From Corynebacterium jeikeium (GTDB lineage: Bacteria > Actinomycetota > Actinomycetes > Mycobacteriales > Mycobacteriaceae), in assembly GCF_000738175.1 (NCBI RefSeq), contig NZ_JFCH01000027.1, forward strand, positions 165,767 through 229,766: a DNA stretch of 64,000 nt. Reading direction: 5' to 3'. Every line of letters starts with the position of its first letter. Within the stretch, counting starts at the first letter, position 1. Both the position numbers and the translations under genes were made by a program. Shown one piece after another: positions 1 through 64,000 of this stretch. A model generated the notes under the pieces. It saw nothing but the letters and a program-made list of their open reading frames with translations, was not told the DNA's origin and ran no database searches.

Positions 1-79
1 CCACCTGGGATGACTAGTCGAGGAAGCTAACCGAGCTTGTTAGGCGCCGGAGCTGCATCGGGGTTGCTACGATTGCGCC

Positions 80-757
80 ATGAAAGGCTACCGCACCGGA
101 GAACACGCACTGGCTATCTACTTATCCTCTATCGCAGGATTCGTAGATACGCTGGGCTTTTTGTATCTGGGCGGGTACTTCCTGTCGTTCATGTCGGGTA
201 ACACCACGCGCCTGACAGCCGCCGTGAATGCGGGAAAATGGGACGTCGCGATGACGGCCGGCGGGGTAATGGTTCTGTTCCTGGTCGGCGTGGGTATTGG
301 GGCACTAATCAGCCAGTTAGGGCGGCGCTATCTGCCCCGGACGCGTACACGCGAGGCAATTCTGCTATTCATTTGTGCCACCTCGACGATTGCCTCAGTA
401 CTGGTTTTGACCGGGCACGAACAGTGGGCGGTTTACAGCCTGTCATTCACCGTGGGCGCTATGAATTCCACGTTCGAGCGCGACGGCGAGGTAAGCATTT
501 CCCTGACATACATGACGGGCACGCTAGTGAAGATGTCTCAGCGGTTCGTGGCCGCACTCTTCGGCGGCCCGCACTTGGATTGGCTGCGCTATTTCGCTCT
601 GTGGATGGCGCTTGCCTGCGGAGCGCTGCTGGGCGGCTGGATGTATGTCCAGGTGGGCCTGCATGCGGTTCTGGTAGTGACGGGCATGCTGTACGCGGGA
701 ACCGTGACTGCACTGGTGTACCGCCAATGGCGGCGCAACCGTGGGCTGGCGGTTTAG
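80..757 (+). CDS. DUF1275 (YoaK-type) membrane protein
   Basis: A 225-residue polytopic membrane protein with about six hydrophobic segments. The N-terminus carries the family pattern GFVDTLGFLYLGG followed by FMSGNTTRL, typical of DUF1275/YoaK proteins. The molecular function of this family is not established; transport has been suggested. The gene stands alone, about 140 bases before an ABC exporter operon on the same strand. Length fits the family (200-240 residues). Family assignment is confident, function unknown. Confidence 0.85.
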   Translation: MKGYRTGEHALAIYLSSIAGFVDTLGFLYLGGYFLSFMSGNTTRLTAAVNAGKWDVAMTAGGVMVLFLVGVGIGALISQLGRRYLPRTRTREAILLFICATSTIASVLVLTGHEQWAVYSLSFTVGAMNSTFERDGEVSISLTYMTGTLVKMSQRFVAALFGGPHLDWLRYFALWMALACGALLGGWMYVQVGLHAVLVVTGMLYAGTVTALVYRQWRRNRGLAV

Positions 758-762
758 TAAAG

Positions 763-855
763 GACTGATCAACACACACTCCACAAAGGTTAGAAACACC
801 CTGTTTTTATCTTGGCAACACATCGTTGCTAAAGTCTGTGTAGCGACTGATCAAC
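763..855 (+). promoter_or_regulatory. Duplicated 11-bp GACTGATCAAC in operon leader
   Basis: The 11-base word GACTGATCAAC occurs at 763-773 and again at 845-855, bracketing the presumed promoter region of the ABC exporter-TetR operon. The inner TGATCA is palindromic. A TetR-family gene ends the operon, so these could be its operators. This is inference from position only. Confidence 0.25.
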
Positions 856-893
856 CGCTCACCTCCCCAACCTCAACCCCAGGGAGTTTCATC

Positions 894-2042
894 ATGTTTC
901 TAGCCTTGCGCGAAATGCTTTTTGCGCGCACCCGGTCCCTTCTCATGAGCGTTGTGTTGACGCTCATGTCCTGACTGGTCGTCATCATCTCCGGCCTCAC
1001 AGCCGGATTGGTTAACGACGGTGTTTCCGGCCTGAAGGCAATGGATAGTGACGTCATCGCTTTCGCCGATGGCACCCAGACCGATTCGGCCTTCACCCGC
1101 TCCGTCATCGACATCACAGAGTCCGACAAGTTCGCCAACATCGACGGAGTGGAAGAGGCCGCCCCACTGGGCCTAACCATTGCAAACGCTCACAACCAGA
1201 ACGGCAAGGCCGTCGACCTCACCCTCCTCGGAGTAAAGCCCGACTCCTTCATCGCACCAGAGGGGCTGCCGGAACAAAGCACCGCCCCTAACGGCGGCGC
1301 CCCCACCAAAACCAAGCACGAAATCGTCGTGTCCTCCACCCTCCAAGACGAAGGCATCAAAGAAGGCGACACCATCACCATCGATCGCCTTGAGATCCCG
1401 TTGAAAGTCGTCGGCTTCACCGATGGCCAGCGCACCTTCGGCCACGTCGATGCCGCCTACCTGCCCCTCGACGTCTGGCAGGAAATCCACGCCGGCGTAC
1501 GTAAGGGCGAAGAGGTAAGCCCGGAGGCGTACAAGGAAATATCCGTCATCGCCGCCAGCACGCAGGATAAGCCAGACACTGGGGCGCTCTCCGACGCCTC
1601 CGGCCTGGACGTCCGCATCCTCAAGGAAAGCTTCGATTCCTCCCCTGGCTACACCGCCGAAATGATGACCCTTTCCATGATCAAATGGTTCCTCTACGTC
1701 ATCGCCGCCCTGGTGACCGGCGCCTTCTTCCTAGTGTGGACCATCCAGCGTGCCGGCAATATCGCCGCACTGCGCGCGATGGGAGCCACGAAGGGCTTCC
1801 TGCTCCGCGACAGCCTGGGCCAAGCCGTCATCATTCTGGGTGCGTCCGTCATCGTCGGTGCACTTATTGCCGTTGGCCTCGGGAGCCTCCTGGAAACCAC
1901 GGCCATGCCCTACGCCACCGAACTCGGATCCGTCCTCAGCGGCAGCGCGATCCTCTTCGTATCTGGCCTGATCGGCGCACTGATCGCCGTCGTCCGCGTC
2001 ACCCGCACCAACCCGCTCGCAGCCCTAGGAGAAAACCGATGA
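894..2042 (+). pseudogene. FtsX/MacB-type ABC permease with in-frame TGA
   Basis: Starting at ATG 894 the reading frame gives a typical permease N-terminus (MFLALREMLFARTRS) but meets TGA at 972-974, inside the first membrane helix. The same frame continues without a break to 2042: a large extracytoplasmic domain, then three C-terminal membrane helices (about 1686-1755, 1815-1890, 1945-2000). The family normally has one N-terminal helix, the outer domain and three C-terminal helices, so only one codon is wrong. A single TGG-to-TGA change would explain it. Restart at TTG 1008 would give a 344-residue protein lacking helix 1, probably not functional. The stop overlaps the next ATG (ATGA), so it forms an operon with the ATPase. 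Confidence 0.75.
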
Positions 2043-2731
2043 GCCCCGCCCCGCATCTTCCCGCCCTGGAACTTAAAGACGTCACGGTGACCTACACCGA
2101 CGGTGATTCCCAGATCACCGCGTTGGACAAGGTGAACCTGACCGTCGAGCCCGGAGAGTTCGTCGCCGTCGTCGGCCCCTCCGGTTCCGGTAAGTCCACG
2201 CTGTTGGCCGTCGCTGGAGCGCTGACCAACCCGGCCGCGGGTGGCGTCAAGATCGGCGACGAAGACATCACCAACTACGACGACAAGGAACTAGCCCGCA
2301 TTCGTCGCGACTACATCGGCTTCGTCTTTCAATCCTCCGGCAGTCTGCCGGGCGCCCTCACCGCCGAGGAACAACTGGAGCTCGCCGCGCGCGTTATGGG
2401 TAAGCACGGTCGTTACTCTGGTGCGGAGCTGTTGGAGAAGGTTGGTATGACGCCCCGAGCTAAGCACCGTCCGGGAAATCTGTCGGGTGGCGAGCGTCAG
2501 CGGGTGGGCATCGCCCGAGCTCTCGTCGGCGACCCACAGGTGTTGCTAGTCGACGAGCCCACCGCGGCTCTGGATCGCAAGCGTTCGCAGGAAATCGTGG
2601 AGCTGTTGGCCCGCGAGTGCCACGAATTTAACGTCGCGGGCGTGATGGTCACCCACGATCACGAGGTCTTAAACCACTGCGACAAGGTCTACGAGATGGT
2701 CGACGGGCGCCTGAGCGCTGCCTCCAACTAG
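2039..2731 (+). CDS. ABC transporter ATP-binding protein (LolD/MacB type)
   Basis: A 230-residue ATPase with Walker A GPSGSGKST, signature LSGGERQRVGIARAL, Walker B VLLVDEPTAALD and H-loop VTHDH. It is the energising subunit for the FtsX-like permease upstream, with which it shares an ATGA overlap. The likely role is export or extraction of a lipophilic or peptide substrate from the membrane; the substrate is unknown. The ATPase is intact although its permease is interrupted. A TetR regulator follows 54 bases downstream. Confidence 0.9.
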   Translation: MSPAPHLPALELKDVTVTYTDGDSQITALDKVNLTVEPGEFVAVVGPSGSGKSTLLAVAGALTNPAAGGVKIGDEDITNYDDKELARIRRDYIGFVFQSSGSLPGALTAEEQLELAARVMGKHGRYSGAELLEKVGMTPRAKHRPGNLSGGERQRVGIARALVGDPQVLLVDEPTAALDRKRSQEIVELLARECHEFNVAGVMVTHDHEVLNHCDKVYEMVDGRLSAASN

Positions 2732-2785
2732 GCATCCAAATAGGCCTGTACGCAGGCCGAAAAGCGGGTAGTAAACTAGGGAACC

Positions 2786-3352
2786 ATGCCGAAGATCACG
2801 GAGACGACAGTAGCGGAGCACCGCGCGGTCCAGCACCGCGCGGTGCTGGAGGCCGCCGAGCGGCTGATCGTTACTGGCGGCGGCAAGGTTCCCTCCCTGG
2901 CAGAGGTGGCGGCCGAGGTTGGCCTTGCCCGTCCGAGCGTCTACCGCTACGTCTCCTCCCAGCATGACCTGATGGTTCAACTGCTGGTACTTAACAGCGA
3001 AACCTGGCATGACCAGCTGGAAGACAAGGTCAAAGCCGCCCCGCCAGAGCCCGAAGAACGCATCTGCTCCTACGTGGACGCGATGCTCGATCTCTTCGTT
3101 CACGGCTCCCACGGCCCTCTGATGGCCGCCGCCCAGCACTTCCCGGAAGCGTTCGCCGAGGAAAAGGTGCAGAGATCGCACGCCGGCTTCAAAGAGATCG
3201 TGGGTAGCTTCTGCCCCGGTGTTTCCTCCATCGACATCGGATTGCTGAATGCGGCGGTGGTAAGGGCGTCAGAAATAGCAAAAACCCCCGAAGACCTCGA
3301 ACAAGCAACGGCAACACTGCACCGCATGGCGCGCGCCATTGTGACAGGTTAA
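2786..3352 (+). CDS. TetR-family transcriptional regulator
   Basis: A 188-residue protein with an N-terminal TetR helix-turn-helix (SLAEVAAEVGLARPSVYRYV, residues about 36-55) and a divergent ligand-binding C-terminal domain. It is the last gene of the ABC exporter cluster and probably represses it; the repeated GACTGATCAAC words upstream of the permease are possible targets. The N-terminus carries a duplicated EHRAVQHRAV stretch. The ligand is unknown. Confidence 0.88.
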   Translation: MPKITETTVAEHRAVQHRAVLEAAERLIVTGGGKVPSLAEVAAEVGLARPSVYRYVSSQHDLMVQLLVLNSETWHDQLEDKVKAAPPEPEERICSYVDAMLDLFVHGSHGPLMAAAQHFPEAFAEEKVQRSHAGFKEIVGSFCPGVSSIDIGLLNAAVVRASEIAKTPEDLEQATATLHRMARAIVTG

Positions 3353-3423
3353 TTCGCCGAACCACCTGCCTGATTCTGCTGTTTTACCTGGACAGGACCG
3401 GGCGACGTTGTACGCTTAGCTTC

Positions 3424-4068
3424 ATGCGAAATCGCCTTGTTGCACTCTCCGTTGCCGCGTTGACGGCTCTCTCGCTTGCAGCTTGTTCGGATGACGAGAC
3501 TCCGCCTGAGCCGAGCGCTGCTCAGCCTTCGAAGAAGTCCGACGAAACTTCCGCCACCGCAGGACAAGAAGGCACTTCGGAAGAAGGGCAAGATGATAAG
3601 GCCTCTGGCAACACAGGTAACACAGACAACACTGGCAACGGAGCCAAGAAGCGCCCCAACCCCACAGCACCCAGCACTCCGAAGCCCGATAAGGTCGAGC
3701 TCGCCCCGAATGAAACGGCTCTAGAGGGCAAGCTGATGAAGGTGCACTTCAGCGACATGACCCCACCGGAGGACTTCGCACGAGTGGCGGACATCGTGGA
3801 CGATAGCGTGGTCTACTACGCGATCAAGCTCGATCCGAAGAAGCCCGTGACGGCGAAGTTGGGGGCGGGCATTGGCACCCAGACTCCCGAATGGGCCATC
3901 GTTGGCAGCAGCAGTATGCCGAATGAAATGAACTGGGACTCTATGGTCGGGCGTAGGATCCGCGCCATCGCGCACAGGGATAACATGACCTTCGCGACGG
4001 ACCCATCCGCTCCCCCGACAGCGGTGACGGTCGAAAACTCGGACTACAAGCCGGAGATCCTCGACTAG
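3424..4068 (+). CDS. Secreted lipoprotein, unknown function
   Basis: A 214-residue predicted lipoprotein: short positive N-terminus, hydrophobic core and lipobox LAAC with Cys21 as the lipidated residue. Residues about 22-85 are a low-complexity linker rich in Ser, Thr, Asp and Asn (GNTGNTDNTGNG). The folded C-terminal domain (about 90-214) has no motif I recognise. It should be anchored on the outer face of the cytoplasmic membrane. It is convergent with the response regulator gene that follows (13-base gap). Confidence 0.8.
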   Translation: MRNRLVALSVAALTALSLAACSDDETPPEPSAAQPSKKSDETSATAGQEGTSEEGQDDKASGNTGNTDNTGNGAKKRPNPTAPSTPKPDKVELAPNETALEGKLMKVHFSDMTPPEDFARVADIVDDSVVYYAIKLDPKKPVTAKLGAGIGTQTPEWAIVGSSSMPNEMNWDSMVGRRIRAIAHRDNMTFATDPSAPPTAVTVENSDYKPEILD

Positions 4069-4081
4069 GGGATGTTTGTCC

Positions 4082-4744
4082 TTATCGCTCCGTATGCCGC
4101 AACCAAGCAAGCACTGCCTTTACGCGGCGATTGGCATCCTCGGGTGCAAACCCAAGCTTCATAAAAACACTAGCAACGTGCTTGCTCACTGCTCCCGCGG
4201 TCAGCACCAATTCATCCATGATCTCCGAGTTGCTCAGACCACGCGCCATTAAAGCAAGGACTTCCTTTTCCCGAGGTGTCAACGCAGCCAAGCCAGTCCG
4301 TCGCGCCGAAAGCAGTGCAGATACAACCTCTGGATCAACGACTGTTCCTCCCCGAGCAACCTCGTTAAGAGAGTGAACGAATTCATCCACATCAGAGACG
4401 CGTTCCTTCAAAAGATAGCCGAAGCCACCGTGCTCCAACAGCCGATCGAGATAGCTCGCCGCAACATACTGGCTAAGCACCATAACCGGTTGAGAAGGAT
4501 ACTGTTTGCGCAGTTCATACACGGCGCGCAGACCATCATCAGTCATGGTGGGAGGCATACGGACATCGGTGATAATCACATCGTATTTCTGTCCGTTTTC
4601 ATCACTCGCCATCGTGGCATCACGCAACTCTGACGCATCGACCACCGTCAAGACTTCATGCCCGAGCGCCTTTAGTAACTGTTCTAGTCCGGCACGAAGC
4701 AACGCAGAGTCTTCTGCAAGCAAGACCTTCAAAATATTCTCCAC
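4082..4744 (-). CDS. NarL/LuxR-type response regulator
   Basis: A 220-residue response regulator. The receiver domain (about 1-120) has the acidic pocket AEDS and the phospho-acceptor Asp in VIITDVRMPP. The C-terminal LuxR-type helix-turn-helix starts at LTPREKEVLALMARGLS. The start is GTG at 4744, sharing one base with the TAG stop of the sensor kinase, so the two are co-translated. Partner of the HisKA_3 kinase upstream; the divergent ABC exporter is the likely regulon. Confidence 0.92.
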   Translation of the reverse strand: MENILKVLLAEDSALLRAGLEQLLKALGHEVLTVVDASELRDATMASDENGQKYDVIITDVRMPPTMTDDGLRAVYELRKQYPSQPVMVLSQYVAASYLDRLLEHGGFGYLLKERVSDVDEFVHSLNEVARGGTVVDPEVVSALLSARRTGLAALTPREKEVLALMARGLSNSEIMDELVLTAGAVSKHVASVFMKLGFAPEDANRRVKAVLAWLRHTER

Positions 4745-5913
4745 TAGGTTGATTTGAGGGGTTCCGACAGGGGCAATTCAAGAATCAACTGCGCACCAGA
4801 TTCATTTTCAACCGAGCCTTCACCATCCTTAGTGTTCTGGAATTTCACCGTTCCACCAAGTGCAGCAGCACGCTCGCGCAAACCTGCAATACCCGTACCG
4901 TCCAAGTGGCGTAAATCCATAGAAGGGGATTCAATAAAGCCCACCCCATCATCTGTAATAGACACTCGTAGCCGATTCGAAAAGGCGACTCTCACGTTTA
5001 CGTGCTGAGCTTCGCCGTGTTTGGTTGCATTCGTCAAAGCTTCGGCGACGCAGTGGTACGCCAGTAGCGCCATAGTCTCGTCCAATTCCTGAGAGCTACC
5101 TTCGACGTGCAAAGCAGCGTCAACCCCTGCGTGCGCAATGAGCTCTTCAAGGGCTGCAATCAGCCCCCTATCAAAGAGCACCTGCGGAGCGATCCCCCGC
5201 ACCGTCGCACGTAATGCGCGTAATGCCTGGGAGGCATTGTGTTCTGCATCCTCCAATGCCATCTCCATAACTTCAGAGGAAGCCTGATTCCTGTAATGCA
5301 ATTTTGCAGTAGCGAGGTTGAGTTTTAGCGCTGTCAAATATTGTTGCGGCCCGTCATGGAGTTCCCGCTCGATGCGACGGCGTTCGCCAGAAAAAGCGTC
5401 GATAAGAGTGGCACGAGAAGCCGCGAGTTCCTTATCGCTGGGAGACAGCGCAAACCGAACTACAGCTATTGACGCCGCGGAAAGCAGCCGCGAGAAGATC
5501 ATCAAAAGACCAATAGCAACGGCGCCCACACCCCAAGAAACAACAAAAATAAGAATTGGATTTGAGGTGGACCATTCGCCCAGAGAAAGCTCGCCGATAG
5601 GTAGGAATGGGATGGCAATTAGTACTCCTGCGAAGAAGCCCAAAGAAACCCATGTGAAGAAGGCAGCCGCAGCAAGCACAAGCTGCATCAACAGATGAAA
5701 GAACTGTGGCCAGTCGAACCAGTGGCTCGCTTTGCGAAACGGGACTTCTGCGCCCATCCACAACGCCCCACGTCTACAGATGGCATCCGCACCACGTGCA
5801 ACAAAGGGAATCCAAGGCAGCATCAACAACGAGACAACGAATCCAGGTACGAAAAGGAGCGCGAGGACTGCGCTCCACCCCAAACTCTTCAATGTCTTCA
5901 TCGATTTCAACAC
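4744..5913 (-). CDS. Sensor histidine kinase, HisKA_3 type
   Basis: A 389-residue membrane sensor kinase. The N-terminal half has four or more hydrophobic segments. The dimerisation box is RRRIERELHDGPQQYLTAL with phospho-acceptor His in ELHDGPQQ. The ATP-binding domain has the N box LTNATKHGE and G1 box ITDDGVGF. The preferred start is GTG 5913, preceded by AAAGG nine bases upstream; ATG 5901 is an alternative. It faces an ABC exporter across a 98-base gap, an arrangement common for antimicrobial-peptide sensing and detoxification modules. That role is inferred. Confidence 0.9.
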   Translation of the reverse strand: MLKSMKTLKSLGWSAVLALLFVPGFVVSLLMLPWIPFVARGADAICRRGALWMGAEVPFRKASHWFDWPQFFHLLMQLVLAAAAFFTWVSLGFFAGVLIAIPFLPIGELSLGEWSTSNPILIFVVSWGVGAVAIGLLMIFSRLLSAASIAVVRFALSPSDKELAASRATLIDAFSGERRRIERELHDGPQQYLTALKLNLATAKLHYRNQASSEVMEMALEDAEHNASQALRALRATVRGIAPQVLFDRGLIAALEELIAHAGVDAALHVEGSSQELDETMALLAYHCVAEALTNATKHGEAQHVNVRVAFSNRLRVSITDDGVGFIESPSMDLRHLDGTGIAGLRERAAALGGTVKFQNTKDGEGSVENESGAQLILELPLSEPLKST

Positions 5914-5936
5914 TAGTAGTCGCCTTTAAGGAAAAC

Positions 5937-5954
5937 GGTAGAGCCAGCTCTACC
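5937..5954. promoter_or_regulatory. Perfect dyad between kinase and ABC exporter
   Basis: GGTAGAG-CCAG-CTCTACC is a perfect 7+4+7 inverted repeat in the divergent promoter region. A related GGTAG word follows at about 5962. It is a good candidate operator for the adjacent response regulator. Confidence 0.4.
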
Positions 5955-6011
5955 TTTATGTAGGTAGTTGGCTCCATGGCTTCCATACTGTGTGACTGCT
6001 CTGATGAGAGT

Positions 6012-6695
6012 ATGCAGAAATCAAAATCAAGAAGTCATGTCACCACTGCATCAGCTAACTCACCAGTCTCTCCGCGAGCGCTCCAAGCTCATAACCTTAC
6101 GAAGCGATTCGGTAAGCACAAGGTGCTAGACGGTCTCGAACTGAGCATTAACTCTGGTGAATTCGTCGCCATAATGGGCCCGTCTGGGAGTGGTAAAACA
6201 ACACTACTCAGAATTCTATCTGGCTTAGACAAACCTTCATCGGGCACAGTGAATTCCCCTAACCGTACCGAGCGCGCCTTCGTCTTCCAGGATTACAACC
6301 TGCTGGAATCCCTCACGGCAATGCGCAATGCGACTCTTACCGCCAGGTTTAGTGGGCGCCGCTGCTCCAAGGCTCAGGTCAAGACAATCTTTAATTCATT
6401 GGGACTTAGAGGATTCGAAAGCTATCTTCCAAATCAACTCTCCGGAGGTCAACAGCAACGTGTAGCCGTGGCTCGCGCGTTGCTTGCAAACGCACCATTC
6501 ATCTTTGCTGACGAGCCCACGGGAGCTCTCGACGATCAAACTGCTGATGTGGTGTTAAGGCATCTCAAAACAGCAACCCAATCAGGATCGACAGTGGTAA
6601 TGGTTACCCACTCCCAAAGAGCAGCCGCATATGCGGACCGCGTAATTGATCTCGCTAAAGAACCTCTGGCCACTCCTGGGAGCAGATACTCATGA
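6012..6695 (+). CDS. ABC transporter ATP-binding protein
   Basis: A 227-residue ATPase (239 if ATG 5976 is used) with Walker A GPSGSGKTT, signature LSGGQQQRVAVARALL, Walker B FIFADEPTGALD and H-loop VTHS. ATG 6012 is preferred because a GAGAG stretch lies just upstream, whereas 5976 has no visible ribosome-binding site. It pairs with the permease that overlaps its stop codon (6692-6695). The set resembles lantibiotic/bacitracin-type exporters controlled by a neighbouring two-component system. Confidence 0.88.
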   Translation: MQKSKSRSHVTTASANSPVSPRALQAHNLTKRFGKHKVLDGLELSINSGEFVAIMGPSGSGKTTLLRILSGLDKPSSGTVNSPNRTERAFVFQDYNLLESLTAMRNATLTARFSGRRCSKAQVKTIFNSLGLRGFESYLPNQLSGGQQQRVAVARALLANAPFIFADEPTGALDDQTADVVLRHLKTATQSGSTVVMVTHSQRAAAYADRVIDLAKEPLATPGSRYS

Positions 6696-7900
6696 TTGTT
6701 TGGCTTAAAGACCTAAAGTCGAATTGGTTGTCATGGCTAGCGATTTCAATCACGATGCTCGTTTCTTCCGCTAGCTGCAGTCTGGCAATTTCGATGATCT
6801 CCGCAGATGGCAAAGACGCAATTCCCCTTGGCGGAACTATCCTTGGAATGTCAATCTGTGCCATCGTTCTAGTCACGTTTAGTCAAATGCGTTTGACCAT
6901 CGAAGAACACCAACCGATTTATCAGAGTTGGCGCATGGTCGGCATGCCTGGGTGGATGATCAACCTCCTAATACTCGGCCAAGTTGCCGTAGTTAGTGCT
7001 ACTGCCTCTTTAATCGGGGCACAACTCATTCGCCCAGCGCTGAGCCCAGCAGTCGAGACTCTTCGTGGTGATGGTATCCCCATGCCTGACCTATCGGTTG
7101 ATGCCTCTGTGGTGATGTGGGTCGTACTTGCTTGTGGTGGGGCCGCTATAGCCGGCGCACTGCTACCGCTAAGACAGATTTTTCGACCACAGACCGACTC
7201 TCACCCGTTGTGGATCACAGTCCGGAGCGCGGTTGCTACGGTCGCTATTGCTGGATGCAGTATTGGAGGCGCCTGCATCGAAAAAACAGAAGATGTACTC
7301 GCCTGGGCGATGGGAATGTCAGTCCTCATACCGCTACTACTGCCCTGGCTGCTCCCCCTTCTTGACCAGTGGACACGTGTACTCGGCATTGCAGGAGCCA
7401 ACGTTCGCGTCCGACGTAACTTCTCCTCGCCGCATATCGTTCCATGGGTATTATTCGGAAGCCTCATCATCGGTGTGGGTTCAGGGCTTCGCGTAATCAA
7501 GGACGCAGAACCTGGGAGCTCAATGTCGGCATGGCAAGTTTTTGTAGTTGTCCTTGGTCCAGTTTTTGCCCCCAGCATCGCTGGCGCCGTTATGACTTCG
7601 CTCATCATGCACGCCCGAATCACAAGTGATATCCGCGGGCTTCGCCTTGCAGGTGCGCCCGGTAGGTCGTGGATTCTAATTCAAATAGGCGAAGCCTTCG
7701 CGCTTACCGGAACGGCTGCACTGGTGGTTTTGGTGTTCACGGTTCTGACCGTTGGAATAGTAAATGACCATCTCACCGGCTTTGTTTCTTTCCACGGGAT
7801 TTGGTGGACAGCGTTTGGCAGCACCTTTGCTGCGATGTTCTTGGCTCTATGCAGTATCAAACTGGCGGTGGCGTCGAGCTTAGAAACGAATCAGAAATGA
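6692..7900 (+). CDS. FtsX-like ABC transporter permease
   Basis: A 402-residue integral membrane protein with about eight to ten hydrophobic segments and little extracytoplasmic domain. The pattern of an early helix (WLAISITMLVSSASCSLAIS) and helix clusters in the middle and at the C-terminus resembles FtsX-domain permeases of peptide exporters. Translationally coupled to the ATPase (ATGA overlap). The DNA is less G+C-rich than the surrounding core genes, hinting at transfer. Substrate unknown. Confidence 0.75.
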   Translation: MIVWLKDLKSNWLSWLAISITMLVSSASCSLAISMISADGKDAIPLGGTILGMSICAIVLVTFSQMRLTIEEHQPIYQSWRMVGMPGWMINLLILGQVAVVSATASLIGAQLIRPALSPAVETLRGDGIPMPDLSVDASVVMWVVLACGGAAIAGALLPLRQIFRPQTDSHPLWITVRSAVATVAIAGCSIGGACIEKTEDVLAWAMGMSVLIPLLLPWLLPLLDQWTRVLGIAGANVRVRRNFSSPHIVPWVLFGSLIIGVGSGLRVIKDAEPGSSMSAWQVFVVVLGPVFAPSIAGAVMTSLIMHARITSDIRGLRLAGAPGRSWILIQIGEAFALTGTAALVVLVFTVLTVGIVNDHLTGFVSFHGIWWTAFGSTFAAMFLALCSIKLAVASSLETNQK

Positions 7901-8046
7901 CAAGCTCCTAGCTCCAATTCACCGCGCCCCTAGTTCACCGCACTGAGTGGAGAATAGCGCAGCTATTCCACAAGCCAAATGATGCCATCACAGGTCTCAC
8001 GCATTACGAAAACATAAGGTCAGGCGTACCGCAGTAGACTGTCGGC

Positions 8047-8718
8047 ATGTTGTCAGATGTCTTGACAAGCACAACTCGGTTCGTACGGAGCTCACTAGAT
8101 CACTTCAACGCACGCCACCCGTGGAGCCACAACGACGCATTCCACCCATGGATCTTTACCCAACTGCCGAACAACCGTGCCCGAGCGCTCGACGTTGGTT
8201 GCGGGCACGGCGTACTCGTAGCCAAGCTTGCGAAGCATTTCGAGCACGTGCACGGAATCGACCCGGATAGTTCGATGCGTCGGGCCTCAATTGACCGTTG
8301 CGCGGGACTTTCCAACGTAACCATCGACGGCACCACACTCGCCGACGCTTCCCCCGGGTTCGACCTCATCACCATGGTCGCAGTTCTGCATCACATGGAT
8401 TTAATCACAGGATTACAGCAGGTGCGGGATCACCTTGCGGAGGGAGGGCGCTTCCTTTGTGTAGGACTCGCCCACAGCGATTCGATGGCCGATCACGTAT
8501 GGGACATCGTCTGTGCCTTGACGAACCCATTGATTGGATTCATGCGCCACCCTTGGCCAAACTACGCACTATCGACCGCTCCCCTCCCTACACGCAACCC
8601 AGACCTGTCGATAGCAACAATCCGGACGGCGGTCGATCACGTTTTGCCAGGTGCGCGCGTTCGCCGTCGACTAGCGTTCAGGCACACTATCGAGTGGACC
8701 AAACCAGCCCCACAGTAA
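8047..8718 (+). CDS. Class I SAM-dependent methyltransferase
   Basis: A 223-residue protein with a SAM-binding motif I (ALDVGCGHGVLVAKLAKHF) and a downstream acidic residue (IDPDSSM), as in small-molecule methyltransferases. The motif after strand 4 is DLITMVAVLHHMD. Substrate not predictable. A second, unrelated methyltransferase starts 31 bases downstream, so the two may be co-transcribed. They lie just outside the leftmost ychF-end repeat. Confidence 0.82.
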   Translation: MLSDVLTSTTRFVRSSLDHFNARHPWSHNDAFHPWIFTQLPNNRARALDVGCGHGVLVAKLAKHFEHVHGIDPDSSMRRASIDRCAGLSNVTIDGTTLADASPGFDLITMVAVLHHMDLITGLQQVRDHLAEGGRFLCVGLAHSDSMADHVWDIVCALTNPLIGFMRHPWPNYALSTAPLPTRNPDLSIATIRTAVDHVLPGARVRRRLAFRHTIEWTKPAPQ

Positions 8719-8749
8719 AAGAAAACGCTTTTCAGATAGGGTGGGCAAC

Positions 8750-9523
8750 ATGAGTTCCCCCAGCGATGTCTGGTCCGCCAGCGACTACGCCCCGACAGCT
8801 GCACGCCTACGACCGATCTCTGAACTGGTCGCCGCGGAATTGGCCCGGCGCTTGCCCACCCCTGCAACGGTTGTCGACATCGGATCGGGGCACGGCGATG
8901 GCGTCACAGCGCTCGTCACCGAAGGCTACACCGTGACCGCTATCGAGCCGACCGCCCGAATCCGCGCGATCGGGCAGTGCAACGCGCCAAACGCCACGTG
9001 GATAGATGCACTGGGCGAAGCCACCGGCTTGGAAGACTCATCCGTTGACGCCGTCACGAGTACCTTTGGGTCGATGTTCTGCAACCCAACCACCGGACCA
9101 GCAGAATGGGCTCGCATCCTAAGGCCGGGAGGCGAGCTGGTGATGACTGCTTGGAATCAAGAAGGCTTCCTCGCCACAATGACAGACGCGATGATGGAAT
9201 CGGTAAACCCTGGAGGCTCGAAGCAGACCCCGCCACACATGGCCTGGGGTATCACCGAGGTGGCTCACGAACGCCTATCGCAATGGTTCGAAAGCATCCA
9301 CATCGAGAACCGCGAGCTGGAGTGGACATTCGACAGCGTCGAAGACGGTATGCAGCTCTACCGCGAGGGCAGTCCAACGCATGTATGGATGGCCGACCAT
9401 GCCGGCTCCCGCCGAGAGGCTCTATGGGCCGCCTTGCGCGACCACCTCAAAGCTCATGCAGATACCTCAGGACGGATCGAATCCACGACCGGCTACGTAC
9501 TCATCACAGCGCGACGGCGTTGA
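8750..9523 (+). CDS. Class I SAM-dependent methyltransferase
   Basis: A 257-residue methyltransferase with motif I VVDIGSGHGDGVTALV and a post-motif WARILRPGGELVMTAW typical of UbiE/MenG-like enzymes. ATG 8750 is chosen over GTG 8741 because AGGG lies eight bases before it. The substrate is unknown. The closest recognisable relatives are generic small-molecule methyltransferases. Confidence 0.82.
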   Translation: MSSPSDVWSASDYAPTAARLRPISELVAAELARRLPTPATVVDIGSGHGDGVTALVTEGYTVTAIEPTARIRAIGQCNAPNATWIDALGEATGLEDSSVDAVTSTFGSMFCNPTTGPAEWARILRPGGELVMTAWNQEGFLATMTDAMMESVNPGGSKQTPPHMAWGITEVAHERLSQWFESIHIENRELEWTFDSVEDGMQLYREGSPTHVWMADHAGSRREALWAALRDHLKAHADTSGRIESTTGYVLITARRR

Positions 9524-9555
9524 CGTCCGGGACCCTTGTCGAAAAGACGAGGCGC

Positions 9556-9579
9556 CTAAACGCTGAACTTGAACACCAC
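9556..9579 (-). repeat. ychF-end repeat, copy 1 (degenerate)
   Basis: Read on the minus strand this 24-mer encodes VVFKFSV-stop, two changes from the YchF C-terminus VEFKFNV-stop. It is the outermost and most degenerate copy. It lacks the GTAACC-like right arm seen in most other copies. Confidence 0.65.
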
Positions 9580-9675
9580 CGGGTTCAAGCACGTACTAAG
9601 CTCTAGGACGCACGCCCGCAGGCACGGATTCGCCGGCTTCGGCGTGGCTTGCTCTCCGGCTGATAGTGTCGAAAC

Positions 9676-10398
9676 ATGATCACCGCCACACTCCGACAGC
9701 TTGTAGAGACCGCCACTGCCCATGCGCAGCGGTGCAACGATGACCACGACCACACAGTCGCCGCCGCCTTGCTGACCAGTTCAGGCCAGACCGTACTTGG
9801 CTTGAACGCCTTCCACTTCCTCGGCGGCCCATGCGGCGAAATCTCCGCACTGGCCAACCACGCGGCCACATGCGCCGATGACCCCATTGTCGCCGTGGTC
9901 GCGGTATACGGCCCGACAGGCCAAGTGATCTCTCCGTGCGGAAAGTGTCGTCAAGTGTTGTTCGACATCGACCCCGCCATCCAATGCATTGTCCACGGCA
10001 GCAACGGGCTCGAAGCGCTGAGCCTCTCCGAGCTACTTCCCTGCGCCTATGACTGGCGTGCCATGGAACTCCCACAAAAGGTCTTCATGTGGGAAGGCTA
10101 CGAGCCGGCCATCAGAGATGGATCCAAACGCCAGACCATCCGCGTCGACGATCCCTTCCGACCCGGGCCAGCCCAGCTCGTCTTTGAGAAGGAGAACGGC
10201 GAGGTCACCACCATCGACGCGAAAGTCACCTCCGTGATTGCTACACGCCGTTGCGACCTCACTGAGGAACAAGCACAGCGTGACGGCTTCGCCTCATTGA
10301 CCAAGCTGCACAAAGCCCTCGACATGCATTATCCCGGCCTCGAAATGGAAGATAACGTCGACGTCGTGACCTTCGAATTGAGCAGCGCCGCAGAATGA
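9676..10398 (+). CDS. Cytidine deaminase-like / ASCH domain fusion
   Basis: A 240-residue two-domain protein. Residues 1-125 are a cytidine/blasticidin-type deaminase: zinc ligands and catalytic Glu in PCGEISAL (Cys53, Glu55) and the pair in PCGKCRQ (Cys88, Cys91). Residues about 128-240 form an ASCH domain (WEGYEPAIRDGSKRQTIRV, then DLTEEQAQRDGF), a fold linked to RNA or nucleotide recognition. The expected reaction is hydrolytic deamination of a cytosine nucleoside or an analogue. The Cys-Gly-Glu zinc motif, not Cys-Ala-Glu, is unusual. It is the only gene in cassette 1. Standalone deaminases are common; I do not know this fusion as a described protein. Confidence 0.82.
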   Translation: MITATLRQLVETATAHAQRCNDDHDHTVAAALLTSSGQTVLGLNAFHFLGGPCGEISALANHAATCADDPIVAVVAVYGPTGQVISPCGKCRQVLFDIDPAIQCIVHGSNGLEALSLSELLPCAYDWRAMELPQKVFMWEGYEPAIRDGSKRQTIRVDDPFRPGPAQLVFEKENGEVTTIDAKVTSVIATRRCDLTEEQAQRDGFASLTKLHKALDMHYPGLEMEDNVDVVTFELSSAAE

Positions 10399-10548
10399 GA
10401 ATCTAACCCCCAAGGTTAGCTATTGAAGCGGAACTCCCCCATGTAGCCGCGGAGATGACCATCTGTGGACCACGGGAAACCCCATCCACCCGCTCAGGAT
10501 TTGGACCACACCAAGAGGTAACGGAACAGCGGCAGCCCAGACGCCTAG

Positions 10549-10572
10549 CTAAACGTTGAACTTAAACTCCAC
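10549..10572 (-). repeat. ychF-end repeat, copy 2
   Basis: On the minus strand this 24-mer encodes VEFKFNV-TAG with synonymous codons (TTT for the first Phe, GTT for the last Val). Its right flank ends in AAAGTAACC, the conserved arm also present at copies 4-8. Confidence 0.85.
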
Positions 10573-10618
10573 TGAGCGTCGAAAGAAAGTAACCTCACCC
10601 TAGCCGATAGAACCTTTC

Positions 10619-10633
10619 CGTAATACGATTACG
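10619..10633. promoter_or_regulatory. Inverted repeat before toxin-antitoxin genes
   Basis: CGTAAT-ACG-ATTACG is a perfect 6+3+6 dyad ending three bases before the antitoxin ATG. Its position fits autoregulation by the ribbon-helix-helix antitoxin. Confidence 0.45.
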
Positions 10634-10636
10634 TTC

Positions 10637-10882
10637 ATGAAAACTATCAACGGCAAGCCAGTCAGCGAAGAGCAAATCGACGCATGGGTAGCCGAAGCTG
10701 AAAACGGCTACGACGTGGAAACGCTTCATCGCCGAGGCAGGAAACCTCGCAACGAAGATACTGCGAAGGTTATCTCCATTCGGCTCTCTCCTCGCGAAAT
10801 CTTGGACCTCGACAAATACGCAGCCGCCCACGGATGGTCCAGATCCCAGGCAATCCGCGAAGCGTTAAAGAACGCCATCTAG
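10637..10882 (+). CDS. Ribbon-helix-helix antitoxin
   Basis: An 81-residue protein. The C-terminal half (about 48-80) is a CopG/Arc-type ribbon-helix-helix: VISIRLSPREILDLDKYA then WSRSQAIREALKNAI. The N-terminal half (WVAEAENGYDVETL) resembles the toxin-binding part of actinobacterial RHH antitoxins. It precedes a small basic/acidic partner by 18 bases, the usual antitoxin-toxin order. It would bind and neutralise that partner and repress the operon. Confidence 0.75.
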   Translation: MKTINGKPVSEEQIDAWVAEAENGYDVETLHRRGRKPRNEDTAKVISIRLSPREILDLDKYAAAHGWSRSQAIREALKNAI

Positions 10883-10900
10883 ACATGGACACATGTAGGC

Positions 10901-11143
10901 ATGGACGTACGGCGTAGCGCCACGAAACACGGCATCAAGCCGGAAGACTCAGTTACTGCTGCGACATCAGGTTGCGTTTTTGCGGCCCCGCTCGACGAAG
11001 AGAACCCTCAACGGGAATTACGCCTGGGTTTCGACGGTTCAATGAGGCTGCTCGAGCTCGTCATTCTCATCTGGGACGACGGCACCGAAACGATCATCCA
11101 CTCAATGAAGGCGCGCAAACAATATCGCAGCCTGCTCGACTAG
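10901..11143 (+). CDS. Putative toxin partner of RHH antitoxin
   Basis: An 80-residue protein starting MDVRRSATKHGIKPEDS and ending with HSMKARKQYRSLL, a pattern I associate with small BrnT/RelE-like toxins paired with RHH antitoxins in actinobacteria. Function is inferred mainly from size, gene order and this C-terminal motif. Ribonuclease activity would be expected if the family call is right. Confidence 0.6.
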   Translation: MDVRRSATKHGIKPEDSVTAATSGCVFAAPLDEENPQRELRLGFDGSMRLLELVILIWDDGTETIIHSMKARKQYRSLLD

Positions 11144-11245
11144 TCACGAATAGCTTCAAAGAAACCCGGTGGTCTTCGCAGATACAGCAATCATGCGCTC
11201 GCCAGGGCACTGCAAATGTCAGATCCCATCCTTAAAATGGAGACC

Positions 11246-11596
11246 ATGAGTGATGCCAATCTCACGATCCGGCAGATCACCTTCGACTGCCACGATCCCT
11301 CAAAGCTTGCCGAATTTTGGTCCGCAGCAACAGGCTGCGAGATCGCTGCAGATTACGGCGACTTCGTTATGGTCGATTCCACCCCGACGTTGGGATTTCA
11401 GCGCGTTAAGGATCCGACGCGCGGGAAAAACCGCATGCACATCGACGTTGGCGGGGCGGAGCGCGAAGCCTTGGTGGAACTACTGAAGGGGCTAGGGGCA
11501 ACCGAACTCGGCACCCACGAGGCGCCAGGACTCGTGTGGACCGTCATGCAGGATCCGGAAGGCAACGAGTTCTGCGTGGGCAATCCCGAAGCCTAG
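11246..11596 (+). CDS. VOC-family (glyoxalase/bleomycin-resistance) protein
   Basis: A 116-residue single-domain VOC protein: N-terminal ITFDCHDPSKLAEFWSAATG and C-terminal WTVMQDPEGNEFCVG, with the metal-type Glu in GNEFCV. ATG 11246 is chosen because GGAG lies six bases before it; ATG 11216 would add ten residues. Proteins of this size either bind drugs or act as lyases. Its TAG stop abuts ychF-end copy 3, so the cassette ends exactly at this gene. Confidence 0.82.
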   Translation: MSDANLTIRQITFDCHDPSKLAEFWSAATGCEIAADYGDFVMVDSTPTLGFQRVKDPTRGKNRMHIDVGGAEREALVELLKGLGATELGTHEAPGLVWTVMQDPEGNEFCVGNPEA

Positions 11597-11620
11597 CTAA
11601 ACGTTAAACTTGAACTCCAC
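11597..11620 (-). repeat. ychF-end repeat, copy 3
   Basis: On the minus strand this encodes VEFKFNV-TAG with TTT in the second Phe codon. The preceding GCCTAG is shared with copy 2. The right flank lacks the GTAACC arm; copper cassette DNA starts directly. Confidence 0.85.
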
Positions 11621-11860
11621 ACCAACGCCGTGTCCACTACTCGGGGGACACCCCCAACATTAATGCTGCCCTGCCGGCAGACCAGGGCGGCCGTGTGAGT
11701 ATCGGACAATAATGCGTAGTCCTCCAAGGGTCTGGACACAGAGGCTTTCCCCCTTTCCTCAGTGGTGCGACCAGAGGGAGTAGAAACATCCACCCCGGTG
11801 CACCCGCTGCGGTGACAACGACCCACCGCCCGCAGCAGGTGGCAATCGTCACGGTTATCC

Positions 11861-11899
11861 CTCTTTTTCAGATTCCTGTCCTCGGGATCAGAAAAAGAC
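11861..11899. terminator. Imperfect inverted repeat ending copper operon
   Basis: CTCTTTTTCAGATTCC and GGGATCAGAAAAAGAC form an imperfect hairpin with T-rich/A-rich bases, ten bases past the end of the broken DUF305 gene. It could terminate the leftward copper operon. The rest of 11621-11908 holds no gene I can support. Confidence 0.45.
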
Positions 11900-11908
11900 G
11901 GGGACCTG

Positions 11909-12593
11909 TCATAGGTCAGTGAGCATTTGCTGCATCTGGGCGATCTCGGCCTCCTGGTCGTTGATAATTTGTTCGGCCAGGGTGGTTGCATGGGGATTCT
12001 GGCCGTCAGCCACCTCGTCACGGTCCATGTCGACCGCACCTTCGTGGTGGGCGGTCATCCGCTCCAGGTAAAGGCGGGCGGCGCCGGTGCCCTGGGCTTC
12101 CTCAAGGGCTGTCATGTCCTCCTGGCTCATCATCCCGCTCATGCCACCCATCTCGCCGTGATCCATTCCACCTATCTCATCCATGGTCCCCATGCCCCAG
12201 AGTCGGTGACCGGCTGCTGGCCCCAGGCCTCGAGCATGGCGTTCATCCGGTCAATCTCCGGTCCCTGGGCGTCAATAACCCCCTGGGCAAACTCCACGAC
12301 CTGGGCGGGGATGCCCTCCTTGGCCAGGAGCATCTCACTCATTTCCACGGCCTGCTTGTGATGGGGGATCATCATCTGGGCAAACATGATGTCCGCGTCG
12401 TTGTGATCGGCGGAGATCTCCCCGTCCTCCTCAGTCGCCGCCCTGGTGGTCTCGGTCGTCTCAGCGGTAGTCGTCACAGTGGTGGTGCCGAGGTGGTGGC
12501 GTCGGTGTTGCCTGAGTCGGTGGCCTCACCGCAGGCGGCCAGCGCCAGGATGGAGGCTACGGCGAGAGCGGAAAGAACAAGGGTGCGCTTTAT
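11909..12593 (-). pseudogene. Decayed DUF305 lipoprotein
   Basis: Three frames together spell a complete DUF305 lipoprotein. From 12593 a signal peptide (RTLVLSALAVASILALAAC, lipobox Cys) runs into TGA near 12480. A shift there opens the frame with MIPHHKQAVEMSEMLLA, which ends at 12172. A second shift near 12190 opens the Met/His-rich part (GGMDHGEMGG) ending with HHEGAVDMDRDEV and DQEAEIAQMQQML. The expected start codon reads ATA, preceded by AAAGGG. DUF305 proteins are ferritin-like, metal-associated and often sit with copper genes. Two frameshifts plus start loss indicate a pseudogene unless they are sequencing errors. Confidence 0.75.
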
Positions 12594-12681
12594 GGTGGAG
12601 CCCTTTCAGGGGCATATGGGGGCAGTGGAGAGAAGTGATGGATCAGTGGACGGCGGTGGATTTCGGAATAGGCGTGGTGTG

Positions 12682-14877
12682 TTACTCCTTCGGACTGGTG
12701 GGAGCCAGGTGGGCCGGGTCCAGATCAATCCGGCGCAACAGCTGGGCGTTCAGGGCCACCACGATGGTCGAGGCAGACATCAAGATCGCGCCCACGGCCG
12801 GGGACAGCACGAACCCGATCGAGGCGAGCACTCCGGCGGCCAGCGGCACGGCAAGGATGTTGTAGCCAGAGGACCAGACCAGGTTCTGGATCATCTTGCG
12901 GTAGCTGGCCTGGGACAGCTCAATCATCGACAGCACTGCCCGCGGGTCATCACTGGCTAGGACCACCCCGGCAGATTCCATGGCCACATCCGTGCCGGCA
13001 CCGATGGCGATACCGACCTCCGCGCGGGTCAGAGCGGGGGCGTCGTTGACACCGTCGCCGACCATGGCCACGCTCAGGCCACGCTCCTGTAACTGGGTGA
13101 CCTTGGTGTCCTTGTCCTGGGGCAGGACCTCGGCGAAGACCTCATCGATCCCCAGGTCCTGGCCAACCGCCTGGGCCACCTGCTGCGCGTCACCGGTGAT
13201 CATCGCGACTTTCACCCCGCGGTCCTGCAGGGCTTTCACGGCGGCGTGGGATTCGGGGCGGATCTTGTCCTCGACGGCCACCGCACCGATGATCTGACCG
13301 TCGCGGACAATATGGAGCACACCGGCCCCACGCCCGGTCCAGGCGCTGGTGGTGTCGGTGAGCTCGGCCGGGGTGGTGAGGTTGAACTCGCGCAGCATGT
13401 TCGGCCCGCCCACGAGGATCTCAGCGCCATCGACAGTGGCCCGGACCCCCCGGCCGGAAGCGGCGCTGAAACCAGTTGCACGGATTTGCCGACGGGAGGC
13501 CTCGGGATGGGCGGCCGCGGCCGCCACGATGGCGCGGGCCACGGGGTGCTCGCTGTCGGCCTCCGCGGCGGCGGCCAGGGCCAGCAGCTCGCCCTCGGTG
13601 ACGCCGCCAGCTGCCGCGACACCGGTGACCGCGTGCGCTCCCTCGGTCAAGGTGCCGGTTTTGTCGAAGAGCATCACGTCGATGGTGCGCATCCGCTCGA
13701 GCGCCATCCGGTCCTTGATGAGCACCCCGGATTTCGCGGCCCGCTCGGTGGAGATCGCAATGACCAGCGGAATCGCCAGGCCCAGGGCGTGCGGGCAGGC
13801 GATGACCAGTACCGTGACCGTGCGCGCCACGGCATCGTCCGGGCTGCCGATGATGGTCCACACCACCGCGGTGATCAGAGCGGAGATCAGCGCGAACCAG
13901 AACAATAACGCCGCCGCCCGATCCGCCAGGGCCTGGGCCCGGGAGGAGGACTCCTGGGCGTCGGCAACCAAGCGTTGGATCCCGGCCAGGGCGGTGTCCC
14001 CGCCGGTAGCCTCCACCCGGATGCGGACGGTGTTGTCGGTGGCCACAGTACCGGCGACCACCTTGTCACCGGTGTCGCGGAAGACGGGACGGGATTCGCC
14101 GGTGATCATCGCCTCATCGAATTCGGCGGCTCCGTCGAGGATGGTTCCGTCGGCCGGCACCCGGGCACCGGCCCTCACCAGCACGACGTCGTCGACGGCC
14201 AGCTCGGAGATGGCCACGGTGCGGGTGGTCCCGTCGATGACTTTCTCGGCCTCATCCGGCAGCAGGGCAGCCAGCGCGTCAAGCGCGGAGGACGCGGCCC
14301 CGAGAGCGCGCATCTCCAGCCAATGGCCCAGCAGCATGATGGTCACCAGCAGAGCCAGCTCCCACCAGAAGTCCAGGTCAAAACCGCCCAGCCCCAGAGT
14401 GGTGACCCAGGAGGCGACAAACGCCACGGTGATGGCCATGGCGATCAGGAGCATCATCCCGGGTTGGCGGGATTTCAGTTCGTTCCATCCGCCCTTGAGG
14501 AAAGGCGTTCCGCCGTAGACGAAGATGATCGTGCCCAGCACCGGGGGGATCCAGGTGGATCCGGGGAATGCCGGGAGATGGTAGCCGAGCAGCTGGGCGA
14601 CCATGGGGCTGAAAATAACGACGGGAATGGACAGAATCAGCGACCACCAGAAGCGTTCCCGAAACATTGCGGTGCTGTGTCCGGCGTGTTCGCCGTGACT
14701 ATGAACGTGGTGGTCGTCGTCCATGGCGGAGTGCGGGTGATCGTGGGGCATCGCCTGGCCGTGGGTGTCGGCATTTGCGTGGTGTTCGTGGCTGGCATGA
14801 TGCGGGTGGTGGGTGTGGTCTGTTTCCGGAGCGGGGTGATCACCATGGTGATCACCGGAATGGTGGGGAGTGCTCAT
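12682..14877 (-). CDS. copB: Copper-exporting P1B-type ATPase (CopB-like)
   Basis: A 731-residue heavy-metal P-type ATPase. The first 70 residues are extremely His-rich (HHSGDHHGDH and onward), a metal-binding tail in place of HMA domains. The transmembrane metal site is CPH (IACPHALGLAIP), which marks the P1B-3 CopB group. The phosphorylation motif is DKTGTLT, with TGES and GDGVNDAPAL further conserved. Start ATG 14877 has GGAAAGG before it. It exports copper, or silver, from the cytoplasm. Downstream of the HMA protein and upstream of the DUF305 remnant. Confidence 0.93.
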   Translation of the reverse strand: MSTPHHSGDHHGDHPAPETDHTHHPHHASHEHHANADTHGQAMPHDHPHSAMDDDHHVHSHGEHAGHSTAMFRERFWWSLILSIPVVIFSPMVAQLLGYHLPAFPGSTWIPPVLGTIIFVYGGTPFLKGGWNELKSRQPGMMLLIAMAITVAFVASWVTTLGLGGFDLDFWWELALLVTIMLLGHWLEMRALGAASSALDALAALLPDEAEKVIDGTTRTVAISELAVDDVVLVRAGARVPADGTILDGAAEFDEAMITGESRPVFRDTGDKVVAGTVATDNTVRIRVEATGGDTALAGIQRLVADAQESSSRAQALADRAAALLFWFALISALITAVVWTIIGSPDDAVARTVTVLVIACPHALGLAIPLVIAISTERAAKSGVLIKDRMALERMRTIDVMLFDKTGTLTEGAHAVTGVAAAGGVTEGELLALAAAAEADSEHPVARAIVAAAAAHPEASRRQIRATGFSAASGRGVRATVDGAEILVGGPNMLREFNLTTPAELTDTTSAWTGRGAGVLHIVRDGQIIGAVAVEDKIRPESHAAVKALQDRGVKVAMITGDAQQVAQAVGQDLGIDEVFAEVLPQDKDTKVTQLQERGLSVAMVGDGVNDAPALTRAEVGIAIGAGTDVAMESAGVVLASDDPRAVLSMIELSQASYRKMIQNLVWSSGYNILAVPLAAGVLASIGFVLSPAVGAILMSASTIVVALNAQLLRRIDLDPAHLAPTSPKE

Positions 14878-14929
14878 GACGTTCCTTTCCACTCAACCCG
14901 GTCGGGGTCGAGATGATGGGTAGAACTGA

Positions 14930-15256
14930 TCAGGATAAGACGGTGTAGCCGGCCTCTTCGATGGCCCGGCGAACCATCTCCGGAGGTACGACACCGGTGA
15001 CCGTGACGGTAGAAACACCACCAGCAGCGAGGTCAATCTGGACGTCGTCGACCTGGGGGAGGGCCTGAAGGGCCTGGGTCACGCTTTTCACGCAGTGCCC
15101 GCAGGTCAGGCCGGTGACCTGGTAGCTCGGGGAGGATCCTCCTGCTGACGAGTCGCTGGCGGCAGGGATGGAGGCGGTGTCGGCACGTGAGGCAGGTCCG
15201 CAACAGCTGCAGCCGTTGGAGGCCATCGGCAAGAGGCGGGGCGGGGAGGTGATCAT
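14930..15256 (-). CDS. HMA-domain copper-binding protein (CopZ-like)
   Basis: A 108-residue protein with a C-terminal heavy-metal-associated domain: VTGLTCGHCVKSVTQAL carries the CxxC pair (Cys52, Cys55). The N-terminal extension has extra cysteines (GCSCCGP). It should be a cytosolic copper chaperone delivering to the adjacent CopB ATPase. Start ATG 15256 follows AGGAG. A CsoR-like palindrome lies 49 bases upstream. Confidence 0.88.
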   Translation of the reverse strand: MITSPPRLLPMASNGCSCCGPASRADTASIPAASDSSAGGSSPSYQVTGLTCGHCVKSVTQALQALPQVDDVQIDLAAGGVSTVTVTGVVPPEMVRRAIEEAGYTVLS

Positions 15257-15304
15257 AGGAAAGCTCCTTCGGTTCGGTGGGGTTCGGCGATGCCGCTCTC
15301 CAGC

Positions 15305-15325
15305 GTATACCCCCCCGGGGTATAC
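15305..15325. promoter_or_regulatory. CsoR-type palindromic operator
   Basis: A near-perfect 21-bp palindrome: GTATACCCC, three C, GGGGTATAC. Such TACCCC-GGGGTA dyads are typical CsoR operators. It sits upstream of the HMA protein/copB genes. No csoR gene is in this window, so the repressor must be encoded elsewhere. Confidence 0.65.
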
Positions 15326-15370
15326 TTTCAAGGGGTGGAGGGCACGGCCCTCACGCGGGGCACGGTGTAG

Positions 15371-16498
15371 TCACCGAGCAGCCTCCTCACTATCGGGAGG
15401 GGACATCGGGAGGCAGAGGGCAAACACCGCTCCACGACCAGGTCCGGGGGAGGTGGCGGTGAGAGTGCCGCCGTGGGCCTCGATCAATGCCTTGGAGATG
15501 GTCAGACCGATACCGGCCCCGCCGTTGTCCCGGCTGCGAGCGGCATCCCCCCGGTAGAAGCGTTCGAAGATGTGTCCGAGCTGGCCAGGTGGGATGCCCT
15601 CGCCGTCATCGGCGACGTGGATGAGCGCGGTGGACGCCCCCTGTCGGTGGACGCTGATCCGGACCTGCCCGCCGGCCGGGGTGTGCCGTAGCGCGTTCGA
15701 CAGGAGATTGCTCATCACCTGGCCGAAGCGTTGCCGGTCCACGAGCACCCGGGCGGTGTCCGTAATGGTCTCGACCTGTAGATCGACGCCTTTGTCAGCA
15801 TAAGCTTCCCCCGCGGCAGCAGCGGCGGTATGGAGCAGATCCCCGAGCCCTTCCTCCGCCAGGTCCAAATCGATCCGGTGTTCCTGGGCCCGGGAGACAT
15901 CGTCGATGTCTTCCATCAACCGGGCCAGGCGGGTGAGTTGGTCAGCCATGATCGTGTGGGTGGCATTATTCCAGTCCACGACCCCGTCCTGGAGACCATC
16001 GAGGTAGACCGTGAGCACCGATAAGGGGGTGCCCATTTCGTGGGCCAGATCAGAGAGCATCTGGCGGCGGACCTGTTCGGTGTGTTCCAGCCGGTCGGCC
16101 ATGGTGTTGAAGGCATGCGCCAGGGTGGTGATCTCGGGGCCTGCTTCTCCGGCGGGCACGCGGATACGGGAGTTGCCGGCCGTCAGGCTGGTAGCGGCGC
16201 GGGTGAGATCCTGCAGGGGGGTGCGCAGACGACGCGATAACCACAGGCTGGCCAGCAGGGCGCTGATCAAGGCGGTGGGCAGGGCGACGGCCAGGGTGAT
16301 CAGGTTGGCGCCCCGGTAGGCCTGCTCGGCATGGAACAGCTCCAGCGAGGGGTCCTCCCGGCCGGTCATCAACATATGATCATGGAACAGGGTCGGGCCC
16401 ACCATCGTGGCCACGGCCGCGGCCACCAGCAGGCTAATCACCACGACCAACACCTGGGCGGCCAGGAAGCGGAAGGTCAGGCCGGGTCCGTGATTCAT
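15371..16498 (-). CDS. copS: Copper-responsive sensor kinase (CopS-like)
   Basis: A 375-residue sensor kinase: N-terminal helix (FRFLAAQVLVVVISLLVAAAV), periplasmic loop of about 50 residues, second helix, HAMP, then HisKA with DLAHEMGTPLSVL and HATPase with LSNALRHTP, VADDGEGIP and GGAGIGLTISKAL. The start overlaps the regulator stop (16495-16498). With the CopR box nearby, copper sensing is the best role. This pair resembles CopRS of C. glutamicum. Confidence 0.88.
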   Translation of the reverse strand: MNHGPGLTFRFLAAQVLVVVISLLVAAAVATMVGPTLFHDHMLMTGREDPSLELFHAEQAYRGANLITLAVALPTALISALLASLWLSRRLRTPLQDLTRAATSLTAGNSRIRVPAGEAGPEITTLAHAFNTMADRLEHTEQVRRQMLSDLAHEMGTPLSVLTVYLDGLQDGVVDWNNATHTIMADQLTRLARLMEDIDDVSRAQEHRIDLDLAEEGLGDLLHTAAAAAGEAYADKGVDLQVETITDTARVLVDRQRFGQVMSNLLSNALRHTPAGGQVRISVHRQGASTALIHVADDGEGIPPGQLGHIFERFYRGDAARSRDNGGAGIGLTISKALIEAHGGTLTATSPGPGRGAVFALCLPMSPPDSEEAAR

Positions 16499-17217
16499 GG
16501 CCGCCCCACCCGGTAGCCCACGCCACGCACGGTGTCGATAAACCCCCGGCCCCGGGTGTCGGTGCCGAGCTTGCGACGCAAGTTGCCGATGTGGACATCG
16601 ACGATGCGTTCATCACCGACCCAGGTGGTGTCCCAGACCTCGGTGACCAGGTCGTGGCGGGTCAGCACCTGGCCGGGGCGCAGGGCCAGGGCAACCAGCA
16701 GCTCGAACTCCGTGCGGGTGAGCTCCACAGTCGTCTCCCTCACCCGCACTTGATGGGCGACGGGGTCAAGGATGAGGTCACCAACGATCAAGGGGGTGGT
16801 CACCTGCGGTGGGGTGGTGCTGGTGCGCGGGCGGCGCAGCACCGCATGCACCCGGGTCACCAGTTCCCGGATGCTAAAAGGTTTGGTGATGTAGTCATCC
16901 GCCCCCAAGGTCAAACCGCTGATCTTGTCGTCCTCGCTGCCACGCGCGGTGAGCATGAGGATGTAGCAGTCCGAGAAGGTGCGGATCCGTCGGCACACCT
17001 CCAGGCCGTCGAGTTCGGGCAGCCCCAGATCCAGCACCACAACATCAGGGGAAAAGCGACGGGCTTCGTCCACGGCCTGGGTGCCGGTGTGCGCCTGGCG
17101 GGTATCGAAGCCGGCCCTGATGAGGTAGGAGGCCACCATCTGAGCCAGGGGTTGTTCATCATCGACGACCAGCACCCGCCCCGGGGGCGTGGCGGTGGTC
17201 GGTGTGCGGTCAGCCAT
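16495..17217 (-). CDS. copR: Copper response regulator (CopR-like, OmpR family)
   Basis: A 240-residue OmpR-type regulator. Receiver: VLVVDDEQ acidic pair, phospho-Asp in VVVLDLGLPELDG, and Lys in ITKPFSIREL. C-terminal winged helix: VELTRTEFELLVALALRPG and VDVHIGNLRRKL. ATG 17217 is chosen because the longer frame runs through the CopR box upstream. It is divergent from cueP and the oxidase. Confidence 0.9.
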   Translation of the reverse strand: MADRTPTTATPPGRVLVVDDEQPLAQMVASYLIRAGFDTRQAHTGTQAVDEARRFSPDVVVLDLGLPELDGLEVCRRIRTFSDCYILMLTARGSEDDKISGLTLGADDYITKPFSIRELVTRVHAVLRRPRTSTTPPQVTTPLIVGDLILDPVAHQVRVRETTVELTRTEFELLVALALRPGQVLTRHDLVTEVWDTTWVGDERIVDVHIGNLRRKLGTDTRGRGFIDTVRGVGYRVGRP

Positions 17218-17276
17218 AGACCCCAGTATTGCTCCGGCCAGGGGGGAATACCACCCTCGCTCAGTGCCCGGCGGGG

Positions 17277-17296
17277 AAATCTTCATCAAATCTTCA
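17277..17296 (-). promoter_or_regulatory. CopR box, 9-bp tandem repeat
   Basis: The minus strand reads TGAAGATTT-GA-TGAAGATTT, a perfect tandem repeat with 2-bp spacing, as I recall for CopR of C. glutamicum. It lies 60 bases upstream of copR, in the divergent gap before cueP, and could control both directions. The rest of 17297-17621 has no recognised gene. Confidence 0.85.
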
Positions 17297-17621
17297 AACA
17301 TCACCCATCGACCGCCGTCACCCCTGTGCCCCACCCCGGGCCGGCGGCATCGCCTCCCCTGGTCGGTTCAGCAGACGCCACCAGGGATTTCACTGCCTGC
17401 ACCGCATACCCGGGGCGGGTAGAAAGACATCGCCCACGGCTGTGGGGTGGTGTCCCGGTGGTGACCCAGCCCACCGAATCCACCCCCTTTTCGCCCTGTT
17501 ATAAGGCTGTGAGCAGGGCTTTTGATTTCTAGTCCGTCAGGAACCCGTGCTAGATAAAGGTATGACATCGACCTTGAGGCGGTGTCTTCTCACGGTCTTA
17601 CCACGATCCAAGGAGATTGAC

Positions 17622-18197
17622 GTGAAACGAGCAGCGATCGCAGCCGCCACCCTTGCCCTCACCCTCACGGGGTGTTCGGCCGCCGACCCGGAACCCACCG
17701 CCGACGAGACGGTGTCCCAGGATACATTCCTGACTACCCATGGCCTGGCCGACATGGACGCGGTGGAGATCATTGATCACCTCGACCGGCAGAAGGTCAC
17801 TGAGCGTCCCACGGATCTGATCGCCTCAGTGCGTAACGATGAACTGCTGCTCTCGAGCGATGACCAGGAAGTCGTGGTCGATCTTCCCGACAATCAGACG
17901 TATGTCTCGATCGCACCCTATCTCACCTCCACCCACGACTGCTTCTACCACAGCCTCACGACCTGCCAGGGGGAACTCGACAATGAGGATATCCAGGTCA
18001 CGATCACCGATGAGGCGACCGGTGAGGTGCTGGTGGACGAGGCGACAACCACCTTCGACAACGGGTTTGTCGGCTTCTGGCTTCCCGATGATGTCACCGG
18101 CCTGATTGAGGTCAGCTACCAGGGGCGTACCGCCACCACGGAGTTTTCCACCACCGACGACGGTGCCACCTGTGTCACAGACCTGCGCCTGACGTGA
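17622..18197 (+). CDS. cueP: CueP-family periplasmic copper-binding lipoprotein
   Basis: A 191-residue lipoprotein. The start is GTG 17622 with AGGAG six bases before; the signal peptide ends in the lipobox LTGC. The motif HDCFYHSLTTCQGEL matches the conserved Cys/His copper site of CueP, the periplasmic copper protein known from Salmonella. It should bind or buffer copper outside the membrane. It is followed by the multicopper oxidase 71 bases downstream and preceded by the CopR box. Confidence 0.88.
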   Translation: MKRAAIAAATLALTLTGCSAADPEPTADETVSQDTFLTTHGLADMDAVEIIDHLDRQKVTERPTDLIASVRNDELLLSSDDQEVVVDLPDNQTYVSIAPYLTSTHDCFYHSLTTCQGELDNEDIQVTITDEATGEVLVDEATTTFDNGFVGFWLPDDVTGLIEVSYQGRTATTEFSTTDDGATCVTDLRLT

Positions 18198-18268
18198 TGG
18201 CTCAGCAGGATCCTCACCTGCGCCTGTCTCCCGTGTCACTGAAATCTTGCACCAAGAAAGGTTAAATC

Positions 18269-19744
18269 ATGACGAACACGTTTTCCCGACGACAGTTTCT
18301 GCTCGGCGGGCTCGTCCTCGCCGGCACCGGGGCCTTGGCCGCCTGCACCAGCGACCCTGGACCCGCTGCCTCGGCACCAGGTTCCTCCCTTCGCCCCACC
18401 CCCACTGCGCTCGGTGAGCCGACGGTGCGCCGGACACTGACCGCCCGGCCCCTCTCCCTGGATATCGGCGGCATCGAAGCCAAGACGTGGGGATACGTCT
18501 CTGACACCGGGGATGCGGCCATTGAGGCCACTGCCGGCGACGTCCTCCAGGTCGATATCACTAACGAACTGCCTGAGAGCACCTCCATCCACTGGCATGG
18601 CATCGCACTCCACAACGCAGCCGACGGTGTGCCCGGCATGACCCAGGACCCCATTGAACCTGGCGCGTCTTTCTCCTATGTTTTTGAAGTCCCCCACGGT
18701 GGCACCTACTTCTACCATTCCCACACCGGCCTGCAGCTTGATCGCGGCCTCCACGCCCCACTGATCATCCGTGACCCGCAAGACGCTGAAGACCACGACG
18801 TCGAGTGGACCATCGTGCTCGACGACTGGGTCGATGGCATTCAGGGCACTCCCGACGATGAGCTCGACAAGCTCACCGGAATGGGTTCGGGCGACCATAA
18901 CGGGGGTATGGGAATGGGAGGTCACGGCCAGATGATGCACGGCACCCCGGACCGGGTACTGGGCGGGGATGTCGGCGATGTGATGTATCCGCACTACCTC
19001 ATCAACGGACGTATCCCCCGTGCTCACCGGACCTTCGAGGCTCGCCCGGGCGACAAGGCCCGCCTGCGGTTTATCAACTCCGGCGGTGACACCATCTTCA
19101 AGGTGGCCCTCGGTGGTCACCGCATGACCGTCACCCACACCGACGGCTTCCCCGTCCAGCCCCGGGAGACCGAATCGATCTACCTGTCGATGGGCGAGCG
19201 TGTCGACGTCGAGGTCATCCTCGGCGACGGCATCTTCCCGCTCACGGCTTTGGCGGTGGGTAAGGACGACCGCGCCTTCGCCGTCATCCGCACCGCCGGC
19301 GGCCAGGCCCCCCACCCCGATGTCGACTTCCCCGAGTTGTCGTCCACCGGACTGCTCCTGTCCTCCCTGAAGCCAGCAGACCGTGCACTCCTACCCGAGG
19401 ACACACCAGACCGAGAAGTCAGCATCGACCTGGGCGGGCAGATGATGCCGTATGAATGGAGCATTCTCACCGACGGCCAATCCTCCTCCGCGACCGTGCA
19501 GGAGGGCCAGCGCCTGCGGATGGTCATGCGCAACAGGACCATGATGCCCCACCCCATGCACATCCACGGCCACACGTGGGCGCTGCCCGGCAGCGGCGGA
19601 CTACGCAAGGACACCGTCCTTCTCCGCCACGGTGAAACCATGATCGCCGACCTGATCGCTGACAACCCCGGTGAGTGGGCATTTCACTGCCATAACGCCT
19701 ATCACATGGAAACCGGGATGCTCAGCTCGCTTCGCTACGAGTAA
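18269..19744 (+). CDS. Multicopper oxidase, Tat-exported lipoprotein
   Basis: A 491-residue CueO/CopA-type oxidase. The N-terminus has a twin-arginine signal (SRRQFLLGG) combined with a lipobox (LAAC). Copper ligands: HWHG near residue 109, HSH in YFYHSHTGLQ, HPMHIHGHTW, and type 1 site HCHNAYHMETGM. A Met/His-rich loop (GGMGMGGHGQMMHG) resembles the substrate-gating region of CueO. It oxidises Cu(I) to Cu(II) outside the membrane. Part of the CopRS-controlled set with cueP. Confidence 0.92.
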   Translation: MTNTFSRRQFLLGGLVLAGTGALAACTSDPGPAASAPGSSLRPTPTALGEPTVRRTLTARPLSLDIGGIEAKTWGYVSDTGDAAIEATAGDVLQVDITNELPESTSIHWHGIALHNAADGVPGMTQDPIEPGASFSYVFEVPHGGTYFYHSHTGLQLDRGLHAPLIIRDPQDAEDHDVEWTIVLDDWVDGIQGTPDDELDKLTGMGSGDHNGGMGMGGHGQMMHGTPDRVLGGDVGDVMYPHYLINGRIPRAHRTFEARPGDKARLRFINSGGDTIFKVALGGHRMTVTHTDGFPVQPRETESIYLSMGERVDVEVILGDGIFPLTALAVGKDDRAFAVIRTAGGQAPHPDVDFPELSSTGLLLSSLKPADRALLPEDTPDREVSIDLGGQMMPYEWSILTDGQSSSATVQEGQRLRMVMRNRTMMPHPMHIHGHTWALPGSGGLRKDTVLLRHGETMIADLIADNPGEWAFHCHNAYHMETGMLSSLRYE

Positions 19745-19760
19745 CCCCCACAGCAGGGTA

Positions 19761-19801
19761 TCGAGCGAGATGCGAAGGTAAATGGCAGCACGTGTTGTTA
19801 T
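19761..19801 (-). pseudogene. 5' remnant of large serine integrase
   Basis: On the minus strand this reads TTRAAIYLRISLD, the N-terminus of a serine recombinase with the catalytic Ser motif YLRIS, and then departs into unrelated sequence. It matches the longer remnant at 22141 (TTRAPIYLRISRD). The position of the start codon reads ATA. About 85 bases including the neighbouring ychF-end repeat are similar between the two sites. Confidence 0.75.
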
Positions 19802-19821
19802 ACGACTAACACTAGCGCGCC

Positions 19822-19848
19822 TTAGGTTACGTTGAACTTGAACTCCAC
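19822..19848 (-). repeat. ychF-end repeat, copy 4
   Basis: On the minus strand this encodes VEFKFNVT-TAA: one extra Thr compared with YchF. Left arm GGTTACG and right arm CTAACC (19865-19870) make an imperfect dyad of about 45 bp. The serine integrase remnant starts 20 bases to the left. Confidence 0.88.
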
Positions 19849-20108
19849 GGAGTGTCGGCGATAACTAACCATTTGATGCGCGCGTGCGGAATTAACAACG
19901 AAATACCGCTAAAACAGACAACATATGGGGTGCACAGAAACACATATAGGTTCTGCGGAAAACCTATAGGGCGCGTCGCTAAAAACCGCTGTGCGCGGAA
20001 AACATAAAGGGTTTACGGACCCGGTCCCAGACCCCTCAATACTCTGAGCCGGAAGAATGGAAAGTGGAAGGTTGATGTATCCCCGCTATTTATTTTTTCC
20101 GTTTTTCG
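19849..20108. other. Intergenic stretch with hairpin, no gene
   Basis: No coding gene is visible. It holds a perfect inverted repeat ATAGGTT-8-AACCTAT at 19946-19967 and several related words (CATATAGG, CATAAAGG). It could be a remnant of a plasmid or phage region. Confidence 0.3.
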
Positions 20109-20516
20109 GAGTACATCGGGAGCTACAACTGCGGACCAGCTCTGTGTGAACTAGATGAGAAGGCGCAGCAGCGAATCATCGACGCTGGACAGTTGGTGCT
20201 GCGGGCACGCGAGCGGCACCCCCGGCGGTCACTCGCGGAGCACTACAACCCGTTATCGATGGACCCAATTCTGCTCAAGGCTCACAACAACTTGGACCAG
20301 GAAGTCGATAAGGCTTTCGGTGCGGCACGCAAACTCACCAACGAGCGCCACCGCCAGGAGCTACTGTTCGCCAGCTACGGGGAGTTGGCGAGGGGCTATG
20401 TCTCCTCGCTTTCATCAAAATCGAAACCACCAGCAGGGTCGTTCCCCGTGCGGGTGATTTTGATCGGCCCGCTGCCGGGTGTAGAACCCTGTCGCTGGCA
20501 ACGCCGGGAACTATGA
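20109..20516 (+). pseudogene. C-terminal fragment of a DNA methyltransferase
   Basis: The open frame lacks a start and a catalytic domain. It reads LCELDEKAQQRIIDAGQ, then HYNPLSMDPILLKAHNNL, DQEVDKAFGAARKLTNE and RQELLFASYGEL. This layout (Pro-Leu-x-Met-x-P-x-Leu-Leu-Lys-Ala-His, then an Asp-x-Ala-x-Asp-x-Ala-Phe/Tyr-Gly repeat) is the C-terminus of large class I DNA methyltransferases of the MmeI type. It is the tail of a lost restriction-modification gene; the end after about 20390 seems unrelated. Confidence 0.6.
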
Positions 20517-20618
20517 CTGTGCCCGACGAGAACACGTCACTGTCATAACGCGGCTCACGGTAGACGAGCATGGGTCGTTCACTACTACTGGTGGATTTCG
20601 GTTTTGGTGGTGGGGGGA

Positions 20619-21473
20619 TTACCGCCGCCGGCCTCGTTTTTTCCGTTGAGGAGGGCGTTGACTACTTCCCGATTGTGAAATGGGCCGATGGCGCGGTGGA
20701 GAGAAACCAGTCACCTGGAAGAGATCGATCCAGTCGCTGGTGCGCAATCTGGGAGGTAGGGTTGCGGGGTCGATTCCTCGCGAGCGCAACCATGATTGTG
20801 TCTCTGAACGTGATGAAAACAACCCTGCCCTTCGGAGAATTTCCCCTATCCCGCGTCCCCGGGCGGTGAAAACGGTGTGCACCATCGCCTGAAAGGCTTT
20901 GCGCTGCTCTATCGGGATCTTCGGGTCACCCACCCGGCGGATCACTAAGATCCCCCCGTCAACGTTTGGCTGTGGCCGGAAAGCAGACCTTGGTACTCGG
21001 GAACCAAGGTGAAATGTGAACCATGGGGACCACTGAGCCGTCATCATTGTGCTTGCGCCTACCCCGGCCCGGCGGCGAGCGACTTCCCACTGCATGAGGA
21101 GTACAGCGTCAGTCCATGCCGGCGCATGCAACAACTTTCGAAGAATGGCAGTAGTGAGGTGAAAGGGAATGTTTCCCACAATGACGCAGGGAGTGGCGGG
21201 TAACGGGAAGTTAAGGAAATCATCATGGACCACTTCGACCGACGCCGAGGCGGTCTTTTTTGTGAGTTTGGCAGCTAGTTTTGCGTCTACCTCAACTGCC
21301 GTTATTGGCCTCCCCAAGCGGGATAGCGGGTGAGTGAGGGCACCGCTTCCTGGCCCGATCTCAATGATGGGGCCAGAGGATTGTTTTACAAGATCGACGA
21401 TGGAGTTGATGATCTTGTGGTCTGTGAGAAAATTTTGGCCATGTTCGTGACGGCCGTATCCGTATGTAGACAT
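20619..21473 (-). CDS. erm(X): 23S rRNA adenine N6-methyltransferase Erm(X)
   Basis: A 284-residue Erm methylase recognised as Erm(X) of corynebacteria. It dimethylates A2058 of 23S rRNA and so blocks macrolides, lincosamides and streptogramin B. Motif I is IEIGPGSGALTHP and the catalytic motif IV is VGNIPFHLT. The start is ATG 21473 (STYGYGRHEHGQNF) with GGAG nine bases before; the longer open frame is not used. C-terminal tail is Arg/Pro/Ser-rich as in the family. No IS1249 or other Tn5432 part is recognised alongside it. A short leader ORF and hairpin upstream suggest attenuation. Confidence 0.95.
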   Translation of the reverse strand: MSTYGYGRHEHGQNFLTDHKIINSIVDLVKQSSGPIIEIGPGSGALTHPLSRLGRPITAVEVDAKLAAKLTKKTASASVEVVHDDFLNFPLPATPCVIVGNIPFHLTTAILRKLLHAPAWTDAVLLMQWEVARRRAGVGASTMMTAQWSPWFTFHLGSRVPRSAFRPQPNVDGGILVIRRVGDPKIPIEQRKAFQAMVHTVFTARGRGIGEILRRAGLFSSRSETQSWLRSRGIDPATLPPRLRTSDWIDLFQVTGFSPPRHRPISQSGSSQRPPQRKKRGRRR

Positions 21474-21489
21474 CAGGTGTGCTCCGTGG

Positions 21490-21598
21490 AGTTGAAACGA
21501 AGCCGGGCATGGCAAATGGCCGCCCGGCTAAAGGACCGGAGCGGTTTCTAACCTGCGGGAGGGAGAAAACCGCCTTAGCGGCTGGTGAGCGGCCGCAT
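21490..21598 (-). promoter_or_regulatory. erm(X) leader with short peptide and hairpin
   Basis: Minus-strand leader of erm(X). A 7-codon ORF (MRPLTSR) lies at 21575-21598. A hairpin AGCCGGGC-GGCCATTTGCCAT-GCCCGGCT lies at about 21501-21529, just before the gene. The layout fits macrolide-induced attenuation, which is known for erm genes; the leader identity is inferred. Confidence 0.45.
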
Positions 21599-21822
21599 GA
21601 AAACGGAACCTGAAATCAACATGGGCCTATCGTATCCAATTAATTTCGCAGGGTCCAATACGGTGAGAAAGAAGACAACCGCACCGCAACAGTGCAAGAC
21701 CTCTCTGGATTGGAATTTGTCCTACTTTCGGCTCGTCGTACAGACGCCACTGGCGTATTTTGTCTCTGGGCAACGAGGGGGAGTTACCCCCACCTCCGGA
21801 TGTTTTTAAGGTGCACCCCTGA

Positions 21823-22141
21823 TTACGCTGTGGTGCGGGAGTAATTTTGTCCGACCGATCGGACTATCCACCGACGTGGGGCGGGTAGTTCGAGGTCCCA
21901 GCAGATGATCGCGTCGATTTCGCCGCGTTCAAAGGACGCCACCATGGCGTCGTAGTCGGGGCGAGCCACATTCTTCTTTGACGCGGAAATGGACTGATCG
22001 ACGTAGTTATGTCCTATGTCCAACGTGCAAGCCACGCTGCTTTGCAATGGCTTCACAGTCCTGACGCTGCCGGTCGATGGTGAGGCCATCCACGTCAGCG
22101 TCTCGTGAGATACGAAGGTAAATAGGAGCGCGTGTTGTCAA
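21823..22141 (-). pseudogene. Truncated, frameshifted large serine integrase
   Basis: On the minus strand, TTG 22141 starts TTRAPIYLRISRDADVDG with the catalytic Ser in YLRIS, then LTIDRQRQDCEAIAKQRG. A shift near 22015 moves to the frame reading YVDQSISASKKNVARPDYD, AMVASFERGEIDAIICWDL. After this the expected Arg-rich end of the catalytic domain is broken by small deletions and the DNA-binding domains are absent. Only about the first 105 codons of a protein normally above 450 residues survive. The gene starts 23 bases from ychF-end copy 5, the usual place of attP beside a serine integrase. Confidence 0.85.
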
Positions 22142-22163
22142 ACGCTATTAATAAGGCCCTTAG

Positions 22164-22187
22164 CTACACATTGAACTTAAACTCGAC
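22164..22187 (-). repeat. ychF-end repeat, copy 5
   Basis: On the minus strand this encodes VEFKFNV-TAG using GTC, TTT and AAT codons. Right flank GGTATGTAGTTGCAAAGTTAC is nearly the same as at copy 8. The integrase pseudogene begins just to the left. Confidence 0.9.
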
Positions 22188-22379
22188 GGTATGTAGTTGC
22201 AAAGTTACTTTCTCGAGAACCTCGCCGCCCACGTCGTTCCCGCGTTGGGTGGCAGCCGAACCACAAAGGATCAGTCATCTGCTATCCCATCGACTAATTC
22301 TTGCAGGTCGCAGGACCTTCGCGTAACTGTCAGTTCAGCGCATTTTGAATAGTTCAGCACACGATGTATTGTTCAGCAC

Positions 22380-22739
22380 ATGCTGACCATTGTTTCACGC
22401 CTCGACGTCATGAACCGGCTCGGCCGGGCCATGGCGGATCCGACGCGCTCCAGAATCCTGATGACACTACTCGACGGCCCGAGCTACCCGGCCGTGCTTT
22501 CGCGCGACCTGGACCTGACCCGCTCGAACGTCTCGAACCACCTGACCTGCCTGCGCGACTGCGGCATCGTCGTCGCCGAGCCGGAGGGCCGCAAGACACG
22601 CTACGAAATCGCCGATCCGCACCTCGCGGCAGCGCTCAACGCGCTGGTGAACGCGACGTTGGCTGTCGACGAAAACGCCCCGTGCATCGACCCTGAATGC
22701 TCGGTGCCCGGCTGCGGCGAGAAGGGAGCGGACGCATGA
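22380..22739 (+). CDS. cmtR: CmtR-type Cd/Pb-sensing ArsR repressor
   Basis: A 119-residue ArsR/SmtB-family repressor. Winged helix with LSRDLDLTRSNVSNHLTCL. Cys57, Cys61 and Cys102 occupy exactly the metal-ligand positions known for M. tuberculosis CmtR (Cd/Pb sensor). Its stop overlaps the start of the cadA ATPase (22736-22739), so it autoregulates a two-gene operon. High G+C codon use differs from neighbouring segments. Confidence 0.9.
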   Translation: MLTIVSRLDVMNRLGRAMADPTRSRILMTLLDGPSYPAVLSRDLDLTRSNVSNHLTCLRDCGIVVAEPEGRKTRYEIADPHLAAALNALVNATLAVDENAPCIDPECSVPGCGEKGADA

Positions 22740-24628
22740 GCTCGGCGTGTGGATGCGCACACGAACCCGCCACAGAGATCGAAGAACTCGATCGGCCATG
22801 GTGGAAGGACCCCGAGTTGCTACTGCCGATCTTCTCCGGCGTAGCCCTCGGCATAGGTCTGGCGCTGGACTGGTCCGGGGTAGAGACACCCGCGACAGTA
22901 CTGTTCTGGGTCGGCCTGCTGCTAGGGGCGTATACGTTCGCGCCCGGCGCGATCCGAAACCTTGTCACGAAGCGCAAGCTCGGCATTGGTTTGCTGATGA
23001 CGATCAGCGCGGTCGGCGCGGTAATCCTCGGTTACGTCGGAGAGGCCGCGGCGCTAGCGTTCCTGTACTCGATCGCCGAGGCGCTGGAAGACAAGGCAAT
23101 GGACCGGGCACAGGGCGGGCTGCGGGCACTGTTGAAGTTGGTACCGCAGACCGCGACGGTGCTGCGCGACGGCACGTCGGTCAAGGTCGCAGCGAAGGAC
23201 CTCGTGGCTGGCGAACTGATGCTCGTGCGCCCCGGAGAGCGGATCGCCACGGACGGCATCATTCGGTCTGGACGTTCCAGCCTTGACACCTCAGCGATCA
23301 CCGGAGAATCCATTCCGGAGGAGGTTGCACCCGGCGACGAGGTGCCCGCGGGTGCGATCAACTCCGCCGGTGTGCTGGAAGTAGAGACGACCGCAGCTGG
23401 AACGGACAACTCGCTGACCACACTCGTGGACCTGGTCGAGCAGGCGCAGGCGGAAAAGGGCGACCGCGCCCGGATCGCCGACCGGATTGCCCAACCCCTA
23501 GTGCCCGGGGTGATGATCCTGGCGGTGCTGGTCGGCGTGATGGGCTCGCTGCTGGGCGACCCCGAGACGTGGATCACCCGCGCGTTGGTGGTCCTGGTCG
23601 CTGCGTCGCCGTGCGCGCTGGCAATCTCCGTGCCGCTGACGGTCGTGGCCGCGATTGGCGCGGCCAGCCAGTTCGGCGTGGTCATCAAGTCCGGCGCGGC
23701 GTTCGAGCGACTTGGCGGCATCCGTCACCTGGCGGTGGACAAGACCGGAACCCTTACCCGCAACCAGCCCGAGGTTACCGACGTGGTCCCGGCAGACGGA
23801 TTCGATCGGGCGCAGGTGCTTGCCTTCGCGGCGGCAGTTGAGCAGCAATCGACGCACCCCCTCGCCGCGGCGATCGCGGCAGCGGGGCCCGAAGCGCCCG
23901 CTGCCTTGGACATCAGCGAGGAGGCCGGGCATGGCATCGGCGGCACCGTCGAAGGTCGACGGGTGCTGGTGGGCAGCCCCCGGTGGATCGACGCCGGGCC
24001 ACTAAAGGCAGACGTTGAGCGCATGGAGTCCGAGGGCCAGACCTGCGTCCTAGTAACCGTCGATGACGCCCTCTCTGGGGCGATCGGGGTCCGCGACGAG
24101 CTGCGGCCCGAGGTGCCCGAAGCTGTGCAGGCCCTGCACGCCAACAACGTGGAAGTGAGCATGCTCACCGGCGATAACACTCGCACCGCCCGGGCGCTGG
24201 CTGAAATCGCCGGAATCGACGACGTGCGCGCCGAGCTGCGACCGGAAGACAAGGCAAGCATCGTCGCCGAACTCTCCTCCAAGACGCCGACGGCGATGAT
24301 CGGCGACGGCATCAACGACGCCCCGGCACTGGCGGGCGCAACGGTGGGCATTGCGATGGGAGCAACCGGCTCTGACGCCGCGATCGAGTCCGCTGATGTC
24401 GCCTTCACCGGCCACGACCTCCGACTGATCCCGCAAGCGCTGCAGCACGCTCGCCGAGGCAGCAGGATCATCAACCAGAACATCGTGCTGTCTCTGGCCA
24501 TCATCATCGTGTTGATGCCGCTGGCGATCAGCGGCGTGCTGGGACTGGCCGCTGTCGTTTTGGTTCACGAGGTCGCTGAAGTCATTGTCATCTTGAACGG
24601 CCTGCGGGCCGCACGAGCGAAGCGCTGA
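22736..24628 (+). CDS. cadA: Cd/Pb/Zn-exporting P1B-type ATPase
   Basis: A 630-residue heavy-metal P-type ATPase. Start ATG 22736 overlaps cmtR. The N-terminus has a CGCAHEP cysteine motif but no full HMA domain. The membrane metal site reads SPC (ASPCALAISVP), phosphorylation motif DKTGTLT, hinge GDGINDAPAL. Pairing with a CmtR repressor points to cadmium/lead export. CtpG of mycobacteria is the nearest described relative by context. Confidence 0.9.
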   Translation: MSSACGCAHEPATEIEELDRPWWKDPELLLPIFSGVALGIGLALDWSGVETPATVLFWVGLLLGAYTFAPGAIRNLVTKRKLGIGLLMTISAVGAVILGYVGEAAALAFLYSIAEALEDKAMDRAQGGLRALLKLVPQTATVLRDGTSVKVAAKDLVAGELMLVRPGERIATDGIIRSGRSSLDTSAITGESIPEEVAPGDEVPAGAINSAGVLEVETTAAGTDNSLTTLVDLVEQAQAEKGDRARIADRIAQPLVPGVMILAVLVGVMGSLLGDPETWITRALVVLVAASPCALAISVPLTVVAAIGAASQFGVVIKSGAAFERLGGIRHLAVDKTGTLTRNQPEVTDVVPADGFDRAQVLAFAAAVEQQSTHPLAAAIAAAGPEAPAALDISEEAGHGIGGTVEGRRVLVGSPRWIDAGPLKADVERMESEGQTCVLVTVDDALSGAIGVRDELRPEVPEAVQALHANNVEVSMLTGDNTRTARALAEIAGIDDVRAELRPEDKASIVAELSSKTPTAMIGDGINDAPALAGATVGIAMGATGSDAAIESADVAFTGHDLRLIPQALQHARRGSRIINQNIVLSLAIIIVLMPLAISGVLGLAAVVLVHEVAEVIVILNGLRAARAKR

Positions 24629-24706
24629 GACACACCTTCGCCCAGCGCGCTGGCTCTCCAGCGCGGATCTTGGAAGGATCGAGCTGCTCAGGGACCAAGC
24701 GTCGCC

Positions 24707-25060
24707 TCAAAACTTTTGATGCCGAGCTTCATCGACACGGTCCGCGACTACCTGGGCAGTGTGTTTGGCAACGGGCCCCCACCCATCAGTGTTGCCGAGG
24801 CGTCGCCGGTCCAGTTGCCGTAACCGACCAGATGCAGATTCGTCATCGCGGTTTCGCGGCCGCGCATGAGGTGGCGGAATGGACTGAGGGCCGGACGGAA
24901 ACCAGTGCACCAGATCAGACGGTCGTGGTCGAGCTCGCTCAAGCTATCGAAGATGGGGGTAGCGGCGAGCTGGCCGGAGTCGCGGAGCTCACGTAAATGA
25001 GGAAGCGCGACAATGTCCCCGAGGTTCGGGCCGGAATCGCCACCGAGAATCCGGCGGCGG
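24707..25060 (-). pseudogene. C-terminal fragment of ArsO-like flavoprotein
   Basis: On the minus strand one frame reads GDSGPNLGDIVALPHLREL, DSLSELDHDRLIWCTGFRP and NLHLVGYGNWTGDASATLMG. A shift near 24770 moves to a frame continuing KHTAQVVADRVDEARH. This is the C-terminus of an FAD/NAD(P)-dependent monooxygenase of the type often found with arsenic and cadmium genes (ArsO-like). The 5' part is missing: the fragment runs directly into ychF-end copy 6. Confidence 0.65.
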
Positions 25061-25069
25061 CTGCTCGCG

Positions 25070-25093
25070 TTACACGTTGAACTTGAACTCCAC
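25070..25093 (-). repeat. ychF-end repeat, copy 6
   Basis: On the minus strand this encodes VEFKFNV-TAA. The right flank has the arm GAAAGCTACC. It cuts the ArsO-like gene on its left. Confidence 0.88.
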
Positions 25094-25153
25094 CGAGTTT
25101 CAGTCGAAAGCTACCTGCCTTTTCGCACCATCAAGCGTGGTAAAATCCTCACC

Positions 25154-25744
25154 ATAGAGCGCACGTATAAGTGGGAGCATGTCGAGACTCCCCTCATCCG
25201 GCACGAGGCCGCAGTTCATTTTTTAAGAGCCGGCTTGACCGCTTCCGGAGTGCAATACGGCGATGGATACGAGGCCACGTGGGAGCTGCGCGCCGCGGAG
25301 AACTGGGTGACCGAACGTGTGTCGGTGAACGTTGAAGGCGACGGATGGGGGCGAAGCCTCGAGCTGTTTAGGTCCGAGCAAGGCGTGTGGTCGGCGGAAA
25401 CCAATGAAGAGGGCGCCCAGCCTGAAGATCTGCCCTCCCCCGGTATCGTCCAGTCAGCCGACCTGAAAGCCGCACTCGATTGCGATCTCGGTCTGTGCCC
25501 TCTCACCAACACAATGCCTATTCGTCGCTTGACGCTGCTTGAGACTCAGGTTCCGAAAACGCAGCTGATCATGGCTTGGATTGATATACCGTCCCTCCAG
25601 GTGATCGCATCAGACCAGTACTACAGCTCCGTCGATGCTGAAACTGTCCGATACGGAAGCGGAACACGGGGAGTCGACGTCGAGTTGGAGGTCGACGGTG
25701 ACGGAGTGGTCGTACACTACCCTGATCTCGCACGGCGGGTCTGA
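25154..25744 (+). CDS. Putative glycolipid-binding protein (PF06475 type)
   Basis: About 196 residues in an open frame with the signature of the putative glycolipid-binding family: TPLIRHEAAVHF, later LGLCPLTNTMPIRRL, and the C-terminal EVDGDGVVVHYPDLARRV. Length fits the family. The expected start (before ERTYKWEHVE) reads ATA at 25154, and no ATG, GTG or TTG exists in frame between the repeat and this point, so the gene may be silent or use a rare start. TAAAAT at 25141 could be a -10 box for a leaderless transcript. Function in the cell is unknown. Confidence 0.65.
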   Translation: MERTYKWEHVETPLIRHEAAVHFLRAGLTASGVQYGDGYEATWELRAAENWVTERVSVNVEGDGWGRSLELFRSEQGVWSAETNEEGAQPEDLPSPGIVQSADLKAALDCDLGLCPLTNTMPIRRLTLLETQVPKTQLIMAWIDIPSLQVIASDQYYSSVDAETVRYGSGTRGVDVELEVDGDGVVVHYPDLARRV

Positions 25745-25775
25745 TCCGGAAACAACTCTAACTAAGCTGGGCGGT

Positions 25776-26219
25776 ATGAACGACCTGACCATCGCACCCG
25801 GCCCGGGTATCCCCGGCGGCCTCGTCGTCGCCGCCGCGGATCTGACGGAGCGGTTCGCGAAGTCGTCGGGCCCCGGCGGCCAGGGCGTCAACACCACCGA
25901 CAGCAAGGTGCAGCTCTCCATCGACATCGGGGCGTGCGCATCGCTTTCCGACGCCCAACGCCGCCGCGCCCTCTACAACCTCGAACACCGCCTGGACGGC
26001 ACTGTGCTCACCGTGAGCGCGTCGACGCAGCGCTCGCAGGTCCGTAACCGCGCCGAGGCGCGAGAGCGCATGGCCTCCCTATTGCGTGAGGCGCTCGCCC
26101 CACCACCTCCCCCGCGACGGAAAACGAAGCCGACGCGCGGCTCGGTGCGGCGCCGTCTCGAAGCGAAGAAGCGGCGCTCGGAACTCAAGTCCACGCGACG
26201 GCGGCCCCAAATTCCCTAG
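25776..26219 (+). CDS. arfB: ArfB-type ribosome rescue hydrolase
   Basis: A 147-residue protein with the GGQ catalytic loop SGPGGQGVNTTDSK (Gly34-Gln36) of class I release factors, and a basic C-terminal tail (RRKTKPTRGSVRRR, KKRRSELKSTRR) that enters the mRNA channel. It releases peptides from stalled ribosomes without a stop codon. Length fits ArfB/YaeJ (about 140). A truncated second copy lies at 31079, with the same upstream sequence (GCTGGGCGG before ATG). Confidence 0.9.
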   Translation: MNDLTIAPGPGIPGGLVVAAADLTERFAKSSGPGGQGVNTTDSKVQLSIDIGACASLSDAQRRRALYNLEHRLDGTVLTVSASTQRSQVRNRAEARERMASLLREALAPPPPPRRKTKPTRGSVRRRLEAKKRRSELKSTRRRPQIP

Positions 26220-26273
26220 TTCGAACCATCCGCGTGCATATCCTCACGCTGACGGACCTGGTTCGGGTAACCG

Positions 26274-26582
26274 CTACGCCGAGACCGTGTGAACCGGCTG
26301 AATCCGCTCGATCTCGGCGAGGATTTTGTCTTCCGCCACATCCAGGTCGTACTGGGTCTGCAACCCGAGCCAGAACTGGGGGCTCATCTCGAAAAACTTC
26401 GCTAGACGAAGGGCCGTGTCAGCGGTTACAGCGCGCTTACCGTGAACAATTTCGTTGATCCGGCGGGGCGGAACGCCGATGGAGACGGCGAGCTTGTGCT
26501 GGGTGATCCCCATTTCTTTGAGAAAGTCCTCCATGAGGATCTCACCGGGGTGAACCGGAGGGAGCTTGTCAGTGGTAGTCAA
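26274..26582 (-). CDS. higA: HigA-family antitoxin
   Basis: A 102-residue XRE-type protein: PVHPGEILMEDFLKEMGITQ, then KLAVSIGVPPRRINEIVHGK and the conserved tail FWLGLQTQYDLDVAED, all typical of HigA/VapI antitoxins. Start TTG 26582 overlaps the higB stop. It neutralises HigB and represses the operon with it. Confidence 0.92.
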   Translation of the reverse strand: MTTTDKLPPVHPGEILMEDFLKEMGITQHKLAVSIGVPPRRINEIVHGKRAVTADTALRLAKFFEMSPQFWLGLQTQYDLDVAEDKILAEIERIQPVHTVSA

Positions 26583-26850
26583 CGATCTCAACCTCCTCTG
26601 GCCCCGCGGCGGACCACCGAAAACAGATCCGCCACTGGTCGTTGATTCGAATGCTGAACTGACCCCGCCGATCACCTTTCAACGCCTCAAGCCGGTTTCC
26701 CGGGGGAATCCGTAACTCATCAAGAGTCTGTGCGTACCCAAGCTGGCGAAGCTTACGCAGCGCTACTGAGTGAATGCGGGAATCGATCGAGCGAACCCGC
26801 TCTCGATTCCACAGACACTCAGTGTCCTTGTCAGCGAACGACTGGATCAT
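26569..26850 (-). CDS. higB: HigB-family toxin (RelE/ParE superfamily)
   Basis: A 93-residue HigB toxin: IQSFADKDTECLWNRERV at the N-terminus and GQFSIRINDQWRICFRW near the C-terminus, the usual basic ribosome-dependent mRNA interferase signature. Gene order toxin-antitoxin is the HigBA pattern. It sits at the right end of cassette 6, 40 bases from the ychF-end repeat. Confidence 0.92.
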   Translation of the reverse strand: MIQSFADKDTECLWNRERVRSIDSRIHSVALRKLRQLGYAQTLDELRIPPGNRLEALKGDRRGQFSIRINDQWRICFRWSAAGPEEVEIVDYH

Positions 26851-26889
26851 GCTTCACCCTATCCCCCATAACGCGAAGCGTCAATAACG

Positions 26890-26913
26890 TTAGACGTTAA
26901 ACTTGAACTCGAC
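26890..26913 (-). repeat. ychF-end repeat, copy 7
   Basis: On the minus strand this encodes VEFKFNV-TAA with GTC first and TTT in the second Phe codon. Similarity to ychF runs on four bases upstream of the shared core (CGTGGTCGAG). The right arm ends in GGGTAACC. Confidence 0.9.
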
Positions 26914-27169
26914 CACGTTTCAGTACAGGGTAACCGCTGAATCGATAGGAGGCGCTTCCGCCGCAGTCGCCCCGGCAGCTGCGGGGGCAGGAGCGTAAAC
27001 GGTCTTCAAGCTCTACCCGTGACTGCCAGCTCGTGGGCCCCATTTGAGACTCGCGTGTAATGGACGTTCCTGAAGTATCTATGTAAACCTCACAGTCAGT
27101 CGCGGAACAAGAACAACTCAGCACGGTCCCGACTGCAACTAAAACTGTTCCTCCGAAGCTAAATACCAT
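26897..27169 (-). CDS. Small Cys-containing ORF, uncertain
   Basis: A 90-residue frame that overlaps the end of the epimerase gene by 11 bases and finishes inside ychF-end copy 7 (last residues RVQV come from the repeat in another frame). The N-terminus (MVFSFGGTVLVAVGTVL) looks like a short membrane or signal segment, followed by a Cys-rich stretch. No family recognised. It could be chance. Confidence 0.3.
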   Translation of the reverse strand: MVFSFGGTVLVAVGTVLSCSCSATDCEVYIDTSGTSITRESQMGPTSWQSRVELEDRLRSCPRSCRGDCGGSASYRFSGYPVLKRGRVQV

Positions 27170-28133
27170 CTTCTAACCGCTGGCGAAGCACGACTTCCTC
27201 TTCATCGCTGAGTCCAGCGAGTCTTTCACCCTGCTGTTCTTCTTCGAATCGCAGCGCATCCGCCAATGTTTCTTTCAACGGGCGAATCCGCAGGCCAGCT
27301 TCGTAGGCTGCGGCGCAATCGAGTAGCGCGATGTTGCGAAACTGTTCACCTGATACCCACAACGGCAACGATTTTGGACCCATCCACGGGGTTACATCAT
27401 TAGCGAGAAGCAGTTCATCAGAGCAAGGTCGCTCAGTAGCCTCCGATGCGGTTAACTCACGCGAAATCTTGAACACATCAGACATGGAAGTAGCAAACCC
27501 CGTAGCGTTAAAGGTTCCGAAAGTCCCAACTTCTGCAGACTCAACTATCCAGCCTGCAAGGTCTTTCACATCAATCATAGCGACGGGAAACGCCGGGTCT
27601 GGGACGATCACGTTCTCACCCGTGGGATGCGCGAAACGCCACGGATAGTAACCACTGCGCCCTGTTTCGTCGCCGTAGCCGGCAATCAGACCGGGTCGAA
27701 CTACCATTACCGACCGATTTGTGCTGCGATAAATCGTTTCGCAAGCAGACTTTGCGGCTGGGTACTGCCCCATGTTCTCCATGTAGTCATTTTCAAGCGG
27801 TGCGACTACGGAATCAGACTCGGAAGAAATACTTCCCTGGTCCTCATATACGCTGCTCGAAGACACGAATATACGATGCTTGGCCTGGAGTTTCGCCGCC
27901 GCATCCCGCGCATGCTTCGGCTGACTCGTCAGATCCACAATGGTGTCCCAAGTTTTCCCCGCAACCTCATCGTACGCACCGTCACGGTCACGGTCTGAAC
28001 TCACAAACTCAGCTCCGTTGGGAACCTTCCCGTTACCCCGTGCAAGGCAAGTAACTTGATGTCCTCGCTCGACTGCTGCAAACGCAATGTGTCCTCCAAG
28101 GAAACCGGTACCACCGAGCAATAAAAAGTTCAT
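27159..28133 (-). CDS. NAD-dependent epimerase/reductase family protein
   Basis: A 324-residue short-chain (extended) dehydrogenase with the Rossmann motif NFLLGGTGFLGGHIAFA at the N-terminus. FVSSSSVYED and a following YPAAKSACE supply the Ser/Tyr-x-x-x-Lys-like catalytic region. It resembles isoflavone-reductase-like or nucleoside-sugar epimerases; substrate unknown. It is the sole clear gene of cassette 7. Lower G+C than cassettes 5 and 8. Confidence 0.85.
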   Translation of the reverse strand: MNFLLLGGTGFLGGHIAFAAVERGHQVTCLARGNGKVPNGAEFVSSDRDRDGAYDEVAGKTWDTIVDLTSQPKHARDAAAKLQAKHRIFVSSSSVYEDQGSISSESDSVVAPLENDYMENMGQYPAAKSACETIYRSTNRSVMVVRPGLIAGYGDETGRSGYYPWRFAHPTGENVIVPDPAFPVAMIDVKDLAGWIVESAEVGTFGTFNATGFATSMSDVFKISRELTASEATERPCSDELLLANDVTPWMGPKSLPLWVSGEQFRNIALLDCAAAYEAGLRIRPLKETLADALRFEEEQQGERLAGLSDEEEVVLRQRLEDGI

Positions 28134-28256
28134 GTACCTAATTGTACACGAAACCTTCTCACACGTGACCAGTCTTAATCCCAGCGCATCAAAGCTAGAT
28201 TCAGATGTCAGAGCAGGGTTACCCCACCATCTGCCAGGGATTCTTATTTGGCTAAT

Positions 28257-28280
28257 CTACACATTGAACTTAAATTCCAC
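28257..28280 (-). repeat. ychF-end repeat, copy 8
   Basis: On the minus strand this encodes VEFKFNV-TAG with GAA, TTT and AAT codons. Its right flank to AAAGTTACC is nearly identical to copy 5. Confidence 0.9.
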
Positions 28281-28338
28281 GGTATGTCGTTGCAAAGTTA
28301 CCCCCTCTCGTTAACACCATCAAAAGGAGTGTTATCCA

Positions 28339-28587
28339 ATGAAAGCGTTCGGCTTCTTAAGCTTCGGGCATTACGCCTTCGGCAGCTAGTGCGAGCCATC
28401 TGCGGAAAAGATCGCCAAGACTCGTCTGGAGATCACCCAGGCTGCGGACGAAATCGGCGTGAACAACGCGTCCTTCCGAGTCCACCACTTCGCGCTGCAG
28501 GCCTCCGCCCCGATGCCGCTGCTGTGTGCTATCGCGGCCACCACCAAAATCATCGAGGTGGGCACCGGCGGCATCGACATGCGCTAG
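28339..28587 (+). pseudogene. N-terminal fragment of luciferase-like monooxygenase
   Basis: ATG 28339 starts MKAFGFLSFGHYAFGS followed by an in-frame TAG at 28387. The frame goes on with EITQAADEIGVNNASFRV, HHFALQASAPMPLL and AATTKIIEVGTGGIDMR, then TAG. This matches the first 80-90 residues of LLM-class flavin-dependent oxidoreductases (normally about 330). It has both an internal stop and a lost C-terminus. Confidence 0.75.
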
Positions 28588-28630
28588 CGCATATCGGGGT
28601 TGTAGCGTTTGAGTCATTGACTCCCGCCGT

Positions 28631-29020
28631 CTACAAGTACCTACACACTTGATCGGTGCTGCACGTTTCAGGATCCGGGTGCGCGGCGTCCTGGCTAAGG
28701 TCCGCGATAGTGTCGCGCAGCACGGAGAGCTGCGCGATCTGCTGCTCGATCTCAGCGAGGCGCACGTCAAGCAGGTCGCGCACGTGCTCGCAGGGCGCAT
28801 GGCCGCCGTCGCGGATGTCGAGGATCTGGCGGATCTGGGCGAGGGTGAGGCCCGCGGCCTGGCCGCGGTGGATGAAGTCGATCCGAGCGACCGTCTCGGG
28901 CGCGTAGTCGCGGTATCCGGACGGCGTGCGCTCGGTCGGGGGCAGAAGGCCCTGTTCCTCGTAGAAGCGAAGGGTCTTCGCGGTAGTGCCCGCCCTCTCG
29001 GCGAGTTCTCCGATCCACAT
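28631..29020 (-). CDS. merR: MerR mercury-responsive regulator
   Basis: A 129-residue MerR: N-terminal winged helix (IGELAERAGTTAKTLRFYEE) and dimerisation helix. Cys77, Cys120 and Cys126 match the three mercury-binding cysteines of MerR. Divergent from merA across a 98-base gap that holds a MerR-type promoter. Confidence 0.92.
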   Translation of the reverse strand: MWIGELAERAGTTAKTLRFYEEQGLLPPTERTPSGYRDYAPETVARIDFIHRGQAAGLTLAQIRQILDIRDGGHAPCEHVRDLLDVRLAEIEQQIAQLSVLRDTIADLSQDAAHPDPETCSTDQVCRYL

Positions 29021-29044
29021 TGCTGTCTCCCTCCGTGGCCGCGC

Positions 29045-29076
29045 TTGACCTTCCCCTGCACTGGAAGGTCCAGTAT
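29045..29076 (+). promoter_or_regulatory. MerR operator/promoter of mer operon
   Basis: TTGACC at 29045-29050 and CAGTAT at 29071-29076 form a -35/-10 pair with a long 20-bp spacer. Between them GACCTTCC (29047) and GGAAGGTC (29063) form a perfect dyad with 8-bp spacing. An over-long spacer with an internal dyad is the hallmark of MerR-controlled promoters. Confidence 0.8.
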
Positions 29077-29118
29077 GGCTGAGACAGAGCAGAAAGCCAA
29101 GAGTTGGCAGGAGCAGCG

Positions 29119-30540
29119 ATGCCTACGAAGTACGATCTCGCCATCATCGGATCGGGAGGCGGCGCGTTCGCCGCTGCGATCCGCGCCAGCACGCTCGGGA
29201 AGTCGGTGGTGATGATCGAGCGCGGGACGCTCGGCGGCACCTGCGTGAACACGGGCTGCGTCCCGTCGAAGGCGCTCATTGCCGCGGCCGGCGCGCGGCA
29301 CGTCGCGGTCGACGCCGCAACCCGGTTCCCCGGGATCGCGACGACGGCGGATCCCGTAGACATGCCCGCGCTGATCGCTGGGAAGCAAGCGTTGGTGGAG
29401 TCGCTGCGCGGCGAGAAGTACGCCGACGTCGCCGACTCCTACGGCTGGCAGGTCCTCCGCGGCGACGCCTCGTTCGTGGGCACCCCTGATGCGCCGGTTC
29501 TCGATGTTGCCGGATCCGACGGAAGCGTCGAGACCATCGAGGCCCACCACTACCTGGTCGCGACTGGTTCTCGCCCGTGGGCACCGCCGATCGACGGCCT
29601 GGAGGAGACCGGATACCTGACCTCGACCACGGCGATGGAGCTGACGGAGGTCCCCGAGTCGCTGCTGGTGCTCGGCGGCGGCTACGTCGCCCTGGAGCAG
29701 GCGCAGCTGTTCGCCCGCCTCGGCTCGCAGGTCACGCTGCTCGTGCGGTCCCGGCTCGCCTCGAAGGAGGAGCCGGAGGTGTCGAAGGCGCTCCAGGAGG
29801 TGTTCGCCGACGAGGGCATCCGCGTCGTCAGCCGCGCAGTGCCCACCCGGGTCTCCCGCGGCACGGGAGGCGAGGCCGTCGTGACCGCCGCCTTGTCCGG
29901 CGGCTCGCAGGAGTTCCGCGCCGACCAGGTCCTGGTCGCCCTCGGACGCCGTCCCGTCACCGATGGCCTGAACCTCGATGCGGTCGGGGTGAATACCGGA
30001 GACTCCGGCGAGGTGGTCGTCTCCGACCGGCTGCAATCCTCGAACCCGCGGATCTGGGCCGCGGGCGACGTGACCGGGCACCCCGAGTTCGTCTACGTCG
30101 CCGCCCACCACGGCACCCTCGTCGCCGAGAACGCGTTCGCCGACGCCGACCGGTCCGTCGACTACGCCCGCCTGCCGCGGGTGACGTTCACCGAGCCCGC
30201 GATCGGCGCGGTCGGGATGACCGAGAAGGACGTCCTCGCCGCGGGGATCCGCTGCGACTGCCGCGTCCTGCCCCTGCACCACGTGCCCCGCGCCTTGGTG
30301 AACCGCGACACCCGCGGGTTCATCAAGATCGTCGTGAACGCCGAGACGAACGAGATCCTCGGCCTGACCGCCGTCGCCAAGGACGCCGGGGAGCTCGCCG
30401 CCGCAGGCGTCCACGCGCTCGGCAGGACCGTCGCCGAGGTCGCCAACGCCTGGGCCCCCTACCTGACCATGGCCGAGGGCATCCGGATCGCCGCGAAGGC
30501 TTTCACCACCGACCCGTCGCTGCTGTCGTGCTGCGCATGA
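29119..30540 (+). CDS. merA: Mercuric reductase MerA
   Basis: A 473-residue flavoprotein disulfide reductase. FAD motif YDLAIIGSGGGAFAAAI, redox-active pair in GGTCVNTGCVPSK (Cys42, Cys47), and the C-terminal vicinal pair SCCA that takes Hg(II) from the other subunit. It reduces Hg(II) to Hg(0) with NADPH. No N-terminal HMA domain, as usual for short actinobacterial MerA. ATG 29119 preceded by GGAG. G+C is visibly higher than in core genes, suggesting transfer from another actinobacterium. Confidence 0.95.
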   Translation: MPTKYDLAIIGSGGGAFAAAIRASTLGKSVVMIERGTLGGTCVNTGCVPSKALIAAAGARHVAVDAATRFPGIATTADPVDMPALIAGKQALVESLRGEKYADVADSYGWQVLRGDASFVGTPDAPVLDVAGSDGSVETIEAHHYLVATGSRPWAPPIDGLEETGYLTSTTAMELTEVPESLLVLGGGYVALEQAQLFARLGSQVTLLVRSRLASKEEPEVSKALQEVFADEGIRVVSRAVPTRVSRGTGGEAVVTAALSGGSQEFRADQVLVALGRRPVTDGLNLDAVGVNTGDSGEVVVSDRLQSSNPRIWAAGDVTGHPEFVYVAAHHGTLVAENAFADADRSVDYARLPRVTFTEPAIGAVGMTEKDVLAAGIRCDCRVLPLHHVPRALVNRDTRGFIKIVVNAETNEILGLTAVAKDAGELAAAGVHALGRTVAEVANAWAPYLTMAEGIRIAAKAFTTDPSLLSCCA

Positions 30541-30887
30541 ACGGCAACACAGGCAATCGGGGAGATCTCATCCTGAAGCAGACGATCAGCGCCGATCAGG
30601 ACCGCGACGAATGGCGCGCCGGTCCCGTCGTCGCTGCAGTGACCGGGCTGCTCTTGCTGGCATGCTGCGCGCTTCCGTCGCTGCTCTGCTGCGGCCTGCC
30701 GTTCATCGCGGCGGGCGGAGCACTTGCAGGCGTCGGTGGGCTCCTCGGTAATCCCTGGATCATCGGTGCCGGGACCGCCGTCGTGATGGCCGTCATGGCG
30801 GGGATGCTCGTCAGGCTACGGCGGCGGCACCGGCGCCGCAGGTCCGGCTGCTGCGAAAATCCTTCGACCGCTGATCGGAACCGGTAG
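30537..30887 (+). CDS. MerT-like mercury membrane transporter
   Basis: A 116-residue membrane protein overlapping the merA stop (ATGA). Two or three membrane segments with cysteine pairs in LACCALPSLLCCGLPF, the vicinal Cys pattern used by MerT/MerF to pass Hg(II) inward. A basic tail (RLRRRHRRRRSGCC) ends with another Cys pair. Assigned by operon position and cysteine pattern rather than by a close family match. Confidence 0.7.
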   Translation: MNGNTGNRGDLILKQTISADQDRDEWRAGPVVAAVTGLLLLACCALPSLLCCGLPFIAAGGALAGVGGLLGNPWIIGAGTAVVMAVMAGMLVRLRRRHRRRRSGCCENPSTADRNR

Positions 30888-31078
30888 TTCGAGGGATCCA
30901 GCGATCACTGCCACCTACGGAGGCCGCTGAAATCGAAGCCCGACGGGAGAAGGAGGAGCAAAAAGCGTTCGAATCAACCGGTGACGCGGATAATACTGAG
31001 GCTGGATCCCGGCCGTCGCGACGCGGTCTCCGCTCCCGCCGAGACGAGAAAGGGTTGTGGGCACCTAGGCTGGGCGGC

Positions 31079-31468
31079 ATGAACGACCTGACCATAGCGC
31101 CCGGCCCGGGGATCCCCGACGGTGCGGTCATCGCCGCCGATCTCGCGGAGCGTTTCGCGAAATCGTCGACTCCAGGCGGCCAGGGCGTCAACACGACGGA
31201 CGGCAAAGTCCAGCTTTCCATCGATGTCGCCGAATGCGCATCGCTTACCGACGCCCAGCGTCACCGTATCTCGCGCAACCTCGAGCACCGCCTAGACGGC
31301 TCCGTCTTTACCGTGACTGCGTCGACTCAGCGGTCTGTGTTTCGCTCCTGGTCCTCTCGCTTGCACCTGCGACACAGCCTCGTGTCCCCGGGCCGTAGCG
31401 TTCGGGGGAGCACAATAGCCCCAGTCCTCATCACGTCCCGGGATCAAAGAGTTCATCGCAGAGGTTAA
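31079..31468 (+). pseudogene. Truncated second arfB
   Basis: The first 85 or so residues match the intact ArfB at 25776, including the GGQ loop (STPGGQGVNTTDGK) and EHRLDGSVFTVTASTQRS. After that the sequence diverges (VFRSWSSRLH...) and lacks the basic tail needed for mRNA-channel binding. The frame ends four bases before the real ychF end. It may be the older native arfB, broken during element insertion. Confidence 0.75.
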
Positions 31469-31471
31469 GCA

Positions 31472-31495
31472 CTACACGTTGAACTTGAACTCGAC
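31472..31495 (-). repeat. Native ychF end (attachment site copy 9)
   Basis: The last seven codons and stop of ychF (VEFKFNV-TAG). This is the only copy followed on its right by genuine ychF coding sequence, so it is the reference for the other eight. Confidence 0.9.
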
Positions 31496-32557
31496 CACGT
31501 CACCGTCAGCCATCACGTAGTCCTTGCCTTCCTGGCGCACCTTGCCGTGGGCGCGGGCCTCGGCCATAGAACCGAGCTCGTCCAGGTCCTCGAAGGCTAC
31601 GATCTCTGCCTTAATGAAGCCCTTCTCGAAGTCCGTGTGGATCACACCCGCAGCCTGCGGGGCAGTATCACCCTTATGGATCGTCCATGCGCGAGCCTCC
31701 TTCGGCCCGGCGGTTAGGTAGGTCTGCAGGCCGAGCGTTGCAAAGCCAGCCTTGGCCAGCGTCTGCAGTCCTGGTTCGGTCTGACCGACAGATTCCAGCA
31801 GCTCAGCTGCCTCCTCGTCATCCAGCTCCAGCAGGTCGGCTTCTGTAGCGGCATCCAGGAAAACGCAGTCCGCCGGAGCCACCAGCTCGCGCAGCTCCGC
31901 CTTCTTGTCCTCATCCGTCAGCACGGACTCGTCGGAGTTGAACACATATAGGAACGGCTTGGCTGTCAGGAAGTGCAGGTCGCGCACGGTCGCCAGGTCG
32001 ATCTCCCCCAGCGCAGCAGCGCTCGACAATGTGCGGCTATCCTCCAGGATTTCCTGGGCCTTCTTAGCTCCCTCCACCTGCTCAGCAAGGTCCTTATTCT
32101 TCCGCGCTTCCTTTTCCAGGCGCGGCAGAGCCTTCTCTACCGTCTGCAGGTCGGCCAGGATCAGCTCCGTCTCAATGACGGAAATGTCGCTGGCCGGGTC
32201 CACACGCCCATCGACGTGGATCACGTTGTCGTCGGAGAACGTACGCACCACCTGGCAGATCGCGTCCGCCTCGCGGATGTTCGCCAGGAAGGCATTACCC
32301 ATACCCTCGCCGTCGGAGGCGCCCTTCACGATGCCGGCAATGTCCACGAAGGAGACGGTCGCGGGCAGGATGCGCTCGGATTCGAAGATCTCCGCCAGGC
32401 GCGTTAGGCGCGGATCCGGAAGTTCTACCAGCCCCACGTTGGGCTCAATGGTTGCGAACGGGTAGTTCGCAGCCAGAACATCGTTGCGGGTCAGGGCGTT
32501 AAACAGCGTGGACTTGCCCACGTTGGGCAGGCCAACAATTCCAAGAGTAAGAGTCAC
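31472..32557 (-). CDS. ychF: Redox-regulated ATPase YchF (OLA1 family)
   Basis: A 361-residue Obg-family P-loop protein: GLPNVGKSTLFNALT Walker A, the NANYPF-type switch (LAANYPFATIEPN), FVDIAGIVKGAS, and a C-terminal TGS-like domain ending DGDVVEFKFNV. It binds ribosomes and prefers ATP over GTP. Start GTG 32557 gives the family-typical length and has GGATGGGG before it; ATG 32566 is the alternative. Its 3' end is the target of the repeated insertions to the left. Confidence 0.93.
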   Translation of the reverse strand: MTLTLGIVGLPNVGKSTLFNALTRNDVLAANYPFATIEPNVGLVELPDPRLTRLAEIFESERILPATVSFVDIAGIVKGASDGEGMGNAFLANIREADAICQVVRTFSDDNVIHVDGRVDPASDISVIETELILADLQTVEKALPRLEKEARKNKDLAEQVEGAKKAQEILEDSRTLSSAAALGEIDLATVRDLHFLTAKPFLYVFNSDESVLTDEDKKAELRELVAPADCVFLDAATEADLLELDDEEAAELLESVGQTEPGLQTLAKAGFATLGLQTYLTAGPKEARAWTIHKGDTAPQAAGVIHTDFEKGFIKAEIVAFEDLDELGSMAEARAHGKVRQEGKDYVMADGDVVEFKFNV

Positions 32558-32877
32558 GTACCCCATCCTATCGCCCGGCCGTCGCTGCCTCCAATGCGCC
32601 CTTTCTATTGCCTCTATTGCCATACTTATTGCTTCTTTTTGACGCCCACCGCTGCCCACCCAAAGCCGCTCCAGTACCCCCACATACCCCAGACCGGCTA
32701 CCCCCGCCCTTTCATTAGGTAATCAATCCGAGGAAAGAATTGTGAAAACCCACTATCAGAGCCTGTCAACCGCCATATAGTAAGTGCACCTTAGAAAACC
32801 TTGAGGCTTTACCACCCATTAAGCCACTTCTATTAATCCTTCGCCTTGCGAGATGCCTGCTAGAAAGTTGCACCTCA

Positions 32878-34551
32878 ATGACCACTTCATCCTCCTCGCC
32901 TGAAGCTAGCACCCGTCAGAGACGGGAAACATTCAACACCCGCCTCGTGTTCCTCATGGCCGCAATTGGCTCTGCGGTCGGCCTGGGTAACATTTGGCGC
33001 TTCCCCTACGTCGCCTTTGAAAACGGCGGCGGCGCCTTCCTGATCCCCTACCTGGTCGCGCTCCTCACCGCGGGTATTCCCCTGCTGTGGTTCGACCTTG
33101 CCATGGGTCACCGCTTCCGCGGCTCCACTCCCCTGACATTCCGCCGCACCAGCAAGTACGCAGAGCCGATCGGCTGGCTGAAGGTAGGTGTGAACTTCTT
33201 CATCGCGGTCTACTACGCCGCCATTATCGCCTGGGCGGGTATCTACACCTGGAAGTCCATCAACAAGACATGGGGTGAGGACGCAGAGTCTTATTTCCAG
33301 GCTGAATTCCTGAAGCTTGATGACTCCTCTGCATGGACCGGTGACTTCGTCATCCCGGTTCTGCTGGTCATGGTCGCCGTCTGGGCGATCTGCATCTTTA
33401 CCCTGGCTCGCGGAATCAACGAAGGCATCGGCCGCGTCACCATGTTCTTCGTGCCGGTACTGATCGTCCTGTTCGTGGTCATGGTGGTCCGCGCCCTGTT
33501 CCTCGACGGTTCTGCCGAAGGTCTGAACACATTCTTCATCCCTAACTGGAGTGTGCTGTCCGATACTTCCGTATGGATCGCCGCTTATGGCCAGATCTTC
33601 TTCTCCCTGTCCATCGGCTTCGGCATCATGATGACCTACGCCTCTTACCTCAAGCCGCGCACGAACCTCACCGGCACCGGTATGGTCACGGCCTTCGCTA
33701 ACTCCTCCTTCGAAGTTCTGGCCGGCATCGGCGTGTTCGCCACCCTGGGATTCATGGCTGCCCAGTCTGGCACCTCCGTCGAGGAATCGGTCTCCGGCGG
33801 CATCGGCCTGGCGTTCATTGCCTTCCCGACCATCATCAACGAAATGCCGGCGGGACCCCTGTTCGGCGTGCTGTTCTTCGGCTCCTTGTTCCTTGCTGGC
33901 ATTACGTCGCTCATCTCCATCATGGAGGTTGTCATCTCCGCTGTGAAGGACAAACTGAACCTGTCCCGTGAGGTCGCCTCGATCAGCATTGGTGGCATCA
34001 TGGCCGTCGTCTCCTGCCTACTGTTCTCCACCACGTCCGGTCTGATCACCCTGGACATCATGGATAAGTTCACCAACAACCTGGGCATCGTGATCTGCGC
34101 CGTCGCCGCGGTTCTGACCATTGGCTGGGTTCAGGGGCGCCGTAACGAGATGGCACAGCACCTCAACGCTGTTTCGGAGCTGCGCCTCGGCCTCGCGTGG
34201 AAGGCATGCGTCTTCGCCATCACTCCTGTAGTACTTCTCTACTTCCTGTTCGAGGAGATTCGTACTCTCCTCTCCGAAGGCTACGAGGGCTACGCTTCCG
34301 GAACGATCTTCGCTTATGGCTGGTTGGTGCTCATCATCATCGGCCTGGGCGCGGTGGTATGGAGCTTCGTGCCTTTCCGCGGCAATCTGTTCCTCGATGG
34401 TCTGCCGAGTTCGGACTACGGCGTGCCTCCAAAGGGGCGACCGAAGAACACACCGAATCCGCTCGCGACTGACACTGCCGCTGCTGCTACCTCTGCTACC
34501 TCTGCCTCCGATTCTAACAACGGCGCTAACAATGGAAAGGAACTATCATGA
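32878..34551 (+). CDS. metP: Methionine/alanine importer, large subunit
   Basis: A 557-residue sodium:neurotransmitter symporter-family protein. The first helix motif GSAVGLGNIWRFPYVAFENGG is diagnostic. About 12 membrane helices; the last 40 residues are a Thr/Ala/Ser-rich cytosolic tail. The small MetS subunit overlaps its stop, the arrangement known for C. glutamicum MetPS, a sodium-coupled methionine and alanine importer. Confidence 0.92.
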   Translation: MTTSSSSPEASTRQRRETFNTRLVFLMAAIGSAVGLGNIWRFPYVAFENGGGAFLIPYLVALLTAGIPLLWFDLAMGHRFRGSTPLTFRRTSKYAEPIGWLKVGVNFFIAVYYAAIIAWAGIYTWKSINKTWGEDAESYFQAEFLKLDDSSAWTGDFVIPVLLVMVAVWAICIFTLARGINEGIGRVTMFFVPVLIVLFVVMVVRALFLDGSAEGLNTFFIPNWSVLSDTSVWIAAYGQIFFSLSIGFGIMMTYASYLKPRTNLTGTGMVTAFANSSFEVLAGIGVFATLGFMAAQSGTSVEESVSGGIGLAFIAFPTIINEMPAGPLFGVLFFGSLFLAGITSLISIMEVVISAVKDKLNLSREVASISIGGIMAVVSCLLFSTTSGLITLDIMDKFTNNLGIVICAVAAVLTIGWVQGRRNEMAQHLNAVSELRLGLAWKACVFAITPVVLLYFLFEEIRTLLSEGYEGYASGTIFAYGWLVLIIIGLGAVVWSFVPFRGNLFLDGLPSSDYGVPPKGRPKNTPNPLATDTAAAATSATSASDSNNGANNGKELS

Positions 34552-34727
34552 CCGGCCCCGCAATTCTCCTGATGGCCCTGTTCATTATCGTGATCTGGGG
34601 TGGGCTCGTTGCAGCGATTCTTATGCTCGCCAAGACTGATGACGCCACCACTGGCGAGCTGGGTTCTGCTCCCGGCACGGACAACGAGTCCCTACTCCAG
34701 GTGAACACATCCTCCGCGGCGCATTAG
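34548..34727 (+). CDS. metS: Methionine/alanine importer, small subunit
   Basis: A 59-residue protein: one membrane helix (ILLMALFIIVIWGGLVAAIL) then a short hydrophilic tail. It begins at ATG 34548 inside the metP stop (ATGA), with GGAAAGGA upstream. Its size, single helix and coupling to metP identify it as MetS, needed for MetP activity in C. glutamicum. Confidence 0.9.
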   Translation: MTGPAILLMALFIIVIWGGLVAAILMLAKTDDATTGELGSAPGTDNESLLQVNTSSAAH

Positions 34728-34790
34728 GCCGCCAGATAACACGCCCCGGGGTGCGTCATAAACTCCCGTTTTGGACCTGCGTGAGGCAGA

Positions 34791-36617
34791 ATGGGGAGAA
34801 TGAACTCCCAGAACCCCCACGACAGGTCCTTTCCTCGTAAGGATGGCCGTGATTTTGCAGACTTTATCGCGGGTTCCCATCGCATGGATACGGAAAACAT
34901 CCCAATCCCGGGTGACGATAGAGACGAAGAACGCCTCGGCCACGGTCAGTTCGCTGACGAACCGCAGGCAGCCAAGCACCCAACCGTAAGTCCTGATTCC
35001 CCCGAGGCCGAGCTGGTCGAGGACAGGCGGGCGGAAACTTCCCCCACCGTGGAGGAAAAGGGGGATTCCTACGTCCAGGAGCGCAACACAGCCCGCGCCA
35101 CAACAGGCACGGAAAAGCCACTGGATGAAGATCACGAGCCGGATGGGGAGACAGAAACCGACGATCACCCCGGCCTTCGTTCTCATGCCGCAAAGGTTAA
35201 AAAGAAGGCCAAGAAACCAGCCAAGAGGTCTCCCATAGATGAGGAGCTGAACCCTGAACTACGCGACCGTGCGGAGGTCATCGGCACCACGGGTCGCTGG
35301 TTTGCAGGCTGGTGCTTGCGCTTCATCATCATCGCTGCGGCTCTCTACCTAGGTTTCCAGGTATTCGGCAAGCTTTGGGCAGGCATTCTGCCGGTCTGTC
35401 TGTCGGTGATCGTATGTACCGTGCTGTGGCCGGTCGTGCGCCTGCTCCGCAAGTTAAAGATCCCCAACAGCTTGGCTGTGCTGATCTCTATCCTGGGCTT
35501 CTTCGCCCTCATCATCGGCACCTTCGCCGCCATCGCACCTAGTGCCGTGGATCAAGGTAAGACGATCGTTAACCAGGCCAGCGACGGCATCGGCCGGATC
35601 CAGGACTGGCTGCAAGGTCCTCCCGTTAACTTGCAGGAAAGCCAGTTCAACGACGGTGTTCAGCAGATCACCGACTGGCTGCAGAACAAGTCCGGCGACA
35701 TCGCAACCAGCATTGCCGCTTTCGGCACGGAGACTGCTTCCCTGCTGGTCACTCTCTTCGTGATGTTGGTTCTGACGTTCTTCTTCTTGAAGGACGGAGA
35801 GAACTTCCTGCCAATGCTGCGCCGCGTGACCGGCCGCCGTGTCGGCTGGCACCTCACTGAGGTTCTGACCCGCTGCTGGAACACACTGGGTGGCTTCATC
35901 CGCACCCAGGCCATCGTGTCCGCGATCGACGCCATCTTTATCGGTCTGGGTCTGGTGCTGCTGAACGTGCCACTGGCCGGCCCGCTAGCTATCCTGACTT
36001 TCTTCGGTGGATTCATCCCGATGGTCGGCGCATTCGTCGCCGGTGCTCTGTCTGTGTTGATCGCTCTGGTGGCAGTCGACTTCAACACCGCCGTTATGGC
36101 GCTGCTCCTGGTTGTTGCCGTCCAACAGCTGGAGGGCAACATCCTGCAGCCGGTGCTGCAGTCCCGCGCGATGAACGTCCACCCCGTCATCATCCTGCTT
36201 TCCGTCACCCTGGGCTCCACCCTGTTCGGCATCATCGGTGCATTCCTGGCTGTGCCCTGTGCCGCCATGATCGCCGTAATTCTGCGTTACATGGGCGACC
36301 TAACGGACCTTGCTACGGGCGAGAAAACCTCCCGGGATATCGAGTTTGCTACCACTGCCGGTTCCCTAACGGGCGAACAATCAGAGCGAGCCGCCCAACG
36401 CTGGCAGGAGCTGCGTAAGGCCATGATGCTGAACAGCTCCGATAAGACTGATTCCGCCGAGTCCTCCAAAGCCACGACCACCGCGGCGGTCAGCGACGCT
36501 CCTACGGAGACGGCAGCAGACGCAGACGAGGGGGCGTCATCCCTCAGCGACAAGAGAGCACAGATCCGCGGTAAGGTGCAGTCAATTTATAAGTCCCTCC
36601 GTGGCAATAACGAGTAG
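34791..36617 (+). CDS. AI-2E family (PerM-type) transporter
   Basis: A 608-residue membrane protein. Residues 1-170 are hydrophilic and acidic, not part of the family domain. Then about eight helices with family motifs such as FVPMVGAFVAG-like (GGFIPMVGAFVAGALSVL) and QQLEGNILQPVLQSRAM. A charged Ser/Thr/Ala-rich tail follows. Possible start at ATG 34800 as well. The substrate is unknown; relatives include AI-2 exporters and sodium/proton antiporters. Confidence 0.88.
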   Translation: MGRMNSQNPHDRSFPRKDGRDFADFIAGSHRMDTENIPIPGDDRDEERLGHGQFADEPQAAKHPTVSPDSPEAELVEDRRAETSPTVEEKGDSYVQERNTARATTGTEKPLDEDHEPDGETETDDHPGLRSHAAKVKKKAKKPAKRSPIDEELNPELRDRAEVIGTTGRWFAGWCLRFIIIAAALYLGFQVFGKLWAGILPVCLSVIVCTVLWPVVRLLRKLKIPNSLAVLISILGFFALIIGTFAAIAPSAVDQGKTIVNQASDGIGRIQDWLQGPPVNLQESQFNDGVQQITDWLQNKSGDIATSIAAFGTETASLLVTLFVMLVLTFFFLKDGENFLPMLRRVTGRRVGWHLTEVLTRCWNTLGGFIRTQAIVSAIDAIFIGLGLVLLNVPLAGPLAILTFFGGFIPMVGAFVAGALSVLIALVAVDFNTAVMALLLVVAVQQLEGNILQPVLQSRAMNVHPVIILLSVTLGSTLFGIIGAFLAVPCAAMIAVILRYMGDLTDLATGEKTSRDIEFATTAGSLTGEQSERAAQRWQELRKAMMLNSSDKTDSAESSKATTTAAVSDAPTETAADADEGASSLSDKRAQIRGKVQSIYKSLRGNNE

Positions 36618-36644
36618 AGCAAGCCGAAGAAGTAGCATTACCCC

Positions 36645-37577
36645 GTGACCGAAAGCAGCCGACACAGAAGCAATAGCCGCACCGCACACCGAGGCGTACG
36701 CAGCCGCGGCAAGGCTGAGGTGGCGCATGATGATTCACCGGCGCACTGGTTCCCCGTCTGGGCACCCGTACTGGTGATGCTGGCCATTGTCTTCACCGGC
36801 CTAGTGCTCGCCAATGGCGATACCACGATCCCGACTCTTTTCTTCGGCCTCTTCGCCGTAGGAATGATTGCCTCTACCATCTTCGTCGAGCCGCGCGGAC
36901 TCTTCATCACCGTCGCTTCGTTCCCACTGTTTTACCTGTTCGGATCGCTTTTGATTGGCTGGTTCAGTTCCGGAAGGGCGACAATTGCCAGCCGGAAGAC
37001 GAAGGTCATCACCTCGATCTACCCCGCCATTGAGCACTACCTGTGGCTACTGATCCCCTTCCTCGTCGCAGTGGGTATTGCGGTTTTCCGCTGGTGGAAC
37101 TTCCGCGAGTCCCTCACCCGCAAGGCCGCGAAGCTGGAGATGCAGCGCCGCCGTCGCAGCGAATCCGACCGCAGCAATATTGAGACCTACGGTCGCGCAC
37201 AAGAGCGTTCGCACGCTCGAAGCCACGCGCGCAGAAGTGCTCGTTCTTTTAATGACGCCCCCAGCTACGAACCGCGGAAACGTTCAGAACGAACGGCACA
37301 GCGTGGAACCCGCATTCCCCGGGGCGGGGATTCGGTTCCTGCCCCCTATCAGGAGCGCGCCGCCAGGAGCTTGGATAGGGATTCCGACAGGAGCATCGAT
37401 AGGGACGAGGAATTCCTGCGCCTTGGAGAGACCTCCAGCGCCGACAACTCCCGTACTAGCGCCAAGCGGGTCACCCGAAGCTCTGAGGAGTTACGCGAGA
37501 ACGCTCAGCGCCGCCGGATCCCCTTCCCGGAGCGGCGCATGTCCCCCAAGCGCTACCTCGACGACGAGCGCGAATAG
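36645..37577 (+). CDS. DUF6542 membrane protein
   Basis: A 310-residue protein with four hydrophobic segments between residues 38 and 150, flanked by a basic N-terminus and a long Arg/Ser-rich disordered tail with a duplicated RDSDRSIDRDEE-type stretch. DUF6542 proteins are typically found by ispH, xseA and ychF in mycobacteria and corynebacteria, as here. Start GTG 36645. Function unknown. Confidence 0.78.
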   Translation: MTESSRHRSNSRTAHRGVRSRGKAEVAHDDSPAHWFPVWAPVLVMLAIVFTGLVLANGDTTIPTLFFGLFAVGMIASTIFVEPRGLFITVASFPLFYLFGSLLIGWFSSGRATIASRKTKVITSIYPAIEHYLWLLIPFLVAVGIAVFRWWNFRESLTRKAAKLEMQRRRRSESDRSNIETYGRAQERSHARSHARRSARSFNDAPSYEPRKRSERTAQRGTRIPRGGDSVPAPYQERAARSLDRDSDRSIDRDEEFLRLGETSSADNSRTSAKRVTRSSEELRENAQRRRIPFPERRMSPKRYLDDERE

Positions 37578-37629
37578 CTGATCTGGCTCTGGCGCTCTGC
37601 GGTTAGCTCCCCCCCCTATCGGGTTTGGT

Positions 37630-38607
37630 TTATTTCTGGGTCCGCGGCGGACGCAGCTCGCGTGGCAGGGAGAAGATCAGATCCTCTGTGGCGGTGGTGA
37701 CTTCCTCCACCTCGCCATAGCCCTTCTCCGCCAGCAGCTCCAGCACACCGCGAACGAGGATCTCCGGGACGGATGCGCCTGAGGTTACGCCGACGTGCGT
37801 CACGCCATCCAGCCAAGCGGGATCGACCTGTTCTGCGTAGTCCACCAGGTGGGCATCCTGCGTTCCGTGCTGCAGGGCTACCTCCACCAGGCGCTTGGAG
37901 TTGGAGGAGTTCTGCGAACCAACCACGATCATGAGCTCCACCTTCGGAGCGATGGCCTTGACCGCGACCTGACGGTTCTGAGTGGCGTAGCAGATGTCAT
38001 CGGACGGCGGATCTTGGATGTGCGGGAACTTCTCGCGCAGCAGTTTCACGGTTGTCATAGTTTCGTCCACGCTCAGGGTGGTCTGGGACAGCCACACCAG
38101 CTTCGTATCCTCCGGGAAGTCCAGCGCATTCACGTCGTCCTCGCCGTCGACCAGGTGGACGACATCCGGGGCCTCACCCGCGGTGCCCTCGACCTCTTCG
38201 TGGCCGTGGTGGCCGATCAGAATGATCTGGTATCCCTGCTTAGCGAAGCGCGTGACCTCGTGGTGGACCTTGGTGACGAGCGGGCACGTGGCGTCAAAAG
38301 TCTTCAACTCGAGCTGGCGTGCCTCCTCATGCACGGCGGGCGATACACCGTGCGCCGAGAACACCACATTGGAGCCACGAGGAATCTCCGAGGTCTCGTC
38401 GACGAAGATCACGCCGCGATCCTCGAAAGTCTTCACAACGTGCTTGTTGTGCACAATTTCCTTACGCACGTACAGCGGCGCACCGTGCTTTTCCAAAGCC
38501 TTCTCGACGGACTCGACGGCACGATCGACTCCGGCGCAATAACCGCGCGGAGCAGCTAGATAAACCTTCTTCGTGTCGGCAGTTGCCTCGGTAGTTGGGG
38601 TACTCAT
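37630..38607 (-). CDS. ispH: 4-hydroxy-3-methylbut-2-enyl diphosphate reductase
   Basis: A 325-residue IspH (LytB) catalysing the last step of the MEP isoprenoid pathway. The three Fe-S cysteines are in [24 protein letters not shown] and [14 protein letters not shown] 38607 gives the normal length; the upstream frame extension is ignored. Divergent from xseA. Confidence 0.95.
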
Positions 38608-38725
38608 GTGCCCCATCGTAATGGAAGTACCTGACAGTGCCCATCCCCTGCCCATCCGCTGCCTTTGTACTGCTCATCCACTGGTCATCAACTGGTGTCC
38701 GAGCCGTCATTTAGAATGCTTAACC

Positions 38726-40045
38726 ATGAGTGTTCCAAACTCCCCTGAAGCCCCGTGGGCGGTCGGGCAGCTAAACGACCAGGTGAAGAACTGGATCCAA
38801 AGGTTGGGGTTCATCTGGGTAGAAGGCCAGGTCACGCAGGTAAACATGAAGAGCACCTGGCGGTTTTCCTACATCACTCTGCGCGACGTGAACCTGGAAG
38901 CTTCGGTCTCCCTGACCGTGGAGACGAGCGCGCTGAAGAACCTGGCCACTCCGGTGAAAGACGGCGACCGCATTGTCGTGCACGGCAAGCCGTCGTTCTA
39001 TTCCAAGCGCGGCAGCTTTTCCCTGTGGGTCACGGAAATCCGACAGGTCGGTATCGGCCAGCTGCTCGCGCAGATCGAACAGCTGAAGAAGGCCATGTTC
39101 GCCGAGGGACTTTTCGATCCCCGCTTGAAGGCCACCCTGCCCTTCCTGCCCACCACCGTGGGTTTGATTACCGGTCGTGGTTCGGCGGCGGAGCGGGACG
39201 TGATGGAGGTGGCCAAGCGCCGCTGGTCCGCAGTGCGCTTTCGGGTGATTAACACAGCCGTCCAAGGCCCGAAGACGGTTCCGCAGGTCGTCGATGCTCT
39301 ACACGAGCTGGAGCAGGACCCGGCGGTCGACGTAATCATCGTCGCGCGCGGCGGTGGCTCTGTGGAAGATCTGCTGCCGTTTTCCGAAGAAGCACTGGTT
39401 CGCGAGGTATCCCGCCTCCGCACCCCAGTGGTTTCGGCCATCGGGCACGAGCCGGACAATCCCCTGCTGGACTACGTGGCCGACGTCCGCGCGGCCACTC
39501 CCACAGATGCGGCCAAGACAGTGGTCCCGGATGTGGTTCAGGAGCTGCGAATAATCAGCGAAGCACGCCAGCGCGGCGCCGGTGCCCTGCGTAACTGGGT
39601 CTCACACGAGCGTAAGGGGCTGGCGCAGATCCGCACCCGGCCCGTGATGGCGGACCCCAGCCTGCCAGTCACCCGTCAGAAAGACATCATCGCGGAGGCT
39701 CTGCAGCGCAAGGATCGCGCGCTCGGCGTGCATGTCCGTTCGCTGCGTTCCTCCATCGAATCGCTGAAGGCGCAGGTCAATGCCCTGGGGCCGTCCCAGA
39801 CCCTTGCGCGTGGCTATTCCATCGTGCAGGTCATTCCGCGTGACAAATCTGGAGCCCAGGTGGTCACCACGGTGGATCAGGTTGATCCCGGTTCACAGCT
39901 GCGCATCCGGGTCCCTGACGGATCCATCACGGCCGCGGCGATGGGTGTACAGGCGGCGCCTGGGGGCGTCATGAATAGAAACAGCAACACCACAGACAGT
40001 ACCGGCAGCACAGACAGCACCGAGAACAGCACAGGAGAGGCTTAA
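38726..40045 (+). CDS. xseA: Exodeoxyribonuclease VII large subunit
   Basis: A 439-residue XseA. N-terminal OB fold ([20 protein letters not shown]), central catalytic region with [29 protein letters not shown] and [17 protein letters not shown], coiled C-terminus. The last 35 residues are Asn/Thr/Ser-rich. Degrades single-stranded DNA with XseB, whose gene follows after 4 bases. Confidence 0.95.
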
Positions 40046-40049
40046 GACG

Positions 40050-40337
40050 ATGGCGAACAACACCAGCAACGGCACCAACAACACCGAAAACGGCGAGCAG
40101 CAGAAGTTTCGCCCACTCGACCAGCTGAGCTACGAGCAGGCACGCGATGAACTGGTGGAGGTTGTGAAGATCCTCGAGCTCGGGCAGATGAGCCTCGACG
40201 AGTCGCTGAACTACTGGGAACGCGGCGAGGAGCTGGCCGCATACTGTGAGGACTACCTCAATGGCGCATCCAAGCGCATCGAGCAAGCGCTACAGCAGCG
40301 CGAAGCACGCAACGCCGAGGCGCAGGGCGAAAGCTAG
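40050..40337 (+). CDS. xseB: Exodeoxyribonuclease VII small subunit
   Basis: A 95-residue Xse[19 protein letters not shown] and [17 protein letters not shown] are the conserved helical motifs. The N-terminus is Asn/Thr-rich, echoing the C-terminal tail of XseA encoded just before it. Confidence 0.95.
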
Positions 40338-40350
40338 CCAGCGCCTGGGG

Positions 40351-40989
40351 CTAATTAGCTGTTTCGGCGCTACTGGGCTCGGCAGCCGCTCCCGCAGCAT
40401 CGGGACTGTCGGAAACGTCGGTGACGTCAATTGGCTGCGTCGCAGCAATCTTCTCTGCGGCAGTGCGAGTCTGCTCGTGGGAGGCCATCGCCTCTATAGC
40501 CAAGCGCACATCCCCCAGGTCAGCGACCCACAGCGGGCGGGCGTCGTCTCCGGTGAAGATGTGCCACTCGACGTCCCCCGTGGTCTCCGTTCCAGTCTCT
40601 TCCCGCACGGAATCATCAGGCTGAGAAGCAGCCTTAAAGTCGGCACCGGTTTGGGTCAAGGAAATGTAGTTCTCCCCGTTAATAACCCAACCGACCAGGC
40701 TCGACGGCTCGCCGCCGACCATCACACGACGGGCGGAGTTGGCCACCCAGCCTTCCGGCATCTCCGGATTACGGATCGGGAAGTCGAAGGTCCGGGCATC
40801 CATCTGCAGCACAGTATCCTTGTCGACCTCCTGCACAGGACCCGAGCGATCAGCCTCTCCAGGGTTATAGGAGCACAGGCCCGTAAACCCGACCGTCAGG
40901 AACATGGCAACCAACAGCACCACCAGGGAAAGCACAATGTCCTTGGTGGATTGAAACGCACGGGGTTTTTGAATCTGCACGCCCGCCAT
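40351..40989 (-). CDS. DUF4245 family membrane-anchored protein
   Basis: A 212-residue protein with one N-terminal helix (DIVLSLVVLLVAMFLTVGF) and an exported domain. The conserved region LSLVV...P, W(V/I)ANSARR and SLVGWVINGENYISLTQT matches DUF4245, an actinobacterial family placed between xseB and glpX. Function unknown; convergent with xseB. Confidence 0.82.
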   Translation of the reverse strand: MAGVQIQKPRAFQSTKDIVLSLVVLLVAMFLTVGFTGLCSYNPGEADRSGPVQEVDKDTVLQMDARTFDFPIRNPEMPEGWVANSARRVMVGGEPSSLVGWVINGENYISLTQTGADFKAASQPDDSVREETGTETTGDVEWHIFTGDDARPLWVADLGDVRLAIEAMASHEQTRTAAEKIAATQPIDVTDVSDSPDAAGAAAEPSSAETAN

Positions 40990-41158
40990 TATCGCATTGC
41001 CTCCGCTGGCCTGGCCAAATCAACCCTAGGTAAGGCTGGACGGCAAAAGATAGGGCAAAGCATGAAACAACGCCCGGGGTAAATGAGGCACAATGGAAGA
41101 AGAGTGGAAACAATTACCTATCAGCCACCAATCAGCAACAGAAAAGAGCTTGAAGATC

Positions 41159-42190
41159 ATGTCTACTGAGCACATCCCTGCTGTCTCCCCCAACCCGGAG
41201 GCTCCGGATCGCAACCTGGCGATGGAGCTGGTCCGCGTGACCGAAGCCGCCGCCCTCGCCTCCGGCAAGTGGGTTGGCCGTGGACAGAAAGAATCCGGTG
41301 ACGGCGCAGCCGTGGATGCGATGCGCCAAATGATCAACTCCGTGGAAATGGACGGCGTTGTCGTGATCGGCGAGGGCGAGAAGGACGAAGCCCCCATGCT
41401 GTTCAACGGCGAGCAGGTCGGCACCGGCAACGGCCCGGCAGTGGACATCGCCGTCGACCCGGTCGACGGCACCACCCTGATGGCCGAAGGCCGCCCGAAC
41501 GCCATCTCCGTGATCGCCGCCGCCGAGCGCGGATCCATGTACGACCCGTCTGCTGTGTTCTACATGAAGAAGATCGCCGTTGGCCCGGAGGCCGTGGGCA
41601 AGGTGGACATCGACGCTCCGGTCGCTGACAACATCAACGCCGTCGCCAAGGCCAAGGGCACTGTCCCGGGCGACATCACCGTCGTCGTGCTGGACCGCCC
41701 ACGCCACGAGGATCTGATCCGCGAGATCCGCGAGGCCGGCGCGAAGGTCCGCCTGATTGGCGACGGCGACGTTGCAGGTGCCGTGGCAACCGCCCAGGAC
41801 ACCGCCACCAACTCCGTGGACATCATGATGGGCATCGGCGGCACTCCGGAGGGCGTTATCGCCGCCGCCGCCATGAAGTGCATGGGCGGCGAGATCCAGG
41901 GCAAGCTGTGGCCGAAGGACGAGGCTGAACGCCAGAAGGCCCTGGACGCAGGCCACGACCTCGACCGCGTGCTGACCACCAACGACCTGGTGAACTCCGA
42001 GCACTGCTACTTCGTCGCCACCGGCGTGACCAACGGCGATATGGTGCGCGGTGTCTCCTACCACCAGAACTCCGCCACCACCCGTTCCCTGGTCATGCGC
42101 TCTCGCTCCGGCACGATCCGCTTCATCGAGTCGCAGCACCAGCTGGCGAAGCTGCAGTCCTACTCCGTGCTGGATTACACCCGTAACTAG
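41159..42190 (+). CDS. glpX: Fructose-1,6-bisphosphatase, class II
   Basis: A 343-residue GlpX. Metal and substrate motifs [28 protein letters not shown] and [15 protein letters not shown]. It hydrolyses fructose-1,6-bisphosphate in gluconeogenesis. ATG 41159 chosen; a longer frame starts at 41093. Followed by fumC. Confidence 0.95.
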
Positions 42191-42366
42191 CCCTTTTTAT
42201 GACGCCCCCACGCCGCCGCCGTACAGCAGGCCTTTTAGGTAGATTGGGCGGTGTCCGTGCGGGGCACGAAAGACTATCCGCTTTCCCACGGTTCCCGACT
42301 TTGAACCCTTCGGTGGGTTCGGAGCGGGAGGCGTCAAAAAGCTAAGAAGATAAAGGTGATGAAAGA

Positions 42367-43770
42367 ATGACCGAGCAAGAATTCCGCATTGAACACGACA
42401 CGATGGGCGAGGTTAAGGTTCCCGCGAAGGCTCTGTGGCGTGCGCAGACGCAGCGTGCCGTGGAGAACTTCCCGATCTCCGATCGCCCGCTGGAGTCCGC
42501 ACAGATCCGCGCGATGGGTCTGCTGAAGGCGGCCTGTGCGCAGGTGAACAAGGATCGTGGCCTACTGACCGACGAGCAGGCGGATGCCATCATCTCCGCT
42601 GCCAAGGAAATCGCTGACGGCAAGCACGACGCTGAGTTCCCGATCGACGTGTTCCAGACCGGCTCCGGCACCTCTTCCAACATGAACACCAACGAGGTCA
42701 TCGCCTCCATCGCCAAGAACAATGGCGTGGAGATCCACCCGAATGACCACGTGAACATGGGCCAGTCCTCCAACGACACGTTCCCGACCGCTACCCACGT
42801 GGCCGCCACCCAGGCTGCTGTCAATGACCTGATCCCGGGACTAAAGGTCCTGCAGGAGTCCCTGGCCAAGAAGGCCAAGGAGTGGGAGACGGTCGTGAAG
42901 TCCGGTCGCACCCACCTGATGGATGCCGTTCCGGTAACCCTGGGCCAGGAGTTCTCCGGCTACGCACGCCAGATCGAGGCAGGCATCGAGCGCGTTGAGG
43001 CCACCCTGCCCCGCCTGGGTGAGCTGCCGATCGGTGGTACCGCAGTCGGCACCGGCCTGAACACCCCGGCTGACTTCGGCGCGAACGTGACCGCCGAGCT
43101 GGTGAAGCTGACCGGCGTGGAGCAGCTGCGTGAGGCAGAGAACCACTTCGAGGCGCAGGCCAACCGCGATGGCCTGGTTGAGTTCTCCGGTGCTATGCGC
43201 ACCATCGCTGTCTCTCTGAACAAGATCGCCAACGACATCCGCTGGATGGGCTCCGGCCCGCTGACCGGCCTGGGCGAGATCCACCTGCCGGACCTGCAGC
43301 CGGGCTCCTCCATCATGCCGGGCAAGGTCAACCCGGTTCTGTGCGAGACCGCAACCCAGGTTGCTGCGCAGGTCATCGGTAACGACGCTGCCGTTGCCTT
43401 TGGCGGCTCCCAGGGTGCCTTCGAGCTGAACGTGTACATCCCGATGATGGCTCGCAACGTGCTGGAATCTTCGAAGCTGCTGGCTAACACCGCCCGCGTC
43501 TTCGCAGAGAAGCTGGTCGACGGCATCGAGCCGAACGAGGAGCGTATGCGCACTCTGGCTGAGTCCTCCCCGTCCATCGTTACCCCGCTGAACTCTGCCA
43601 TTGGTTACGAGGCTGCAGCAAAGGTTGCCAAGACTGCCCTGAAGGAAGGCAAGACCATCCGCCAGACGGTCATCGACCTGGGCTTTGTCGACGGTGAGAA
43701 GCTAACCGAGGAGGAGCTGGATAAGCGCCTCGACGTCCTGGCTATGGCAAACACCGACCGCGACAAGTAG
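42367..43770 (+). CDS. fumC: Fumarate hydratase, class II
   Basis: A 467-residue FumC of the aspartase/fumarase superfamily. [17 protein letters not shown] supplies the catalytic His region, and [12 protein letters not shown] is the family signature. TCA-cycle enzyme. Strong codon bias indicates high expression. GAAAG lies five bases before the start. Confidence 0.95.
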
Positions 43771-43854
43771 GCGAAAACTAAGTTCTGACGCTGTTGCGGG
43801 GCCAGCTGGCTAGGCGCGCTGGCACGGCTGGTTGGCTGGCACACTTGCCGGGCC

Positions 43855-43935
43855 GCACTTGCCGGGTCATCCTGGCTGGCCGCACTTGCCGGGTCATCCT
43901 GGCTGGCCGCACTTGCCGGGTCATCCTGGCTGGCC
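43855..43935. repeat. 27-bp tandem repeat, three exact copies
   Basis: Three head-to-tail copies of a 27-mer beginning GCACTTGCCGGG and ending CTGGCTGGCC at 43855, 43882 and 43909, with partial related words before them. Located after fumC; no gene. Unit length is a multiple of three, but no supported ORF uses it. Confidence 0.9.
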
Positions 43936-44106
43936 TACAAGCTGGGCCGACACACCTGCTGTTGTTCTCCGAAGGCACTAGTAGTCATTAGTGCTACTAG
44001 TAGGCACTGGCCACCGTCTTTGGAGGAGCGACAGCGGGTTTTCCTATTTGCCGTGCATTTAGCCCCTGTCCCTCTGACCCCTCTCGCCACCACCGATGGG
44101 GCGAAA

Positions 44107-44226
44107 TGTCGCTAGACCGAGAATACGTTCAGCTTCGAGACCGGCTGTAGAAAATCACAACACCCTGAACTGGACTTTTACCTTACTGGAATTTGATCCC
44201 ATTAAAGTATTCTCGTTCTAGCGACA
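44107..44226. repeat. Motif B inverted pair
   Basis: TGTCGCTAGACCGAGAATAC at 44107 faces its near-complement at 44207-44226 (TGTCGCTAGAACGAGAATAC on the minus strand). The inner 80 bases hold no gene. The same motif recurs four times at 63.5-63.7 kb. Confidence 0.8.
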
Positions 44227-44333
44227 CTCAGCCTCTCCAGCACTGACCAGTACCCGCTGCCTGCCGCCACACCGCCAACCAACCACTATCCTTCAAAAGC
44301 TATTGGTCACACCAGCACCACACGTTTCATAAA

Positions 44334-44484
44334 TGTCGGAAAAGCTGCAAAACGCCTCCCCTCCAGAATTGGCGCCTTCCGCAACACCCCCGTGACCTGC
44401 ACTTTTGCACTATTGGAAATCTGCCCCGACAAGGTTGTGCAACTTTTCCGACATTTAACCCACCGGAGTGCAACTTTTCCGACA
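44334..44484. repeat. Motif A inverted set
   Basis: TGTCGGAAAAGCTGCA at 44334 on the plus strand faces TGCAACTTTTCCGACA at 44438 and 44469. The same one-forward, two-reverse arrangement is repeated at 63253-63403. No gene in this stretch. Confidence 0.8.
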
Positions 44485-44558
44485 TTTAACCCACCGGAAT
44501 GGAACTTTGCCGCCACATGAACCACCGCATATCCACCCGCAACACCAGTCACTCCCCG

Positions 44559-44636
44559 CCACAGCACACCCCTTACCACACGAACCGTTAACCACAGCAC
44601 ACCCCCTACCACACGAACCGTTAACCACAGCACACC
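44559..44636. repeat. 33-bp tandem repeat, 2.4 copies
   Basis: Units at 44559 and 44592 differ by one base; a third partial unit runs 44625-44636. Each begins CCACAGCACACCCC and ends ACGAACCGTTAA. It lies before the TetR gene; no gene supported from 43771 to 44709. Confidence 0.9.
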
Positions 44637-44712
44637 AGGCAAACCCGTATGAAGAATCACACAAACCTTGCACTGGATACAACTTTGCACTGGGTGTAAG
44701 TTTGGCTAAGTG

Positions 44713-45504
44713 ATGCATTCAAACCCCTCCGATCTCACGGACCCCTCCGATCTCACAGATCCGACAGATCCCACGGATCCCCAAAGTCCGACAGATCCCA
44801 CAACCATGGGGCTGCGCGAGCGCAAACGCCTGGAAACCAGGCTAAGGATCGAGGACGAAGCCACCCGCCTCTTCCTCGACCGATCCTTTGACGGAGTCAC
44901 CCTAGAAGAAATCTGCGAAGCGGCCGACATCAGCCGCCGCACCTTCTTCAACTACTTCTCCTCAAAGGAACACGTTGCGGTCGGTAAACAACCCCCATTG
45001 CTCACCAAGGACGACTTCAACAAGCTCGAAAGCTTCTCCCCCACAGAAGGCAGCCTGCCTCAATACCTCTACGACATGCTGACCAAGAAGCGCATCGAGG
45101 AGGCTAAAAAATCGGACAATGCCAACCTCGATCCGGAACTGGCGGAGTCGATAAGGTGGCGTCGATCCCAAATAATAAAGAGATTCCCCAGCCTGGCACT
45201 TGCGAAGCTCGCCAGCTACGAAAAGCTGCGCAGCGACCTTGCCGAGGCGGTGTACAAGAACCTCGAAGGCCACCCGGGCAACCGCAGCACTGACATGAAG
45301 GCGATGGAAGAAGCGCACCTCATCGTCACCGCGGCAACAACGGTGCAATGGGCCGCAGCAACCTCAGCCACACGTCATGGTAAAACGCTGACCAGCACAA
45401 ATGACTTCGACATCGCGCTTGCAGGCCTGCAAAAGATCTTCAGCGCCATCGAACCAGCCACCCCCGAACCAACAGCAGAAACAACCAAGGAGAACCGCCA
45501 ATGA
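44713..45504 (+). CDS. TetR-family regulator of the MFS efflux gene
   Basis: A 263-residue TetR protein. HTH: VTLEEICEAADISRRTFFNYF. Before it lies an odd leader of about 30 residues made of SDLTDP/TDPTDP repeats, encoded by direct repeats in the DNA; translation could instead start at ATG 44806 (GLRERKRLETRL). The stop overlaps the MFS transporter start (45501-45504). Probably represses this operon. A TTGCAC/TAAGTT promoter-like pair sits just upstream. Confidence 0.85.
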   Translation: MHSNPSDLTDPSDLTDPTDPTDPQSPTDPTTMGLRERKRLETRLRIEDEATRLFLDRSFDGVTLEEICEAADISRRTFFNYFSSKEHVAVGKQPPLLTKDDFNKLESFSPTEGSLPQYLYDMLTKKRIEEAKKSDNANLDPELAESIRWRRSQIIKRFPSLALAKLASYEKLRSDLAEAVYKNLEGHPGNRSTDMKAMEEAHLIVTAATTVQWAAATSATRHGKTLTSTNDFDIALAGLQKIFSAIEPATPEPTAETTKENRQ

Positions 45505-47090
45505 AGGATACTCGCGAAGAAGCCGCAGCAGCCAAGGCGCGGCTCGACGCGGCAGAGAAGCAGCGCCAGGAAAACCCCAACAACGTCCCCCTAGTCTTCG
45601 GCTGCCTGATGCTGGGCATGCTGATGTCTTCGCTAGGGCAGATGATCTTCTCCACGGCCCTGCCCACCCTCGTTGGCGAGCTCGGCGGCGCCGACAAAAT
45701 GAGCTGGGTCATCACCAGCTTCCTGCTGACCATGACCATCGGCATGCCCGTCTACGGCAAGTTGGGCGACCAGATGGGCCGCAAGCCGCTGTATCTGGTG
45801 GCAGTAGCCCTATTCCTGACCGGCTCCGTCATCGGCGCGCTGGCGCAGAGTATGGACATGATGATCGTCGCCCGCGGTGTGCAGGGCCTCGGCGCCGGCG
45901 GCCTGATGATCGGCGCGCAGGCAATCATCGCCGACGTGGTTCCCGCGCGCGATCGCGGCCGTTACATGGGCATCATGGGCGCCGTCTTCGGTCTGAGCTC
46001 CGTGCTGGGGCCATTGCTGGGTGGCTTTTTCACCGACGGTCCGGGCTGGCGTTGGGCGCTGTGGTTCAACGTTCCGCTGGCGGTCATCACGTTCCTGATG
46101 GTGTTTTTCAACCTCCATCTGCCGAAGCGTGGCTCGGGCGCCCGCCTGGACGTCCCCGGCACGGTTCTGATGGCCGGCGCAACTAGCTCGCTGATTCTGC
46201 TGCTCACCTGGGGTGGGCGCGATTACGCCTGGTCCAGCCCCGTCATTATCTGCTTGGGCATCGCAGCAGTCGTCTTGGCTACCCTGTTTGTGCTGGTGGA
46301 ACGCAAGGCGAAGGATCCGCTGATCCCGATGCAGCTGTTCACCGTCCGCAACTTTGTGGTCACGACTGCGGCCGGCACGATCACGGGTGTGGTCATGTTT
46401 GGCGTGTTGGCTTACATGCCCACGTACATCCAGATGGTGCACGGCATGACCCCCACCAAGGCCGGTCTAATGATGATCCCGATGATGGCCGGCATGATCG
46501 TCACCGCCACCGCCTCCGGCCAGTACGTGTCCCGGACAGGTCGCTACAAGTGGTTCCCCGTCGCGGGTCTGCTCGTTGCCGCCACTGCGGTTGGTCTTAT
46601 GGGACTTTTTGACGCCCACGATTCCCTCGTGCACCTCGGTCTTGTCTTGGCTCTCATGGGTGTTGGCCTGGGGCTTTCGATGCAGATTTTGGTGCTGATT
46701 GTGCAGAACTCTTTCCCGATCTCGATGGTGGGCACTGCAACTGCTTCGAATAACTTCTTCCGCCAGATTGGTGGTACGGCTGGCTCAGCGATCATCGGTT
46801 CGCTGTTCACGCACCGCGTGGCTGATCTGATGGGTCAACGGCTACCCGGCGCGCTGCAGGAGCTGGGCCCGCAGGGAGCTAAGTTCGCGCAGGATTTCCA
46901 GGGTGGCGGCAGTGCTCGGCTCACCCCGGAGATCGTCGATACACTGCCTGGCCCGCTGCACGACGCGATCACTACCTCGTATAACGACGCCCTAGTCCCC
47001 GTGCTCGGCGCCATGGCGCCGGTAGCCGTGTTGGCTGCGCTGATTCTGGTCTTGGTGCGTCAGGACAATTTGAAGGAAACCATCGAATAG
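45501..47090 (+). CDS. DHA2-family MFS drug efflux transporter
   Basis: A 529-residue MFS transporter with 14 predicted helices, as in EmrB/QacA. Motif A-like GKLGDQMGRKPLYL and motif C-like GAVFGLSSVLGPLLGG are present. It is likely a proton-driven exporter of lipophilic drugs or dyes. Translationally coupled to the TetR gene and followed by a strong terminator. Confidence 0.9.
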   Translation: MKDTREEAAAAKARLDAAEKQRQENPNNVPLVFGCLMLGMLMSSLGQMIFSTALPTLVGELGGADKMSWVITSFLLTMTIGMPVYGKLGDQMGRKPLYLVAVALFLTGSVIGALAQSMDMMIVARGVQGLGAGGLMIGAQAIIADVVPARDRGRYMGIMGAVFGLSSVLGPLLGGFFTDGPGWRWALWFNVPLAVITFLMVFFNLHLPKRGSGARLDVPGTVLMAGATSSLILLLTWGGRDYAWSSPVIICLGIAAVVLATLFVLVERKAKDPLIPMQLFTVRNFVVTTAAGTITGVVMFGVLAYMPTYIQMVHGMTPTKAGLMMIPMMAGMIVTATASGQYVSRTGRYKWFPVAGLLVAATAVGLMGLFDAHDSLVHLGLVLALMGVGLGLSMQILVLIVQNSFPISMVGTATASNNFFRQIGGTAGSAIIGSLFTHRVADLMGQRLPGALQELGPQGAKFAQDFQGGGSARLTPEIVDTLPGPLHDAITTSYNDALVPVLGAMAPVAVLAALILVLVRQDNLKETIE

Positions 47091-47115
47091 TCCCCGTTGG
47101 GATTCCACGCAAGCG

Positions 47116-47153
47116 AAAGGCGACCGCGCTAATGGCTAATGCGGTCGCCTTTT
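47116..47153 (+). terminator. Rho-independent terminator
   Basis: AAAGGCGACCGC and GCGGTCGCCTTT form a perfect 12-bp stem ending in T residues, 25 bases after the MFS gene. It may also act on the minus strand. Confidence 0.85.
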
Positions 47154-47203
47154 GCTGTGTCTGAGCTCGCTTAGGAAACGTGCTCGGAAAAGTGCCTGGA
47201 AGG

Positions 47204-47995
47204 TTACTCGGACTTTTCTGCCGATCCCTCAGCGCCCCTAGCGTTGTGAGCGCTGCCAACGTTGTCGGTGTTGCCAGCGCTGTCGGCGCTACCCTCGTCG
47301 GGGTGGTCTAGGTTCTCCTGGTAGTACTTCCAGGCCGGGCCGCCCTCGAGGATCTTCTCCATCACCATGTTGTGGCGCCACGTGCCCTTCTTCGGCCCGT
47401 AGTTCATGTGGGACATGCAGTGGAATACTCCCACTTCCTCGAAGCCTCGAGAGACGTGCAGTCGCACGGAGCCCTCATTCTCCGGGAAGATGCTGGAGTG
47501 CATCGCCCAGTGGCCCTGCTCGGCGGCGTCCTTGAGCAGCCTATCGAGCAGGCTGCCGGCCACGCCCTTGCCCGCGGCATCCTTGTGGACGTAGATCGAG
47601 TCCTCCAACACCCCGTCGAACACGTCACGGTGGCTGGCGGAGGTGGCGGTGATCCACCCCAGGATTTTCTCCTCATTCTCCCCAAGCCCCGCGGCCGCCG
47701 CAGCTGCGGGATCCGTGTCGATGGCAACGAAGGAGAGCTCGGGCAGGCGGTGGCGCATGAAGTCATCCCACGCTTCGGGCGCGCTTTCCTCAAAGGTAGC
47801 CTCGCCCGTATCCATACCGGTCTGCAGGATCTTCTGGACTTGCGGATAGTCCTTCTTCTCCATCAGGCGGATGGAGATAGCCTGCTTGGCACTGTTCTTG
47901 GCGTTGTTGCCAGCACTGCTATCTGCGGCGCTCCCTGCAGTATTCGCAGCGTTCCCAGTATTCGCAGTGTTCCCTGCGGTGTTCGCGGAAGTCAT
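47204..47995 (-). CDS. GNAT acetyltransferase, phosphinothricin-type
   Basis: A 263-residue protein. The GNAT core (about 40-225) has ISIRLMEKKDYPQVQKIL, DSIYVHKDAAGKGVAGSLL (acetyl-CoA loop) and FHCMSHMNYGPKKGTWRHN, as in phosphinothricin acetyltransferase-like (Pat/MddA) enzymes. Both ends carry low-complexity Asn/Ala/Gly/Ser tails (NTAGNTANTGNAANTAGS and SADSAGNTDNVGSAHN) that the family lacks. Substrate not established. Confidence 0.85.
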   Translation of the reverse strand: MTSANTAGNTANTGNAANTAGSAADSSAGNNAKNSAKQAISIRLMEKKDYPQVQKILQTGMDTGEATFEESAPEAWDDFMRHRLPELSFVAIDTDPAAAAAAGLGENEEKILGWITATSASHRDVFDGVLEDSIYVHKDAAGKGVAGSLLDRLLKDAAEQGHWAMHSSIFPENEGSVRLHVSRGFEEVGVFHCMSHMNYGPKKGTWRHNMVMEKILEGGPAWKYYQENLDHPDEGSADSAGNTDNVGSAHNARGAEGSAEKSE

Positions 47996-48058
47996 GGAAG
48001 AAATTGTGCCCTAAGACCCAGCGGTTACGCCACCTGACTACCGGCAGCTGTGAGCGAA

Positions 48059-49450
48059 CTATCCCTTTTCCAGCAGATTCGTCACCAGCTCAGCGATCGC
48101 GGAACGCTCGGATCGGGTCAGCGTGACGTGCGCGAACAGCGGATTATTCTTCAGCTTTTCGATGACCGCCTGGATGCCATCATGGCGGCCTACGCGCAGG
48201 TTATCGCGCTGCGCAACGTCGTGAGTCAGCACGACGCGGGAGTTGCGCCCCAGGCGGGAGAGCACGGTCAGCAGAACGTTGCGCTCGAGCGACTGAGCCT
48301 CGTCCACGATGACGAAGCTATCGTTCAGGCTGCGGCCGCGGATATGCGTCAGCGGCAGGACCTCCAGCAGACCGCGGGCGTCGATCTCTTCCAGCACGTT
48401 ATCGCTCACCACCCCTTCCAGGGTGTCGTACACCGCCTGCGCCCACGGGTTCATCTTTTCCGTCTCACTGCCAGGCAGGTAGCCCAAGTCCTGTCCACCT
48501 ACGGCATACAGGGGGCGGAAGACCACGATTCGCTTGTGCTCACCGCGTTCCAGCACTGCCTCCAAACCGGCGCACAATGCCAGAGCGGATTTGCCGGTGC
48601 CCGCGGAACCGCCGAGGCTTACGATGCCAACCTCGTTATCCAGCAGCAGGTCCAGCGCCACGCGCTGCTGGGCGCTGCGCCCGCGGATACCGAACGCTTC
48701 CAGGTCGGTGGGAACCTGGCGCACCATGCCGTCACCCATCGAGCGCGCCAGAACGGATTGGCTGCCCGCGGTCAGCTGCAGGCCGCAGTGGATCGGCAGC
48801 TCGTCGACCTCGTCGCCGTCTACCGTCAGTGCGCCGGAGATGTCGGCCTCCCCCACGTCGTACAGTTCGTCGATGATGCTGGAGGGCACCTCCGCGCGAG
48901 CCATGCCGTTGTATCCGGTGAGCACGACGTCCTGGGCATGGTATTCGTCGGCGTCAAGACCAACGGCGCCGGCCTTCACGCGCAGTGGCACGTCCTTCGT
49001 CACCAGCGTGACGTTGTGCCCTTCAGCCCGCAGGTTCAAAGCACAAGCCAGGATGCGGTGGTCATTCTGCTCTCCGCGCAAACCAGTAGGAAGCACGGAC
49101 TGGTCAACGTGGTTCAGTTCGACCTGGATGGTACCGCCCGTTTCGTTGACGATGCTGGGCATGTCCAGTCGGCCATGCTCCTGACGAAAGTCTTCGAGCA
49201 TGCGTAGAGCCTGGCGAGCAAACCAGCCAAGTTCCGGGTGGTGGCGCTTGCCCTCGAGTTCACTGATGACGACGACGGGGAGGATGATGCGGTGTTCCGC
49301 AAACTTGATGAGTGCCCAGGGATCGGAAAGCAACACCGAGGTGTCAAGGACATAGGTGCGTAGGCCGAGCTCTGCGTCGGAATGGGCGTTGAGAGCCTGC
49401 TCTGCCTGAAAGTTCTGATTTGCCTGATCGGTGGGCGCGGCGGAAGTCAT
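48059..49450 (-). CDS. phoH2: PhoH2-type PIN-helicase/ribonuclease
   Basis: A 463-residue fusion. Residues 30-165: PIN ribonuclease domain with acidic residues in [13 protein letters not shown] and ISELEGKRH. Residues about 250-463: PhoH ATPase with Walker [11 protein letters not shown] and [13 protein letters not shown]. In actinobacteria PhoH2 unwinds and cleaves RNA and may act in toxin-antitoxin form with a small upstream gene; no such partner is seen here. Confidence 0.92.
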
Positions 49451-49632
49451 GGAGGTGGTGCTCCTTGTAGGGGATTATGAGTCGATCAACCCGGACGTTC
49501 CACGCCGCAAAAGCTACGCTTTACATCCGGGAAACGGATGAGGTGGGTAGTTGTTACTTGCTTCGGACACCCTCGACGTTATGCGCACCGCATGGAAATT
49601 ACATTGTTGTCAGATGAACTCTGGGTAAACAT

Positions 49633-49679
49633 AAAAAGCCCCAGGCTTCGGGGCAGTTCCTGCCCCTCACCTGGGGTTA
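49633..49679 (-). terminator. Rho-independent terminator of LGFP lipoprotein gene
   Basis: On the minus strand AACCCCAGG...CCTGGGGCTTTTT forms a long stem with an inner GGGGCAG/CTGCCCC stem and a T run, 26 bases past the gene. Confidence 0.85.
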
Positions 49680-49704
49680 TCAAGCTCTACTTTAAGGTTA
49701 GAAC

Positions 49705-50337
49705 TTAGCGCTTCTCGATGGTCTCGGAGAACTGACCGGACTCATCCTTAGCCCACGTGATGGTGCCGTTTTCGAAGGACTGAGTCCAGCCGTTGGCTGC
49801 GTCGCCCTTCTCCGGAGCGGTCGGCAGACCCAGCTCGTTATCCAGGCCGCCACCGTTGTTCCAGGTCTCGCCGATCTTGCCGATCAGCGGAACAGCACCG
49901 TGATCCTTGGAGTAGGCGATCCAGCCCTTTTCGAAGGTTGCCAGGGAGCCGTTCTCGCCCTCGGTGAACTCGGCCAGCTTACCGAAGGAACCGGACTCGC
50001 CGCCCTCGTTGTCCCAAGCGGTCTTGACGTCCTTCGGCAGCTCCACCTCTTCACCGCTAGCGGTCTGGACCTTCTCGGTCTCACCCTCGGCGCCCTCTGC
50101 GTCTGCGCCCTCAGAGTCAGCACCTTCAGCCTCGGACTCACCGTCCTCGCCTTCACCGGCCTTCGCGGTAGCGGAGTCGGCAGCCTCGCCAGCCTTCTCA
50201 GTAGCGGAGTTTGCTGCGTCGCCAGCCTTATCCTTGGCGTCCTCGGCATCGTCAGAGCATGCAGCAACACCGAAAACCAGGGATGCACCTGCAGCCAGTG
50301 CCACTGCGGAACGACGGAAGCGCTTGTTGGAGTTCAT
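49705..50337 (-). CDS. LGFP-repeat lipoprotein
   Basis: A 210-residue lipoprotein: signal peptide and lipobox VAAC, then an Ala/Glu/Asp-rich, helix-forming spacer (GDAANSATEKAGEAADS repeats), then about two LGFP-type repeats (GWIAYSKDHGAVPLIGKIG and LDNELGLPTAPEKG). LGFP repeats bind the cell wall or arabinogalactan-mycolate layer in corynebacteria. ATG 50337 with AAAGG upstream. A stem with T run ends the gene. Confidence 0.85.
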   Translation of the reverse strand: MNSNKRFRRSAVALAAGASLVFGVAACSDDAEDAKDKAGDAANSATEKAGEAADSATAKAGEGEDGESEAEGADSEGADAEGAEGETEKVQTASGEEVELPKDVKTAWDNEGGESGSFGKLAEFTEGENGSLATFEKGWIAYSKDHGAVPLIGKIGETWNNGGGLDNELGLPTAPEKGDAANGWTQSFENGTITWAKDESGQFSETIEKR

Positions 50338-50474
50338 TACTAATACCTTTCTGTTTCTGTCGGTTTTCTTCAGCTCTCGCTCATCGCAAAAGCAATACCC
50401 CTCCATTCTTAATAGTGTTCCAACGAAAAATGCACGTGTTGTTTAGGATCTTTAACCCAATCGAAATCAGTTCT

Positions 50475-51182
50475 TTATTTTCGCCGCGCGCTTTGGGAGG
50501 TCTTCTTCTTCCCGCTTTTCTTTGTTTTATCTGCATTTTTATGGACGCCACCACGCCCGCGCTTAGCCACCTGTCGCGAGCTGCTCGCGGTGCGCCCTTT
50601 ACATATCCCGACGAAGTCTTGGATGACGTCACTGTCGGATTCAGTAAGCCACATCAGGGCCACACGGGTGCGGGGGCACGTAGTGGCGTCAATCCCAAAA
50701 AGGTCCCGGTGAACCACCCCGCGCTGGTTGATAGCCCGCAGCAAGGGGCGCGGCGCGACGGCAATACCAACATTGGCGGCAACAACCTGCAGAGCTTCGC
50801 GCAGGGCTGCCACATCATCCCAGCCGGTAGGCGGGGTGACGTACATAAGTTTCTCGTCGGCCAACTCCCGGAAGTTGATGGAATCCATGACCCTGGCGGG
50901 ATGCTCCTTGGGTGCGGCAACGCCGATCTGCTCCTCGTAGAGGGCAACTTCGTGCATGTCAGCCGGGCGTTCGAACCCCTCCGCCGGGAGGCGAACCAAT
51001 GCAACATCCGCCTGGCCTGCGCGAATATAGGGCAACGGATCGTCGGTGCCCGCGCTGGCGATCTTCCACCCGGGAACCCGCTCGTCAAAACGGCGGAACC
51101 ACTTATCCGGCTGCACGCCAGTGCTAAAGACAACTTTTAGGTGCTGACGCGACTTCGCGGTGCGGCTCTGCTGAGTGGGCAT
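50475..51182 (-). CDS. LysR-type substrate-binding protein without HTH
   Basis: A 235-residue protein equal to the effector-binding half of a LysR regulator (LKVVFSTGVQPDKWFRRF; RAGQADVALVRLPAEG; EHPARVMDSINFRELA). The DNA-binding half is absent and replaced by a Lys/Arg/Ser-rich tail (KKSGKKKTSQSARRK). Start ATG 51182. Such HTH-less forms are common next to DUF5997 genes, as here. It may bind a small molecule and nucleic acid via its basic tail; function unknown. Confidence 0.78.
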   Translation of the reverse strand: MPTQQSRTAKSRQHLKVVFSTGVQPDKWFRRFDERVPGWKIASAGTDDPLPYIRAGQADVALVRLPAEGFERPADMHEVALYEEQIGVAAPKEHPARVMDSINFRELADEKLMYVTPPTGWDDVAALREALQVVAANVGIAVAPRPLLRAINQRGVVHRDLFGIDATTCPRTRVALMWLTESDSDVIQDFVGICKGRTASSSRQVAKRGRGGVHKNADKTKKSGKKKTSQSARRK

Positions 51183-51219
51183 GGCACCAATAATAGAGCC
51201 GTTCATTAGAATGATGAAC

Positions 51220-51588
51220 ATGACTGACGCGAACCCGAGTTACAAGTCCGGCCCGCCCATGAAACCTGCCACCGCCGCAAAGAAGCTGGCCATCTACCTT
51301 CCAGCCACGCCACAGGAGTTCCAGGATTCCGCACTTACCCATGAGCAATTCGTGGAGCTGCAGAAGAACCCGCCCGAGTGGCTACAGGCGCTGCGCCGAG
51401 AGGGGCCACACCCTCGCCCCGAGGTAGCTCGCAAGCTGGGCATTAGCATTACGTCGCTGAAGAACAATGACATGGACAAGCCACTGACGACCGCGGAGAT
51501 TAAGGCATTGCTTGAAAAGCAGCCGGAGTGGCTGCGAGAAGCTCGCCGTAAGTTGGCTAGTGAGCGCGAGGAGACGGGGCGCCAATAA
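51220..51588 (+). CDS. DUF5997 family protein
   Basis: A 122-residue protein (starts at 51211 and 51214 are also possible) with MKPATAAKKLAIYLPATP, NPPEWLQALRREGPHPRP and KPLTTAEIKALLEKQPEWL, all conserved in DUF5997. Divergent from the LysR-like gene with overlapping 5' regions. Function unknown. Confidence 0.8.
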   Translation: MTDANPSYKSGPPMKPATAAKKLAIYLPATPQEFQDSALTHEQFVELQKNPPEWLQALRREGPHPRPEVARKLGISITSLKNNDMDKPLTTAEIKALLEKQPEWLREARRKLASEREETGRQ

Positions 51589-51616
51589 GTTCAGCTAGAG
51601 GCGGCACAAGAATAAG

Positions 51617-51664
51617 AAAAAGGCGAGGATAAGCCCGATATTTCGGACCTTTCCTCGCCTTTTC
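51617..51664 (+). terminator. Rho-independent terminator
   Basis: AAAAAGGCGAGGA and TCCTCGCCTTTT form a long stem followed by T residues, 29 bases after the DUF5997 gene. Confidence 0.85.
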
Positions 51665-51689
51665 GCCTTCGATGGTGACGAGCCATCAG

Positions 51690-51900
51690 AAGCTGGTATC
51701 CGGTAAGCAACCGCCAGGTGACGAAGCTGACGGTTGCCGGATAACCGGATGAACAACCACAGCACCTCGGAGGAGAAAGCGGTAACCGATGCTCATGCGC
51801 TTCGGGGAGAAGAGAGAAACCCTCGTCGCATGATTGGTGCGCCGGCAACTGACCTTTCGACAGATGCTGCAACATATTCCACAACTGCAGTGCGCCTCAG
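51690..51900 (+). other. Structured non-coding stretch, unassigned
   Basis: Rich in complementary segments: GATGG...CCATC, ATCCG-GTAA-GCAACCG against CGGTTGCCGGAT, and GGTTG...CAACC. GGTGACGA is repeated. This looks like a structured RNA leader or small RNA on the plus strand, but I match no riboswitch class with certainty. No supported ORF lies between 51589 and 52297. Confidence 0.35.
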
Positions 51901-51923
51901 GTGACTAGCCTGTGACACACTCA

Positions 51924-51942
51924 AGAGGTTAGCCAAGCCTCA
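51924..51942. promoter_or_regulatory. DtxR/IdeR-like iron box
   Basis: AGAGGTTAGCCAAGCCTCA matches the 19-bp DtxR consensus at about 14 positions, including an intact GGTTAGCC half. TTGTCA and an AT-rich stretch follow. No iron gene adjoins; the next plus-strand gene starts at 52298. Confidence 0.4.
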
Positions 51943-52297
51943 CCTAGCTTGTCAATATTTAAACAACAAAAATGTTGAATAAATCCCTGAACTGGGGTTT
52001 TGTAGTGCGGGGGTGGCTAGCTTTCGATGTAGGGGTGAAGCAACAACCGTGTGTGGCACATAACAGCGTGTTTTCGCCCAATATCGAGGGGTTTCCTTGT
52101 ACTTTCGCCCCAAAGAAATGCTATTCTCATAAGCAACGCAGAGATGCACGTCACAATAACGACGTAACATCGAGCTGCAACACACAGAAGTCTCTATAAC
52201 CGACATTGCTGCCCTCTGGCGCTACGCACACTGCTGGCATCCCAGTAGTCCAAGTTCGACAGTTCAAGCAGCCAACGTCTTGGTTTGAAAGGAACCC

Positions 52298-53473
52298 ATG
52301 AAGAACTTCCTGCCACGCAACATTTTCGAAGAAGAGCACAATATGTTCCGCGAGGCCTGCGCGGACTTCGTGAAGGCCGAGATCGCCCCGAACGTTGATC
52401 GCTGGCACGAGCAGGGCTACTGCGACCGCGAGATGTTCCAGAAGGCCGGCCAGCAGGGCCTGCTGGGCATGATGGCTCCGGAGGAGTTCGGCGGCGGCGG
52501 TATGGAGAACGACTACCGCTTCAACGCTGTGCTGACCGAAGAGCTGGCTAAGGCTGACTCCGGTTCCGTTATCGTGGGCATCCAGACCATCAACGACCTG
52601 GTCATCCCCTACCTGCAGCGCTTCGGCAACGACGAGCAGAAGGAGCGTTTCCTGAAGCCGCTGTGCGCCGGTGAGAAGATCGCCGCACTGGCCATGACCG
52701 AGCCGGGCGCAGGTGCCGACCTGGCTGGCATCCGCACCTTCGCTAAGAAGGACGAGAACGGCGACTACATCGTCAACGGTGCGAAGACCTTCATCTCCAA
52801 CGGCGTTCAGGCAGACTTCACCCTGCTGGTCGTCGTAACCAACCCGGAGAAGGGCCGCGCAGGCGTTTCCATGCTGATCGTTGAGGACGGCATGGAGGGC
52901 TACACCAAGACCGGCCCGCTGAAGAAGGTCGGCCTGAAGTCCCAGGACACCGCTGAGCTGTCCTTCGAGGACACCCGCGTTCCGAAGGAGAACCTGCTGG
53001 GCGAGGAGGGCGCCGCATTCGGCTACCTGCGCACCAACCTGGCACAGGAGCGCCTGTCCATCGCCGTGGGCTCCATCGCTACCTCCCGCCGCGCATTCGA
53101 CCTGGTTTACAAGCACTCTCAGGACCGCAAGACCTTCGGTCAGCGCCTGATCGACCACCAGGCATACCGCTGGGAGCTGGCCAAGATGGCCACCAACATC
53201 CAGGGCTCCCAGTCCTTCGTTGACGCCTGCATCATGGAGAAGGTCAACGGCACCCTGGACGAGGTCACCGGTGCAATGGCTAAGTACCAGACCACCGAGC
53301 TGCAGATCGAGGTTGTCAACGAGGCTCTGCAGCTGCACGGCGGCTACGGCTTCATGCTGGAGTACCCGATCTCCACCCACTACCTGGACTCCCGCGTTCA
53401 GCCGATCTACGGCGGCCCGAACGAGATCATGATCGAGATCATCTCTCGCCGCCTGGCCAAGGGCGAGAAGTAA
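52298..53473 (+). CDS. Acyl-CoA dehydrogenase
   Basis: A 391-residue acyl-CoA dehydrogenase: FAD/substrate motif MTEPGAGADLAGIRT and the C-terminal LDSRVQPIYGGPNEIM. It oxidises an acyl-CoA to the 2-enoyl-CoA with electron transfer flavoprotein. Very strong codon bias implies high expression. A long 5' region (about 340 bases after the iron-box-like site) precedes it. Convergent with an enoyl-CoA hydratase, suggesting a shared fatty-acid or branched-chain degradation role. Confidence 0.92.
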   Translation: MKNFLPRNIFEEEHNMFREACADFVKAEIAPNVDRWHEQGYCDREMFQKAGQQGLLGMMAPEEFGGGGMENDYRFNAVLTEELAKADSGSVIVGIQTINDLVIPYLQRFGNDEQKERFLKPLCAGEKIAALAMTEPGAGADLAGIRTFAKKDENGDYIVNGAKTFISNGVQADFTLLVVVTNPEKGRAGVSMLIVEDGMEGYTKTGPLKKVGLKSQDTAELSFEDTRVPKENLLGEEGAAFGYLRTNLAQERLSIAVGSIATSRRAFDLVYKHSQDRKTFGQRLIDHQAYRWELAKMATNIQGSQSFVDACIMEKVNGTLDEVTGAMAKYQTTELQIEVVNEALQLHGGYGFMLEYPISTHYLDSRVQPIYGGPNEIMIEIISRRLAKGEK

Positions 53474-53497
53474 GGCCTAGCTCTACTAGACCTAGCC

Positions 53498-54349
53498 TTA
53501 CTCCCCTTTAAACTGCGGTGGTCGCTTTCCTAGGAAGGCGGCCACCGCTTCGCTATGGTCGGCGGTGTTAAACAGGCGCAGCTGTGCCTCCGCCTCCGCC
53601 GCGGCAGCATCGCTAATCGCCGCGGTGTTCTTCACCAGCGCCTTCATCTCCTTATATGCCGCGGTCGGGCCAGCGGCGAAGTTGTTAGCCAGCTTCTCCA
53701 CGGTCGCTTCGAGATCCGCCGGCTCTACAAGCTGCTCTACCAGGCCCAGCTCTGCGGCTTCCTCGGCGGGCACTTTGCGATCCAGGAGCAGCAACTGCAG
53801 AGCCTTCGCACGCCCCACGCAGTCCACCAGGGTCTGTGACAGGCCCGAGTCCGCCGCCAGGCCCACACCCGTGAAGGCGCCCTTGAAAGAGGCTGCTGTG
53901 GACATCACGCGGAAGTCGCAGGCCATTGCCAGTCCCCAGCCCGCACCTGCCGCCGGCCCCTGAATCGCGGCGATCGTCGGCACGCTGATCCCGGCGAGGA
54001 GCTCAGTCATGGGGTTGTACTCCTCCACCACCTTTTCCATCCCCGTGCGATTCTGCGTATCCCGCAGCTGTTCCTTCAGATCCTGGCCGGAGCAAAATGC
54101 CTTACCGTTGGCGCGCAGCACCACGGCACGCACGGCGGAGCCGAGTTCTTCGGAATCCTTTTGCGCATTCCGGAAAGCCTCAATCAGCGCGAGCCGGAGT
54201 TCTTGATTCAGCGAGTTGTATGCCTCGGTGCGATTGAGCGTGATGTAGCGTACGGCTCCAACTGTGGAGACCTGCACGATGTCGCCCGTCGGAGTCGACG
54301 CAGCGGCAGTGCTTGGAGACTTAGCAGAGTTTGAAGTGTCCTGAGTCAT
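53498..54349 (-). CDS. Enoyl-CoA hydratase/isomerase family protein
   Basis: A 283-residue crotonase. Oxyanion-hole motifs in RANGKAFCSGQDLKEQ and AIQGPAAGAGWGLAMACDF; the ADSGLSQTL motif with Asp is like PaaG-type isomerases rather than hydratases with two Glu. ATG 54349 is used; the longer frame is not conserved-looking. Acts on acyl-CoA intermediates. Confidence 0.88.
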   Translation of the reverse strand: MTQDTSNSAKSPSTAAASTPTGDIVQVSTVGAVRYITLNRTEAYNSLNQELRLALIEAFRNAQKDSEELGSAVRAVVLRANGKAFCSGQDLKEQLRDTQNRTGMEKVVEEYNPMTELLAGISVPTIAAIQGPAAGAGWGLAMACDFRVMSTAASFKGAFTGVGLAADSGLSQTLVDCVGRAKALQLLLLDRKVPAEEAAELGLVEQLVEPADLEATVEKLANNFAAGPTAAYKEMKALVKNTAAISDAAAAEAEAQLRLFNTADHSEAVAAFLGKRPPQFKGE

Positions 54350-54359
54350 AGAACAAACT

Positions 54360-55364
54360 CTAGGCCATCTGTCCGTCAGCTTGGTTCGCAAGGAAGCGCA
54401 GGAAACGGAGGGCCGGCTCGGAGAGGCGGTTCTTCGAGCTCCACACCACTCGCAGCGGCCGGTCAAACTTGACTCCGACCACCGGAACCTCCACGTACTG
54501 CCCAGTAGCTAGTTGCGACGCTACGGCTCTTCGCGCGATCACCCCTGGCGCGCCGATCGCACCGATTGCCGTGCGCTGCGCTCCCAGGGAACCGAATTCC
54601 CCCGCCGGTGGAGCGAGCTCGCCCAAAACGGCCTCCACCACTTCCCTGGTACCACTTCCCGGTTCGCGTAGCACCAAAGGTGTGGACTTCAACTCGTTCT
54701 TCGTCACTATTTTTTCTCTTGACGCCGTTTTCCCCGGCTTAGTGTCCGAATGACCATGATCGCTGGCCTGCGCCCAGGGGTGCTCTGCAGGCACGACAAC
54801 CACCAGTTCATCGTGCCCCAGCACCCGCTGGTGCAGTTCGTGTGAGACCCAGTTTCCCTCTACTACCGCAAGTTCCGCCTGGCCCTGGACAACCTGGCGC
54901 TGCGCCCCTTGGCTATTGAGTTGCCGCATATGCAGATGGGTCTGTGGGCTGATGCGCAAATACTTCGCTGCCCAGCGTGGGTAATCCAATTCCGCCACGG
55001 TGTTCGAGGCCACGAGTTTAACCTCTTCGACAACGCCTTCTCCCAGTGCTTCTTCAAGGCCACGAGCGCATTCGTCGAGCGCGTCCTCTAGGCTCTCCAG
55101 TACGCGGACGACCTGGCGGCCTACCTCCGTGGTGGAACTCCCTGCGGCTCCGCGCCAGAAGATGCGCGCATCTAGGTGTTTTTCCAACTTGGCAATGCGC
55201 ATACTGACGGTCTGTTGCGAGACGTTCAGATGCTCTGCGGCCCGGTTCATGCCTCCATACCGAGCGACAGCGAGGACGGAATCTACTGTGAGGGCGTCAG
55301 GAACATAGCCACGTCGAGCAGGGAAAGAATCCCCTTCGTTATCAAGATTCCTTTGGGGGTACAT
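54360..55364 (-). CDS. LysR-family regulator
   Basis: A 334-residue LysR protein: HTH DALTVDSVLAVARYGGMNRA and EHLNVSQQTVSMRIAKLE, then a substrate-binding domain (QAELAVVEGNWVSHEL, LVVVVPAEHPWAQAS). Divergent from the TDT transporter with a 70-base gap, so it probably controls that gene. Confidence 0.9.
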   Translation of the reverse strand: MYPQRNLDNEGDSFPARRGYVPDALTVDSVLAVARYGGMNRAAEHLNVSQQTVSMRIAKLEKHLDARIFWRGAAGSSTTEVGRQVVRVLESLEDALDECARGLEEALGEGVVEEVKLVASNTVAELDYPRWAAKYLRISPQTHLHMRQLNSQGAQRQVVQGQAELAVVEGNWVSHELHQRVLGHDELVVVVPAEHPWAQASDHGHSDTKPGKTASREKIVTKNELKSTPLVLREPGSGTREVVEAVLGELAPPAGEFGSLGAQRTAIGAIGAPGVIARRAVASQLATGQYVEVPVVGVKFDRPLRVVWSSKNRLSEPALRFLRFLANQADGQMA

Positions 55365-55434
55365 GCATTCATTGTAACCCTGTCCAGCACATACACTCTC
55401 CCGCTACTGCCGAGCACTGCCTAGCCTCAAGAAT

Positions 55435-56439
55435 ATGAATACGAAGCACAGCAAGCCCGACCTACCGCCCCTAGGCCCCGGTTGGGCCGGAGCGGTGATG
55501 GGGCTGGGCATCACGGCGTCACTCATGGACATTCACTTAAGCTCAACGCTGGGGCACCTCCCTGCCGAGCTAATGCTTGGCGCGGCGACACTCCTCGCTT
55601 TGGCTCTCACCGTAGGGTTCCATAGACATCGCAACCCGGGTTTCCACTCGAGCGCCATGCCGGCATGGGGAATGGCTTCCATGGGCATCCTCGCCTTGGG
55701 CAGTGCATACTCCCTCATCTTCGGTGCTTGGCTGGTTCACGCCTTCTGCTGGGCCGTCGGGACCGTCCTTGGCGCAATCACGTGCGTGAAGTTCATCCGC
55801 TACCTCTTTGTTAGCCGCCCAGCTCCCGCCTTTACCTGGGGGCTGCCCCTGGTCGCGCCCATGGTTGCTGCTACTGCCTCGGCTCAGCTGGCACCTCATG
55901 CTGGCGCGTGGAGCTCGGCTGTGCACGGAATTGGCGTCGCTTGCTTTGCCCTGGCCTGGGTGACGGCAGTACCGACATTTGCCTTCGTCTACGCGCGCAC
56001 CTTCCCAACCATCCCCACCCAGTTCGCCACCACCGCGTGGATTCCGCTGGGCCTCGTCGGCCAGTCCACCGTGGCCGCACAGTTGCTTGCGGGTGACCAG
56101 TGGCACTTCCGTGCCACGGTCTACGGCTTAGTAATACTGAGCGTTGGTATTCCCCTCGCCGGCTACGCCATAATCAAGCACTGGGGAACAGCCCTGGGCA
56201 GTGCCCCCATGCCTTATAACCCCACCTGGTGGGCCAGCACTTTCCCCGTGGGTACGTGCTGTCTTGGAACCCATACCCTGGCCGAGAAATCCACAAATTC
56301 CACGCTTCTGGTGTGGGATCTGGGATGGATGGACACCCTCAGCGCCGCCCTACTGGCTTTACTTCTGCTGCACGTCGTTTGGGCAGCACTCGGAGCTCGC
56401 AAGCTATCGTGGCGACCGGACATCGTAATTGCCGGCTAG
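55435..56439 (+). CDS. TDT-family (TehA/SLAC1-like) transporter
   Basis: A 334-residue membrane protein with ten predicted helices. The N-terminal PGWAGAVMGLGITA and the later PTWWASTFPVGTCCLGTHTL match tellurite-resistance/dicarboxylate transporters (TDT). It may export an anion such as sulfite or a C4-dicarboxylate. Likely controlled by the divergent LysR. Confidence 0.85.
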   Translation: MNTKHSKPDLPPLGPGWAGAVMGLGITASLMDIHLSSTLGHLPAELMLGAATLLALALTVGFHRHRNPGFHSSAMPAWGMASMGILALGSAYSLIFGAWLVHAFCWAVGTVLGAITCVKFIRYLFVSRPAPAFTWGLPLVAPMVAATASAQLAPHAGAWSSAVHGIGVACFALAWVTAVPTFAFVYARTFPTIPTQFATTAWIPLGLVGQSTVAAQLLAGDQWHFRATVYGLVILSVGIPLAGYAIIKHWGTALGSAPMPYNPTWWASTFPVGTCCLGTHTLAEKSTNSTLLVWDLGWMDTLSAALLALLLLHVVWAALGARKLSWRPDIVIAG

Positions 56440-56465
56440 CACGAAAGCTTTGCGTGGAAGATGGC

Positions 56466-57098
56466 CTAGTCGCGGATGATCTCCGCGCCTGCGTCTTCCA
56501 GCTCCTGAATAGCGGACCTGCCGCCCTGCTCAGTCACCGCCGAGCACAGTTGCTCGATGACGCGCACGTGGAACCCAGCATTCAAAGCATCCAGCGCCGT
56601 GGCACGGACACAGAAGTCGGTGGCGATGCCCACGATCGTTACGTTTTCTACCTCGTGGGAGTTTAGCCACTGCTGAAGTGTTTGTTCCTCGCCTGCGAGG
56701 TGACCTTCGAAGCCAGAGTAGGCGGCGGTGTATTCGCCCTTGTGGAACCAGACGTCCACAAGTTCGGGGTTTAGTTCGGCACAGACCTGCGCGCCGTGGG
56801 TATCGGCTACGCAGTGGGCGGGCCAGGTGTCTATGTAGTCCGGCTCCTCCCCTTCTGGCGCAAAGTGGCCTTCGGGTTTGATGTGCCAATCCTTTGTACC
56901 GACGATGAGCGGGAGGGAGACAACGGAAGAGCCGTCGTCGGTTTCGGCTTCCTCACCCTCGGCATGCACCAGGCCACCCAACCAGGCGTTAATCCCCCGC
57001 GCCACTTCTAGGCCACGCTCGGTTCCCAGGGAACCATCGACGAAGTCGTTTTGAACGTCGACAACGATGATTGCATCCTTCGCCTGCGTGCTGACCAT
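56466..57098 (-). CDS. pncA: Nicotinamidase / isochorismatase family
   Basis: A 210-residue hydrolase with the catalytic triad visible: Asp14 in VVDVQNDFVDG, Lys in VWFHKGEYTAAYSGFEG, and Cys in GIATDFCVRATALDA. Metal ligand region GTKDWHIKPEGHF. It converts nicotinamide to nicotinate in NAD salvage. Insertion of acidic residues at about 48-58. Downstream of glyA, same strand. Confidence 0.9.
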   Translation of the reverse strand: MVSTQAKDAIIVVDVQNDFVDGSLGTERGLEVARGINAWLGGLVHAEGEEAETDDGSSVVSLPLIVGTKDWHIKPEGHFAPEGEEPDYIDTWPAHCVADTHGAQVCAELNPELVDVWFHKGEYTAAYSGFEGHLAGEEQTLQQWLNSHEVENVTIVGIATDFCVRATALDALNAGFHVRVIEQLCSAVTEQGGRSAIQELEDAGAEIIRD

Positions 57099-57134
57099 AG
57101 TGCTAAACCCCTTTTCTTGAAGTCGCTTGCCTTC

Positions 57135-58445
57135 TTAGACCAGCTTCCAGTCTTCCAGGCCCTCGTACAGCGGGAAGTCCTCGGCGATCTTGTCCACACG
57201 GGCGCGCAGCGCAGCAATGTCCGCGTTGCCGGCCAGAGCAGTACCGATGACATCCGCAACCTCGGTGAAGGCCTCGGTATCCAGGCCGCGGGAGGCCAGG
57301 GCGGAGGTACCGATGCGCAGGCCGGAAGTGACCATCGGCGGGCGCGGATCGAAGGGGACAGCATTGCGGTTGACGGTGATGCCAACTTCGTGCAGCAGGT
57401 CTTCGCCCTGCTGGCCGTCCAGCTGAGAGTTGCGCAGATCCACCAGCACCAGGTGTACGTCGGTGCCGCCGGTGAGAACCTGCACACCAGCGTCCTTCGT
57501 ATCCTGAGCGTTCAGGCGCTCCGCCAGGATCTTCGCGCCCTCGAGCGTGCGCTGCTGACGGTCGCGGAACTCGTCGGTCTGTGCGACCTTCATTGCTACG
57601 GCCTTGGCGGCGACGGCGTGCATCAGCGGACCGCCCTGCTGGCCCGGGAAGACGGAAGAGTTCAGCTTCTTGGCGTACTCCTGCTTAGCCAGGATCATGC
57701 CGGAACGGGGGCCGCCCAGGGTCTTGTGGACGGTGGTGGAAACCACGTCGGCGTGCGGAACCGGCGACGGGTGCAGGTCTGCGGCAACCAGGCCAGCGAA
57801 GTGAGCCATGTCCACCCACAGCTTCGCGCCAACCTCATCGGCAATGGACTTGAACGCTGCGAAGTCCTGGTGGCGCGGGTATGCGGACCAGCCGGCGATC
57901 AGCACCTGTGGCTTTTCTGCGATGGCCTGCTCGCGGATCTTGTCCATATCCAGACGGAAGGTCTCCGGATCCACCTCATAAGCGGCGACCTCGTAGAGCT
58001 TGCCGGAAAAGTTCAGGTGCATACCGTGGGTCAGGTGGCCACCGTGGGCCAGGGACAGGCCCATGATCTTATCGCCGGGGTTAGCCAGGGACATTAGGAC
58101 TGCAGCGTTGGCCTGGGCTCCGGCATGCGGCTGCACGTTGGCGAACTCCGCACCGAAGACCTGCTTGGCGCGGTCGCGGGCCAGGTCCTCAACGACGTCC
58201 ACGTGCTCGCAACCGCCGTAGTAACGACGGCCCGGGTAGCCCTCGGCGTACTTATTGGTGAGAACCGAGCCCTGCGCCTGCAGCACGGCGCGCGGCACGA
58301 AGTTCTCCGAGGCAATCATCTCCAGGGTGGTGCGCTGGCGGCGCAGCTCACCTGCGATAGCCTCTGCGACCTGGGGATCCAGCTCCGCTAGAGGAGTGTT
58401 GTGCTGTTGCGAGTTCTGAGTGGACGAATTCTGCGGAGAAGTCAC
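57135..58445 (-). CDS. glyA: Serine hydroxymethyltransferase
   Basis: A 436-residue PLP enzyme (439 from TTG 58454). Conserved [20 protein letters not shown]-lysine motif [16 protein letters not shown], and [16 protein letters not shown]. It interconverts serine and glycine, feeding one-carbon folate. GTG 58445 is preferred because GGAAGG lies 11 bases before it, but is too close to TTG. TATGAT at about 58515 on the minus strand is a possible -10. Confidence 0.94.
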
Positions 58446-58631
58446 GTCTACCAAGGCCTTCCATTGTGGATGAATCTAAGAAAGATAAAACCGGTTGCTT
58501 ATCTGCCTCACTATCATAGCGAGTGCCCGTGACACCCCATACCCAACCCACAGCCATCCCATTGCGGCCCTCTGGCCGACCGAGGGCGATCCAATTTCAC
58601 CTTGCCCCATTTTCGGGGCACAATGGGTGCT

Positions 58632-59549
58632 ATGACTTCCCCCAGCCCTTACATTGAGCTGGACCGTACTCAGTGGCGCACCCTAAGAAAGTCGATGCCC
58701 CAGGTCCTCACCGAAGATGAACTGGAACAGCTCCGCGGCATCGGCGATGAAATCGACCTGGAAGAAGTCTCCGAGGTCTACCTCCCGCTGTCCCGCCTGA
58801 TTTTCCTACGCGTCGAAGCGCACCGCAGGCTCAACGCCGCCACCGAAACGTTCCTCGGCGAAGCAATGCCGCCGATCCCTTACATCATCGGCGTCTGCGG
58901 CTCCGTCGCCGTCGGCAAGTCCACCACCGCCCGCGTGCTGCAGGTTCTGCTGCAGCGCTGGGAGACAAACCCGCGGGTGGACCTCGTAACTACTGATGGC
59001 TTCCTGCTGCCCACCGCAGAGCTCGAGCGCCGCAAGCTCATGCACCGCAAGGGCTTCCCGGAGTCCTACGACCAGGCGGAACTACTGAGCTTCATCACCA
59101 AGGTGAAGTCCGGCACCCAGAAGGTGCAGGCTCCGGTGTACTCGCACGAGGCCTACGACCGCATTCCGGACCAGGCCATCACAGTCGACCGCCCGGATAT
59201 CCTCATCGTCGAGGGGCTAAACGTTCTACAGACCGGCCCCACCCTCATGGTCTCTGACCTCTTCGATTTCTCCGTTTACGTCGATGCCCGGCGCGAGGAC
59301 ATCGAGGATTGGTACATCGACCGCTTCCTGCGCCTGAAGAACACTGCGTTTAAGGATCCGAAGGCGCACTTCCACCACTTCGCCAACTTCAGCGATGAAG
59401 AGGCCACCGTGGTCGCTAGGGAAATCTGGCAGACCGTGAACCTGCCGAACCTGATGGAGAACATCCTTCCCACCCGCGTGCGTGCTTCCTTGGTTCTGCG
59501 CAAGGGCCCGGACCACCTGGTGCAGAAAGTGCGGATGCGGAAGATCTAG
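58632..59549 (+). CDS. coaA: Pantothenate kinase, type I
   Basis: A 305-residue CoaA. P-loop [17 protein letters not shown], then [19 protein letters not shown] and [13 protein letters not shown]. It phosphorylates pantothenate, the first step of CoA synthesis. ATG 58632 fits family length; ATG 58602 would add ten residues. Divergent from glyA. Confidence 0.95.
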
Positions 59550-59609
59550 CCCCCCGCGCGCTATCGCGGGCAGTTATTGCCCGCACCCCTATCGCCGGTT
59601 ATCCCCCGC

Positions 59610-60380
59610 CTATAGCCCAAAGCGCCTGTGCCGCTGCGAGTAGTCGCGCAGTGCTCGCAGGAAATCCACGCGCCGGAAGGCCGGCCAATAGGTATCGGTA
59701 AACCAGATCTCCGAGTACGCGGACTGCCACAGCAGAAAACCAGATAGGCGCTGCTCCCCCGACGTGCGGATCACCAGGTCCGGATCCGGCTGCCCCGAGG
59801 TGTACATGTGATTCCCCAACGCCTCGGCGGTGATTGCCTCTGCCATATCCTCCGGCGCCGTCCCCTGCTCCGCCAGCTCGGCCACGAGGGTCTGCACCGC
59901 ATCCACGATCTCCTGGCGCCCGCCATAGCCCACGGCCACATTCACGCGCACGCCCGTGTGGTCGTTCGTCTTGGCCTGGTTTTCCTCCAGGCGAATGCGC
60001 AGCTGTTCAGGCAGCAGCTCTAGGTGGCCGACGGTGCGCAGCTGGAACCCGGCGTCAGAATCTGCCAATTCCTCGGCAACATCACCAATGATGCTGCACA
60101 GCAACGACAGCTCCTCCGGAGAGCGCTTTAGGTTTTCGGTGCTGAGCAGGTACACCGTGACGGTTTCGATCCCCAGTTCATCGCACCATCCGCACATTTC
60201 CGCGATCTTCTTCGCGCCAACGCGGTGGCCGTGCGACACATCCGTGAACCCGTTCTCGCGCGCCCAGCGGCGGTTGCCGTCGGCCATGATGGCGACGTGC
60301 TTCGGCCGCGGCTTATCGCGCAGCGAGCGCGCCAGGCTGGCCTCGTACGCTGGGTATAGCAGCTGGGGGATGCGGTTCAC
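59610..60380 (-). CDS. uppS: Isoprenyl (cis-prenyl) diphosphate synthase
   Basis: A 256-residue cis-prenyltransferase: HVAIMADGNRRWARENG, LYLLSTENLKR-like VTVYLLSTENLKRSP, and DLVIRTSGEQRLSGFLLWQ. GTG 60380 with AGGA eight bases upstream is chosen. It resembles the short Z-farnesyl-type enzyme (Rv1086) of mycobacteria, which makes precursors for decaprenyl phosphate; product length not provable here. Confidence 0.88.
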   Translation of the reverse strand: MNRIPQLLYPAYEASLARSLRDKPRPKHVAIMADGNRRWARENGFTDVSHGHRVGAKKIAEMCGWCDELGIETVTVYLLSTENLKRSPEELSLLCSIIGDVAEELADSDAGFQLRTVGHLELLPEQLRIRLEENQAKTNDHTGVRVNVAVGYGGRQEIVDAVQTLVAELAEQGTAPEDMAEAITAEALGNHMYTSGQPDPDLVIRTSGEQRLSGFLLWQSAYSEIWFTDTYWPAFRRVDFLRALRDYSQRHRRFGL

Positions 60381-60390
60381 GGTATTGATC

Positions 60391-60810
60391 CTACTGATGC
60401 TGGTTCGGGGGCTCTTCGCCATCCTTATTGACGCCCTTAGCCCGCGCCCGTTCAGCGTCAATAGCAGCGGGACCGGTCAGGGTGCCGGAGGAGGGCAAGA
60501 AGCGCTCATCTGTCTGCGGCACCTCAGTTCGGGCAAACATGGAGCGCTTGCCGGCAGTTTCGTCGAAACCCTCGGCCTTCATTGCAGCTTCCAGCTTCTC
60601 CGTGTCGAACAGATCAATGCCACGCGCATCGGCGAAAGCCTGGCGACGCTCGAGGCGGCGGATGCGCTTGTTCATGGCGAAGCCGATGAGCAGCACAACC
60701 AGCAGCAAGATGACGATCACGAACAGGCCCACGGGGGCGGCCTTACCGAACTCGGCACCCTTCGGGCCGGTGCGCTCTGCCTGCGCAATGATCCAGGTGG
60801 CGGTGTTCAT
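60391..60810 (-). CDS. Single-pass membrane protein, unknown
   Basis: A 139-residue protein with one helix (GLFVIVILLLVVLLIGFAM) near residue 27-46 and a charged cytosolic domain. Such small proteins sit between mca and uppS homologues in corynebacteria. Eleven bases separate it from the uppS start. No known domain. Confidence 0.75.
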   Translation of the reverse strand: MNTATWIIAQAERTGPKGAEFGKAAPVGLFVIVILLLVVLLIGFAMNKRIRRLERRQAFADARGIDLFDTEKLEAAMKAEGFDETAGKRSMFARTEVPQTDERFLPSSGTLTGPAAIDAERARAKGVNKDGEEPPNQHQ

Positions 60811-60905
60811 CGCTCGAAACTCCTTCTTGTTATCTGCCCATTAACTGTAGTTTGTCGCCCGCCTGTGGGGAAACCCTGCGCTGCGCGGATCAGCCCAGTA
60901 CTGCG

Positions 60906-61814
60906 CTAATCCGTCGAATCCAGTCCGGCGAAGAGTTCCGTCTCCGGTAGCTCGCTGTGCACACGCGACTGCGCGAGCTCGAACTCCTCGGTCGGCCACA
61001 CCTGCTGCTGCAGATCCGTGTCCGCCAGAAAGAATGCACCCTTTGGGTCAATCTGGGTGCGGTGGGCACGCAGCGCATCATCGCGGCGTTCAAACCAGTC
61101 GGCCACATTCACGCGGGTAGTCACGCGGGAGAAAATATCCGGCAGCTGCCTCCACAGCTCCAAGTGCCGCAGGACGTGATCCGGCAGCTGCACACCACGC
61201 TCATACATGGCGGTCGCCAGGTTCTCGAAACGCTCGCGGATGAAGCCATGGGTGAAGTACAGCTTCTTCACCTCCCATGGTTCGCCGAGCTCCGGGTGGT
61301 AGTTCGGGTCGCCGGCAGCCTCCCAGGCACGGACGGAAACCGCATGCACCTTGATGTGATCCGGGTGCGGATAACCGCCGTACTCGTCATAGGTGATGAT
61401 GACGTGCGGACGGAACTCACGAACCACCCGCACTACGTCCTGCGTGACCTCTTCCGTGTCCTGCAGAGCAAAGCAACCCTCCGGCAGCGGTGGCTTCGGA
61501 TCCCCCTCCGGCAGGCCGGAATCCACATAGCCCAGCCATTCATGCTCCACACCCAGGATGGAGGCCGCCTGAGCCATCTCCTCGCGACGCACCTCGATCA
61601 TATCTCCGATGCCCTGGTCTGCCAGCTCCTGCATCTCTGGGTTCAGGATGTCCCCGCGCTCACCGCCGGTGCACGTCAGCACTTTCACCCGGTGCCCCTC
61701 ATCAACATAGCGAGCCATGGTGGCCGCACCCTTGCTGGATTCGTCGTCCGGATGTGCGTGAATCGCCAGCAGGCGATAACGCGGCGTATCTACGGAAGAT
61801 GTCTTTTCACTCAC
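60906..61814 (-). CDS. mca: Mycothiol S-conjugate amidase
   Basis: A 302-residue zinc amidase (LmbE/PIG-L fold): [20 protein letters not shown] with zinc ligands His/Asp/Asp, [13 protein letters not shown], and [14 protein letters not shown] with the third ligand. It cleaves mycothiol conjugates of drugs and electrophiles. This marks a mycothiol-producing actinomycete. GTG 61814 chosen; a longer frame to 61892 has no support. Confidence 0.94.
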
Positions 61815-61923
61815 GCCAATACAATCTACTACCCAGCCCTCCCCTGCCCAATAGAGCCACCAGTCCAGGCAGGCCGGGGACGTGGGCGTCAATAATAAAA
61901 TGGTGGGCTAGACTAGAAACATC

Positions 61924-62358
61924 ATGAAGGCGGCGAAGAAGAGCATCCAAGAAGAGCGCTACGGCGAAACGCGCAACCAGAAATTCTCCGGGAAAATCGT
62001 TGTAGTAATCCTGGCCGTAATGCTGGCAGCAGCGCTTGCCTATGCGGTCACGCAATTCATGCGTAATTCGGAAGCGGATGTTACGGCGCAGGAGTCCGGT
62101 GGCGAGATCGTCTCGGACGAGCGCATGACCATGAGCATCGACGTCACCCGCAAGGATCCCTCCAAGCCCGCGTACTGCATCGTCACCGCCCTGGACTACG
62201 ACAAGAACGAAGTCGGCCGCCGCGAGTTCGTCGTGCCACGCGGCGGCGAAGAAGTAGAACGCTTCCTAGTGGACATCCCCACCCGCGAGCGCGGCTACGC
62301 AGCCACCGCCTACGGTTGCTCCGCCACGCTACCGCCGCACCTCGACCCGCGCGACTAA
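61924..62358 (+). CDS. DUF4307 membrane protein
   Basis: A 144-residue protein with an N-terminal helix (IVVVILAVMLAAALAYAV) and an exported C-terminal domain containing DVTRKDPSKPAYCIVTALDY and RGYAATAYGCSA. DUF4307 lies divergent from mca and ahead of greA in many corynebacteria and mycobacteria. Function unknown. Confidence 0.85.
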   Translation: MKAAKKSIQEERYGETRNQKFSGKIVVVILAVMLAAALAYAVTQFMRNSEADVTAQESGGEIVSDERMTMSIDVTRKDPSKPAYCIVTALDYDKNEVGRREFVVPRGGEEVERFLVDIPTRERGYAATAYGCSATLPPHLDPRD

Positions 62359-62505
62359 GCCGGAAGGCTAAGCAGACCCGCGCGACTAGGCCGGGCAGCC
62401 CAGGTAGCCTGGCGCCCAGGTGCTACACTTTGCACGCCTACTTAATAATCTATTGACGCCCACGTGAGAGACCGCGTCAACCTTCAACGAAGATGGGAGA
62501 ACCCA

Positions 62506-63027
62506 ATGGCCGAGAACCAGACTCGCTGGCTGACCCAGGAATCTTACGACCGACTGAATGCAGAACTGACGGCTCTGAAGGAGAACCGTCCGGTGCTGGC
62601 AGCCGAGATTAACGAGCGCCGCGAAGAGGGCGACCTCAAGGAGAACGGCGGCTACCACGCAGCCCGCGAGCAGCAGGGCCAGGAAGAAGCACGCATCACC
62701 TACCTGGAGGAACTGCTGGATAGCGCCACCATCGGTGAGGCTCCGCAGGAGTCCGGCGTGGCACTGGTTGGTTCCGTGATCCACGTCTACTACGACGGTG
62801 ACGAGGACGATAAGGAGACCTTCCTGATCGGTACCCGCGGCCTGGAGTCTTCTAACCCGGACCTGGAGACCTACTCCACCGACGCTCCGCTGGGTGCAGC
62901 CATCGTCGGTGCCAAGGTCGGCGAGACTCGCGAGTACCAGACCCCTGCCGGCGATACTGTATCTGTGACGATCGTTTCCGCTGAGCCTTACGATCCGGAC
63001 CTGGACGTTCCGCGCGCGGAGCAGTAG
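62506..63027 (+). CDS. greA: Transcription elongation factor GreA
   Basis: A 173-residue GreA: coiled-coil N-terminus ([39 protein letters not shown]) with the acidic tip, then the C-terminal FKBP-like domain ending [16 protein letters not shown]. It rescues backtracked RNA polymerase. ATG 62506 with GGGAGA upstream. Followed by a terminator. Confidence 0.95.
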
Positions 63028-63077
63028 TTTCTGCTTTGCAGGCAGCTAAACCCTCTGGTTGCTGGCTGGCGGTAATA

Positions 63078-63107
63078 GAAAAGGGCGCCTTTGGGCGCCT
63101 TTTCTTG
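63078..63107 (+). terminator. Rho-independent terminator of greA
   Basis: AAAGGGCGCC-TTT-GGGCGCCTTTT stem with GGCGCC arms and T run, about 50 bases after greA. Confidence 0.8.
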
Positions 63108-63252
63108 TTTTCCTCTGCCTTCAGGTCTCCCTGCAGAGCCCAATGCTGCCCCCGGCGGCATCCGGCACTCACCCCGGCGACACGTTTCCCACCCCGGCAG
63201 CGGCCATTGCCGCCCCTCGGAGCGGTTATTACCACCCCTCGGAGCGGTTAAA

Positions 63253-63403
63253 TGTCGGAAAAGTTGCAATTTGTTATTGGGAGACATTCTCACTTACATA
63301 AACCTGCAGGTCAGAGCGTTTTACTGCTCACGCGTCAGTGGCGGGGATTTTAGTTTTGCAACTTTTCCGACATTTAGCCCTGAGAACTGCAACTTTTCCG
63401 ACA
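63253..63403. repeat. Motif A inverted set, second locus
   Basis: TGTCGGAAAAGTTGCA at 63253 faces TGCAACTTTTCCGACA at 63357 and 63388. Same order and similar spacing as at 44334-44484. No gene. Confidence 0.85.
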
Positions 63404-63481
63404 TTTTCCGCTCCGCGCTCTCCTTTTTCCACCCCCGCCATTTCCCCTTAGCCCCATCCTGAAAGAGGTTAAACCTCCAGA

Positions 63482-63694
63482 TGTCGCCAGATCGGGAATA
63501 CACAGGGGGAAGTGTCGTCAGATCGGGAATACGCAGGAGGGAACCCCTCCAAATCAGGCCTATACCGGGGTGGATGTCGCTAGAACGGGAATACGTTCTT
63601 GCAAACCATTTGCAACTTCGAGAAAGTGCAGGTCAGAGCGTTTCGCTTTTATCAGGCTGGCTGACCACGCTCGCGCATTCCCGATCTAACGACA
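63482..63694. repeat. Motif B set, second locus
   Basis: Three plus-strand copies (63482, 63513, 63575) of TGTCGYYAGATCGGGAATAC-like sequence face one minus-strand copy at 63675-63694. The word TGCAGGTCAGAGCGTTT also occurs at about 63305 and 63628. No gene from 63028 to the window end is supported. Confidence 0.85.
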
Positions 63695-63716
63695 TTCCTC
63701 CGCCCAAGTAGCAAAA

Positions 63717-63776
63717 TCCCCCGCACACGAGCAGCCAAGTCGCCGCTCCCCCGCACACGAACAGCCAACTCCCCCC
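63717..63776. repeat. 30-bp tandem duplication
   Basis: Two adjacent 30-mers starting TCCCCCGCACACGA differ at a few positions. Intergenic. Confidence 0.75.
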
Positions 63777-63812
63777 GCCCCCATGAGACAGCCCCCCTAT
63801 GGGCAGCAGAAA

Positions 63813-63838
63813 GGGGCTCCCGGAAAACCGGAAGCCCC
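63813..63838 (-). terminator. Hairpin, probable minus-strand terminator
   Basis: GGGGCTCCCGG-AAAA-CCGGAAGCCCC; on the minus strand the stem is followed by TTTCT. It may end a leftward gene beyond the window edge. Confidence 0.5.
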
Positions 63839-63889
63839 TCAACTAATAGCGCCTCAAAGTCTAAAACCAGGCGCCTAAGGCTCAGAAGC

Positions 63890-64000
63890 CCGGGCTCCAA
63901 GGCACTGGCACCTCGAGCACTGGCCTTATAGCCCTAGCGCCTCGAGCGCTAGCACCTCAGGCGCTAGCCCCTGACTAGCCCTAACTTCAGCGCTAGCCTC
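63890..64000. repeat. Degenerate GCGCTAG/CTCGAG repeats
   Basis: A run of imperfect units of about 15 bases built on CACTGGCACCTCGAG and GCGCTAGCACCTCAG. It includes the perfect dyad CTAGCGC-CTCGA-GCGCTAG. Continues past the window end. Confidence 0.6.

What the first reader, a model, noticed from the sequence alone, without database searches (positions are those of the whole stretch)
9676..10398. Cytidine deaminase fused to an ASCH domain in a mobile cassette
The fusion joins a blasticidin/cytidine-deaminase-type catalytic domain (CGE and PCGKC motifs) to an ASCH domain, in a cassette with no other gene. ASCH domains bind RNA or modified nucleotides. Possible roles: deamination of a modified cytidine, resistance to a nucleoside antibiotic, or phage defence by nucleotide editing.
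Basis: partly seen in the sequence, partly recalled or inferred. Interest (0 to 1): 0.65.

Follow-up and report, generated by a model that had tools for sequence, protein, structure and literature searches.

The report
Mobile two-step modified-cytosine enzyme gene
A small movable gene in a Corynebacterium joins two enzyme halves, one that probably clips chemical groups off cytosine and one related to an antibiotic-destroying deaminase, and it sits in a row of resistance genes parked beside a housekeeping gene, so it may be an undescribed way of disarming cytosine-based antibiotics.

Summary
The fusion is real: window 9676-10398(+), 240 aa, deaminase (aa 7-99) plus ASCH (aa 138-235), both above Pfam cut-offs, with relatives in Corynebacterium, Propioniferax, Zimmermannella, Rhodococcus, Curtobacterium and Streptomyces. 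It is alone in an about 0.86-kb cassette between copies of the ychF 3' end. Ten such copies punctuate a resistance/stress array (4072-31473), and two related genomes lack repeat-bounded blocks of it. 'Mobile cassette' is right; 'ASCH binds RNA' is probably wrong. The ASCH half matches YqfB, the N4-acetylcytidine amidohydrolase (profile E 1.7e-8), and keeps its catalytic Lys, Thr, Arg and its Tyr in 13 of 13 fusions, with Asp/Glu for the catalytic Glu. The deaminase half is blasticidin-S-deaminase-like (E 1e-25 against 9e-9 for cytidine deaminase) and lacks the NxE motif of cytidine deaminases. Best reading: a two-step enzyme, N4-acylcytosine to cytosine to uracil, likeliest for detoxifying cytosine nucleoside antibiotics, less likely for ac4C salvage. 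Neither activity was tested; the fold prediction failed. Phage defence found no support.

The parts
9676..10398 (+). CDS of the deaminase-ASCH fusion, 240 aa
9676..10065 (+). blasticidin-S-deaminase-like half (aa 1-130); predicted Zn ligands C53, C88, C91 and catalytic E55 by alignment to BSD
10069..10383 (+). YqfB-type ASCH half (aa 132-236); predicted K151, T154, R156, D203, Y219 = YqfB K21, T24, R26, E74, Y89
   Evidence: YqfB residue roles from PMC6972931 (passages)
9560..9579 (+). left cassette repeat (copy of the ychF 3' end)
10420..10439 (+). right cassette repeat, diverged (3 mismatches to the degenerate motif); the same place in Propioniferax has 2 mismatches
10553..10572 (+). array repeat
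11601..11620 (+). array repeat
19829..19848 (+). array repeat
22168..22187 (+). array repeat
25074..25093 (+). array repeat; edge of a block absent in G440 and G476
26894..26913 (+). array repeat
28261..28280 (+). array repeat; edge of a block absent in G476
31476..31495 (+). array repeat at the 3' end of ychF itself (the presumed insertion site)
31472..32554 (-). ychF, host gene whose 3' end is the presumed attachment site
   Evidence: TIGR00092 E 4.2e-130
4072..31473 (.). variable cassette array; left edge set by loss of collinearity with one genome, G476, after window 4071 (no repeat seen there)

Best explanation
A mobile, single-gene cassette encodes a bifunctional enzyme that takes apart N4-acylated cytosine compounds in two steps. 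The ASCH half hydrolyses the N4-acyl amide (T154 nucleophile, K151 base, D203 acid, R156 oxyanion hole, as proposed for YqfB). The blasticidin-S-deaminase-like half, with Zn bound by C53/C88/C91 and E55 as proton shuttle, then deaminates the freed cytosine to uracil. The likeliest natural purpose is detoxification of cytosine nucleoside antibiotics (blasticidin S type and N4-acylated amicetin/plicacetin type), carried like the neighbouring erm, mercury and metal genes in a resistance array at the 3' end of ychF. Shown: the domain fusion, residue conservation, the match to YqfB and BSD, the repeat-bounded array and its presence/absence in related genomes, and transfer between distant genera. 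Inferred: both catalytic activities, their order, and the substrates.
For: Deaminase half: BSD structures E about 1e-25 against 8.6e-9 for the best cytidine deaminase. It falls in a clade with stand-alone BSD-like proteins apart from cytidine deaminases (support 0.87-0.98, midpoint-rooted). 0 of 18 members of that clade have the N-x-E motif that 19 of 20 of the other sequences have; 38 of 40 extracted sequences were used, 2 dropped for length. ASCH half: profile hits YqfB 1te7 E 1.7e-8 and the ac4C amidohydrolase 9kyf E 9.2e-8; the next ASCH structure, 1xne, is at E 0.41. K, T, R and Y are invariant in 13 of 13 fusions; the acid position is D in 11 and E in 2. Of nine ASCH domains outside this family in the genomes searched, none of the seven readable at the motif has K, T and R together: four have KxxTxG, three have [KR]xxExR. 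The ASCH half persists where the deaminase is missing (G607) or degenerate (G627), as expected of an enzyme rather than a targeting module. Resistance context: 94% erm(X) relative, MerA, Cu and Cd/Zn ATPases. Transfer: fusion 92% and 85% identical in Propioniferax and Zimmermannella, where YchF is 68% and 71%.
Against: No activity was measured. The ASCH half is far below the NCBIfam cut-off for N4-acetylcytidine amidohydrolase (16.6 against 93 bits), so it is not filed as a YqfB ortholog. YqfB's Glu74 is Asp in 11 of 13 fusions, its His70 is Q, H or D, and its Asp27 is not kept; in YqfB, H70A cost more than tenfold (PMC6972931, passages). The nucleophile-type Thr alone is not special: four other actinobacterial ASCH domains have it too, without the Arg. 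L008 and L009 have Asp for a zinc-ligand Cys, and Pfam finds the deaminase domain in only 10 of 13 fusions at E 1e-3. Array context is not general: of 27 Corynebacterium carriers, 3 are near ychF, 11 are on the same contig but 95 kb or more away, and 13 are on other contigs and cannot be told; none of the 18 loci L039-L056 nor L005-L009 has a ychF-type repeat with up to 2 mismatches in the flank held. None of the four plasmid neighbourhoods read shows an obvious nucleoside-antibiotic cluster.
Confidence: 0.48

Rival explanations
1. Nucleoside salvage: the fusion recycles N4-acetylcytidine and related modified nucleosides from tRNA/rRNA turnover into uridine. It is a metabolic aid rather than a resistance gene.
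For: YqfB's best substrate is ac4C (PMC6972931, PMC9599836; passages). [quoted passage not shown] passages). Corynebacterium copies away from ychF show no ychF-type repeats in the flank held.
Against: The deaminase half lacks the N-x-E motif of cytidine deaminases and is BSD-like; the NCBIfam model cyt_deam_tetra is far below cut-off (42.8 against 113.65). Distribution is patchy and partly horizontal.
Confidence: 0.25
2. Single-substrate variant: the deaminase half alone does the job, directly removing N4-acyl amide or NH2, and the ASCH half only recognises the modified base.
For: Prokaryotic tetrameric CDAs can remove N4-acyl groups directly as amides (PMC9897663, abstract and passages). In the Corynebacterium-type clade the motif is CGE instead of CAE, next to the active site.
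Against: ASCH keeps YqfB's catalytic K, T, R in 13 of 13 and survives without a working deaminase in G607 and G627.
Confidence: 0.12
3. RNA or nucleotide-editing device for phage defence, ASCH as RNA-binding module.
For: Position in a mobile array; PUA-like ASCH folds can bind RNA (recalled); one ASCH protein, ZmASCH, has published ribonuclease activity (mentioned in PMC9599836, passages).
Against: 0 of 13 PADLOC matches; no related viral contig with deaminase-half patterns. The YqfB-type ASCH proteins tested showed no nucleic-acid binding or RNase activity (PMC9599836, passages).
Confidence: 0.05

Closest known systems
E. coli YqfB, N4-acetylcytidine amidohydrolase (PDB 1te7, 9kyf)
   Same: ASCH domain, GxKxxTxR octapeptide (12 of 13 fusions; A for G in L007), catalytic K/T/R and Tyr at aligned positions
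   Different: Fused to a deaminase; acid mostly Asp instead of Glu; His70 and Asp27 not conserved; below the NCBIfam equivalog cut-off
Blasticidin-S deaminase (PDB 1wn5/2z3j)
   Same: Zn motif, GGPCxE and PCGxCRQVL, LLPxxYxW tail in the window protein, no N-x-E motif
   Different: Carries a C-terminal ASCH domain; CGE instead of CAE in the Corynebacterium-type clade; the Y or W of the tail is changed in some fusions
SCC-type cassettes (SCCmec, Enterococcus cassette chromosome; recalled, plus the listing of PMC6222049)
   Same: Serial cassettes between direct repeats at the 3' end of one host gene, with a large serine recombinase next to it in some genomes
   Different: Target is ychF, not rlmH (recalled); the window genome has no PF07508 large serine recombinase
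Integron gene cassettes
   Same: Small gene units in a row
   Different: Repeats are copies of a host gene end; integron integrase and attC structure were not searched for

Membership tests
ASCH domain superfamily | Pfam PF04266 above gathering score | tested here: met
   40.4 bits against 21.2; 13 of 13 fusions match at E 1e-3
YqfB-type N4-acylcytosine amidohydrolase | catalytic Lys21, Thr24, Arg26 | tested here: met
   K151, T154, R156 invariant in 13 of 13; absent as a set in 7 of 7 readable ASCH domains outside the family
YqfB-type N4-acylcytosine amidohydrolase | catalytic acid Glu74 | tested here: inconclusive
   D in 11 of 13, E in 2 of 13
YqfB-type N4-acylcytosine amidohydrolase | NCBIfam NF003443 equivalog cut-off | tested here: not met
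   16.6 against 93 bits; so it works like YqfB at most and is not filed as YqfB
YqfB-type N4-acylcytosine amidohydrolase | hydrolysis of N4-acetylcytidine | not testable with these tools
   needs purified protein
Blasticidin-S deaminase | closest solved relatives are BSDs; no N-x-E motif | tested here: met
Blasticidin-S deaminase | three zinc Cys and catalytic Glu | tested here: met
   C53, E55, C88, C91 in the window protein; 2 of 13 fusions have Asp at position 91
Blasticidin-S deaminase | deaminates blasticidin S | not testable with these tools
   needs assay
Tetrameric cytidine deaminase | TIGR01354 cut-off | tested here: not met
   42.8 against 113.65 bits
SCC-like serine-recombinase cassette island | direct repeats at a host gene 3' end, repeat-bounded presence/absence | tested here: met
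   (two related genomes compared)
SCC-like serine-recombinase cassette island | resident large serine recombinase | tested here: not met
   0 matches to PF07508 in the window genome; next to ychF in 4 of 25 array genomes searched

The most novel reading that the evidence does not exclude
A new kind of nucleoside-antibiotic resistance: one mobile protein that first strips the N4-acyl arm from amicetin-type antibiotics and then deaminates the cytosine of the product (and of blasticidin S), spread among actinobacteria on ychF-targeted cassette arrays that also carry an erm(X) relative and metal resistance.
Probability: 0.28. Interest if true: 0.75.

Novelty: new variant of a known kind. Interest (0 to 1): 0.52.

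Why it matters
Both halves resemble characterised enzymes with easy assays, so the proposed two-step chemistry can be tested directly. If correct it turns a published speculation (CDA and YqfB-like enzymes acting in concert, PMC9897663, passages) into a covalently linked enzyme and adds a mobile gene to the resistance repertoire against cytosine nucleoside inhibitors of the ribosome. The ychF arrays would be a little-described reservoir of mobile resistance cassettes in Corynebacterium (none found described).

Tried and rejected
Phage defence: PADLOC (0 of 13 at E 0.01), viral contigs (0 relatives of 14 pattern matches, patterns from the deaminase half only), phage records (2 weak partial hits). 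Structure: one AlphaFold2 job with the window, L003 and L004 proteins, the ones I took to be permitted, gave mean pLDDT 50.3 and pTM 0.33; no fold search was run on it and the second job was not used. Classical cytidine deaminase: rejected on NCBIfam score and missing N-x-E motif. Integron: not pursued once the repeats proved to match the ychF 3' end. Housekeeping gene: thought unlikely because 27 of 242 Corynebacterium genomes hold it at E 1e-10 and, in the phylum sample of 396, only the own genome and G193 show a match through both halves among the listed matches (the list is cut). My first test of the ASCH octapeptide (Thr in fusions against Glu elsewhere) was too simple: one search shows four further ASCH domains with Thr but Gly in place of the Arg; the claim now rests on K, T and R together. 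Single origin of the fusion: the deaminase tree puts the Streptomyces/Curtobacterium fusions with stand-alone deaminases, but with weak inner support (0.45), so multiple fusion or loss is left open. Literature: no paper found for 'ASCH domain' plus 'cytidine deaminase'. For ychF islands, one search listed one paper (on a pneumococcus; not opened) and two (the ychF passages of PMC1796617 are about phylogeny; the other was not opened). Amicetin-hydrolase searches listed no described resistance enzyme of this kind in the titles and abstract starts shown (20 of 167 papers; all 7 and all 6 in the others); apart from PMC6972931 and PMC9599836, read in passages, those papers were not opened. One search (614 papers, 10 shown) gave nothing to the point. 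Only freely licensed papers are in that library.

Full report
OBSERVATION. The ORF at 9676-10398(+) encodes 240 aa with two Pfam domains above their gathering scores: dCMP_cyt_deam_1 (aa 7-99, E 1.2e-6) and ASCH (aa 138-235, E 5.3e-10). The window is part of a 2.42-Mb genome. A Corynebacterium sp. HMSC08A12 contig carries the identical protein and is 98.1% identical to the window over 12.7 kb, so the source is taken to be a Corynebacterium.

WHO HAS IT. Close relatives outside Corynebacterium: Propioniferax innocua 92% and [Zimmermannella] alba 85% amino-acid identity. Of 72,556 plasmid records 26 match and 7 cover at least 80% of the query: Rhodococcus gordoniae 63%; four Streptomyces, one Curtobacterium and one Embleya 30-38%. 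In Corynebacterium 27 of 242 genomes match at E 1e-10 or better: 22 with an apparently whole copy (six of those matches count one stop, which is the natural end of a 236-aa ORF), and five others: G606 (query residues 2-183 only), G411 (105-238 only), G435 (two pieces), G607 (ASCH only) and G627 (whole length but degenerate deaminase); L077, L081 and L083, from G607, G627 and G435, were read. In a phylum sample 210 of 396 genomes match at E 1e-3, but among the listed matches only the own genome and G193 run through the ASCH half; the rest are deaminase matches (list cut).

THE DEAMINASE HALF. Solved structures: blasticidin-S deaminases at E 9.8e-26 to 3.2e-22, the best cytidine deaminase at 8.6e-9. 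The tetrameric cytidine deaminase model scores 42.8 against a cut-off of 113.65. In a midpoint-rooted tree of 38 deaminase domains (40 extracted, L018 and L032 dropped because under 85 residues), 12 of the 13 fusions of alignment A1 (L051 was left out) fall with six stand-alone proteins (L010-L015; 18 tips, support 0.87; with L020, 0.98). At the loop before the first zinc Cys, 19 of the 20 other sequences have N-[IV]-E, while 0 of the 18 do; that this Glu contacts the ribose is recalled, not from a call. The window-type clade (8 tips, support 0.99) has CGE where the other fusions have CAE. L008 and L009 have PCGRD in place of PCGxC, and L010 has Asp at the first zinc Cys position. Pfam finds the deaminase domain in 10 of the 13 fusions and ASCH in 13 of 13 at E 1e-3.

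THE ASCH HALF. phmmer of the half alone finds only YqfB, weakly (1te7, E 0.025). A profile of 13 fusion ASCH domains finds 1te7 at E 1.7e-8 and the ac4C amidohydrolase 9kyf at 9.2e-8; the next ASCH structure, 1xne, has E 0.41, level with unrelated proteins. In YqfB, K21A, T24A and R26A are inactive, E74A loses 100- to 1000-fold, H70A more than tenfold and Y89A more than threefold (PMC6972931, passages). By alignment these are K151, T154, R156, D203, Q199 and Y219. K, T, R and Y are invariant in 13 of 13; position 203 is D in 11 and E in 2; position 199 is Q in 7, H in 2 and D in 4; YqfB's Asp27 is not kept. A search for ASCH in 20 chosen genomes gave 15 matches. Six belong to this family: five have K, T and R and the sixth, the split copy of G435, has A for T. 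Of the other nine, four (L073, L074, L075, L086) have KxxTxG, three (L079, L084, L087) have [KR]xxExR, and two (L080, L082) cannot be read at the motif. So Thr alone is not distinctive, but K, T and R together are. In G607 the ASCH half stands alone, and in G627 the deaminase half has lost CGE and PCGKC while K, T, R, D and HYPG remain. So the ASCH half looks like an enzyme kept for its own sake. The YqfB-type proteins tested in PMC9599836 showed no nucleic-acid binding or RNase activity, though that paper mentions RNase activity of another ASCH protein, ZmASCH (passages).

THE CASSETTE ARRAY. A 22-base repeat occurs 9 times in the window, all on + (0.00 expected). The last copy is the end of ychF (31472-32554, minus; TIGR00092 E 4.2e-130), so the repeats are read as copies of the ychF 3' end. 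Genome-wide, all 9 are in this place, with 2 weaker 3-mismatch matches elsewhere and 0 for the reversed control. A diverged copy at 10420 closes the fusion cassette. Homology to Propioniferax runs from inside the left repeat to inside this right one (window 9571-10433, 92.9%) and then stops. In Propioniferax the fusion is again between ychF-like repeats, 10 kb from ychF and in the same orientation, and two further window genes (epimerase, HigA) have relatives, 72-74% in DNA, near it. Against a simple picture: the 3' end of Propioniferax's own ychF does not match the motif. In Zimmermannella the fusion follows ychF directly but in the other orientation; its right-hand repeat has 4 mismatches, no better than chance matches in that locus, and is recognised by position only. 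In G627 the fusion lies about 90 bp from ychF. YchF is 68% and 71% identical in Propioniferax and Zimmermannella against 92% and 85% for the fusion, so the fusion moved horizontally.

REPEAT-BOUNDED CHANGE. G440 lacks window 25095-31472, with a 24-base overlap at the repeat. G476 lacks 25091-28257, with a 20-base overlap, and lacks 4072-11618, which includes the fusion cassette and is replaced by 818 bp holding one repeat. Whether these are gains or losses was not determined. Collinearity with G476 left of 4071 marks the array's left edge. Array genes: MerA (29104-30540), HigA antitoxin (26274-26675), ArfB (25635-26219), Cd/Zn-type ATPase (22697-24628), Erm (20619-21515; 15 of 15 plasmid matches at 90-95%, the best to erm(X)), a copper system (12-19.7 kb) and a glyoxalase (11216-11596).

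THE ARRAYS BEYOND THIS GENOME. A degenerate ychF-end motif matches 172 of 242 Corynebacterium genomes (reversed control: 1 match in all, G409). 73 of 242 have two or more copies on one strand and 47 have three or more (retyped); that all these lie at ychF was not checked. I chose 25 of the 73 for a recombinase search: 11 of 25 have a PF07508 match. In 4 of them (G397, G454, G477, G494) a 503-aa recombinase ORF begins 18-20 bp after the ychF stop; in the other 7 the matches lie far from the listed repeats. The window genome has none, so its array may be immobile now or served in trans.

COPIES AWAY FROM ychF. Of the 27 Corynebacterium carriers, 3 are near ychF (G000, G440, G627), 11 are on the same contig but 95 kb or more away, and 13 are on other contigs. 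None of the loci L039-L056 (1.5-kb flanks) or L005-L009 has a ychF-type repeat with up to 2 mismatches. Between some of these lineages homology is confined to the ORF plus some 50-60 bp on each side (L044 against L045), while others share longer flanks (L044 against L049).

CONCLUSION AND LIMITS. The evidence supports a bifunctional N4-acylcytosine hydrolase/deaminase by homology and residue conservation, here on a mobile resistance array. Which substrate matters in nature is not settled: the BSD-type half and the company of resistance genes favour nucleoside antibiotics, while YqfB's known substrate favours ac4C salvage. The amicetin idea rests on recalled chemistry (a cytosine N4 amide on a pyranosyl nucleoside), not on a call. 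No structure supports the active sites.

Noticed in passing
window 19829-22187, CDS 20619-21515(-): An erm gene 94% identical to plasmid-borne erm(X) is a cassette of the ychF array, a possible chromosomal reservoir of erm(X).
   Followed up: partly
Corynebacterium genomes; L089, L091, L092, L093: ychF 3'-end motifs occur twice or more on one strand in 73 of 242 genomes; in 4 genomes a 503-aa large serine recombinase starts 18-20 bp after ychF. No description found.
   Followed up: partly
L008, L009, L010: BSD-like deaminases with a zinc-ligand Cys replaced by Asp (PCGRD in two fusions, GGPDAE in a stand-alone one).
   Followed up: no
window 22168-22212, 28261-28305 and other repeats: A second conserved stretch (GTTGCAAAGTTAC-like) just inside several repeats, possibly the element's half of the recombination site.
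   Followed up: no
window 25635-26219(+): ArfB-like ribosome rescue factor in a mobile cassette next to a HigA antitoxin gene.
   Followed up: no
L044 against L045 and relatives: Some fusion copies away from ychF share only the ORF plus some 50-60 bp between lineages, as if the gene moves alone by another route.
   Followed up: partly
L005:6709-9779 (Rhodococcus gordoniae plasmid): The 63% identical fusion lies between an IS3 and an IS5 transposase gene.
   Followed up: no
L073, L074, L075, L086: Another ASCH class in actinobacteria with the octapeptide GxKxxTxG (Thr without the Arg), function not examined.
   Followed up: no
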